A stretch of 64,000 bases of DNA from Axinella damicornis (taxonomy: Eukaryota > Porifera > Demospongiae > Axinellida > Axinellidae), in NCBI GenBank assembly GCA_963931865.1, contig OZ007512.1:9495160-9559159 (forward strand), read 5' to 3'. Both the position numbers and the translations under genes were made by a program. The notes beneath the pieces were generated by a model that searched no databases, had not been told where the DNA came from, and saw only the letters and a program-made list of their open reading frames with translations. Of the stretch, positions 1-64,000 are shown in pieces (positions within the stretch are counted from its first letter, which is position 1; every line of letters starts with the position of its first letter).

Positions 1-172
1 CAAAGGAAACTCCAGACTTAAACACAGCTGCGGAAGACCTAAACGAAGCTCTGGAAGATCTGTAAGCAAAGCTGCACCATTTTTCAGAAACTTAGATACA
101 TACGACGTTCAGAAGAAGCCTTCCAGTTTGTGGTGAAGCTGCGCCGGAAAAACATTCTGAATCTCGGCATCA
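1..172. repeat. Partial MITE-like repeat (GGAAG family), cut by window start
   Basis: Rich in GGAAGAC/TCTTCC words and ends in TCTGAATCTCGGCATC. Related sequence recurs at about 5858-6110 and 18593-18840, and the 18593 copy opens with GATGCCGAGATTC, the inverse of this end. That points to a short inverted-repeat element whose other end is outside the window. No coding potential is seen. Confidence 0.5.
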
Positions 173-378
173 AGTTTAACGACGTGTATACCATACAAAA
201 ATGCAGCTTTTATGTAATCAAGTGTACATTACATGTACGTACATAGTATAGGAGTACCTGCATTTGCAATTAATTGTAAGCTGGCTTGAGATGCTTGTGT
301 GCTCATGAAATCTGACATAAACAAGCACTTGCTTACGTAGCTGGTGAGTTGTGCTGTTACTGCTACTGTACAACTTAG

Positions 379-1252
379 TACCAGAATGGTGAAGGGACAT
401 TCCCCTATAGTGATTGGCAACTCATTGACTCTCTATCCCAATGGATTACAGATAACAACCTTCAGTTTAATGGTGACAAGTGTAAATATATGCTCATTTC
501 CCGGAAGCGCAGTCATATTCATCGGTCGTCACCTATCTTATTGAATGGTACTCCACTGGATAGAGTTGAGGTGTTCAAGTACCTTGGGATCCACATATCT
601 TCTGATCTCTCGTGGTCCCATCACATACAAACGCTCTGTTCTAAAACTAGGAGGATGCTTGGCCTTCTATACAGAAGATTTTATGCTGATGCTGACCCCT
701 TCACACTGAGACAGTACTACCTCTCATTTATCCGGCCGCACTTGGAATATGGTTGTGAGGTCTGGGACCCACACCTAGTGAAGGATATCAATGCATTAGA
801 GGGAGTTCAGAGATTTGCTAGTAGAATTTGCTCAAAGCAGTGGCGCCCCCAAGTTGAGTATCCAGCAATGTTGGAGTCACTCCATATTCCCCCCCTGGGC
901 TCGAGAAGACTCAAAATGAAAGTATGTCTGCTTCACAGAATGATTCATGGGCAGTCCATTTATCATGATCCTCCATTCGACTACAGAACCGCCACTTTTG
1001 CTTCTCGCTCTGTAAATCCATTATCACTTACCAGGCCATTTGCTAAACATAATTATTACCTGTACTCTTATTTCCCTAGCACTATTTCCTTTTGGAATTC
1101 ACTCCCATATCATATTGCTGCACTTCCTTTGAATTCTTTTAAGTCTGCACTAGATAACTATGTCTAAGGATATGTATCATGTATTAGCATAAATTGCTAT
1201 TGTATGTATCCATGCATTTGCAGAATATATTATAGAAAAAAAAGAAAAAAAA
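379..1252 (+). mobile_element. 5'-truncated non-LTR retrotransposon (LINE) with reverse transcriptase C-terminus
   Basis: An open frame from about 379 to 1167 encodes the end of a LINE reverse transcriptase. It contains NNLQFNGDKCKYM (thumb entry), FKYLGIHISSDLSW, and a C-terminal block with YYLSFIRPHLEYGCEVWDP and LEGVQRFASR, typical of CR1/L2/jockey-type elements. The catalytic YxDD and the endonuclease are missing, so this is a dead 5'-truncated copy. The ORF stops at 1167, followed by about 70 bp of 3' UTR and an A-rich tail at 1236-1252. It sits antisense in the intron after kinase exon 1272-1409. The same intron start at about 8470-8524 in the sister kinase lacks the insertion, so the LINE arrived after the kinase duplication. 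The 3' UTR matches that of the element at 15342-16251. Confidence 0.85.
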
Positions 1253-1271
1253 CTCCCTCTGAATCACTCAC

Positions 1272-4200
1272 CATGCCATCAGCAATCATAGCAGGTACCA
1301 TGATAGGAAGCACATCAGAGAATGGTAGTTCTTGAGTTGCCATCTCAAATAATAATGTCCCGAATGAGTAGACATCAGAGGATTTGGAGGCACTTTTCCT
1401 TCGCAGAATCTGAAAAACAAGAGGACAATATTTAATAGTTCTGAAAATAAAATTAATGCACTAAACAGTACATTCTATCGCCCCCTACCTCTGGAGCCAT
1501 CCAGGCACATGTACCAACAGCCGACATCCGCCGTGTGGTGTGTTGCAAAGTCTGAGCAAACCCAAGATCACAGATCTGAGAAACAAAGGTTGATGTGTTT
1601 ACACAGAGACTATTATACTCTAGATGTGCCAATATGGGCTTTTATCGATATTCCGATAATCCGATTATACCAACAGATATCTGCCGATACCGATAACCTA
1701 TCTGATACTGTAGGTTCTCGTGTTTGTCTTATACCCTGTGAAGTCTTTTGGCCACAGCTCACTGCAAATAGCAAAATTTGGATCCTCTGACTAAATAGAA
1801 CTCCTAAATTAGCGACTTCTTCCCTTGACCCATCATCCTATAGTTTGTAACAATCACTGCACTGATAATGCTAGTACGTGGTTATGCAATACGCATGCTC
1901 CATTTATTGGCCGAGTTCTCAAATTTTATCGCCAGGAAGGTGATTATCAGCCCAATACTGATATCCAATTATTGGTACATTACTAATACGTACTCCACAC
2001 AGTTCAGTATTAATCATTACCTTTGCTTTCAGTGCAGATGTGAGGACAACTGAAGGGACAAGAGATACTATCCTCATCATGGACGCCAGAACAACACATA
2101 CCCAACAACAAACAATGTCACATTGCAGTTTGGCAGTGAATATATACACAAACTGGGAACTAGATAAACTATTAGGTGCAACTTTCTTACCATTGCTGGA
2201 TTTCAGATCTCTGTGAACAATATCACGCTGGTGAAGGTAGACCATTCCTGTCAACGAACAAGGCAAAGATATACAATGTATGTTATGCTGAACTGGAGGA
2301 GCCTCAATCAATACGTTAAGATTTTAACGTGTGTCTGTGTGTCTGTGAGTGACGGACGTGGGATGTTCGTGGGGCGGGACTAGACTATAGTGACGCACGA
2401 CCTTCGTACTTTAATTTATTTACTGAACCTCGGACTCCACGAAGAATGTTCGAGAACATTGGGCTGGAACCCAGCTAGCTGGGGCTGCAAGCGGATGCAT
2501 GCAATCAGGAAGCAGCAGTCGAAGCGGACGCAATCGGGGAGCAGCAGCCGAAGCGGACGCGATTGGGAGCAGCAGCTGAAGCGGACGTAAGCGGCGAGCG
2601 TGCAGTCGCAATCGGGGAGTGCAGCTGGAAGCGGACGCAAATGGGGAGCAGCAGTTGAAGCGATGCAATCGGGCTCGGGAGCAGCAGCTGATTCGAAGCG
2701 GACACAAGCGGCGGCGAGCAGCACCTGAAGCGGATGCAATCAGGGGGCAAGCAGACGCAATCGGGGAGCAGCAGCTCTGCACAGAGAGCTGTCCAGCGCC
2801 GGATTACTCACGGTAGGCGAACGAGGGGGAAGTAGCTGAGTGAGCGAAGCGAGCGAAGCTACTTGTACGTATTATGCTGTTATGTGTACTATTCCAGGAA
2901 ATGGGCATCAACTGCCATGCCACGCACTGGAATTCAGAGACAAATTGGTTGTGGCTACATTATTCTAGGAAAATACAACAGCTCTATGTATACATTGTTA
3001 CACATAAAATCTTCAACTTCATTGGTCGGTAGCTATATAGAGGGACATATTTCCCGACAGGTATATACGCCTCAAAACCACCCTCTTGTTAGATACAAGG
3101 GGATAATATATACGTACATACAAAGGAATAATTATGATGTGAGTTTGTTGCCATGGTATTTGAACAGTATAGAGTATGTGATTGGTAGCAAAGGAGCTGG
3201 GTGGGGCCTCGGAACGAGGCTATGGTATTTTGCTACAATGGTCTTACATCCCTATCGGTGACCTGCCATAAGTATACCTTCAGCCACTTGTACTGCCCAG
3301 AGTACTATCTGCGACAGAGGAGGCTGGTTGTGCTGTTCATGAATGTAGTCATAGATGGAGCCATTCTCCGCAAATTCTGTGAAGAAAATTATTGAGGCCA
3401 TGCAGTAATTAAGTTCCCTCAGGCATGAAGTTTATATGAGAGACATTTTCAACAGGAAAAAGCGTGAGTCTCACTTTCAAACGTTATTCATGCAAAGCTG
3501 TCATAATGATTGCTGCCTTCCTTGGGTGCTAGTGTTGTAGAGGAAGAAATCGTTTTTTATTTATTTTCAAGGCAATACAACACAAGATTTTCACCAACCA
3601 GGGTCACAATGCGTATCCATGGGGACACCAACTGCATTCTTGTAGACCCAGAAGTTTTTGGCAATATGGCTTCGAATACATTGGGCTCCGAAACTATGTT
3701 AATCAGACCACACCAACAGTCTGCTACATGAAAAGTAGGATGATCACTGCAATTGCCTGCTACACCTCCTTGGGAACTGGGTAACCCGCCAACCTAGCAC
3801 ACTACGCAATCCTTCTACTCTCAACTTTTGATCACGGGCAGACCTGAAACTGTCATGGTCTCGACCTTAAAACTTATTCAATTGTTAATGTTCCGGACTA
3901 CTGTATACTGTCTGGTATCATGCAACTACTCTAGGGTGGTTTATCTCACATACTTTTCAGTTCAAATCAAGCACGGGATGGTCGAAGTTTGGTAATCATT
4001 GGCGTCGGACAATCAGTAATTCACTCTAGTTCTGAGAAAATTTCCAAATGCCTTCTGTGTGCTGATTGTGCTACAGTGTGATACACCGCAGCAATATCGG
4101 GTGATGCTCCCTATAGTATTCATATGTATCCTGATGTTTGCCAAACCTGTGACAACGAAGTGCACATTGCTCTGTGTAGCTGTCCCGTAGTACTGGATGA

Positions 4201-5702
4201 TGGAGGGATGATCCAGTGAGATGAGGATTCTAACCTGAAGAGATTCAGTGCAGAACCTCATTATACAAGACTAATATTCTGTGCAATAATATTACTATAC
4301 ATACAGATCAGAAGATGTACCAGTGATGGTGCATACGACCTTCATAGCAAATGCTGTTGCCATGACAATGACACTGAGTACCGTATTTCCGCAATCAAAT
4401 GACGCGGCTACTATTTATTTCATCTTGCGATTTCTGTGGCTACTAATCGAGGGCAGCCACTAATCAAAGGCGCGTTTCTTAAACTCAGCATGAACAAGGA
4501 AGAATTGGAGTACCGTGTATGCACAAAGAAGCTAGCTTTAAGTTTTGTTTCAGGTCTGTGTTGTACCATCATAATCATCCCGACAAAACAGTAGGAAACT
4601 GCCAATGCCATTACTGTCGCGAAAGATTTCGCCGGTCACATGTCGCTCACCCCTTGTGCCTCGACCTCAGGAAAGCCAACTGTTCTCAGACAGCTCTCAG
4701 GGAAGATGACCAACAATCCATTCTCCTTTCTTCATGCTCACAGCAAAACAGTCACGGTCCTCGAGGGCTAGACAAAGCGCTTCGATCGATCGCCGGCCAT
4801 TCCGAAAACTAGCCATGGCTACTAAACAAGGGTGGCGTTTATTTCGTTCAGCCCTTCTGGAGGTGCGGCTATAATTCGAGGGTGGCCACTAATCAAGGGC
4901 AGCGTTTGATCGCGGAAATACAGGTACGTATTTATGTACAGGCTGTGTTAATAACACACTGCATACATATTGAGTATGTCAGGCTCTGTGTTAAAACAGT
5001 GTAGCTAGTCTCTCTATACAGTAAGCCGTGGACAGTGGTAGTGCTGTCACCATACAACCAAAAAAGCTGAATTTCCTGGGAACCATTACTCCTGCTACGT
5101 ACGTAATAGTCTGAAATTAACATCAGTGAGCCAATTTCAAAATCACATGACAGGAGAAACTAGCAGCTGTAGACACAGACTGGACGGCCACATCCAAGTT
5201 GCTCTGTGATCACACCGTCCAAATGCCGTTCGAGTCTGCTGTGGGACCACTTCACTTTTGAGTATTACGCCATTTCCTGAGTGGACCATGACTATGGGCA
5301 CTCCCCTACGCAGGAGAATCACTCAAAAAGCCGAATACAAAAATTCAAATAGTCCCACCATGGATGCGGAAGGTGTAGATACAGAGAAGCTCTGATGGTT
5401 ACGGTGCCCATCCTGTCAGTATCTTCAGGGGGATGGTTTCGCCTGTGCATGCTATGACTCCTTGCACTCGCCATCTACGTACGTAGGTTATTTGTAGCAG
5501 TAATTCCCGACAAGGGGAGACACATATCGCCATCTTACCTCTCTTTTCTCCAATACCATCATCATCTTGATGGCCACAGTCTTGTTCTTTGAAATCCATC
5601 GTCCCTTTGACACTGTTCCAAATCCACCACTTCCCACCTTCTCCATGAACTCCAGGTCAGAGTACTCAATGTCAATTGGACTGAACGTCTTCAAGCTGCC
5701 CC
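1272..5702 (-). CDS. Second (downstream) TKL/ZAK-like protein kinase domain, seven exons, 3' end outside window
   Basis: Seven exons on the minus strand: 5539-5702, 4147-4234, 3278-3376, 2191-2247, 2021-2049, 1489-1575 and 1272-1409. All have GT..AG borders and joining phases. They encode a glycine loop (VGSGGFGTVSKGRW), the VAIK lysine, the alpha-C stretch (REVRILISLDHPSIIQYYG), a hinge (VVTEFAENGSIYDY), the catalytic loop HRDLKSSN, a metal-binding DLG in place of DFG, and GTCAWMAPE, then KSSDVYSFGTLLFEMAT. Residues needed for catalysis are present. The pattern resembles MLK-family kinases such as ZAK (MAP3K20); the specific orthology is not proven. The last kinase exons (CW..RP region) are not found before base 1. 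The first exon accepts at phase 1, which fits splicing from exon 6219-6264 of the upstream kinase cassette or directly from the mini-exon array. Introns hold a LINE, a MITE and a GCAGCAG repeat element. Confidence 0.85.
2308..2866. repeat. Dispersed element with internal GCAGCAG-type minisatellite, copy 1
   Basis: Begins near TCAATACGTTAAGATTTTAA, followed by a GTGTCTGTGAGTGACGG block. The body consists of degenerate units of about 18-25 bp built on GAAGCGGACGCAATCGGGG and AGCAGCAG. It ends in CTCTGCACAGAGAGCTGTCC and GAAGTAGCTGAGTGAG...GAAGCTACTTG. The same start, body and end occur at 10923-11353, and the body and end at 20874-21200. It lies in the intron between kinase exons 3278-3376 and 2191-2247. 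Long open frames across it are artefacts of the repeat. Confidence 0.7.
4379..4925. mobile_element. MITE with CCGTATTTCCGC inverted ends
   Basis: The left end TACCGTATTTCCGCAATCAA and the right end TTTGATCGCGGAAATACAGG are inverted copies. Inside are mirrored GGCTACTAATCGAGGGCAGCC and GGTGGCCACTAATCAAGGGC words. No transposase is seen; the 97-codon plus frame inside resembles nothing known. It lies in the intron between kinase exons 5539-5702 and 4147-4234. Confidence 0.6.
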
Positions 5703-5857
5703 CTGTAATATCGGACACAAGTGGTGCACTTTCACTTCGGACATTAATTGTAGATCGCACAGTGTCTCACGTCATTTTTACCACAAGATCCTCTCTGAGG
5801 TGCTGATATTCAATGTCTAGGTGTTTAAGTTGCAAATGTAATGCGTCTTTAATAATT

Positions 5858-6110
5858 GATGCTGAGATTCTTTTCCGAAGTGTTTGTGGTGCAGTTTCAC
5901 CGCAAATCGGAAGGCTTCTTCCAAGCTTCTTCCAAGCTTCTTCCAAGAATCGGACGGTTTCTTCCGAACATAATGCAGAAGACTTCTTCGGAAGAGTGCT
6001 ACATAGCTTTGTATGTACGTACCTACGTTTCTGAAAAAATGGTGCAGTGTCGCTTATGGGTCTTCCAGAGCTTCATTTATGCCTACTGTAGTTGCTCTTC
6101 CAGAGCAGCA
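5858..6110. repeat. MITE-like GGAAG-family repeat
   Basis: Opens GATGCTGAGATTCTTTTCCG, contains three tandem CTTCCAAG words and TCTTCCGAACATAATGCAGAAG, and is related in inverse orientation to 1-172 and to 18593-18840. It occupies most of the 500-bp interval between the two kinase cassettes. Confidence 0.5.
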
Positions 6111-6218
6111 TTTGTCGTGTAAATCCTGTGCTGTGACGGAAGGGGTTCCGCAATGCATGCCATTAATTTTTAAACACACATACTGTACAAGGGGAGGAGC
6201 TACCTACTACACACTCAC

Positions 6219-9200
6219 AGTCTCCACTCAGGGCCTTCATGATCTCTGGAAAACGTGGCCTAGCCTGTGTTGCACAAAGACATCAATCAATCACATTTCA
6301 CGTACGTACTGATGAAATTATCAACAAAAGCTGTACGTGTGTAGATTAGTACCTACAGGATTGTGATCAGTATGGTCACATGCACACTCAATCTAATCTT
6401 ACGGTAATTGTAATACGCAGACCGTAAAACAGTAGCTAAGGGGTACGTATGTACTCAGTACTATACATTGAGAAATAATAATGCCCCTATACGTAATAAA
6501 GCCACGCCAGTATGTAAGTTTTATGACCATACGTAAATACCAGTTTGCAGTACATTATGTTTTTAATGCACGAGGGAAATCTAGTTAACGGTCAAGGGCG
6601 AGATAATGCACGAGCCGAAGGTGAGTGCATTATCCACCCGAGACCGTTAACTAGATTGCCTGAGAGGGGCGGCGGCACGCGTATTTACAAATGGGGGGGG
6701 GGGGGGGCAAGATATATTACACACTGCCGGAGACAGTGCATAGAGGCACCTAGTGCTGATCAGTCCCCGCGAAGCGCGGAACAAATTTTTCGCCTTCATT
6801 TTCAGCTATCAGGATGGGCTCTCGTGGCACCTTCGTGCTTTTGCACTGCAAGTTCCAGATGTACGAGGATTGCAGGTCCCGGGGCCGCCGTGCTTCTTCC
6901 TTGCTCAAATTTAGCTCACGAACGTAATACGTATGTACACGGGTATACTAGATTGTGGTCTCGTTCCCAAGTCGTTCGGTTATAGCTAGCCAGCCGCTGG
7001 CTACGTCGATAGCTGGACTTGCGCCAGATCAGCAACTCGATTCGCGTACATCGTACGTACACAAGGTTAGCCGAGTCAGCCTAGTACTAAGTATAGGGCA
7101 GCCGTTGGCTGTTTAATAGTAGCTAGCTGCTAGGAGTTGGGGGGGGGGGGGGGGGGGGGGGGGGGGCTTGCCCCCTTGTGCCGCCACCCCTGCCTGAGTG
7201 CACTAAACCCCGTAATGCACTGCAAACTGGTATCTAAACTACTTAGTGCAACTCACTGACCCGAAACAGCCATTGGTACTTGCTTTATCCAGATAATGCA
7301 CACTAAAGTGCGCATTAAGCGATTTAATGCTCAGTCATGTAATCGATTCTGAGGCATCTAATTCATTGAGGGTCACGTGAGCAGCACTAATGACAGATAC
7401 AGCCACAATGTACCTTTGGATCGTGTTCCCAGCAGCACTTAATCAGGTTGGCTAAACGTGGATCACATGTCTCAGGAATGGTTGGGCGCTGTGTAGTGAT
7501 AAGGTGACAGAAAATCATCACATTCCAGCCACATTGAATTAGTGGTACAGCTTTATTACACTACACTACTGGTAGGGAATTAATTTGGACCAAAAATTGA
7601 AAAATTCCTGAGCACAGTGGGGGACATGGAGAGATTCTGACTGCACCATTATCATTCTAATTTTTGACTGACACAAACGTATAATAATTGTGCTGAAACT
7701 CATCTTTGTGGTGGAGTTATGACCCTAACCCTAATCCTAACCCTAACTTTTGGCCTCCTTGTGTGGGTGGATTTTTTTTTTTCGTTCCGGATCCGCTGGG
7801 AATGAGACAGCCACGTAGAATGTAGCTACATGTGCGCACTAACTGAGACGATCCGAGCTTACCTTGGAGCTGTAAGTACGTGCTGGTGGATGCAATCAGA
7901 GTCTGCTCGGGGTGAAAGTAATACCGGAGTACCATTCTGAAGGGTCAGCTTGCCTTGCCGGTGAGATGCACCGGCTACCAGGCCAGGAGTGCGGTGACTA
8001 TTTACGTCCCATTTACGAATGCCCTACAACGGTTCTGACTATACCATCCGCGATGATCGTGATCGCTACCATGTACTGACCAAACGTAGGATTTTGGTGT
8101 TGAAACTCACCTTGTTGGTGGTGGAGATATGAGCGCTTTTGTCTCGCCGTTGGCCGCCATTGCTCGAGCGCTCCATGTGTGATAATTGGAACGAACTGTC
8201 ACACTTCGCTTGTGCTACCGTTTAACCGCGGCTACCAGGAGTGCGGTCGCCCCTCGGTAACACTCAGACTTTAAATCGTATGAGTGTGAGTAACGGATGT
8301 GGGGGACTAGAGACACCTGCATGACCTTTGTACTTTACTACACCCTTCGAACTTCAAGAAAGTTGAGCACAATTATAACGGAACGGCATGTCTATAGTTT
8401 GAAAGCGCACACAGTCCAGTTGAATAGCAAACAGGGCATTGCTAACGCCTAAGTTAGTATACATCCGCACCAGAATGGTGTAGGGGCATTCTCTAAAGTG
8501 ACTGGTACCATCTTAATCACCCACCTTGCCTTCCATTGTCATAGACGGTACCAGGAGAGGAAGAACATCAGGGAAGGGTAGCTGTTGGGTTGCTATCTCA
8601 AATAAGAGTACTCCGTACGAGTAGACATCACAGAATTTGGAGACTTTCTCTCTTCGTAGCATCTGAGAATTAAAAGGAAGATAATCTCTGAATACACCTT
8701 GTAGGTAGGAAACGTGCAGTTAATGCAGTAAACGACAGATAATTCAGAAGGAACTGCCTTGCAGCAGTGTTCACCGTCTCCTACCTCTGGAGCCATCCAG
8801 GCATATGTACCTACGGCCGTGGTCTGCCGTGCGGTGTGGTCCAAACTCCGGGCAGAGCCAAGATCACAGATCTGAGACAGAAAGGTTGGTTTGTTTACTC
8901 ACGACTAGATTATACTGCCCACGGTTCAGGCTAGAGTCAAGTGTTGCAGTTTGCTAGCCTCGTTCATAGGCCTCCGCCTAGATTTTATCTCTCAGCCTTT
9001 TCTCCACGGCTGCAAGAACAAAATCTGGGCGGAGGTCTCCGGATGAGGCTAGCATAGGTACCTTTGCTTTCAGTGCAGATGTGAGGACAACTGCAGGGGC
9101 AAACAGATATACAATCTTCATCACGGCTACCAGAGTATTGAGCAGCATATACCCGACAATGACTACAGTGCACAACGTTACAGTTTGCAGGTTTGAAGTT

Positions 9201-10633
9201 AGACACTTGTTTAAGAATGCACACAATCTGTATATTTCATCACCTGAACAAGAAATGAAACTTTCTTACCGTTGCTGGACTTCAGATCTCTGTGAATAAT
9301 GTCCCGCTGGTGGAGGTACACCATTCCTGAGAATGTACAAAGAAAAGCCTACATAAAACATATAGGCGAGACACCACATAATGTGAATGAGCTGTCTTCC
9401 ATGTGAAATCATCTGCACATGCTCGGGGGATGTCATATCGATGTTACGTAATGGCTGCATGCATTACAGGTACTGCTTGTAATGTGTGCTTAGAGACAGA
9501 GGTATTATTTGACACAGTTGGGCTAAATGAGTTAACCAGTTAGCTTACGTAAGCAAACACCATTCCTTTGCAAATTAGCTACTCTGCTGTACACTTGTAA
9601 AATTGCCACGGCAACAAAGTCCATATGTCTGGGTTCCTGCAGTTGCATCAGTTGCATGGCTTTGACCTGTCATAATACCTTCAGCTACTTGTGCTGCCCA
9701 GAGTAACATCTGCGACAGAGGAGGCTGCTTCTGCTCTTTGTGAACGTAGTCATAGACGGAACCGCTTTCAGCAAATTCTGTGAAGAAAATAATTATATGA
9801 GCCATAATGCAGTTAGTTCCTATAGTCGCGGTCCCTAGACAGCCCCTCCTGACACAATTCCTACATGCCATTCCGGGAGTTCGAACTATATTGTTCATTG
9901 TTCATAATTTACCCTACCAGGAATGTAACAGAGTTTGTGTGCGAGTTTGTGGGATTGGATCAGTTTTACACTATCTATGGCACTCATACGTAGCAAGATG
10001 TTTGTCTAACCTGTGACAACGAAGTGCACATTGCTCTGCGAGGCTGTCCCATAGTACCGGATGATGGAGGGATGATCCAGTGAGCTGAGGATTCTAACCT
10101 GAACAGATTTGGGGCAAGACGCATATACATTCTGGGTTAGCAAGACAGCATTAAATTGTAGCTAACACTCCATATAATTCTGGAAGTGAAGAAGTCATGG
10201 GACCATTGAGGAACATAATGCTGAGAATTCCTAGACAGCTTAATGGGGGACTGATCCTGGCTGGTCAGGGCGATCTTGAACAAGTTGTAGTCTCCAATAT
10301 AGTCTCTCTTGGTCACTGGGTATAGTCAAACACTTCAAGTGGACACTAAATATAACCTAAAGGGCAAAGGTACGTTTAGACCAAATCACAGAGGTCACAT
10401 GCCCTATAGTATAGAGATCGCTGCCTTGAACCTTGAACCCAGTCCCCCAGCTGTTCAGCTATAGCTTACCTCTCTTTCGTCCAACTCTACTATGGTCTTG
10501 ATGGCCACAGTCTTGTTCTTTGAAATCCATCGTCCCTTTGATACTGTTCCAAACCCGCCACTTCCCACCTTCTCCTTGATCTCCAGGTCAGAGTACTCGA
10601 TGTCAACCAGGCTTAACTTGCTCAAGCTGCTCT
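6219..10633 (-). CDS. First (upstream) TKL/ZAK-like protein kinase domain, nine exons
   Basis: Minus-strand exons: 10470-10633, 10011-10098, 9679-9777, 9270-9326, 9062-9090, 8785-8871, 8525-8662, 7414-7488 and 6219-6264. The first seven have exactly the lengths of the downstream cassette (164, 88, 99, 57, 29, 87, 138). Visible motifs are VGSGGFGTVSKGRW, VAIK, REVRILSSLDHPSIIRYYG, EFAESGSVYDYV, HRDLKSSN, DLG instead of DFG, and GTYAWMAPE. These are followed by CDVYSYGVLLFEIAT, RPTIPETCDPRL, LIKCCWEHDPK and ARPRFPEIMKAL, so the kinase fold is complete. The family look is MLK/ZAK (TKL group), Ser/Thr kinases that act in stress MAPK signalling; the substrate here is unknown. Exon 1 starts with two bases completing a codon, exactly the phase left by mini-exon 12018-12101. 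The last exon can use a GTGAGT donor (phase 1, matching 5702) or read on to a TAA at 6163-6165. Confidence 0.87.
6545..7190. repeat. Composite repeat with two poly-G tracts (copy 1)
   Basis: 6578-6655 is a hairpin-like pair (AATCTAGTTAACGGTC ... GACCGTTAACTAGATT). From GGGGCGGCGGCACG (about 6667) the sequence matches 54684-55075: CACTGCCGGAGACAGTGCATAGA, CAGTCCCCGCGAAGCGCGGA, CAGGATGGGCTCTCGTGGC and AGGTTAGCCGAGTCAGCC. G runs lie at 6693-6707 (15) and 7139-7166 (28). It lies in the intron between kinase exons 7414-7488 and 6219-6264. No coding potential is recognised. Confidence 0.7.
7719..7747. repeat. Interstitial telomere-like (CCCTAA)n tract
   Basis: Four consecutive CCCTAA-type units, one being TCCTAA, read on the plus strand; the reverse is the animal telomere repeat TTAGGG. 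It is surrounded by unique and SINE-like DNA, so it is interstitial rather than a chromosome end. Confidence 0.75.
7980..8270 (-). repeat. SINE-like repeat copy (GGTAGCAC / CTACCAGGAGTGCGGT family)
   Basis: Shares TGATCGTGATCGCTACCATG, GAAACTCACCTTG, TGGTGGAGATATGAGCGC, TTAATTGGAACGAACTG-type and CTACCAGGAGTGCGGT blocks with 13745-14050, 36250-36690 and 58560-59150. On the minus strand the GGTTAAACGGTAGCACAAGC segment looks like a tRNA A-box, and the TTCGTTCCAATTA segment like a weak B-box. A tRNA-derived SINE is an inference. Confidence 0.5.
8953..9053. mobile_element. Foldback MITE (GCTAGCCTCGTT...) next to a splice donor
   Basis: The arms GCTAGCCTCGTTCATAGGCC..CCGCC and GGCGGAGGTCTCCGGATGAGGCTAGC are inverted. 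Its end lies 8 bases from the donor of the 29-nt kinase exon 9062-9090. It is one of many copies of the same palindrome family in the window (14517, 20723, 29923, 39357, 53628). Confidence 0.65.
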
Positions 10634-10922
10634 CTGTAAAATCAGACACACACAAGACCAAGTGTCATACAGAATACTTTGGGGGAACAACTTATACACA
10701 GGTTCTGTATACGTAACTGCTGTTTCTTCATACTGCATTAGGACTGCCATAGCCAGTCTTTAGAGCACTGCTGTTTTAAGTCTACACAGGAGTGGCGGCA
10801 GGGATTCACACAAGCAACTACCAAATCATAACTGTAGAGACACATACTGGCAGACTATACACTGATCATTGTTTTACTTCATTAGCTTTCACTGTACACT
10901 ATAATACTACACACACACACTA

Positions 10923-11353
10923 TCAATACATTAAGATTTTAACGTGTGTCTCTGTGTGTGTGTGTCTGTGAGTGACGGAAGTGGGATGTTCGTGGGGTGG
11001 GACTAGACTAGTGACGCTCGGGGAGCAGCAGCCGAAGCGGATGCGATCGGGAGCAGCAGCTGAAGCGGACTCGGGACGCAAGTGGCAAGCATCATGCAGC
11101 AGCAGCTGAAGCAGGCGCAATCGGGGAGCAGCAGCTACAAGCGGACACAAACCGGAAGCAGCAGATGAAGCGGATGCAATCGGGCCAGGGAGCAGCAGCT
11201 GATACGAAGCGGACGCAAGCGGCGAGCAGCAGCTGAAGCGGACGCAATGGGGAGCAGCAGCTCTGCACAGACAGCTGTCCGGCACTGGATTACTCACAGT
11301 AGGCGAATGAGGGGGAAGTAGCTGAGCGACCGAAGCGAGTGAAGCAACTTGTA
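10923..11353. repeat. GCAGCAG-type minisatellite element, copy 2
   Basis: Starts TCAATACATTAAGATTTTAA and passes through GTGTGTCTGTGAGTGACGGA. It then carries degenerate AGCAGCAGCTGAAGCGGACGC units, the CTCTGCACAGACAGCTGTCC block and a GAAGCAACTTG end, parallel to 2308-2866. It lies in the intron between mini-exon 12018-12101 and kinase exon 10470-10633. Confidence 0.7.
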
Positions 11354-11354
11354 A

Positions 11355-11877
11355 TACCGTAGAGACTGGTTAATAGGCGCATGCGCTTATCGCATGCAGC
11401 AGCAAGAAAGTATGCGCTTATTATGAGTATACGCTTATTAGCGCTATAGCGGGATCCCGATCATGGCAAGCTGACGAAGATGCTGTGAGCGATGTCATCA
11501 TATCTGCAAGGGAGTATGGTCCCGTACTGCATGTCGGTGGCGAGATTCTTCAACTTACACACAAGGACAGAAACGATGGCTGCGCCGTCCATTTTGCCAC
11601 AGTGTGTGCCTTGGGCCGGGAACGGAGAGCGATGGTAGTAGGCTACGTCCCTCGAGAGTTGTCATGTAAGTGTTCGCTATCCAGCGTAGCTTTGAGAGTG
11701 TGCTTCTGCACGATCTGTCGTAGTGTCTCGCTAACTCGCAAACAAAAATCGACATGTCAGCATTTTTTTAGGCGTATGCGCTAATTAATTGATACGTAAG
11801 GACAAGAAGGAAGTATGCGCTTATTTAAAATTATGCGCTTAATAGCTGCATGCGCCTATTAACCGGTCTCTACGGTA
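11355..11877. mobile_element. MITE with 30-bp terminal inverted repeats (TACCGTAGAGAC)
   Basis: The left end TACCGTAGAGACTGGTTAAT plus AGGCGCATGC is the inverse of the right end GCATGCGCCTATTAACCGGT plus CTCTACGGTA, with a single mismatch. Sub-terminal ATGCGCTTAT words are repeated. The interior carries a 99-codon plus frame (11485-11784) with no recognisable domain. It is non-autonomous and intronic. Confidence 0.75.
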
Positions 11878-12017
11878 CATAATCGTAGATAGCAGCACAC
11901 ACTATGTCACTATTTCCGTGCATTTTCTGCGTAATGTATACATCGATCGATCATGCCTTTGCGCAGAGTAACTGACAAACCATGTAAATTATGAGAGCAA
12001 CCACACTCTACACTCAC

Positions 12018-15000
12018 CCGGTGTGCTAACTGGGGAGGCCTGGGGTGGCTGGCGGGAAGGTGGAAGGATGACTGCTCCCCTCTGTGGAGTTAGCAGTGCA
12101 GCTGCAGAAATTAATACATGCAGTTCAACACGCATACATATACCACATCGGGCCCTTCAAACACAAACTAAACATTCTATCATATTTCATGCTTGATGCA
12201 CTGGGAGAGGCTGGAGGAAATATGGAAATAATGTTCGTAGAACAGGAAACTGCTTCTCCCAGAGGACTATAGCCTAGTTTGCATATGGCAGCAAAATAAT
12301 AGGGTAGATACAATTCTATACTTGTTGTTACGTACATCCTTGCAAAAAGCATTAACCGATTAGTTCATGAGACATCCAAAAGGTTAGTGAAATAGTATAT
12401 ACGTATCACATAATATTATGCCAAACCATACCAGCACTCTCGCTGTCAGTAACAGAAGTTGTTGGTGATGATGGTGGGGAAGTAGGGGAAACTGGCTCCC
12501 TCTGGAGGGTTGCTGCTGGGAATGAGATTTAACATCACAGTTGTCACTAACGTACGTAGAAACCTGTGGAATGCACTAATTCCAGATACAATAACCCGCA
12601 GATACTGATCCATAGGATTATTCTGTGATAGCTGGATGCAAATAGCTGCCTACAGACTTGAAAATGGTTCTAACAGCATATAATCCCGACAAATGCCCCC
12701 AAAACAGCTGAAATATGTTGATTTACACACATTATGATCTCATACGTACCAACATCCTCATCAGCAGTGGCAGAAGTTGGTGATGGTGAGGGAGTAGGAG
12801 AAACCGGCTCCCTCTGGAGAGTTGCTGCTGGACAATGAGATTTATTATTGCAGTTGTCACTATGTTGAACTAATACCAGATCAATAATCCCACAGATTTT
12901 ATTGAGGCGAGCCTGAGCGAACCCAACGTAGACCATGTAAGATTTTCCCTATAATATATTTCTATCTGTCATACGTCGCACCATAAACCATTTCCTGCTC
13001 TTATTATTTTGCACGTCCACAATACAACGATCAAGCAACTACGTAGGCATGCAGTTGAATGACTGAAGGAGGCACACGAGTCTCCAGAGTGCTCAGAAGA
13101 CTCCTGGTGGGACCACAAGTATCCAGGGGGGCCCACGGTGGGCCCACAAGTATCCAGGGGGGACCACGGTGGGACCACGAGACCCCCTGGGCTCCCTTGA
13201 GACTCCCGGGGGGGGGGGGGGGGGGGGGTGCCCCCAGGTGTGAATGCCCATGAGCCACTGGGGACCTCATGTGACCCCACGTACGAACAGTCTACTTTCT
13301 CCATGGCGACAACAAAGACAGAGAGCACTTGCGGACCTTCTTGTTCAATGGCTAGAGCAGTACAGGATTGTATTTTGTTGCCTGACTCACTGTACCTGTG
13401 TTGGAAGTCACTCGTTATGTGCCCAAAGCTCAGGCTTCAGTGTTCAGTGGCTACAGCGATGGGGACTATAGCACATGTCAAGAAAGATCGTGAGAGTGTT
13501 TTCATGCCATCTGTACACGTCCTGCAAATGAACATGCGTGCTGGACCAGTGGAATGTACATATGTGTGTGCTTTTTGTATACTTTGTAGCCGAGGTTGTG
13601 ATATGCTCATATCACTTTCTGATTACGCATGCAACAGCTCCTTGTTCTGCAGGTGAACTCGATCAGGCTCGCTCCACAATGTCGTACATTTGATTCATAA
13701 ATTTGTGTACGTACAGTAAATAATTAATATATAATCAAACCTCATAGTTCGCAGGAAAGGCCTACAGAGATTCCGACTACACCGTCGTGATCGCTATCAT
13801 GCAGTTAGACAAACGCATAACAATTGTGATGAAACTCACTTTGGTGGTGGAGATACAAGCGCTTTTGTCATGCCATGCTGGTGAAGTTGCTAGCACTGTG
13901 ATCCTCCTTTTGGACGCCATTGCTAACTCGATCGACTCGGGCATGGTCCCCACGTGACATGTGCGTTAATTGGAATGAACTGCAATACCTAGCTTGCGCG
14001 ACCAATGATTTGCAAAGCGCCTACCAGGAGTGTGGTTGCCCCTCGAACAGATTTAAAGAACGCTCATATAATACCCTCAATGAATATTGAAATAGCTATA
14101 CAAAACAAACCCCATACCAGTATCCTTGCCGTCAGTGCCAGAAGTTGATTGAGCAGTAGAAGAGACTGGCTCCCTCTGGAGAGTTGCTGCTGGGCAATGA
14201 GATTCATCGTTGTCAAACGAAGCTGGTTCATGAATAAAATAATCACGATGGCAGTAGGAATTAGGAATTCCACTTGCCGTTCACGGTCAAGGACAGTTGC
14301 ACTTTTTAGTCCACTGCTGTTTCTGTAGTTGGACGCTGCTTATCATTATGGGCTCCTGGCACTAGTTAATAGCGTAGGTTTGTACAAAAGCCATTGGCCA
14401 ACTCAATAAAGCTTAAGTGAGTTGGCCCCGATGTTGTGATGCTAAGCTGGCTGCTCACTCTCGTTATGGGCTCCTGCTAACATCAGATACGATAATCCCA
14501 CGGATACTGACCCAATATATCCTCGTTCCCAGGCCTACCCCGTTTTTCTGTTCTTCGGCTTCCGATACACGGATGCGGGGATGCGGAAGGGCGGCGAAAA
14601 ACACGGAAGGCCTGGTATCATTCATCACGTCAGTGACGTCAGGTGGACACAAGGGTGGACGTAGAGGGGGGGGGGGGGGGGGGGTAGTCGTTTCAGCAGA
14701 TCCTGAAGGCTGTTCATCATCCAGTCGGCTCGGTTAGACGATCTACACAACTTCGTCGGCGTTTTTTAAACTTATTTGCAGTTGGGCCACACCCCCCTAA
14801 GTCCACTTGACATAAAGCACATGATGAATAATACTAGGCCTTCCGCGTTTTTCGCCGCCCTTCCACATCCGTGTATTATTGTCAACGGAAACCGAAGAAC
14901 AAAAAAACGGGGTAGGCCTGGGAACGAGGCTAGACTCAATAGATGTAGTTGTCTACACACTTGAAAAAGTTCACAAACGTCCCACACATTATCAGTAGGT

Positions 15001-16273
15001 ACATACATACATCCCATACCAGCATCCACTCCATCAGTGACAGAAGCAGGTGGTGTTGGTTGTAGAGAGGAGGAAATTGGCTTCCTCTGGAGCGATGCAG
15101 CTGGCGGATGAAGGCAACCAACATTTAAGAATGTCTATACAGTTATCAAATAACTATAGAGAGGGCATCTAGCTTCTATGAGTAGTTTCAAAGTTCAAAT
15201 GTTCAAACTTTTGCACCAGCTTCCCAAGAAAATATCCCACTATACAGTAAACTTGTAGATTATAACCACAGTTCATAGTTCAGAACAATTTGTATCAATA
15301 TTGCGTAACCTCTGTAATGAACCACGGTTTGCTGGACATAGGGAAAATATCCCACTATACAGTAAACTTGTAGCAACAAAAAATGGCGGAAGGACGGCAA
15401 ATTCGCGTCTGTGTCTTGGAAGGCCACTATGTTGAGCTCGCTGATGCTGGAACTCCTATTTCGGTATGTTTGCAGATGCAACAGCTGAAACTTTCCTTGG
15501 GGAAAGCACAGTGGTCTACAAGACAGACCTGCGGCGGGTTTTCTGTGTCTTTCTTTTGGCCCACATCGCCAGCCAAGAGCGCGAGGACCAGTATCAAGAA
15601 ACGCAAGAGACGTCGAAAGAGAACGAAGCGGACTGAAGTAGGTACGCAGTGCCTCGCGGCCAATCCTGATGCTCCTACGAGTGGAGGCTTGCCAAGTAGT
15701 GAGCATGTTCAGGACAGTGAACCTGTTCTAATTAATGATCACCCCGCAAGTAGCAACTCGAAAGCAGACAGTGTTAATGAAGAATCCTTTTCTCCAGAAC
15801 TCGACCTGGCAGCCTTCAGGGATGTGGTGTTTGAAGAACAGGAAAGTAACCCAGGTGTGAGATACATGAGTGAATCAGGAGAAACAACTTGGACACCTGT
15901 AGTGAATCGAAGGAATAGGAGAAGGGCTCGACTTGCTGACCCAGGTTCTGACAGTAGTGACCAGAGGAATGAATTGCAGTCTACCATCAAGTCTGCTCGA
16001 GATGTGACCTACCAATGCCGTGAAGGAGTGCCTGGTTTGAAGATACGGAAGGGCTGTACATCAAGCAGCATCTCCTGGGTCCCAATTGCTGCCACACCAG
16101 TTGCCTCGCGAACTAGATCCAGAGTTAGACCACAATAATTATGTAATTTATGGGTACATGCCTCGTATTAGCGCATGATGCATATGCTATTGTGTGTATC
16201 CTTGCAGTATTGCAGAATTATTATAGAAAAAAAATAAAAAATAAAAAAAAATAGGGGGACCCATTGTTTCAAG

Positions 16274-16315
<42 letters not shown>

Positions 16316-16540
16316 GTCACCTGACTCTTTCCTGGGAGTGACAGAGGTAGTTGAGGAAGTGTCAGTAGAGCTCACTGGCTGCTCTGGGAGAGCTGCTGCT
16401 GCTGCACATGAAGTAACAGGAGGAGAGATAGTGACTAGCAGGAGCTTATGAGCATGGCAAAGTTATGGGCTCCGGTGACTAGCCATGAATGGTAACTATG
16501 GACTGTTTCTCAAATGATACCTGGCCAGCGTTTCTAATTG

Positions 16541-16574
<34 letters not shown>

Positions 16575-16726
16575 GGGAGGGGGAAGGGGGGAGGGAAGGG
16601 GGGGAAAAGGGGAAGGGGGGAGTTTGTGAGACAATCACTCACCTGACTCTTTCCTAGGAGTGACAGAGGTAGTTGAGGAAGTGTCAGTAGAGCTCACTGG
16701 CTGCTCTGCGACAGCTGCTGCTGCTG
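12018..16726 (-). CDS. Array of seven homologous Ser/Thr/Pro-rich mini-exons (linker of the Death-kinase gene)
   Basis: Minus-strand exons, 5' to 3': 16643-16726, 16321-16401, 15020-15100, 14118-14189, 12750-12827, 12432-12515 and 12018-12101 (84, 81, 81, 72, 78, 84, 84 nt). Each starts after CAG, is symmetric phase 1-1, and ends in G before GTATGG, GTGAG, GTGAC or GTACG. They encode related peptides beginning A-A-T-L-Q-R-E-P-V-S and continuing with Ser, Thr and Pro, for example PAATLQREP-type and TSVTDSESAG. No fold is expected; such segments serve as flexible, possibly phosphorylated or glycosylated spacers. Any number of these exons can be skipped without shifting the frame. The array begins in phase with Death exon 17068-17352 and ends in phase with kinase exon 10470-10633. 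Introns hold a LINE-derived ORF, foldbacks and poly-G. Confidence 0.75.
13060..13228. repeat. Short tandem repeat ending in a 21-bp poly-G run
   Basis: Units built on CAAGTATCCAGGGGGG(A/C)CCACGGTGGGACCAC repeat between about 13110 and 13190. An uninterrupted G run follows at 13208-13228. This is intronic and non-coding; apparent open frames are low complexity. Confidence 0.6.
13745..14050 (-). repeat. SINE-like repeat copy
   Basis: Contains CGCAGGAAAGGCCTACAGAG, ACCGTCGTGATCGCTATCAT, AACTCACTTTGGTGGTGGAG and CTACCAGGAGTGTGGTTGCC, shared with 36250-36690 and 58560-59150. It is intronic between mini-exons 14118-14189 and 12750-12827. Confidence 0.55.
14517..14937. mobile_element. Long foldback element with about 139-bp arms and a 19-bp poly-G run
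   Basis: The left arm (TCGTTCCCAGGCCTACCCCG to about 14655) and right arm (about 14795 to CGGGGTAGGCCTGGGAACGA) are inverted copies. They share TTTTTCGCCGCCCTTCC and the CGGAAGGCCT junction. The spacer carries G19 at 14666-14684. The ends belong to the same TAGCCTCGTTCCCAGG family as the smaller palindromes in the window. It is intronic. Confidence 0.75.
15342..16251 (+). mobile_element. HAL1-like non-autonomous LINE derivative: one ORF, LINE 3' UTR and A-rich tail
   Basis: The 3' part (about 16160-16251: CGTATTAGCGCATGATGC, then TGCTATTGTGTGTATCCTTG, GCAGAATTATTATAG and an A-rich tail) is clearly homologous to the 3' UTR and tail of the LINE at 1177-1252. The body, however, encodes a different ORF (15383-16138) and no reverse transcriptase. 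It therefore looks like an ORF1-plus-3'-end derivative moved by the LINE machinery, or an unrelated transcript carrying a LINE tail. A 31-bp segment (GAAAATATCCCACTATACAG...) occurs twice upstream, at 15229 and 15343. It is intronic and antisense to the host gene. Confidence 0.6.
15383..16138 (+). CDS. 251-codon ORF inside the LINE-tailed element, possibly LINE ORF1-like
   Basis: An intact frame starts MAEGRQIRVCVLEGHYVELA, ten bases after a duplicated 31-bp motif. It has a strongly basic patch near residue 75 (KKRKRRRKRTKR), an acidic and Ser-rich middle, a WTPVVNRRNRRRAR segment near residue 170, and ends in SRTRSRVRPQ. I see no RRM, zinc knuckle or esterase motif. Basic patches would suit nucleic-acid binding, as in LINE ORF1 proteins, but this is inference from context and composition. 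Intactness across 251 codons suggests a young copy. Confidence 0.5.
   Translation: MAEGRQIRVCVLEGHYVELADAGTPISVCLQMQQLKLSLGKAQWSTRQTCGGFSVSFFWPTSPAKSARTSIKKRKRRRKRTKRTEVGTQCLAANPDAPTSGGLPSSEHVQDSEPVLINDHPASSNSKADSVNEESFSPELDLAAFRDVVFEEQESNPGVRYMSESGETTWTPVVNRRNRRRARLADPGSDSSDQRNELQSTIKSARDVTYQCREGVPGLKIRKGCTSSSISWVPIAATPVASRTRSRVRPQ
16277..16314. repeat. Poly-G run of 38 bases just downstream of a splice donor
   Basis: The run is uninterrupted G on the plus strand. For the minus-strand gene it is a C38 tract beginning 6 bases after the end of mini-exon 16321-16401 (donor GTGACA). The G-rich strand could form G-quadruplex or triplex structure. Confidence 0.85.
16543..16620. repeat. Poly-G run of 31 bases followed by G-rich AGGG/AAGG tract
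   Basis: G31 at 16543-16573, then GGGAGGG/GGGAAGGGGG words to about 16620. It is intronic between mini-exons 16643-16726 and 16321-16401, about 20 bases from the first one. Confidence 0.8.
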
Positions 16727-17067
16727 CTGCACATGAAATAACAGAATGAGAGATGGTGACTAGCAGGAGCTTATACATGTGCGATAACTTATGCACACTA
16801 TGAAATTGCTTCACCTATGCAAAAGTTAAAAGTCTTGAGTGGACGTTCAGTAAGCATGATTAGCGTTACTCACGTGACCCTCAACAAATCAGATGCCTCA
16901 GAATCGATCACATGACTGAACATTAAACTGCTTAATGCAAACTTAAGTGTGCATTATCTCTTTTCGAAGACCAACGGCTGTTTCGGGTCAGTTAGTTTAG
17001 ATACCAGTTTTTGTGAAGGGCATACTTCAAGGACACAATGGACCATGTGCAGGAAGTACATACGTAC

Positions 17068-20000
17068 CGTTGAGGTACTTTTCTCTCACTAGCTGCAACA
17101 CTTCGTGATACTTTCCAGAGCTACCACCTATCATTCTGCCGAACAGAGCATTGGCCACCAGCATCCAGGTGGGAGCAGGGTGGTGGTTGCGCCATTCCTC
17201 CAACATGGCCTGCCTGCACTGTGTGCCAGTGGAGTGCTTCTCCTTGATCTTGCTCCGTATTGAGGCAGGCACATCCAGGAGGTAGCCCAGACTATCCCAC
17301 TCCGCCACTTCTTCCAGTACACTACACAGGTTGGCGACCGTCAGTGTGGCCTCTGAGTGGAAGCAAGTCACATGCTACAGATAAAGCATTAAACAGTAAC
17401 AAACAAAGCCTAATACGTACAAAGGAACCTGCCAGTGGATAGACTTTTCAGGCTTATAATTCCAGTGCTCCTGAATACTAGTTGAGTGATGACAGCTTGC
17501 AGGTCCTGGGCCTAATTAACGGGGGGTGGTGATATGACATCACATCACTGAACTTGCTTGTAAATGGCATTGTTCAAATTTGTTTTGCTGGAAGTTCAAA
17601 CTAGTTTTGCTGGAAGTTCAAACTTGTTTTGCGGGAAGGGCAAACGGCAAATGCCTTAAACCACCCTTTAACCGAAAAACAAAGTGCTTTAGTGGGATTC
17701 AAACACAGGGAATTGAGCACTAGAGACTCTGACTCTACCAATGCACCACTGCATACCCTCATGGGAGGGTACAAAGATTTGAACTCTGAACTTTATGTGG
17801 TTAAAAATGCTCACATTATAAGGGTGCCTCTCGCAATTACATATATACTTACCAAAAATACATACCGTATAGCGGGTTACTTTCGTGGGTGGAAATTTTC
17901 GTGAAATGCTGGATACGGTTGTCAGAATTGATTGTCGTTGTTGTAATTTTCGTGGTACCTGCGTTTCCGTTATCATTGCAGATGACGTAATATCAAAATT
18001 AGTACACGTGGCCGAAAAACAGACATTGCGCTTCTACGTGAGTGTGACGCTACTTCGTCAGTAAAAGACATGTGGGAGGCCAATGTTGGAGAAGAACTAA
18101 CATGCTAGTGCGAGAATGGCAACCATATTGATCCATTAGCCGTTCCGAGAGTTACTGACCTCGTTTTTCGGCGCCTGGGTCCAATTCGATCTCAACGTGA
18201 GGGACTGCTGGTGATAGAACTTAGAAGATCCTTCCAATCAAGGACACTGTCAACAGGACGCAGTCACGCAGGTACAGCTACGAAGAGCCGTACAGTGTAC
18301 TTGAACGACGGCACCTAGCTACGTGTTGCACAGTGCTATGAAAATTTCGTGGGTAGAAAATTTTGTGACTTTGATGAGCTACGAAAATAACGAAAATTGG
18401 AACCTCACGAAGTATAACCCACTATACAGTACACTGCATGACTGCACTGAATGGGCTGTTCAGACATCACCAAGTTTCATTGCAGATGCTACAAAATTAA
18501 TTTGTCTAACATCTGGTGATTTTGTTGTCTCAGAACATTACACCATACTCCTGAGACACCACCCACCCATACAGTACACACGTTAAAAATTGATGCCGAG
18601 ATTCGGAAATATTTCCATCGCTGGTCCGCTTTCCGTTACAAACACGAACATGGAAGACCTAAACACAGCTCTGGAATATCCGCAAGCGAAGTTGCACTGT
18701 TATTTCAGTGACTTAGGTACGTACACTGCCATAGTTCTTCGGAAGAAGTCTTCCATGTCTTCTGCAGAAACCTTCCGATTCTCAGAGGAAGCCTTCCAGT
18801 TTTCAGAAATGAATGTCGGAAAAGCGTTCTGAATCTCAGTATCAATTTTAATGACACACATTGTACCTGGTTGTGGTCGGAAGTGTTTTTTCACTCTTTC
18901 CAGTGCTGTACGGTCCTGTGCGCGATAGAGACCCCCAGCAAGAGTTTGCCATGACGCATTAGGCACAGTAGTGATGAAATACTGGAGCATCTCAGGCCGG
19001 CTTCCACGCTTATTGGATGACACTCCTAGGTCATAACCTAGGGAGTTCCAGTCTTCAACACCTTCAACAGCAGTGGTGACATTGGGGAGGGTGAAGGTAG
19101 GGTCTGTAGAGGGAGGGGACAGAGATAAAACAGGGAACTCAAGGAGTACTTCAGTATACTATGTGTTACGTGTAGTTTCAGCAATCAATCAACCTCAGCC
19201 TAGTTTCCAGACCTTCTCACCCCAGCATTTGCCACTTGCAGTACAAACACATACAGAGGAAGGCCTGTCACATGCAGTGATGTATACCTGGATGCGTGGA
19301 GGAGTGGCACATTCTTTCTGTAACAGCTCTGGGCCGGCTTTCTGGACCCAAGAAAAGTCACCAAGTCTGCCTGATGTTGACTGCTTAGTCGCTCAGTGAC
19401 TCGTGGCTGTGATAGATAGCGCACCTCATTTACTTGTGGTTTTTCCAAGAAATGAGCCACTCCTCCACATGTCCACCTAACTAACGTCCATGTACATCAT
19501 ACATCACTGCATGTGACGAGTTTTAGCAGGCCTTCCCCCACGCTAGTACTGCAAGCGACAAACAGTGGAGTGAGAAGCCTTGGGAACGAGGCTAAGCACG
19601 GACCACTTCCAGTATTGAAGCAAAGCGTGCTAGAGTTAGCTCGTGTACTGGCATTGGATACTAAATAACATGTGCCGTATATTCTTCCTACAATCCTACC
19701 AACTTTCAGTCAATTCCAGTACACTGCAAAAGCTGTGTGAATTAGGCTACTTGGTGTAGCATACCAAATGCCAAGACAACATACCCTGGATTGGCTCTGC
19801 ATTGCCACGGATTTTGTCTGCTGTATGCCTACATAGCGGATCAAGTCCATATGTATAGAGATCAAGTTGCTGTATGAGCCTCCTCCATGAGGGAGCTGGA
19901 TTGGTGGTAAACCACCAGTCCACCAAGACTCTCCTGTGAGTGTTAGGAAGATACCGGACCTTAATTTCATCACGTTTTGAAGAGGGCACACATAGGCACC

Positions 20001-20122
20001 AACACAGTCTACTCAAATCCAATTCCTTCACAGCCTCTGTAACCGCCTCTGGTGTCAGTGGAGCAGCTGCAGTCAGGGAGAACAGAGCAATGAAGTTATC
20101 ACTGTTCAAAGCATCAACAGAT
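17068..20122 (-). CDS. Three consecutive Death-domain exons (N-terminal part of the Death-kinase gene)
   Basis: Minus-strand exons: 19785-20122, 18867-19103 and 17068-17352, joined at phase 1. Exon 1 encodes an EAVKELDLSRLCWCLCVP helix pair, SSKRDEI, then VLVDWWFTTNPAPSWRRLIQQL. Exon 2 has VEDWNSLGYDLGVSSNKRG, then MLQYFITTVPNASWQTLAGGL, with a shortened middle. Exon 3 has AEWDSLGYLLDVPASIRSKI, then AMLEEWRNHHPAPTWMLVANAL. The pattern (W..LG..L.V....I, ..L..W....PAP.W..L...L) is that of the Death fold. Death domains recruit partners by Death-Death contacts in innate immune and apoptosis signalling. The three differ strongly, so they are an old series. Exon 3 runs in phase into the mini-exon array. 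The first exon needs two bases from an upstream exon that I could not find. Confidence 0.75.
17655..17765 (-). repeat. tRNA-derived sequence, probably a SINE head
   Basis: On the minus strand, GTGGTGCATTGGTAGAGTC resembles a tRNA A-box, and GTGTTTGAATCCC about 35 bases later resembles a B-box. The arms do not fold into a convincing cloverleaf by eye, so a functional tRNA is unlikely. Confidence 0.4.
17863..18431. mobile_element. MITE with TACCGTATAGCGGGTTA-type ends
   Basis: The left end TACCGTATAGCGGGTTACTT and the right end GAAGTATAACCCACTATACAGTA are imperfect inverted repeats. Sub-terminal TTTCGTGGGTGGAAATTTTCGTG recurs as AATTTCGTGGGTAGAAAATTTTG near the other end. No coding sequence is seen. 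It is intronic between the second and third Death exons. Confidence 0.6.
18593..18840. repeat. MITE-like GGAAG-family repeat, near-complete copy
   Basis: Opens GATGCCGAGATTCGGAAATA and closes GCGTTCTGAATCTCAGTATC, an inverted pair. Inside are TCTTCGGAAGAAGTCTTCC and CAGAAACCTTCCGATTCTCAG. Related copies lie at 1-172 and 5858-6110. It ends 26 bases from the donor of Death exon 18867-19103. Confidence 0.55.
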
Positions 20123-20156
20123 CTGGTAGTGGAATCATCAGTATAAGAACCCAGGA

Positions 20157-20372
20157 TTAAGGTAGCACATACCCCTTTACGTTAGGTTACCTTTAACCGT
20201 CGGGGGCCCCCGACGGTTAAGGTAGCACATACCCCTTTACGTTAGGTTACCTTTAACCGTCGGGGGCCCCCGACAGTTAAGGTAGCACATAACCCTTTAC
20301 GTTAGCACATAACCCTTTACGTTAGGTTACCTTTAAAGGTAACCTAACGTAAAGGGGTATGTGCTACCTTAA
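20157..20372. mobile_element. TTAA-flanked MITE (piggyBac-type target) built of palindromic 60-bp units
   Basis: It is bounded by TTAA at 20157-20160 and 20369-20372. The first 40 bases (TTAAGGTAGCACATACCCCT...) are the exact inverse of the last 40. Inside is a 60-bp unit repeated twice plus a partial third, each carrying the palindrome TAACCGTCGGGGGCCCCCGA. TTAA duplication is the hallmark of piggyBac-type transposition. There is no transposase. It sits 35 bases upstream of Death exon 19785-20122. Confidence 0.8.
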
Positions 20373-20722
20373 CCAATCACAAGGCATGCTGCAAATGACA
20401 GGTATCAGTGTAGAGCCAGAACCTATAGACTTCAAAATAGCTATTGTTATAGAAGATCATAGACCTTCCCTCCAATCTGATTACATTGCAAGCAGTCATG
20501 TGCTGGTAGTCTATAGTACTCCAGAATAGTACATATATACATGCACACAATACTGGAGTGGAATCCATACTTGAGTAAACTTTAGTAGCCACCTACTGAT
20601 AATAATTGCATTCTTGGAATTCTAGTCATGCACCAGTATGTACATAGTAACCAAATACTTGCTAAAACAACAATTTGTTTTTGCATTGTGGTGTACAGAA
20701 TAAGTAGCGAGGTGACATTAAG

Positions 20723-20833
20723 CTAGCCTCGTTACCAGGCCATTCCCACCGCCAGTATATTTCATCGCTTGCAGTATGAAATACTGCAAGCGATGAAATA
20801 CTGGCGGTGGGAATGGCCTGGGAATGAGGCTAA
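20723..20833. mobile_element. Perfect-looking foldback MITE
   Basis: GCTAGCCTCGTTACCAGGCC ... TTTCATCGCTTGCAGTAT is mirrored by ATACTGCAAGCGATGAAA ... GGCCTGGGAATGAGGCTA, with almost no spacer. It is the same family as 29923-30003 and 53628-53726. Confidence 0.8.
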
Positions 20834-20873
20834 CATTAAGTTGTGTCAGTGCATCTGTGCGTAACAAAAGTTT

Positions 20874-21200
20874 GGGGGGGGGGGGGGGGGGGGGGGGGGG
20901 GCAACGGCTGGGGCTGCAAGTGGGCACAACCAGAGAGCAGTAGTAGTTGAAGCGGAAGTGATCGGGGAGCAATTGCGGAAGCAGATGCTATCAGGGAACA
21001 GCAGCTGAGAAGGACTAGATTGGGAGCAGTAGCTGAGGTGGACGCAATCTGGGCATGGGGGCAGCAGTTGAGAACTTGATGTAATCGGGGAGGGGGAGTG
21101 CAGGTGAGTTCGTCAGACCTCTGCACAGAGAGCTGCCTGGCGCTAGACTGCCCCATGTAGGCGAATGAGGGGGCAGTAGCTGAGTGAGTGAAGCTACTTG
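20874..21200. repeat. GCAGCAG-type element, copy 3, led by a 28-bp poly-G
   Basis: G28 at 20874-20901 is followed by GAAGCGGAAGTGATCGGGGA-like units, CTCTGCACAGAGAGCTGCC, TAGGCGAATGAGGG and GTAGCTGAGTGAGTGAAGCT. It is homologous to the body and end of 2308-2866 and 10923-11353. Non-coding. Confidence 0.65.
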
Positions 21201-22818
21201 CTGCTTACTCACTACGTATACTGTTGAATATCGCTACACATGTATTGTTGCTGTTCTACCATAGAAGTGGCTGGTACGTACGTAGGTGAATGGTTAAAGC
21301 ATACTGACTGCTAACGTTGATCTGTTGATGGTTCAAGTCGGCCATAGAAATTTCTTTCTCTCTTTCTTAGAAGTATATTGTGAGTTCTACCAAACAGTTT
21401 CCAGCACATCCTTCAGAGGGAATGTGTGGCCTAGTTAGCATTAGATACATGATGTCTCTGTGTTGGCCACTCCCTAGCTACGTACATGGCGGTTTCTCAC
21501 ATACTCGCTACATGGTGCACCATAGGTGATAACATCTGTGACTAAATTTTGCCAGCTACATTTACGACATCTGGACTCGAGATCATCTTTACAGTAAGAT
21601 TTGCGGCAGGGTGAGCCTGAGCGAGCCCCGCATACACGAGTAGTACATTAGCCATGTCTATATGCCTGGATGCGTACCTCTTACTGCAAACAAATACTTA
21701 TGCTTGTGTTTTACAGGTGTTCAACAATGACGAGTTGGAGACACGATTCATGAACAGTATACCTGTTGAATGATCACAACAATCATTCATGAGCGTATAA
21801 CTCTAGATCTTCAGTAGCTGCAGCAATGGGTGCCACTGCATGCAAACAAAGACAGCAAGTGCTTTTATCTGTTGATGCCATCAGCATTTACATGTAGCTA
21901 CAGCGGCCTGACCAGTGTGCAGAACACACATGTAGGCTAAGTTTATGACATGCCCGCTATAGGATGCTCCAGCTAGTGGCCTGACTCACAATTTAGTCTA
22001 TAAGTGACATGCCTTCTAGACAGAGAACATGGTGTGCTGAACCAGTGGGGTAGCATGGATGTTGGCCGTGTGTGATGCGCGTGCTAGACTTCTTCAGCTA
22101 GCCTTATTCACAGCTCCTGTGTGATATTCAGTGTTGTACATGCTCAGTCACATTCTGATGATAGTCATCAGCGGCGCATGGAACATGGCTGCTGCACTCG
22201 CTCAGGCTTGCCCCACAATGGCCTCTAGTTAAAAAGTGAACTGGTAACCCGCCGACAGTCGGACATACCCTTGGTCTTGAATGGATCCTCCATAGGTAGC
22301 TAGCTAGCTCAAGGAGTTGTTGAATCACTTGATCGTGCAGCTGTACGCGCACGTCTTCATATCGTCCACATGCACGCTCCGGGCTTAGACTTTGTCACTG
22401 TCTCCTCGCCTAGGGGAAGAGTTCTTCTTCAGTTGGACTGTAAATTTCCGCTTTCAGTTCGGAGATATCGAGCTTGTCTCGTGCCCAGACCACACCCCCT
22501 CAGGACGGGGGCGCGGCCAAAGGCACAGTAGAAGGTATCCTGGTACATATACATGTAGCTACTGCTGGTAGACTACTTAGCTATTTATCTTATAGCCAGC
22601 AACTTGGGGGAAGCAGCTAGTTTATTGGTCAAACATGGAAGCATGAGTGGTCAACCAATTATGAGATGTAACTGAAATCATATTCAGCATGTGTAACAAA
22701 GATACATTAATTTTGTGCAAATCTATTCAGTAAATTAAAGTCCGTTTTAGTATTATTATGCAATGACTAGCTATGTGATCAGTTGCTTTACTTCTAGTCG
22801 ATACATGATTGTGCTCCG
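21201..22818. other. Intergenic stretch without a recognised gene
   Basis: About 21278-21342 on the plus strand shows GAATGGTTAAAGCATACTG (A-box-like) and GATGGTTCAAGTCGGCC (B-box-like), so a tRNA-derived SINE head is possible. CTCGTGCCCAGACCACACCC near 22473 recurs in inverse orientation near 43065-43092. Upstream exons of the Death-kinase gene could lie here, but I could not identify them. No other coding signal is seen. Confidence 0.4.
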
Positions 22819-23596
22819 TCACATCCCACGGCAGTATGTGTAATCACAGGCCATGATCTTCCAACGTCTGTCCCTGTAGAAGAATATAAGTGGACAACTG
22901 TTCAAGGGCATAGACATGCTTGTTTGTAAGGGTAGGGGGGCTAGAAAGATCGATTGCGCGTGGAGCAGGTGCAATACTTTTACTAATTGTGTGGCCAGTT
23001 TCAACGGGTGCATGGTCCTTCACGTCGTTCAGTTGTAGCTATATCACACAATGACAGCTGTTGTATTGGACATTAAAATAAATTTTCAAGAAAATAATTC
23101 ACTGATATAGGCTGAATCCTATTGTTTTGTGGTAGAGGTATAACTTACTCGTGGCGACTGTTATGGTAGCTGTAGGCTCCAGTGAATATTTTGGGAGACG
23201 AAACGCTGTGGTCCATACTACGATCCCAATTATTGATCCAGCTGCTGAGGTAGCAGTTGCGTGTGTAGTAATCTTTGGCACTGCAACACTGGAAAGCCCA
23301 CACCCTGTCTTCTTTCCCGTTGTGGTGGTTACTTTTCACACCGGTAAGAACCTTGTTAGCCGGACATTGATACATCAGTGGCAGATCATAACCATTCTCC
23401 CACCCAGTCCACTTGCAATCTGAGCCTCGGAACTTGGTGTTCCCCTTTAGAACAGTGCGACAACTCCACTCCCAAACACGGTCTTCCTTCCGACTGCTGT
23501 GCACGCTCTTAACTCGGTACAAGGCTTGGTTGTCACGACACTTAACGTATAGAGGTCTATCATAGCTGTTCTGCCATTGTGCTTCGACAGTATCTT
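22819..23596 (-). CDS. Dermatopontin-like secreted protein (5' exon not resolved)
   Basis: Two minus-strand exons, 23149-23596 and 22819-22873, join in phase (SRHE | DRRWK) and stop at TGA 22819-22821. The protein has three repeats of the dermatopontin type: W-x-N-x-Y/W-D-R/L-P-L/M, then a Cys, then x-K/R-E-D-R-V/R-W-x-x-x-C. Visible examples are KEDRVWEWSC, KEDRVWAFQCC and HEDRRWKIMAC. Dermatopontin-family proteins are small, disulfide-rich extracellular matrix proteins, and some invertebrate members are lectin-like or mineral-associated. An upstream exon at about 23716-23770 could give a signal peptide (MIIMQYCIIAVLCIN before a GTAAGT donor), but its phase does not match the 23596 acceptor. 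The true 5' end is therefore uncertain. Confidence 0.8.
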
Positions 23597-24039
23597 CTGT
23601 GAGAAATACAAAGTAATATGAATTATTAAGGTCTCCATGCAAACAAGATTAAAATAAACGACGTATATTGTTACAGTATTATGTTTACCACAATTAGCTG
23701 TAATAATACACAGCAAAACTTACATTTATGCACAACACAGCTATGATACAGTACTGCATAATTATCATGCCCATCTGCTGCTCTGAAGAATAGTGGTCAC
23801 TGAATGCAAAAGTCATTGGTCATTTCTCTCTGGTTCAGAGTCTTTTATCTACCACACGTCTCATGTCACTGAGTGTTGGGCCATTCACAGAATGCACAAA
23901 CTATGTATACCCACTGTGCAAAAGTAGCCTGTACGGGCAGGCCGAGTGAAGAAGCACTAAAACCACCTTCCAAAGAATCACCAATTCGTGACATTCTAGC
24001 TAGTTCTTTTGTTCTTCTTCAGCGCATAATTTTTACCCC

Positions 24040-24480
24040 GCGCGCGCATGCGCGAAGCGGGGTTAAGCAATCGGTTTTGTCTGTCAGTCAGTCGTCTGTC
24101 AGTCAGTCGTCTGTCAGGTGGAAAAAATTGAAATCTCGCCACATAGACCGTCAAAAAACATCCAAATGGAGTCAAACAATAGCAAATAGCAAGAAACTGC
24201 TCTATGTGTACCTGAATGAAGTCAAGGCACTCCGTTTCGCTGTATTTCGGCTATTTCCTACTTTTCATAACTATTCATAACATTGGCTCCACCTCTTCGT
24301 GACTTCAAGAACAGGACACGCAGTGCATTTGGAAACTTCATGCTTCGAGATGACCGCTAGGAAACAGTGCTTTCTCACGATCTATGTACTTCACAGACAT
24401 CATGGCTATTGTTTCGGCTGTTTTTTCCAGCTATTTCCTATTATTCGTAACATTTGGCCCCAGCTCTCCAGCTTCACAAT
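24040..24480. repeat. Dispersed repeat with GCGCATGCGC core and (CAGT)n stretch
   Basis: TTTTACCCCGCGCGCGCATG, then AGCGGGGTTAAG, ATCGGTTT and GTCTGTCAGTCAGTCGTCTG. The same order (ACCCCGTGCGCATGCGCAGC, GATCGGTTTGTC, GTCAGTCAGTCTG) is at 38345-38490. The interior also holds a repeated CGGCTATTTCCTA..TTCATAACATTGGC word (24247 and 24418). Its open frames resemble nothing known. Confidence 0.5.
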
Positions 24481-24705
24481 ATAGTATAATTATACGGTAA
24501 GCGGTCACTCCCACACCTTGGATATGGCCATACACGAACACAGTATATGCGATAGCAGCCCTGTTCGCCGTTGCGCATAGGCAGAGATGTCACGTCGATT
24601 GTAGCTGCACTGCATGCATCCTGGCCTGATCTTCAGCGCGGGGTATGTGTTCTATGAACACCTCTAGTTACTGAAGGTGGTGCTAGCTATATAGCTACGT
24701 TGGAA

Positions 24706-25720
24706 TTAGCTAACATGCAGTTCAATTCCCAAAGATATGAGGCAGAATAGCATTGTTCCGGTACCTTCTGCACCGGCTGCATCATGAAGTTGTAACTCCT
24801 GGTTGACTCCACTTGGCTGGGGCATTTCAGACTGAGTCCCCAGTTCAACGTCTGCAGAAATACACACATTGCATGAGATCGGTTGAACCATCTTATATAT
24901 AACTATCTAGCAGCGCGATCAGTGTGCATTCATCAGTTAGCTATAGACCTATTACCAGTATTTTGATGTGCGGGGAGGGAGTTCTGCTTAGGTAGTAGCG
25001 AATCCAGTTTTTCTGCAGACGTTACAGAATGAAAATTAATCATCATTGAGGGTGATTATATTGTATGGCGTATAATTATAGTACCAACCTTCCAAGAGCG
25101 TCAACACCGAATCAGATGTAGTGTCGGCTTTGCAGGTAACCGTCGCACCTCCCATTCCTCCTGCCATGCACAGATCCTCGTTTCGGTAGAGATTTTCGTA
25201 GCTTGTGTCAAAGCTATCCGGTGAAACTGTCAAAGATTCGCTTCCTTTGCTTTCCGCTAGTACAATCGCCATTTCGGTGAGGTGACCGCTCGCGTCACAT
25301 GGTACGGTTGCACATACGTACGTCTCTTCCGATTCGCCTCTTGGGTCGACAAGATAACGCGTTGTGGAGTGATGGAGCAATACAACCTCTAAGGAAACGA
25401 TGGAGCTACAGGATGTCGATGCCTTCACCCGCACATAGCAAGTAGACGCAGAGCTGCTCATGCTGTCCTGCTGCGTGACGGATGGAATGGAATCCTCTTC
25501 GTCCGCAGTATCTCCATACGTCCCTCCGTCGCTGTCGTACGCAGTCCCACCGTCGCTGCCGTACGTTGTCCCTCCTGTGTAAACATGCAAACATGTAAAA
25601 TAATATACTGCGCGCAATCATAAATACGCAGTAGATAATCGATCATATACCGTCTTCTCCTGCAGAAACGGCGACACAGTAGCCGCAGAGTGCCAGCGAC
25701 ATCAAAAACAGAAGTTTCAT
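24706..25720 (-). CDS. Small secreted acidic Cys-containing protein, unknown family (233 aa)
   Basis: Three minus-strand exons, 25651-25720, 25089-25574 and 24706-24851 (70+486+146 = 702 nt), all joined at phase 1, give 233 residues and a TAA. Residues 1-20 form a signal peptide (MKLLFLMSLALCGYCVAVSA). The mature start is a Gly/Asp/Ser/Tyr-rich repeat (YGSDGG, YDSDGG, GTYGD) followed by acidic residues. The body has about seven Cys, in contexts such as STCYVRVKASTSC, CATVPCDASG and DLCMAGG. The last 15 residues are hydrophobic (TMLFCLISLGIELHV), which could act as a GPI-type or tail-anchor signal. I do not recognise the family. It is divergently arranged with the WSC/aerolysin-like gene. Confidence 0.65.
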
Positions 25721-25906
25721 GTTTGCTTGCAGGTTTGAAGCGCCTTGAAGTTCCTGATGTTGTATGAAGTACTCTGCGCACCTTATATATACGGACTCGG
25801 AGGCAACAGGAAGAAGCTGTATCCTTGCTTAATTCCTGCTAAACGGCAAGTACAAAAGCACGTCGTCGTCCAGTAGTCCGAGCTGCACAACGGTCTTCGA
25901 CCGAAA
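25721..25906. promoter_or_regulatory. Short shared (bidirectional) promoter with a TATA box for the minus gene
   Basis: Only 186 bp separate the start codons at 25720 (minus) and 25907 (plus). On the minus strand GTATATATAAGG at 25781-25792 is a good TATA box about 60 bases before the ATG. No equally clear TATA box faces the plus gene. Shared control of the two secreted proteins is an inference from spacing. Confidence 0.55.
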
Positions 25907-27277
25907 ATGTTCAACTTCTGCCGATTGTCCTTGCCGCTACTCCTGTTCGGCATTTGTACGGCGGAAGCATACATCGCAAACCAACTGCAATCAGCTGTCG
26001 AAGCTTACGAACGCCCTATTGCGAAAACCGAAGAGGTGCTCGGACAACAGTTCGATGGTTGCTACTCGGACACAGAAGGACGAGTTCTGCGAAGGGCGAA
26101 CTTTAAAAAGACTTTGAGGTTGAACAGCAACGCTATGTGCGCGAAAATCTGCCAAGACAAAGGCTTCGCAATTGCCGCAACGCAAGGTTCCACTTGCTAC
26201 TGCGAAAACACGCTACCTCTGCCACGGCTATATAAGGCTCGCAATAGACTCGCTGCTGGGAACGGAGGACCTTGCAGCGTTAGGTGTCCCGGTGTATATG
26301 CTCTTGGTAACTGCAGCGGGGACGAATGCTGTGGCGGCACGCAGGCTTTCTCTGTATACATCGTTGGAGAGATCGACGTTCTAAAGCATCTGCTGTATCG
26401 AGTGATGGATAACCTTCAGGCCCGTAGTTCCAGTCTTCTCAGGAGTCTGCTGACATCCGAAGAGATGGAGCAACTGCGGTGCAACTGCTACAATGGGGAA
26501 GTGGCCATTGTTGCATACGGACAAAGCGTAAGTAGCAGTGGACGGAGTGCGGCAAAAACTCTTGAACTTACGTGGGGGTCTGCTTCTAGGGGTGAAACGT
26601 TGAGGGAAATCACCAGACCTTCAGGGTTGGAAGAAACTTCACTCAAAGTACGCTCGATAGAAAGGCTACTGGAGAGCGAGGAACCAATTAATGAAGAACC
26701 TTTTACGAACTCTGATATAATGTGTGATAATCTGTTCGGTGGAAGCAATTTGCAGTGCAAAAAAGAATATTCGGAAACTACCGGATTTTCTGAGACATGG
26801 ACAACTCAGCACGGATTCAATATTCGAACCACCTTTGGAAGAACAATTGAAGCAAGCTATCTGTTTGTAAAAGCCACTGCTACATTCGAGTTAAGCATTG
26901 GTTACTCACTAACAAGTGGATACTCCAAGACCAAATCGTCAAGCAGAACTGAGGGGTTCACATTCACGGGAACAGCCACCCCTGGAACAAAAGTTGAAGT
27001 CCGATTCTTTAAGAGTCAGGTTCCAGTCAGTGCAAAGTGGCGTGCAACCGTTTTTGCTGATGGCTATATTCTCCTTCGATTTGGTGGTGTTGTCGAGAAG
27101 AAGGTGCACCTGTCTCGAGTGCTTACCCAGACTCAGCGACAGCTGTTTGCTTTTGGAACCCTAAACTATGGCAAGCGTCTGACCATCACCGGCCGAACAA
27201 AAACAGTGGATCGAAACGGGAACATAGTTACTGAAAGAGATCAAGAGAGACCAGTGCCCTCTGACCTGCAGGGATGA
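25907..27277 (+). CDS. Secreted WSC-domain protein with aerolysin-like (pore-forming fold) C-terminal region
   Basis: A single uninterrupted exon of 456 codons. Residues 1-19 are a signal peptide (MFNFCRLSLPLLLFGICTA). Residues about 48-150 look like a WSC domain: FDGCYSD, then MCAKICQDKGFAIAATQGST, CYCENT and CSVRC, ending in a NCSGDECCGG cluster. WSC domains are Cys-rich modules thought to bind glycans. From about residue 285 the composition turns Ser/Thr-rich beta, with FSETWTTQHGF, SIGYSLTSGYSKT, GTATPGTKVEVRFF and VSAKWRATVFADG. This is the strand pattern and PGT-K-V turn of the aerolysin/ETX-MTX2 superfamily, whose members form beta-barrel pores. The glycan-binding and pore fold combination would suit a defence or digestive protein, but activity cannot be read from sequence. 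Lack of introns contrasts with the neighbours. Confidence 0.7.
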   Translation: MFNFCRLSLPLLLFGICTAEAYIANQLQSAVEAYERPIAKTEEVLGQQFDGCYSDTEGRVLRRANFKKTLRLNSNAMCAKICQDKGFAIAATQGSTCYCENTLPLPRLYKARNRLAAGNGGPCSVRCPGVYALGNCSGDECCGGTQAFSVYIVGEIDVLKHLLYRVMDNLQARSSSLLRSLLTSEEMEQLRCNCYNGEVAIVAYGQSVSSSGRSAAKTLELTWGSASRGETLREITRPSGLEETSLKVRSIERLLESEEPINEEPFTNSDIMCDNLFGGSNLQCKKEYSETTGFSETWTTQHGFNIRTTFGRTIEASYLFVKATATFELSIGYSLTSGYSKTKSSSRTEGFTFTGTATPGTKVEVRFFKSQVPVSAKWRATVFADGYILLRFGGVVEKKVHLSRVLTQTQRQLFAFGTLNYGKRLTITGRTKTVDRNGNIVTERDQERPVPSDLQG

Positions 27278-27465
27278 TTGCAGTGCGCACAGACAGTTGT
27301 AGTTAAGACTGATTTCAAGTGTCTAGATATTGTAGGATAAATTGGACTACACATCCGCATGCAGTTATTTTTACTGTTTACTTTTGTATCTGAGTCATCA
27401 ATGAATTCTGTTGGCCTGAGATCCAAAATATAATTATGTAGGCAAGGAACTTGCATTACCATGCA

Positions 27466-28130
27466 CTTTTGAACAGCATGGCATGCAGTATGCTGAGTGA
27501 ATCAACAACACAACCAGTATGCTGAGTGAATCGACAATGCAACCAGTATGCTGAGTGAATCAACAACACATGTAGTATGCTGAGTGAATCAATGTATGCA
27601 GTATGCTGAGTGAATCAATGCATGTAGTATGCTGAGTGCATGCAGTATGCTGAGTGCATCAACAACGCATGTAGTATGCTCAGTGAATCAATGCATGCAG
27701 TATGCTGAGTGAATCAACGCATGTAGTTTGCTGAGTGAATCAACGCATGTAGTATGCTGAGTGCATGCAGTATGCTGAGTGCATCAACAACGCATGTAGT
27801 ATGCTCAGTGAATCAATGCATGCAGTATGCTGAGTGAATCAACGCATGTAGTATGCTGAGTGAATCAATGCATGTAGTATGCTGAGTGCATGCAGTATGC
27901 TGAGTGCATCAATGCGCGCAGTGTGCTCAGTGAATCAATGCATGCAGTATGCTGAGTGAATCAATGCATGTAGTATGCTCAGTGAATCAATGCATGCAGT
28001 ATGCTGAGTGAATCAATGCATGCAGTATGCTGAGTGAATCAATGCATGCAGTATGCTGAGTGTATCAATCCATGCAGTATGCTGAGTAAATCAATGCATG
28101 TAGTATTCTCAGTGAATCAATGCATGCAGT
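27466..28130. repeat. Minisatellite, about 24-26 bp unit (GCAGTATGCTGAGTGAATCAATGCAT)
   Basis: Roughly 26 head-to-tail units of CATG(C/T)AGTATGCTGAGTG(A/C)ATCAA(T/C)G, some shortened to 16 bp (GTATGCTGAGTGCATGCA). A higher-order pattern repeats around 27640-27730 and 27770-27840. It starts about 190 bp after the WSC gene stop. Confidence 0.9.
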
Positions 28131-28139
28131 CAATCAAAA

Positions 28140-29130
28140 CCTACCGTAATCTTTTTTTCTCTATAAACATTTTTGCATGTAAGCAATGTGCCTGGAGGCC
28201 TAACTTGAAGGATGCAAGACTATTTAATAGCACTAGTTACAGAGAGAGGCAATAAACCAGGAACAAATAGTGCGAGGCACAAATGAATTCAGAGATGAAC
28301 ATGTATGAGCAAAAGGACAAATGCAGGTTTGAAAGTTTAATGAGCGAGTGCATGATTATGTTAGAAGTTTGGGGTACAAAAATATCGTCAGGAAATAGGC
28401 ACAGTGAATTAAAATAGGAACATAAATTATTTGAAGCGAAAGCACACATGCATAGTTCACTACGAAATCAAAACTGCCATGAAGTAAAAGGTCAGTTGGT
28501 ATTACATTATGCATGTTTTCTCACGACCAGTTGTAATAACAAACTGTAGAATGGGAGTAAACACAAATTGTTGTCTTAACGTAGTCATCTTACCTTGATC
28601 TTGATAAACTGAAGTGTTGTAGCTAGTTGTTTTGTTATTTAAGTTGCAAATTATGATCAAGTCACTACTACTGTGTGGTACCATTACTGTACAGCATGGT
28701 ACCATAATGAAACTGAGAAAATAAAAGTAACTGAGTTGAAATAACTGTTTAGTATTACAGTGATAACGTTTTACTACTCCATCTGATTCCATTTTCAGTC
28801 CACTGGCTGCAATTCAATCACCTCATTTAGTGACTTGGGATGAGGTGCATGTGACCTGCATTGTTATGTAGCTAGATGCATGACTGCATGTTATTATCAT
28901 TCTGCATAGCATTTCAGAACACTTTTTTATTTTTATTTTTTTATTCTATAAAAGTTTTTGCATGTAAGCAATGGACACAAAATAGCAGGTTTGCTAATAC
29001 AAATGTGCCCGAAGGCCTAACCTAAAGGATGCAAGACTATTGGTACTAGGGGCAATAAATTCCAGGAACGAATAGTGCGAGGCACAAATGAATTAAAATA
29101 GGAACATGTATGAGCAACACTTATATCACG
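28140..29130. repeat. Two diverged copies of a dispersed repeat
   Basis: TCTATAAACATTTTTGCATG, AAGCAATG, GGAGGCCTAACTTGAAGGAT, GCAAGACTATT and AATAGTGCGAGGCACAAATG occur in the same order at about 28150-28290 and 28945-29095. The intervening 600 bp has no recognised gene. Confidence 0.65.
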
Positions 29131-32100
29131 TGTGGAAGCCGAAACAGCCGTGGACTTCATGTATGTATAAACGGAATGTTGTTTTAACCCAAATTTGGTT
29201 ACTTCAGTTGCGGCCTAAACAGTGAAGCTGCAAGTAACTGCATGCATGGGGTAACCGATTCGGCTGTTAGTCTGTACTATAATAGACAATCGTGCAATGC
29301 ACTTAGTTCCTCCGTTATTGTCAAGCTGGGACTTACAGTCCCTTCTAAACTTAAAAGATGCAGACTACATAAAATTAATGATTAACCAGCAAAATGGCAT
29401 TTTGGCAGTCATGCATTCACTGACACAAATGAGCAAATTTATTTCAGAATAGAGCCGCCATGCACAAGTCTCGCGGGCCAGCCTCTTGCCACACAGTTTG
29501 GCCCGCGAGACTGTAGCCATGCAGCTATATAATCTCAGCAGTAACTAGCTACTCCGCCTATGCAAACTAGCAAGTCTCAAAATAATCGAGCTACCTCAAT
29601 TACGCCAACTAAAATGCTTTTTGTGACTTTATAGCTAGCTACCTGGTACAGAGTTAATCATTATTCAGATTCTCTACCGGGTCATCCATCTCAAACTCAA
29701 GCATCCCACATTCAGAACTTTCAGGCTACCCGTGACATCTTGGAACTCACTCCTCTCTCTTCTCACAATCAGTCTTTGTTTCAGTCTGTGTTCTTGCGGT
29801 GTGTTCGGTCAACAGAATAGAGTCATTCAGCTATACTATACCTCATGGACGTATATTATTATAGGAATTTAAATTTCAATGTACTTAAGATTTCAGTGGT
29901 GTCCCCACATGTGTATAGCTAGTAGCTTCGTTCCCAGTCCCACACCCAGCTTTTTGTCGCTTGCAGTACTGAAAAGCTGGGCGGGGGACTGGGAACGAGG
30001 CTATATAGCTAGCTAGATTGGTCATTTCTAACAGAAGCCTAGCTATGTACATGCCTATAGCTCATCAAACCTCTAATGGTATAGCTAGACACTAAGGTGT
30101 GACAACAGTAGACTCAGTGGCAACAGCAATCCAATCGTCCCCCATGCATCCTGTAAGGTAATCACTTTATGGATGTAACATAGTATACTGGCCTAGTTTG
30201 CCAGTTAATGCTCTAATTTCTTCTTCCCTCTTCTGTTCCATTGCTCATTATTTGTTTACTCTACACGCCTTGTGCCACTCACAGTTATCCAGCTTCTGGG
30301 ATATCAGTATAGGACTTCCTGATAAGGTTTGTGGTCGATTTGGCATTAGGTAAATTGCTAACAGTTACTAATGTATAGCTGTTGCGATAATCATAATTAT
30401 ATCCAGCATAAAATCATGGTCCATGATTTGATTTCCTTTATGTGAGGTGCATGTAAGATAATACGCAATAAGCTGCATTGCTGTAAGGTCATGTTGTCAT
30501 GGTGATGTCATGAAGTACTGAGCTATACACAGGTTATATAGCTACTTCATAGTGACATGTGTAAGACATTGCCTTATATCATTACCATTACTACGATATA
30601 GAATTTAGTAAGTCAATAGCCTTATTCCTACTGGCTCCCTGGTTTGAGGAGAGAACCTGGGACCGACACTAGTAATAAAAGGGGGTTGGGTTAGACATCA
30701 TAAAATCTCAATAGATTAGCAGAGGCTAGGGTTTCATAATATGAAATGAGATGGGGATGAAAGATGAAGTAATCCAGGTAGGTGTGCAAGGGGATCCATG
30801 GACCCCACTCGCATGCAGCTCTGGAATGATCACGGATCTTGAATCGACAAAGAATTCCCTCTTTGCAACTGGTTTCCAGATAGTGCAATGCGTCCTTGCT
30901 AATGGTGGTGGAACAAAAGAATGCACACCGTACCTCAAGTGGTTACGATTAACCAGCATAAGCTGAGTCCGCAGGTAAGCTCTAAAAACTGACAGAATAA
31001 GAGAGATGTCGACCATGCATTGATGTCTAAAATGTTCAGTTTTATAAGAGATTCATGATGTTATGTCTAATGCTCCAACAACTTCCTAGCAATCAGCCTC
31101 TATGATATTAGCTACCTATATAGCTATTGTAATGGATGCTCACCTGCATGCAATTATAACTCGATCATCATATTAACTAGCTATAATTATAAACAAACCG
31201 AAGCAGCAGTAGATTCCAGTACCACAGTGCATAGTAGCTGCAATCCAACCATCACCCCATGCATGCATCCTCTGCAATGTAATCTTGTTAACGTACATCA
31301 AATGTTAGCTAGCCAGCTAGACTGTCTCTCGCTCTAATATAATTCCTCTTCCCTCTTCTGTTCCAGTGGCTCATTATTGGTATAACTATGTTTACATCCA
31401 GCTTCTGCATTAGGGTAATTACTTCATGGTGATAAGGTTGCATGTGGTCCTGATGTGGTTTATGCCAGCAGTCAGGTAGATATAATTGCTGCAATCATAT
31501 TACTATGGCTTAGCTTTATCGGATAGGCAAATCATGTTTACATACACAGCATTGAAGACCGTCCAGTATAGCGGTGCGATTGGGTTTCCTGTATGTGAGG
31601 TGGTGGTTTAAATGCAATGCCAATGCCCATAACTAAATATTTCACTTCCTGCACTGATCCCTATGCTGAGTTCTTTAAAATCTGTACACCTGTGTCACGT
31701 AAGGTCATGCATGCATGTCAGTTATACCATGAAGTCACATTAGTAGCTAGCTATACTTTTATAGTGGCATGTAAATCCACAAACAGTCGCCTTGTTCCCG
31801 GGCTGCGTGGCAAACAGGAGCTGCATTGGAAAGGGCATGCTTCTTGTAGAAATTACATTATTCTGCTTCGAAGGCATCACAAATTTTGCTAGTCAATATC
31901 AGCTAGGCCTACTGCTTGGGCAGGTTGATTTTGTAAATTGAACTCATAGATATGTGTGTGTGCACGTGGAGTATTAAACCAAGTGGATTTGTTATTCTCC
32001 TTCGTGTCCCCCTACCCCTCCCTCCCTTGTTAACAATCCTGGATCAGCTGCTGGGCTAATAGCGTAATGGAGGAAAGTTCTAGGTCAGGCCTGCTTGTAC

Positions 32101-33504
32101 TGCCGCTGCATGCTTTCCTGCAGTACTAGACTAGAGCATTATGGTGGTAGTAGCAATCCAAGTACCATCTGCTGTCCTTTTAGATACTAGGGGCTCAAAT
32201 CAGTCAGTTAAACGTGGCAGTTGCTATGGCAACCAATTTTTAAAGTTGCTAATCATATCACTAGTAGGGCTGTAAGGAACTGCCTTAGTGTGGATTACAT
32301 TGTAGCCGGCTAGACTGTCTCTGTAATGTTCCTCTTCCCTCCTTCCTTCCATTTCTCATTATTGGTCTGTGTTTACTCAACTTTGCTGAACACATTACTG
32401 GCAGTTATCCTGCTTCTGGTATCAGGTTGCTGTGGTTGATGCCAGCAGCCAGCTAATGACAATAATTGTAGCTATAGCTTATTGGATATCCATGCATGTT
32501 TATATACAAGCAGCACTGAAGGTCATGCTGAATATCATTAGGACCAGTTTCCTGTATGCATGGTTGAGGTTTGGCTGTGTATGATAATACCTTAAATAAC
32601 TATTTCCTGCTGGTTCTTCCTGCATTGATTTGTATCTCTTTAGCTTAATTGCATCAGAATCTGTATGTATTGTGTCCAGTCATGGTGCCATGCATATGGC
32701 GTCTAATGAACATTACTGGGCATAAATACTTTTATAGTGTCGTACAATAAGTAGCACTCAGCCAATGCAATTCATGCAGGCCGGTTAGATTGCCTGTTCC
32801 CAGGCTCTCCCACATGCAAACAAATTCGGAGAAGTAAGCGACGAAAAGCTGGGCAACAGTTTGGGACGAAGGCTACAGATTAGATTCTCTGATTGGTAAT
32901 CCTAAAATGTAGCTACTTAGGATGAAATTACCAACTTCCAAACTTATTCTGTTCACTTAATAGTGGTAATTTGCATCACTCGAGCCCCACCCCACAGGAG
33001 GTAGTACATGTACAACAAAGCAATGTTGTTCAGTGTGTGAAGTATATATATATAGCTCAAGAGCTGTTAGTCAATACCGTAATCGCTCGTTATTAGGCAC
33101 ATGCATGCGCTACATCTCCACGGAAAGGAAATATGCACCTACAATGTATAAGTGAGATGCACTTATAATTTCGGATGACATTCCTCGAATACGAAGTGTG
33201 CTTCATTTCGAAATATAGCTTTTTTGAAGTGTTTTCTACTCTGTGGGATCAATAATGGCAGAGTTTCCAGAAGAAGACTTCACTGCCATCCATCATCCTC
33301 CTAATCCAGTAGAGAATGCTCAATGTTCCCTGACATGTATACAAAGTATTGTGTGTAGAAATACATGACATTGTATGTACAGCACTGTAACTTAATTACA
33401 ATGCAAGACAATATTTTTAGGCTATTGCGTTAGCCATAACAATAAAAATTTAATATTAGAACATCAAATTTTCTAGTTTGGAGGGAAATAGCCCATCGTC
33501 CCTC
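29131..33504. other. Gene-poor intergenic region with three diverged repeat units
   Basis: A segment with TAGACTGTCTCT, TTCCTCTTCCCTCTTCTGTTCC, TGCTCATTATT, GTTATCCAGCTTCTG and TGCCAGCAG recurs around 30120-30340, 31220-31480 and 32150-32470. These look like old tandem copies about 1 kb apart. 29466-29512 is a hairpin (GTCTCGCGGGCCA ... TGGCCCGCGAGAC). No exon with good splice borders and a recognisable protein was found, so I call no gene here. Confidence 0.5.
29923..30003. mobile_element. Foldback MITE (TAGCCTCGTTCCCAG family)
   Basis: TAGCTTCGTTCCCAGTCCCA..CCCAGCTTTTTGTCGCTT is mirrored by AAAAGCTGGGCGGGGGACTG GGAACGAGGCTA with a very short loop. Confidence 0.8.
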
Positions 33505-43499
<9,995 letters not shown>

Positions 43500-43636
43500 G
43501 ACTAGCTGCTACTACTCTCGACAGTTAAAAGGTTCCTAAATACTAAAATAGCTTGGCTGACGCAAGAGAAACGTTCTCGCTATAATTATGTCAGCTCAGC
43601 CAAAAGTCGCATTACGTCATCCACACTCTGATGGCA

Positions 43637-43644
43637 TGACGTCA
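43637..43644. promoter_or_regulatory. CRE palindrome upstream of the PP2A catalytic gene
   Basis: TGACGTCA is a perfect cAMP-response element, 138-145 bases before the PP2A start codon at 43499. It is flanked by further half sites (ATTACGTCAT near 43612 and GAGACGTAATG near 43646) that form a larger palindrome. The human PPP2CA promoter is also known to use a CRE, which makes this site plausible. Activity is inferred. Confidence 0.5.
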
Positions 43645-44049
43645 TGAGACGTAATGTCGATGATGAATGCGCATGCGCGCGATATGCATACGTACGAGTG
43701 CCGATGGAAAGACGGGAACATTTCATTCATACCTAAGTTTAGACTTTTGTATGACCATTAATATCGGTTTGTACATCTCCGTGCTCCTTGAGGGCGATAT
43801 TGATATTCATTCATTCATTCATACGTACGTATAATACATGCATACGTGCATATGCACGTACGTAGCTTTTGGCTATTTGTTATCCCTAGCGTTAATGCAT
43901 GCTTGCAGTGCAGTCCCAACCCAGTCCAGCTTGCAAGACACTCTCTGCACAGCGGCACAGAATTACTGCTTGCACATACTATTTATTACATGAGGAATGC
44001 AGAAGTTATAAATTTAGTTACTCTGAAGTAGTAATTGGAACATGTATGC

Positions 44050-47000
44050 TAAGCTCCATTTTTTAGCAGCAACAAATTCAACTCTGAGAACGTATGCATG
44101 GTGGAGCTAACTGGTGGTAGGCTGCTCCGCTTAGTGCAATACTGGACTGAAGCCCCAGTACAAGTTACAATGTACCAGGAAAGGAAGTAACAAGAAACAG
44201 ATCATAATTTCTAGGAAAAGATTAAGCCAAACAAATGCATGCATATGGACTCTGTCTTCAGTTCTCAGTCTTCTGATCCTTCACCATCATCCTCTTGGAC
44301 AACTGCTCACCACCTCCCCAGTAGCCGTGAAACCACTTGAACAGACTTTAGGTGAATTGGATATGCCGAGAGGGCAGTCCAGAATGTCTTGAAATATGAA
44401 TGAGCTCCTGGTACAATGTAGCTAAACCTGGAGCGGGTTAGCTATACGTGTGAGTTCACATTCAAAGGCAAATCAAGAGGCTCATCACGGTGCTAGTGGC
44501 TATAGCTAGTCAAGAAGTGAAACAAACTTGTTCTTGGTAGCTAGCTACATGCATATAGCTATAACCTGCTGCAGCAGCAACAGGCTTTCCTGAAAGCAAA
44601 CACTGATATGATCCATTACAAGGCATGATCTAATCTCACATAGGGATATTCAATTCCTGGAATTTATGGGCATGCAGATCTAACTTATCACAAGTATAGC
44701 TAGATTGGCAAGCCTCTCCAATTATCCCGGAACAGTATTTCTAGAACACAACAGGGAACTGAATACATACAAAAGACTGAAGTCATTCCTGATAGCTACA
44801 GTTGAATACCCTTGTTCCTGGGACGTTAACCACACACCCACTAAATGTTGGGAAATTTTGGAATGGCATACGTCCATGTAAGAAGAAGCTAGCCCAGATT
44901 ATCTTACAACCATATCCTACTCATCTTAACCACTGAACATCTGTGAGAGAATCGCCACCATGGCAGCGTGCCATCATGAAGGCCACCCTACTTACCACAA
45001 GTTTGAAGTGCAGTTGTAGTGACAGATGTTCATGCTGGACAGCTTCCTCTGAGGTTAATTGCTTTATGCATATCTAGTAGCTTCGAATGAAGCCCTTGTT
45101 GCCAGCTGAAATGCCCTCTACAACCAATCATTGTGGTTAGAATGGTTAGACTCCATGCATGATGCACTCTGTAACCATGGTAACCAATATCATTGTGGTT
45201 AGAATGGTTAGACTCCATGCATGATGCACTCTGCATGTATATATAAGTCACCATAGCAGGGATTACCACCTCATTGCTGTTGCAAGTCAATGTGGCCTAA
45301 TTTACTTCAGTGGAAGGACCCATGCAAGAAGCCAAGATCATTTACATAACCGGCCCCTAGGTGAGCTAAATGCTTGATTGAACTGTCTGCTAGAATGTGC
45401 ACTGAAGCAGTTAAATGCTACGCACTGGTCAGGGATCCATGTAGGCCCGTAGCCAGGGGGATTCGAGGGGTTTGATGGAACCCCCCTAGATTCTGGTACC
45501 TATTATAATATCACAGACTTGGTGGACTCTATATGTAGGATAGAGCAGACACGCAATATACAATGCTAATACAAAAATATCTTTTAAAATCTCTAGAAAT
45601 CGGCAGCATTATATGCTTTATGACAACTTACTATTCATCTTTGAGTGCTTTCCTGGCCAAAAAGACTCCCAGTGTCGTGAAGAACTGTCGTGAAAAACAC
45701 TGCACCAGAAAGTCGCCAAACCACCAAAATCGGTTTTCTTCTTCGTGTACTGTGTGCAGAGTGAATGCTATCAAGTATGCTTGTACAAAAATGGGCTAAA
45801 CAAGTGTAAAAATGTATGGAGATGTAGGGATAGCAGAACAGCAAAAAGTAAGGAAACAAGCAGGGATGATGGCATAAAACAGTTCAGTCAGTATATACAA
45901 CACCCTACATAATTATTATACAGTCACATTATGTGGAAAGATATGTAACATCTACCGTATGAACTGAACTGAACTGAACTGTTCGCGTGTATACCAAGAC
46001 AGCTGGGATCGGGATGCAGCTATCGCGTATAGGTGAACAGTAGCCTTGTACGAGAGAGCCTGGGAATAGCAAGGATTCCTTCGCTGTGGCAGTAGTGAGA
46101 TCGAGTGTTACCGTGTCACAACGACTACGAACGATCGAGTGTGCACGTCTGCCCGCACTGTACTACAGTACAGTACTGCGCGCGCGCGGCGGCGGCCGCA
46201 TCAGACTGGGCGTGGCTAACTAGAATCCTCAATCCGCGAAAATTATTTCCGCGAAAATTTTGTCCCTCGAAAATTTGGTATTACTCATTTCGAACCCCCC
46301 TAGACCAAAATTAAGATTAGGCAGTAGAACCCCCTACACTAGCGGCTGGTTACAGGCCTGCCATGGTTGGGTTTTTATTTTTCTACAGTAAGACTATTTC
46401 TGAGCTGTTCCTCCATCCGGTATTTGGTATATTATAGCTACTGCTGGCAGCAGACACTTCTATGAAACCTCTATGAAAGGTATGCAGCTTTAACACCTGT
46501 TGAAACATTCATCATGTTTGAATATCCTTTGTATGCAGCTACTCTTCAAGGTATGAAAGGTGCATCGTTTGGAATGGCAACACAGTACTCATAGTGCTAG
46601 GGTTATCTACTTAGCATGTGCCACGCTTCATAGGGTAAAATTAATGTATAAACGTATGTATTGCTAGACCAATAAAATATGCTTCCATGTAGCTGCATGT
46701 GCCTACCAGGTTTGGCACGTCAGTATGTTACCAGACCCTTCTTGTTTGCAACATGTAAATTTGACTCTCAGTCAATTGGGGAAGTGTTCCCCTTTCCCCA
46801 GCAGAATTTGTGATGGTAACGATTTGCTTATTTTGTTAGGATAGCAAACAAATCCTGGAATGTGCTCATGCTCAGCAACTTGCAATGCACCTGCTGTCAC
46901 ATAGACCATGTATTTGAGAAACCAAAACAATATAGACAAAGTGGTCTTTGGCAATTCAACAGCAGCTAACTTGTATTCCATGCAGGTCAAGCTGCTGCCC

Positions 47001-47181
47001 AGCTTCATAGCAATGCAATTGATAGCTATTAGCAGTGCTGTTTGATTCATTAACGCTAAAGATTTTCGTACAAAAGTACACATATTATAGTCAATTGGAG
47101 TTTGCTATGATACACTTAGGTCATCTATACTAACATGTTTATATCATTATCTAATACAGGGTAAAGCTGCAAGTAGGGGAC
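44050..47181 (+). repeat. 5' flank of Pmp-repeat gene 1, left copy of a segmental duplication
   Basis: Blocks at 44100-44420, 44565-44800, 44870-45380, 45460-45830 and 46320-47181 recur at 55440-55770, 55085-55350, 56190-56600, 56720-57110 and 57230-57750 plus 60206-60613. A 62-bp local tandem repeat (TCATTGTGGTTAGAATGGTT...) lies at 45128-45240. No coding gene is recognised. TCTAATACAG at 47150-47159, just before the start codon, looks like a 3' splice site, so a non-coding first exon may lie here. Confidence 0.7.
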
Positions 47182-50100
47182 ATGATTGTTTCAGCAAAAC
47201 TTCACTCAGCTGGGACTGTGATTCTATTGGGTCTTCTCTTCCTGTCTACTGCTCATTCAGCAACCTATTTTGTGAGACCTACCTCAACCAATGCCACATG
47301 CCCACATTCTCTGGACCCTTGCCTGACCCTCACTGAGTATGGACGAAATTATGACCAACTGTTCAATGTTTCAAATCTTGAACTGAAGCTCCTGCCTGGC
47401 ATACACATTCTTGAGGTGAGCTTTACTGTGGCTAACATTCATCATGTCAAACTCCTGGGGGACTCAAGTTCAACTGAAGTTTTTTGCACAGATGATGTCG
47501 GCATTGTATTTGAAAATGTTTCCGAACTGAGGATAGCTGGGTTGATGTTTGCTTCTTGTGGGCAACGTCACTTGTCACTTACACCACTGCATGACGAAGC
47601 TTCTCTGTCTCTGTACGGCTTGTTTGTTGATTCATTGAAGCACACAGTGATCACAAACTGTACCTTTCAGAATAGCTCTGGCACTGCATTGGCTGTAGTT
47701 AACAGCAGTGCAGCTCTAGAAAACACTGGCTTCCTTGACAACGGTCAATTAAGATGCTCAGACGCAACACACTCTAGCACAACATGTTATCATGTTTCAG
47801 GAGGTGGAATACTTGTAGCCAAGAGCAGTCTCAACTTTACTGGTACCACTCTGTTTGCAAGGAATGCAGCTGATAGTGGTGGTGGCACCTATATCAAAGA
47901 GATCAGCTCTGTGACCTTCAGTGGAACCAGCACATTTGCCAACAATTCTGCATCCAGTCAGTATTGTGTCAACAGATCCGCAAGTGGTGGTGGGATCTTT
48001 GTAGAAGATAATAGCATTCTGACCCTCAGCGGAACTAACACTTTTGTCAGCAATTCTGCCACAAAGTGTCCGTTGGGTTCGGGTGGTGGGATCTATGCAT
48101 ATTGCAATACCACAGTGAACATGAATGAGAATACCACTTTCATGCACAACTCAGCTGCTTTGGATGGTGGTGGGATCAATGCATTCAACCATACCACTGT
48201 GAACATGAATGGGAATACCACTTTCATGCACAACTCAGCTGTTTATGGTGGTGGGATCTATGCAAAGGACCGCACCACTGTGAACACGAATAAGAATACA
48301 ACTTTTGAAAGTAACTTGGCTTCTAATTCTGGTGGCGGGATCTATGCATATTACTATACCACTGTGAACATGAATGAGAATATCACTTTCATACACAACT
48401 TAGCTAATTATGTGGTGGTGGGATCAATGCATTCTACCATATCACTGTGAACATGGATGGGAATACCACTTTCATACGCAACTCAGCTGTTTATGGTGGT
48501 GGGATCTATGCAAAGGACCGCACCACTGTGAACATGAATAAGAATACCACTTTTGAAAGTAACTTGGCTTATAATTCTGGTGGTGGGATGTACACATATT
48601 ATTATAAAACTGTTAACATGAATGACAATACCTCTTTCATACACAACTCAGCACCGATGGGAGGTGGGATGCGAGCAAATAACCATTCCACTGTGAACAT
48701 GAATGAGAATACCACTTTCATACACAATTCAGCTAAATTTTATGGTGGCGGGATCTATGCATATTACTATACAACTGTTAACATGAATGACAATACCTCT
48801 TTCATACACAACTCAGCACCGATGGGAGGTGGGATGCGAGCAAATAACCATATCACTGTGAACATGAATGGGAATACCACTTTCATACATAACTCAGCTG
48901 CTTATGGTGGTGGGATCTATGCATATGACCGCACCACTGTGAACACGAATAAGAATACCACTTTTGAAAGTAACTTGGCTTCTAATTCTGGTGGTGGGAT
49001 TTTTGCACAGAACAACATCATTCTGAACATGACTGGTACGAGCACTTTCATATCTAATTTTGCTGGAGATGGTGGAGCAATTTCAATGGAAGGCAGTAGC
49101 ACCCTAGCAATCCTTGAACATTCCATTCTGACCGTTCCTGATACTGCAAACTTTGTATCAAATTCAGCAAGGAGAGGTGGGGCAATTTATTCAAGTTTCT
49201 CGGAAATCAAAGTAAATGGCATCTGTAAAATTGCTAACAATTCAGCTGATCTTGATGGTGGTGGAGTATACTCAGACAGCAGCACTCTCTGGTTTGGAAA
49301 CAGCTCTCTCAACAACAATCAAGCACAAATTGGTGCAGGCATTTACTCAGACAATAGCACAATGAACCTGACAGGATACAATCATGTTGAGGGAAATGTG
49401 GCCATCTTTTATGGTGCGGGGATCTATACGCGAAGGACTTTGTTGACTCTCACTGGAAACAATGCATTTCGACGTAATACAGCCATGAAAGAGGGAGGGG
49501 GAATCTATGCCACTGCAAACAGTGCACTCAATTTCAATGGTAACAACACATTTATAGACAGTGTGGCAAATGTTAGCGGTGGAGCTGTGGTGTTGGAAAA
49601 TAGCATTTTGAAACTGGACAGCTACATCACATTCAGAAACTGTACGGCAGCATATGAAGGTGGCGCAATATTTGCATACGACAGCCATGTGAAAGCAAAC
49701 GGAAAAAGCACCTTTATATCCAACTCTGCAACAAGAGGTGGAGGAATCAACATACGATGGGGCTCTATGCATTTCTACAGTGGCAGTGAGTTGAAAGCTT
49801 TGAACAACTCGGCATTTACAGGAGGAGGAATCTTTAGTGACAACAGCAGCTTAGAATTCAACGAAAACTGCATCTTCAAGGCCAACATGGCTGATTTCAG
49901 TGGAGCTGGAATGTATGCAGCAATAAGTAATGTGACATTTTTTGGAACCAGTTATTTCCAGGCCAACCAAGCAACAGAGAATGGGGGAGGAATCTATGCT
50001 AGAGAAAACAGTCATGTCACTTTATGTGGAGTCAATAATTTCGAACACAATATGGCAGAAAGAGGAGGTGGAGTTTGCTTAGAAGACAGCACACTAGAGG

Positions 50101-53069
50101 ATGCAGCTTCGAATTACCCTTACTCCACACGCAGGGCTGCAGTTAACTGCTTCAGTACTACAATGAATGGTACCTTGATTACGCAAGGAACAAGCATGTT
50201 CAGTGGTAACATCGCAAACAGAACTGGAGGAGGAGTGTATGCATCGGACAGCAGCTTGCACTTAACTGGAGATATAACCTTCACCAACAACACAGCGGAA
50301 TATGGTGGAGGCTTGGCTGCTATCCTCTGCAAGTCGGTGAGCATGAGTGGATCCACAACTATGAAGTGGAATTCAGCATACAGTGGAGGGGCAATGTACA
50401 TAGAAGAGAGCAGAATGCACTTAGATGGATCCATGTACATGAGGTGGAATTCAGCGTACAGTGGAGGGGCAATGTTCATAGATGTCAGCAGTGTGTACAT
50501 AGATGGCAACAACTGTTTCCATGACAACAAGGCCACATCTGAAGGAGGAGTAATACATGTGACAAAGAGCAGAGTGAATCTAAATGGTGCAAATACTTTC
50601 AAAACTAGCATGGCCGAAGAAAGGGGTGGATCAATTTTTATTACAAGCTGTAACTTGATCTTCACTGGCAACAACTTGTTCCAACTCTCAATAAGCCGAC
50701 AGGGGGCTGCAATTTGCGCATCTGACAGTAACTTGACATTTCAAGGAAACACAACATTTTTGAGCAAGACAGCTCTCAATGGTGGAGCATGCACTGTATT
50801 TTGACTACAGCTCCAAATTCTACCTTCATACTAGCTCACCTCTTCTCTTCAAAGGTAATTCAGCAAGTGAATCTGGTGGAGCAATTTATGTAGCAGATGT
50901 CATTGGGCAGCACCTCGATGGTTTACGTTCACCCTTCCGAAATGAATGTATCTTCCACATCCTAATGGGACAGCAATCCACTCACCTGGATCTGCAGCTG
51001 AGTTTCCAGAAAAACTCTGCTAGGAAGAGAGGAAGTGTTCTTTACGGTGGTTTACTGAACAAGTGTGACTTCTCTTCAGTGATGCCAGACTCCAACAATA
51101 CAAGTGCAGTGCATATATTCAGTAGATTTATCCTGAATGACAATGAAAATTCATTTATCCTGAATGACAAGGAAAATTCATCACCCATTTCGTCTGATCC
51201 AACAGAGGTATGCTTTTGTAGCAACAACAGAACTGAGTGTGGGGAAAAAAATCAACATAAAAGTGTCTTTGCAGGTCAACGTTTTGATGTATCTGTACTC
51301 GCAGTCGATCAAGCAAATGAAGCAATTCCAGCCATTATCCATGTTGACCTTAATAATGAAAACAGATCATACATTATTCCAAATCAGTGCACCAAAAAGG
51401 AATATATATTCACTTCTGCAAATTATGTGAATCATATTCAAATTACACTATATCCCAGCATTGTGTCAGATGAGACCGTAGAACTTACTCTCAACATCAT
51501 TCTTCTAAACTGTCCACCTGGCTTTAAGCTACTCAATTCCTCTGGTGAATGTGATTGTGACCACAGATTACAGCAGTACACTGACAACTGTGACATTAAC
51601 AAACAAGCAATACTGCAAACTGGCCACGGAGCTGGCAACTTCTGGGTTGGTGTCTCGTACGACAATGGGACCTATGATGGACTGATTCTTCATGGAAATT
51701 GCCCTCTGAACTACTGCACAAGAAGCAAAAAATACATTCACTTGAATGATTCTAGGGAACAGTGTGATTTCAACCGCACTGGCTCCTATGTGGCCAGTGT
51801 AGGGAAGGAGAAAGTTCTATACTTGGCAGTTTCCAGTGCAGACGATGCGGTAATGAGCACCTGATTCTTCTTGTTCCGTTTGCTATAGCTGGAGTTTCTT
51901 TACTCATCTTGCTATTCCTACTAAACCTCACAGTAGCAGCTGGAACCATCCACGGACTGATATTCTATGCCAATATTATTGCATCAAATCGTCACATCTT
52001 TCTCCCACGAGACCAGAGCAAAGTTTTTACTGTGTTCATAGCCTGGTTGAATCTGGACCTTGGCATTGAAACTTGCTTTTACAATGGGATGGACACTTTC
52101 TATAAAACCTGCTTACAATTTGTATTTCCACTTTATGTTTGGACACTAGTTGGAGCACTAGTTTGCATCAGCCGTCACTCACTGCGAGTGTCAAAGCTCC
52201 TTGGCACAAACACCATTCCAGTTTTGGCAACCCTCTTCTTTCTGTCCTATGCAAGGATTATGCGCATCATCCTTGTTGCACTTTCCCTCACCTCAGTCCA
52301 TTATCCCAGTGGAGAAGAAATCGTCTGGCTATATGATGCAAGCATTCCAAGATCGTACTACATTCCACTTGCAGTAGCAGCTGTTCTGTTCTTAATGCTT
52401 CTCTTCCTTCCATACACTATCCTACTGCTTCTAGGCCAGTGGTTGCGAGCGAAATCTCACTTTTGGGTCTTGTCCTGGGTTAATAATCTCAATTTGAAAG
52501 CATTTCTTGACGCATACCATGCCCCATACAAGTTGAAACATCGTTACTGGACAGGGCTGCTGCTCCTGCTTCGATGTGGCCTCTATCTCGTCTTTGCTTT
52601 CAATGTGAGAGGAGAGTCTAGCATTAATCTTCTGGCAATCTCTTTGGCAGTCCTCGGATTAACAGTGATCTTGCTCTTTACTGGTAGTGTGTACAAAAAT
52701 TGGGGTTTGAATGTTCTTGAAATTTCGTTCATTGTAAATCTTGGATTCCTTGTCGCAGCTACCTACCATGTCACAGTAGTGAAACAGAAAGACAATAGTC
52801 GAGTACGCGGAAGCCAAGTTGCAACTTACATTTCCATTAGTGTAGCCTTCCTGACATTCCTGGGTATACTCCTCTGCCATATTTACCTTCAAATCAAATC
52901 CAAAATGAGGAGGTATAGGTTAAATGCCTGTCAGATACATCGCCATGCCAATCCAGGAAATTTGCAGGCTGAGGATCAAGATCTGGGAAATCTGCCTCTA
53001 GTTGCTCCAACAAGAACCTTTATTCAACTTCGTGAACCAATGGACTTGCTTGACACAGACACCTTATGA
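47182..53069 (+). CDS. Pmp-repeat surface protein with multi-pass membrane tail, copy 1 (frame broken three times)
   Basis: The start ATGATTGTTTCAGC is followed by a signal peptide (ILLGLLFLSTAHSA). About 1,200 residues of repeats follow, each near 26 residues, with GG(G/A)I and F-x-x-N-(S/L)-A (for example GGGIYAKDRTTVN, NTTFESNLAS). This matches the chlamydial polymorphic membrane protein repeat, which forms a right-handed beta-helix. Next come a Cys-rich stretch (LCGQCREG) and about eight hydrophobic helices (for example YVWTLVGALVCI and VAAVLFLMLLFLPY), then a cytosolic tail. A surface adhesin or recognition role is inferred. The frame moves at about 48415 (2 extra bases), about 50790 (4 extra, TGCA) and about 51783 (1 missing). 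Apart from these the reading is continuous and matches copy 2, so recent pseudogenisation or assembly indels are both possible. Confidence 0.85.
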
Positions 53070-53627
53070 ATCAGCTCCATGGCGATATGGATGGAATTGT
53101 TAACTACAAGGACAACATCAATGGTTACTGTTTGAGAAGATTTAATAGTTGTTCTTTTACACTCTACATCCACAGTGATAAAATGAATGCTGTTCTCTTG
53201 ACTGTTTCTTTTACTGTAGCTACTTAGTAAATTCTCCGATGGCTCTAGCTGTTAATTATTTCTCACTGTATATAGTTCAACTGATAATCTATGAGCTGAT
53301 TTACCATGTAATTACTGAATGCTGTTCTAAAGTGTTGCTTTCTTGACTGTTTAGCACTTGCTTTTCCACGGTACCAAGTTTGCCATTAATTTTGTGTAGC
53401 ATATGATTACTGAATACTGTTTAATTGATTAATAAGACACGAAAAACGTACCGAAATGTGGGATAAAAGTTCTAGCTAAATCTGAACTGAGCCTCTGTCC
53501 AACGATATCTTGACCATGGCTCCGGTGAGGACTGTAATCAGTGTCACTACGTAGGTCATGAATATCAGTAGCAGTATTATTCTGTGTTGGGGTGTGTGTC
53601 TGTGCCAGTGGTACATGTACCTGTGAA
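53070..53627. other. 3' flank of Pmp-repeat gene 1
   Basis: AT-rich, with no open frame of note. A partial internal repeat is visible (GAATGCTGTTCT...CTTGACTGTTT near 53185 and 53318). Probably 3' UTR and spacer. Confidence 0.4.
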
Positions 53628-53726
53628 GTAGCCTCGTTCCCAGTCCCATGCCCAGCTTTTCGTCGCTGCTTAGTACCGTACTAAGCAGCGACAAAAAGCT
53701 GGGCGTGGGACTGGGAACGAGGCTAC
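53628..53726. mobile_element. Near-perfect 99-bp palindromic MITE
   Basis: GTAGCCTCGTTCCCAGTCCC..GTCGCTGCTTAGTAC is mirrored by GTACTAAGCAGCGACAAAAA..GGGACTGGGAACGAGGCTAC with no loop. It is the best-preserved copy of the family. Confidence 0.9.
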
Positions 53727-54003
53727 CTGGGAAGCCAGCTATAGCTAAGCTTGTTTGCAAGCTTATACTATACACTGACACAAATAGCCACCAGGACCCT
53801 CATCAATATCATTAAATAGCTCCAATTTGAAGTTCCCCATTAGAATCTAAGTTAGCCCTTTAGGGCCCGCGTTGTCATGATACTTTCAGTTTCAGCTTCA
53901 TAATGGCACTTGTGGGAGATAGGTTAAGCAGAAAGGGCGGGACAGGGGGAGGTGGGTGGGTGCACCCGAAGGGCACAAACAGCATGGCCGTGTGGAAGAA
54001 AGC

Positions 54004-54296
54004 AATGTTGTTTTAGTTAACTAAAACTAAAACTATAATGCATTTTAGTATGGCATATTTCACTTTAGTAATTAAAACTAAAACTAAAATGAGGACTGTC
54101 TCAGCCTGTTAATTAAAACTATAACTAAACTAATATTAAAATCACACAAAAGTGGTGGTTACTAAAACTAAAAGAGCCTTTACTAACCCTTTTGAGATTT
54201 AGTAATTAAAACTAACACTAAACTAAACAATGCGACTTCTACCTAATTAAAACCAAAAACTAAACTATTTCAGTTTTAGATAACTAAAACAACATT
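54004..54296. mobile_element. AT-rich MITE built of (AAACTA)n words
   Basis: CAATGTTGTTTTAGTTAACT at the left and AGATAACTAAAACAACATTG at the right are inverted ends. The interior is TTAAAACTAAAACTAA-type repeats. Non-coding. Confidence 0.65.
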
Positions 54297-54683
54297 GGAA
54301 GAAAGGCCTTGGTTGGCACTGGGAGGGCCATTTCTGTCGTTTTTGGCGTAAACGGACTTAGAAAGTAGTTGTCTTGCGCGCATTGTAAGGCCTCCATTTC
54401 CATATGTCCATGGCCTTTTTGTCAGCTACAGCAGGTTGGCATTTCTTGGGAGACTTGATTGCAAACTCGTTAACTGGTGGATGTACATGCTGGCACTAGT
54501 TGTTACAATAATGCTCTATGTTAGCTACTGTCGCTATATAGACTAATGGTCCTATAGGGCAAATTACATCTGTTTCTGTGTTGCATTTGGAACATTGATG
54601 TGTGAGCACGTAAAATTAGCCTTCACGTTCTTTAATCAACTTTTCTCAGCAAAACTGCTCGGAAGTGATCAAATCTGGTGCAG

Positions 54684-55011
54684 GGGCGGCGGCACGTATT
54701 TACGATTGGGGGGGGCAAGCCAGTGGCGTAGCCTACGCACGCTGCCGAAGGCAGTGCATAGAAGCGCGTAGCGCCGATCAGTCCGCGTGAAGCGCGGAAA
54801 AAATGTTCGCCTTCATTTTTCAGTTATCAGGATGGGCTCTCGTGGCACCTTCGTGCTTTGTACTGCGGGTTCCAGATGTATGAGGATCGATGCTGCGCCA
54901 GATCAGCAACTCGATTCGCGTACATCACAAGGTTAGCCGAGTCAGCCTAGTACTAAGTATAGGGCAGCCGTTGGCTGTTTAATAGTAGCTAGCGATGCCC
55001 CCCCTAAATAT

Positions 55012-55056
<45 letters not shown>

Positions 55057-55075
55057 CGCTTGCCCCGCTTGCCCC
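54684..55075. repeat. Poly-G composite repeat, copy 2
   Basis: Matches about 6667-7190 (GGGGCGGCGGCACG, AGGCAGTGCATAGAAGCGCG, CAGGATGGGCTCTCGTGGC, AGGTTAGCCGAGTCAGCC) and contains the longest G run of the window, 43 bases at 55014-55056. Confidence 0.75.
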
Positions 55076-55079
55076 CCTT

Positions 55080-57750
55080 GCATATACAACTCGCTGCTGC
55101 AGCAGCAACAGGCTTTCCTGAAAGCAAACACTGATATGATCCATTACAAGGCATGATCTAATCTAACATGGGGAAATTCAATTCCCGGAATTCATGGGCA
55201 TAAAGATCTAACTTATCGCAAGTACATTGTAGCTAGATTGACAAGCCTATCCAATCATCCTGGAACAGTATTTCTAGAACACCACAGGGAACTGAATACA
55301 AAGAACTGAAATCATTCCTGATAGCTACAGTTGAATACCCTTGTTCCTGGGACATTAACCACACACACAAATGTTGGAATGGCATACATCCATTCTGCAT
55401 TCAGCTCCATTCAGCAACAAATTCAATTCAGAGAACGTATGCATGGTGATTGGTGGAAGTAACTGGTGGTCAGTGTATAATTTATAATTAGGCTGCTCAG
55501 CTTAGGACTGAAGCCCCAGTACATGTACAAGTTACTATGAATGGAAGTAACAAGAAACAGATCATAATTTCTAGGAAAAGATTAAGCCAAACAAGTGCAT
55601 GGACAGTTCTCAGTCTTCTGATCCCTCACCATCATCCTCTTAGACAACTGCTCACCACCTCCTCTGAAGCAGTGAAGCTTCTTGAACAGACTTGTGAATC
55701 GTATATGCCAAGAGGGCAGTCCCGAGTATCTTGGTATTTGTTGGAACATGAATGAGCTCCTGGTAGCCAAAGGGCATTGGCCTGGAGTGGGTTATACGTG
55801 TGAGTACACATTCAAGGCAAATCTAGAGGCTGTGCTAGTGGCTATAGTCAAGAAGTGAAAAAAAATTGTTCTCGGTAGCTAGCCAAGATAATTGGATAGG
55901 CTTGTCAATCTAGCTACTTGCGATAAGTTAGATCTTTATGCCCATGAATTCCGGGAATTGAATTTCCCCACGTTAGATTAGATCATGCCTTGTAATGGAT
56001 CATATCAGTGTTTGCTTTCAGGAAAGCCTGTTGCTGCTGCAGCAGGTTGTATATGCATCTAGAACAGTATTTCTAGAACACCACTGGGAACTGAATACAA
56101 AGGACTGAAATCATTCCTGATAGCTACAGTTGAATACCCTTGTTCCTGGGGCATTAACCACACACACAAATGTAGAAATGGCATACATCCATGTAAGAGG
56201 AAGCTAGCCCAGATTATCTTACAACCATATCCTACTCATCTTAACCACTGAACATCTGTGAGAGAATCACCATGGCACCGGCAGCGCGCCATCATGAAGG
56301 CCACCCTACTTACCGCAAGTTTGAAGTGCAGTTGTAGTGACAGATGTTCATGCTGGACAGCTTCCTCTGAGGTTGCTTTATGCATATCTAGTATAGCTAT
56401 AGCTTCGAATGAAGCTCTTGTTACCGGCTGAAATGCCCTCTGTAACCATGGTAACCACTCATTGTGGTTAGAATGGTTAGACTCCATGCATGATGCACTC
56501 TGCATGTATATAAGTCACCATAGCAGGGATTACCACCTCATTGCTGTTGCAAGTCAATGTGGCCCAATTTACTTCAGTGGAAGAACCCCAAGAAGCCGAG
56601 AACACTTACATAACCCTACGTGAGTTAAATGCTTGATTGAACTGTCTGCTAGAATGTGCACTGAAGTAGTTAAATGCTACGCACTGTTCAGGGCTCCTAG
56701 CCGGGGGGGGGGGGGGGGGGGGGTTCGAGGGGTTTGATGGAACCCCCCTAGATTCTGGGACCTATATAATATCATAGACTTGGTAGAGTCTATATGTAGG
56801 GATAGAGCAGACACACAATTAATATTATGCTAATAGCTACATAAAAATCTTTTAAAATCTTTCAAAATCTCAAAAACGGGCAGCATATAGCTAAGCCTCT
56901 GTGACAACTTACTATTCATCTTTGAGTGTTTTCCTGGCCAAGAAGACTCCCAGTGCCGTGAAAGTACCGCACCAGAAAGTCGCCAAACCGCCAAAATTGT
57001 TTTCTTCTTTGTGTACTGTGGAGTGAATGCTATCAAGTATGCTTCTACAAAAATGAGGTAAGCAAGTTATGGAGATGTACGGATAGCAGAACAGCAAAAC
57101 GTATATACATGTGTAACAGGGATGATGGCATAAAACACCGTGCAGTATACCTACATAATTATTTTTATTTAATATATAATAATATACATGTATTAGGTGG
57201 AAAGATATGTAACATCTATCCTCATTTAGAACCCCCCTAGACCAAATATTAGGCAGAAGAACCCCCTAGATTGGAGGCTGGCTACAGGCCTGTCATGGTT
57301 GGGTTTTCATTGTTTTGCAGTAAGACTACTTCTGAGCTGTTCCTTCATCCGGTGTTTGGTATATACTGCTGGCAGCAGACACCTCTATATTTCCATGAAC
57401 CCACTCTGAAAGGTATGCAGCTTTAACACCTGTCAAATATCATTTGTATGCAACTACTCTTCAAGGTATGAAAGGTGCATCGTTTGGAATCCGGGCAACA
57501 CTGTACTCATAGTGCTATCTACTTAGCATGTGCAGGGTAAAATTAATGTAATAAACTTACTGCCCGACCAATAAAATACGCTTCGATGTAGCTGTACCTA
57601 CATGTACCAGGTTTGGCACGTCAATATGTTACCAGACCCTGCAACATGTAAATTTGACTATCAGTCAATTGGGGAAGTGTTCCTCTTTCCCCAGCAGAAT
57701 TTATGATGGTAGCTACCGATTTCGTATTTTGTTAGGATAGCCAACAAATC
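55080..57750 (+). repeat. 5' flank of Pmp-repeat gene 2, right copy of the segmental duplication (rearranged)
   Basis: Blocks correspond to 44050-46857 but in altered order. The CAGCAGCAACAGGCTTTCCT segment (44570 equivalent) is at 55095 and again inverted at about 55880-56045. A G21 run at 56703-56723 sits where copy 1 has only five G (about 45457). No gene is recognised. Confidence 0.7.
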
Positions 57751-57920
57751 TGCAAGCTTTGAAGTAAATATCTCATTCCCAACGAATATAAAAGTCTTAA
57801 AAACATAAAACATAGCTAACTAGTTTTGCTTGTGAGCCTCGTGTGCATGTTTGGGGTCTGGGAACGAGAATAGAAATGCCCAAGAATTGAAGCTATTTGA
57901 TGATGTAATTCAAAGTATAG

Positions 57921-58204
57921 ACTAGGGGCAAAAAATTTTTCCCCAAAAATTCTATGGGATTTAGTGATGGCCTGTCACATTCCATGCACCTCACGAAAAA
58001 CCTAAGAAACAAGAGGAAATGCCATTAACCAACCTCAGTCCCATCCCATTTATTAAAAAAATGTAGAATTTAGGGATGGGATGGGACTGAGGCTGGTTAA
58101 TGGCATTTCCTCTTGTTTCTTAGGTTTTTCGTGAGGTGCATGGAATGTGACAGGCCATCACTAAATCCCATAGAATTTTTGGGGAAAAATTTTTTGCCCC
58201 TAGT
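57921..58204. mobile_element. 284-bp foldback element with arms of about 125 bp
   Basis: ACTAGGGGCAAAAAATTTTT ... CCTCAGTCCCATCCC is mirrored by GGGATGGGACTGAGG ... AAAAATTTTTTGCCCCTAGT, leaving a loop of about 35 bases (AT-rich). The arms look almost identical, so the insertion is young. There is no coding content. Confidence 0.9.
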
Positions 58205-58559
58205 TTGTGCACTTTTTTGAGCACATGAAATGCGTAGCTTATTAGTCATGGTATCACTGTAAGGGTACCCTGATGTCAGATTTTAAGTCATTGTTACTTA
58301 ATTACCATGTGAAGAAAGGAGAGCACAATGGTGGCAGTGATATATGGACGTGGATCGTCCGCTGGGGCACTGAGCAGGCTTTGATGCTCCATGAATTTTA
58401 CTTTGTTTTCCATGCGATAATGGAAGTTGAGATGAAAGATTAATTCAAGATGGGTTCAGTATAATATATGTTTGCAGAGAAATGATAATTACACTCCTGG
58501 TATAGAGAAAATTGTGCCGCGTAATGTATTCTAAATAATCTAAATAATTAATAAACGTT

Positions 58560-59150
58560 TGACTATTTCCGAAAGGCCTACAAAGATTCTGACTACATCG
58601 TCGTGATCGCTATGATACAGTGACACAAAATCAAAATAATCGTGCTGAAACTCACTTTGGTGGTAGAGATATGAACGCTTTTGTCTCGCCGTTGGCCGCC
58701 ATTGCTCGAGCGCTCTCTTCGACTTCCGGTGGCAGTACCGTTCTTAGGAAAGGCACACGAAGATTCTGACCACACGGCCGTGATCGCTGTCGTTCACTGA
58801 CGCTTACATGCCGAAACTCACCGTGCTGGCTAAGTTGTGAGTGCTGTAATAATGTCTTGTCTTCCTTTTGGTCGCCATTGCTCGCGATCGACTGAGCGTG
58901 GTTGCCACGTGGTATGTGCGTTAATTGGAACGTATTGCAATACTTAACTTGCGCTACGGCGCCGGCGGCAGGTTGCAACGCGGCTACTTTATGAATGGTA
59001 TTTGAGAGCACTCTAAATTATTTCTGATCTTCTCTGTATATAGCTATCATGGTACTCAGGTGATGAGTGATAATTGGAACGAACTGTCACACTTAGCTTG
59101 TGCTACCGTTTAACCGCGGCTATCAGGAGTGCGGTTGCCCCTCGTAATAA
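58560..59150 (-). repeat. SINE-like repeat cluster (two to three units)
   Basis: CGTCGTGATCGCTATGATAC, ACTCACTTTGGTGGTAGAG, GTCTCGCCGTTGGCCGCCAT, CTCGAGCGCTCTC and GGCACACGAAGATTCTGACC are in the same order as 36280-36560. A further TGATAATTGGAACGAACTGT ... ATCAGGAGTGCGGTTGCCCC unit at 59070-59145 matches 8180-8260. Confidence 0.6.
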
Positions 59151-60205
59151 GATCAATGGTTAGTACAAAGATTAATACAAGGAAGTGGGGATATGTAAGT
59201 ATAGGTATATATATATGTGAATATTACGAAAGTAGGTCAGCTTGGTACAAATCCCTCTTCACGGCGAGCCACCAGGTGAGGGATGGACACAGATTCAGCT
59301 GAAACGTCCTAAGGCAAGAAATGCGCATGCGCAATACAATGCCACACCCACCGCTCATTTTTTGTGGGCCTCAGAATGGCGTCGTGTGAGAAACCTTGGA
59401 GATCGTCGACGGCCAGAATCGCCGCTGTTGCCAGTATGCACACATGCCGACGAAAGGACTCTACTGCGGCTAAAGCGGTGTTGTTCTGTGCGTAAATGAG
59501 CTCAAGAACTCCTTCCGTTGGTGAGCTATGCTTGACTATGAGAAAGAAGAAAGAAGAAGAAAGAAGATGGCGAAATCGGACTTGTTCAGCGACTTGTTTC
59601 TCGACTCCTGCGTGCTCTAAGGTACGTTTGCGAGTGCTTTTGTGTGAATGCTAGGCAGTGTTATTCTGTCTGCATGCTTGGTTTGGGCCTTTGTAGCTTC
59701 TTTAGCCGTTTTCCTGCTAGTGCATAAGTATTGTAAATTCGAAATTTCCTTGGCCATCCCTAAATAGAGAACGCTATCGCGTTCTCTGATACCGTTTATA
59801 GTATTTCTAGTATTCGCATTATAACATCTATGACCCCAGTAGGGTCACATCGACTGGGAACGAGATATATATGGAGCTATAATATATATAGCTAGTTAGT
59901 CAGAATCCAAGCAGTTTCTGAAAGGTCAACCTACTGGGCCTCTGGAAAACTAGGTACGCTTTCCCTGCTCACCTTTTGGTCACAAAAGTTAGTGTCTCCG
60001 GAAGGATTATCAGGAGTTCATAGTCATGCAAGAGGGGAAGGAAGGAGAAAGTGTGCAACGACCATGCAAGAGACTACATTAATTTTAGAAAACTTCCCCA
60101 GGGTAGTGCTGCTAGCTAGCTACAATTTTGATTGGCTGCTTTGCCGCCTCTGCAGAGGTGTTGCATAGCTGTATACCTTGCTAGTCACTTTTGGATTCCA
60201 CAAGA

Positions 60206-60613
60206 TTCCTGGAATGTGCTCATGCTCAGCAACTTGCAATGCACCTGCTGTCACACAGACCATGTATTTGATTATTATGACAAAGTGGTCTTTGGCAATT
60301 CGCCAAACTGAATGCCCTCCAAAGAGAACAGCTGTGTTTACACTTACAAGCTACTTCCACCAGGCAAAAGAACTATCATGGAGTTCAACAGCAGCTAACT
60401 TGTATTCCATGCAGGTCAAGCTGCTGCCCAGCTTCGTAGCAATGCAAATTGATAGCTATTAGCAGTGCTGTTTGATTCATTAACGCTAAAGATTTTCGTA
60501 GAAAAGTACACATAATTATTATAGTCAATTGGAGTTTGCTATGATACAGTCATCTATTATACTAACATGTTTACGTAATTATCTAATACAGGGTAAAGCT
60601 GCAAGTAGGTGAC
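60206..60613 (+). repeat. Proximal 5' flank of Pmp-repeat gene 2 (duplicate of 46857-47181)
   Basis: TCCTGGAATGTGCTCATGCT through TCTAATACAGGGTAAAGCTG is nearly identical to copy 1, with a 75-bp extra stretch (60300-60380: GCCAAACTGAATGCCCTCCA...). The putative 3' splice site TCTAATACAG is conserved right before the ATG. Confidence 0.75.
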
Positions 60614-63600
60614 ATGATTGTTTCAGCAAAGCTTCACTTGGCTGGAATGGTGATTCCATTGGGTCTTCTCTTCCTGTCTATTGCTCATTCAGCAACTCAT
60701 TATGTGAGACCTACCTCAACCAATGCCACATGCCCACATTCTCCCGATCCTTGCCTGACCCTCACTGAGTATGGACGAAATTGTGACCAACAGTTCAATG
60801 TTTCAAAACTTGAACTGAAGCTCCTGCCTGGCATACACATTCTTGAGGTGAGCTTTACTGTGGCAAACGTTCAACATGTCAAACTCCTGGGAGACTCAAG
60901 TTCCACTAAAGTTTTTTGCACAGATGATGTCGGCATTGTATTTGTAAATGTTTCCGACTTGAGGATAGCTGGGTTGACGTTTGCTTCTTGTGGGCAACGT
61001 CATTTGTCACTTACACCACCGCATGACGAAGCTTCTCTGTCTCTGTACGGCTTGTTTGTTGATTCAGTGCAGCACACCGTGATCACAAACTGTACCTTTC
61101 AGAATAGCTCTGGCACTGCATTGGCTGTAGTTAACAGCAGTGCAGCTCTAGAAAACACTGGCTTCCTTGACAACGGTCAATTAAGATGCTCAGACGCAAC
61201 ACACTCTAGCACAACATGTTATCATGTTTCAGGAGGTGGAATACTTGTAGCCAAGAGCAGTCTCAACTTTACTGGTACCACTCTGTTTGCAAGGAATACA
61301 GCTGATAGTGGTGGTGGCACCTATATCAAAGAGATCAGCACTGTGGTCTTCAGTGGAACCAGCACATTTGCCAACAATTCTGCATCCAGTCGGTATTGTT
61401 CCAACAGATCCGCAAGTGGTGGTGGGGTCTTTGTAGAAGATAATAGCATTCTGACCCTCAGCGGAACTAACACTTTTGTCAGCAATTCTGCCACAAAGTG
61501 TCCGTTGGGTTCGGGTGGTGGGATCTATGCATATTGCAATACCACTGTGAATATGAATGAGAATACCACTTTCATACACAACTCAGCAATGATGGGTGGT
61601 GGGATGGGCGCAAGTAACCATACCACTGTGAACATGAATGGGAATACCACTTTCATACGCAATTCAGCTGTTTTGCAAGGTGGTGGGATCTATGCAGAGG
61701 ACCGCACCACTGTGAACACGAATAAGAATACCACTTTTGAAAATAACTTGGCTTTTAATTCTGGTGGTGGGATCTTTGCACAGAACCACACCATTCTGAA
61801 CATGACTGGTACAAGCACTTTCATATCTAATTTTGCTGGAGATTCTGGTGGTGGGATGTACACATATTACTATACAACTGTGAACATGAATGACAATACC
61901 TCTTTCATACACAACTCAGCACCGATGGGAGGTGGGATGCAAGTAAATAACCATACCACTGTGAACATGAATGGGAATACCACTTTCATGCACAACTCAG
62001 CTGCTTTGGATGGTGGTGGGATCAATGCATTCAACCATTCCACTGTGAACATGGATGGGAATACCACTTTCATGCACAACTCAGCTGCTTATGGTGGTGG
62101 GATCTATGCAAAGGACCGCACCACTGTGAACACGAATAAGAATACCACTTTTGAAAGTAACTTGGCTTCTAATTCTGGTGGTGGGATGTACACATATTAC
62201 TATACAACTGTGAACATGAATGACAATACCTCTTTCATACACAACTCAGCACCGATGGGAGGTGGGATGCAAGTAAATAACCATTCCACTGTGAACATGA
62301 ATGAGAATACCACTTTCATACACAATTCAGCTGATTTTTACGGTGGCGGGATCTATGCATATTACTATAACACTTTGAACATGAATGAGAATACCATTTT
62401 CATACACAACTTAGCATCTAATGGTGGTGGGATCAAAGCAATCGAGTCTATCACTGTGAACATGAATGGGAATACCACTTTCATACACAACTTAGCTGGT
62501 TATAGTGGTGGTGGGATCGATGCATTAGGCCATATCACTGTGAACATGGATGGGAATTAATACCACTTTCATGCACAACTCAGCTGCTTATGGTGGTGGG
62601 ATCTGTGCAAAGGACCGCACCACTGTGAACACGAATAAGAATACCACTTTTGAAAGTAACTTGGCTCTTAATTCTGGTGGTGGGATGTACACATATTACT
62701 ATACAACTGTGAACATGAATGACAATACCTCTTTCATACACAACTCAGCACCGATGGGAGGTGGGATGCAAGTAAATAACCATACCACTGTGAACATGAA
62801 TGGGAATACCACTTTCATGCACAACTCAGCTGCTTTGGATGGTGGTGGGATCAATGCATTCAACCATTCCACTGTGAACATGGATGGGAATACCACTTTC
62901 ATGCACAACTCAGCTGCTTATGGTGGTGGGATCTATGCAAAGGACCGCACCACTGTGAACACGAATAAGAATACCACTTTTGAAAGTAACTTGGCTTCTA
63001 ATTCTGGTGGTGGGATGTACACATATTACTATACAACTGTGAACATGAATGACAATACCTCTTTCATACACAACTCAGCACCGGTGGGAGGTGGGATGCA
63101 AGTAAATAACCATTCCACTGTGAACATGAATGAGAATACCACTTTCATACACAATTCAGCTAATTTTTATGGTGGCGGGATCTATGCATATTACTATAAC
63201 ACTTTGAACATGAATGAGAATACCATTTTCATACACAACTTAGCATCTAATGGTGGTGGGATCAAAGCAATCGAGTCTATCACTGTGAACATGAATGGGA
63301 ATACCACTTTCATACACAACTTAGCTGGTTATAGTGGTGGTGGGATCGATGCATTAGGCCATATCACTGTTTATTCAAGTTTCTCGGAAATCAAAGTAAA
63401 TGGCATCTGTAAAATTGCTAACAATTCAGCTGATCTTGATGGTGGTGGAGTATACTCAGACAGCAGCACTCTCTGGTTTGGAAACAGCTCTCTCAACAAC
63501 AATCAAGCACAAATTGGTGCAGGCATTTACTCAGACAATAGCACAATGAACCTGACAGGATACAATCACATTGAGGAAAATGTGGCCATCTTTTATGCTG

Positions 63601-64000
63601 CGGGGATCTATACGCGAAGGACTTTGCTGACTCTCACTGGAAACAATGCATTTCGACGTAATACAGCCATGAAAGAGGGAGGGGGGATCTATGCCACTGC
63701 AAACAGTGCACTCAGCTTCAGTGGTAACAACACATTTACAGACAGTGTGGCAAATGTTAGCGGTGGAGCTGTGAGTTTGAAGTATAGCATTTTGAAACTG
63801 GATGGCTACATCACTTTCAGAAACTGTATGGCAGCAAATGAAGGTGGAGCAATATTGGCATACAGCAGCCACGTGAAAGCAAATGGAAAAAGCATATTTA
63901 TATCCAACTCTGCAACAAGAGGTGGAGGAATCATCATACGATGGAGCTCTATGCATTTCTACAGTGGCAGTGAGTTGAAAGCTTTGAACAACTCAGCAGT
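60614..64000 (+). CDS. Pmp-repeat surface protein, copy 2 (frameshifted, runs off window)
   Basis: It starts with a signal peptide (IPLGLLFLSIAHSA) and follows copy 1 closely through the N-terminal region and repeats (GGGIYA, NTTFIHNSA, TTVNMNGN). The first frame stops at 62558-62560, where GGGAATTAATACC replaces the usual GGGAATACC, a 4-base insertion. The frame then stays open in another register to the window end with the same repeats, so the gene is either recently broken or mis-assembled. Near 63370 the repeat series jumps (HITVYSSFSEI), where copy 1 has a longer block, consistent with an internal recombination. The membrane tail must lie beyond base 64000. Function as for copy 1. Confidence 0.82.
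61740..63380 (+). repeat. Internal 829-bp tandem duplication in Pmp-repeat gene 2
   Basis: GGGATGTACACATATTACTA and about 650 following bases recur almost without change at a spacing of exactly 829 bp (for example 61853 and 62682). The 829 bp are 825 in-frame bases plus the 4-base frameshift insertion. Confidence 0.85.

Follow-up and report, generated by a model that had tools for sequence, protein, structure and literature searches.

A predicted sponge gene joining three Death domains and two ZAK-like kinases, and the expanded family to which it appears to belong

The 26 minus-strand exons found between positions 20122 and 1272 of the window (the whole 64,000-nucleotide stretch of DNA analysed here, whose base 1 is C8:9495160) probably belong to one protein-coding gene, predicted to encode three Death domains, a linker and two ZAK-like kinases, and to be a member of an expanded family; we put the probability of this reading at roughly 0.75. 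All of the AG/GT borders are present in the window sequence, and the joined exons give 956 codons that translate without a stop into 956 amino acids, in agreement with the preliminary description, which had them joining without phase conflict. The individual phases proposed there were also confirmed: the Death exons and the seven mini-exons all end in phase 1, the first kinase (K1) accepts in phase 1 at 10633, its final exon (6264-6219) is able to donate in phase 1 (exon end GACT, donor GTGAGT), and the second kinase (K2) accepts in phase 1 at 5702. The exons are thus all present, but the gene is not complete within the window, since the last two exons of K2 lie just beyond it, at C8:9494998-9494924 and C8:9494568-9494524. 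The K2 terminus is 0.6 kb outside the window, where the terminal exon reads ARPTFREIQLTLST and ends with the stop codon TGA. From the first Death exon onward, the predicted length is about 995 codons, with the stop directly after kinase 2.

The three N-terminal exons all have open frames. D1 (19785..20122, minus strand, as are all exons below) ends in phase 1 and aligns with D2, D3 and their paralogs; its 5' border is uncertain, being either 20122 or 20101, and CAG stands at the place matching 20101 in three of the four D1 exons read. D2 (18867..19103) and D3 (17068..17352) are both phase 1-1. Searched as single exons against Pfam PF00531, all three fall below the cut-off (E 0.015 for D3, 0.077 for D2 and no match for D1); the same family was matched, at E up to 1, by five of 12 paralogous Death exons, the best with E 3.9e-5. 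A profile built from these 12 exons matches the Death domains of FADD in PDB (best E 7.1e-5), after which the idea that D1, on which Pfam is silent, is not a Death domain was dropped; D2 and D3 exons also went into that profile. By this profile comparison, exons D1-D3 are divergent Death domains. A screen of 5.8 billion public proteins, restricted to lengths between 0.55 and 1.75 times that of the query, gave 5234 word-sharing candidates, among which no relative of the Death array reached E<=1. The Pro/Ser/Thr-rich linker that follows begins with mini-exon 1 (16643..16726) and its near copy, mini-exon 2 (16321..16401), and continues through mini-exons 3 (15020..15100), 4 (14118..14189), 5 (12750..12827), 6 (12432..12515) and 7 (12018..12101), all with open frames, the last having homologues at the paralog loci. 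These repeated mini-exons encode 189 residues, 48% of them Pro, Ser or Thr, with 13 SP/TP, and the linker appears rich in phosphorylation sites.

A domain search of the joined protein recovered the two kinases expected from the preliminary description as two stretches of PF07714 (E 7.1e-114). K1 consists of nine exons with open frames: k1 (10470..10633; G-loop and VAIK), k2 (10011..10098), k3 (9679..9777), k4 (9270..9326; HRDLKSSN), k5 (9062..9090), k6 (8785..8871; DLG and APE), k7 (8525..8662), k8 (7414..7488) and k9 (6219..6264), the last of donor type, that is, stop-free up to a phase-1 GTGAGT donor. K2 has k1 (5539..5702; phase-1 acceptor, with no in-frame ATG after the last upstream in-frame stop) and then, again in open frames, k2 (4147..4234), k3 (3278..3376), k4 (2191..2247; HRDLKSSN), k5 (2021..2049), k6 (1489..1575; DLG and APE) and k7 (1272..1409), whereas k8 and the terminal k9 are the two exons outside the window. 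The catalytic motifs are intact in both kinases, which are tandem copies with 74% identity. The best PDB match of both is MLT/ZAK (E 1.8e-62 for K1 and 1.7e-59 for K2), and the alignment of K1 with ZAK shows Thr in both at the same position (VVTEF); IRAK is absent among the 60 PDB matches listed for K1 (of 2768) and the 15 listed for K2. Judged from the top PDB matches, both kinases are ZAK/MLTK-like. A protein search with kinase 1 gave 3364 matches; among the 120 listed, identity reaches 42% at most and no close relative is named. The whole joined protein as a query returned generic kinases, we think because words from the P/S/T-rich linker swamped the search. The same search found P0115, a protein with one Death domain and one kinase that looks IRAK-like. 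A partial duplicate lies downstream, showing a locus in flux.

The gene is not unique, as was first supposed: the same exon order recurs across the genome, and for this reason the exon structure is not due to chance. We counted 22 Death triplets, all ordered D1-D2-D3; in 18 of them the triplet is followed by kinase exons of the family, with two kinases in eight of these 18, and the remaining four have no k1 or k7 match within 30 kb. The arrangement had been described as unlike any known family: its exons and their order are real, but they represent a multigene family rather than a lone oddity. A comparable family is not described in the titles and beginnings of abstracts among the matches listed from the open-access literature. 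The family also has less regular members. A ninth kinase pair, at C8:12467638, has no detected triplet; the match of the triplet at C8:10219626 runs through stop codons; and k1 matches lie beyond the reach of a triplet in 36 of 62 cases overall, but in only four of the best 20.

Comparison with the paralogs at the junction between the two kinases supports the single-gene reading. At each of the eight such junctions read, kinase 1 closes with an exon that is free of stops up to its phase-1 GTGAGT donor, and kinase 2 can be given an upstream acceptor in phase 1, although the acceptors were assigned by eye and the pyrimidine tract is poor at L054 and L058. It is unlikely that the locus is split, with one gene for three Death domains and a single kinase ending shortly after 6219 and a separate kinase gene, K2, downstream. 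Such a division would suit two tandem copies with the identity noted above, and reading through the K1 donor does meet an in-frame stop near 6163, after the tail CECVVGSSSPCTVCVFKN; however, among the paralogs this tail varies in length and sequence while the donor is kept. Similarly, an in-frame ATG ahead of kinase 2 is present in the L058 junction, but the other seven of the eight have none in the stretch from the preceding in-frame stop to the motif of kinase 2. A stop within k9 was found in K2, in the K2 duplicate and in the one single-kinase paralog read, but not in K1. Genome-wide, the donor-type k9 pattern has nine places, all at double-kinase loci and all with k1 following at 123-813 bp, a count that is mostly circular since the pattern was designed on eight of these places, C8:9398281 being the sole new one; the terminal-type pattern was matched at 25 places, including 22 new ones, and never with k1 within 10 kb downstream. 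This distribution of the two types therefore favours one spliced gene. Exceptions were seen: the double locus at C8:9724481 matches neither k9 pattern, kinase 1 at C8:12256117 has no detected first exon, and the terminal k9 of kinase 2 is unmatched at C8:12515515 and C8:12539759.

Another reading, compatible with the one-gene structure and in our opinion quite improbable, is that the family is real but this copy is decaying, having lost its start to repeats upstream of D1. Indeed, no start codon was found, the window containing no in-frame ATG ahead of D1, and palindromic repeats adjoin D1 directly upstream. On the other hand, all 26 exons are open and have proper splice sites, and dN/dS measured against recent duplicates is low, though computed from few changes: 0.19 for K2 and its duplicate (eight nonsynonymous and 12 synonymous) and 0.087 for K1 exons k4-k9 and theirs (two and seven). 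An ATG that the paralog at C8:12567624 carries in its D1 exon was considered as the family start and rejected, being present in only one of the four D1 exons read; it may be intronic, so the missing ATG here says little. Other candidates for the 5' end fared no better. A 50-base island upstream of D1 (20509-20461), 84% identical in the same paralog, contains an ATG and 11 codons, but is not claimed as exon 1 because its donor is weak; three ATG-to-donor candidates for a first exon were not convincing; and the best translated matches shared upstream with three paralogs mostly look like dispersed repeats (best 15 of 180).

Finally, it is very improbable that K1 and K2 are alternative cassettes of one gene, mini-exon 7 being spliced either to K1 or, with K1 skipped, to K2 to give single-kinase isoforms, perhaps with the downstream partial duplicate as a third choice: skipping would keep the frame, since the K1 block of 783 nt is symmetric in phase (1-1) and has a length divisible by three, and both kinases retain their motifs, but nine exons would have to be skipped jointly, and the conserved K1 donor would be purposeless if K1 and K2 were never joined.

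Death-scaffolded kinases such as IRAK and RIPK are at the core of animal innate immunity, and IRAK signals after assembly of the Myddosome. Our working model for the single gene with two kinases is an IRAK-like MAP3K, scaffolded by Death domains and carrying its kinases in tandem, that may act in stress or immune signalling. The Death array would self-assemble or join other Death proteins, bringing the kinases together for activation by trans-phosphorylation, and the output could be a stress or immune response of the MAPK or NF-kB type, much as with IRAK. The double form could have arisen by duplication of the kinase half, the terminal exon of the first copy becoming internal. More tentatively, and at clearly less than even odds, we suggest a lineage-specific, fast-duplicating family of immune kinases whose IRAK-like layout was reached independently, through the combination of a triple Death array with a ZAK-type MAP3K, and which then acquired by fusion a second active kinase, kinase 1, kinase 2 or both perhaps being chosen in each gene through the phase-symmetric block. 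If true, a large family with an IRAK-like layout, a different kinase and paired intact kinases would mean that Death-kinase wiring can have more than one origin, and the single- and double-kinase genes of one genome would form a natural series in which the birth of the second kinase could be traced exon by exon.

Among known systems, the closest in layout is IRAK/Pelle. IRAK is described as having an N-terminal Death domain, a ProST linker and a kinase (PMC3498205), and the order of N-terminal Death, Pro/Ser/Thr-rich linker and TKL kinase is common to both. The predicted protein differs in having three Death domains instead of one, two kinases instead of a single one, and kinases that are ZAK-like. 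The likeness to IRAK and RIP kinases proposed earlier thus holds for the layout but not for the kinase type, and is restricted to the layout because of the ZAK-like kinases. The IRAK kinase has a Tyr gatekeeper, and K1 has Thr in VVTEF. ZAK (MLTK, MAP3K20), the best solved-structure match for both kinase domains, carries a leucine zipper and SAM after its kinase and is not known to have a Death domain; here both the zipper and SAM are missing, as K1 runs into K2 and K2 ends with the short terminal exon given above. RIPK1 also combines a Death domain with a TKL kinase and shares the DLG motif, but it has the kinase first and a single C-terminal Death domain, so the order is reversed here, with Death first and the kinases last. 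The plant tandem kinase proteins Yr15, Pm24 and Pm57, which are not known to have Death domains, resemble the predicted protein in that they are reported to carry two tandem kinase domains in one resistance protein. Yr15 and Pm24 are described as kinase-pseudokinase proteins, whereas here the catalytic motifs are kept in both domains.

The 26 exons proposed in the preliminary description were recovered on the minus strand, each bordered by the AG acceptor and GT donor sites required; together they form a single frame of 956 codons with zero stops. In order, they comprise three Death-like exons (D1-D3), seven mini-exons, nine exons of kinase 1 (K1), and seven of kinase 2 (K2). The proposed span of 1272..20122 holds for these exons, but not for the 3' end of the gene: the window spans bases 9495160-9559159 of contig 8 of a 226-Mb genome assembled in 120 contigs, and K2, truncated by the window border, continues in the adjoining sequence (C8 and C1 denote contig coordinates). 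There, K2 exon k8 occupies C8:9494998-9494924 (minus strand) and the last exon, C8:9494568-9494524 (minus strand), reads ARPTFREIQLTLST followed by TGA; thus the protein ends directly after the second kinase domain. Counted from D1, the predicted protein has about 995 codons. The K2 k7-k8 intron harbors a 225-aa ORF (490-1167, plus strand) that has no match in a Pfam search and, as read here, resembles a LINE reverse transcriptase at its end.

The assignment of K1 and K2 to one gene has good support from comparison of eight kinase-kinase junctions: that of the window, that of its duplicate, and those of six loci selected for a k1 match closely following a k7 match. At all eight, k9 of kinase 1 is stop-free up to a phase-1 GTGAGT donor, and the following k1 allows a phase-1 acceptor to be placed; the k9 sequences are of two types, and the acceptors lie in three different contexts. 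The hypothetical coding tail past an unused k9 donor varies in length and sequence among the junctions. Seven of the eight have no in-frame ATG in the stretch from the last in-frame stop to the kinase 2 motif, the exception being locus L058. In contrast, k9 closes with a stop codon in K2, in the K2 duplicate, and in the one single-kinase paralog examined.

Genome-wide patterns allowing up to 3 mismatches, with zero matches in a backward-read control, found donor-type k9 (phase-1 GTGAGT donor, no stop) at nine places and terminal-type k9 (last kinase exon) at 25. All nine donor-type exons are followed by a same-strand k1 at 123-813 bp, as opposed to 0/25 terminal-type exons within 10 kb. As the donor-type patterns were designed on eight of the nine exons recovered, C8:9398281 is the sole independent positive; no donor-type pattern match fell at a single-kinase place, and none of the 22 terminal-type exons outside pattern design had k1 nearby. 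The terminal-type pattern contains no stop test, stops being read in 3/25. Neither pattern matched the double locus C8:9724481, nor was there a match to the final kinase 2 exon of double loci C8:12515515 and 12539759. Since the paralogs are not independent, no p-value is attached to the k9/k1 association. Both this distribution and the junctions favor the predicted joining of K1 to K2.

K1 and K2 are identical at 192/259 positions (74%; dN/dS = 0.415). Both contain GSGGFG, VAIK, HRDLKSSN, DLG, and APE, and MLT/ZAK is the best solved-structure relative of each, in agreement with their description as two tandem ZAK-like kinases. The best single-frame matches of K1 in the same genome (46% and 48% identity) are L013 (C1:19693830, minus strand) and L014 (C1:19767431, plus strand), uninterrupted kinase reading frames with DFG. 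The linker between D3 and K1 has 189 residues, 48% of them Pro, Ser, or Thr. Its mini-exons 1 and 2 (16643-16726 and 16321-16401), near-identical copies next to long poly-C runs, point to a recent exon duplication. A 251-aa ORF on the opposite strand of the mini-exon 2/3 intron (15383-16138, plus strand; no Pfam match) possibly belongs to a mobile element.

Downstream of the gene, at C8:9486231-9477647 (loci L009-L010), K1 k4-k9 and the entire K2 are repeated, matching pieces being 84.6-96.0% identical to the original. With few changes in either comparison, dN/dS is low, at 0.19 for K2 (8 nonsynonymous and 12 synonymous changes; dS 0.07) and 0.087 for K1 k4-k9 (2 and 7; dS 0.071). The second copy lacks k1-k3 and the Death exons, and is therefore a fragment, an alternative 3' half, or the result of assembly trouble.

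The prediction of three Death domains is supported at the level of a profile. Taken singly, the exons score weakly in Pfam (D3, E 0.015; D2, E 0.077) or, for D1, do not match Death at all, but a profile of 12 D exons from four loci, alignable across the Death core, matches FADD in rows 1-11 of 34 against PDB (best 7.1e-5). The row after these, Protection of telomeres 1 (0.002), is probably a chance match, and the Death domains of PIDD and Fas appear only at 0.05 to 0.8, interspersed with unrelated chains. PF00531 is matched at E up to 1 by 5/12 of these exons (best 3.9e-5). No match to the Death array was found among public proteins of 0.55-1.75 times the query length.

At the 5' end, the paralog C8:12567624 has an in-frame stop and then an ATG in the D1 frame (MWSAVYSVNFIALF), the only such ATG in the four D1 exons read; the window has no matching one. 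CAG occupies the matching place in three of the four and may be the true acceptor, in which case the ATG of C8:12567624 would be intronic. Palindromic repeats (20160-20370) with, by eye, GGGGGCCCCC cores and GTAACCTAACGTAAAGGGG arms immediately precede D1, at a place where one might look for a start exon. A 50-base island at 20461-20509 (minus strand), containing an ATG with 11 codons and a weak donor, shares 84% identity with sequence located 1.7 kb before D1 in C8:12567624. It is possible that the window copy has lost its start.

When this genome was searched in six frames, using as queries the Death region, K1, and the single exons k1 and k7, many paralogs emerged. The Death-region search yielded 22 D1-D2-D3 triplets. 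In 18 of them, k1 or k7 matches follow on the triplet's own strand, no more than 30 kb away and ahead of the next D1: two kinase sets at eight triplets, a single k1 plus a single k7 at nine, and k1 alone at one. At one of the eight, C8:12256117, no k1 was detected for kinase 1. Among the four triplets lacking k1 and k7 under the 30-kb rule, C8:9863125 has kinase matches 32-37 kb away, and about 10 kb past C8:9076338 there is a possible terminal k9. Stop codons fall within the alignment of triplet C8:10219626; at C8:9413393, D3 is split in two pieces, one containing a stop. Overall, 26/62 k1 matches lie downstream of a triplet (16/20 among the best), the remainder being weaker or without a detected triplet; a ninth kinase pair, C8:12467638, likewise has none detected. 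The kinase-pair count used 67/132 Death, 62/62 k1, and 43/68 k7 matches, and the triplet count one more Death piece, 32/62 k1, and 40/68 k7 matches, weaker matches and other contigs being omitted. These family counts are lower bounds, because the lists contain best candidates only.

Elsewhere in the window, two related sets of reading frames (47182-53069 and 60614-62560, plus strand) encode Chlam_PMP repeats and a right-handed beta helix (PF02415, PF13229), here in an animal genome, and a 456-aa ORF (25907-27277, plus strand) has a WSC domain (PF01822, E 1.4e-8).

Among the matches listed, no open-access paper presents a family with three Death domains, or with Death domains plus tandem kinases, in its title or the opening of its abstract. 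In the simplest model, drawn by analogy, the protein would assemble through its Death domains, proximity would then activate the two kinases, and the output would be of MAP3K type. Clustering and frequent duplication are compatible with an immune or stress role, short of proof. IRAK proteins consist of Death, ProST linker, and kinase, in that order (PMC3498205), and the window protein shares this Death-linker-kinase order. In contrast to IRAK, it has three Death domains and two kinases, the latter from another TKL branch; for the paired kinases, the nearest analogue among the matches listed is the tandem kinase proteins of plant resistance.
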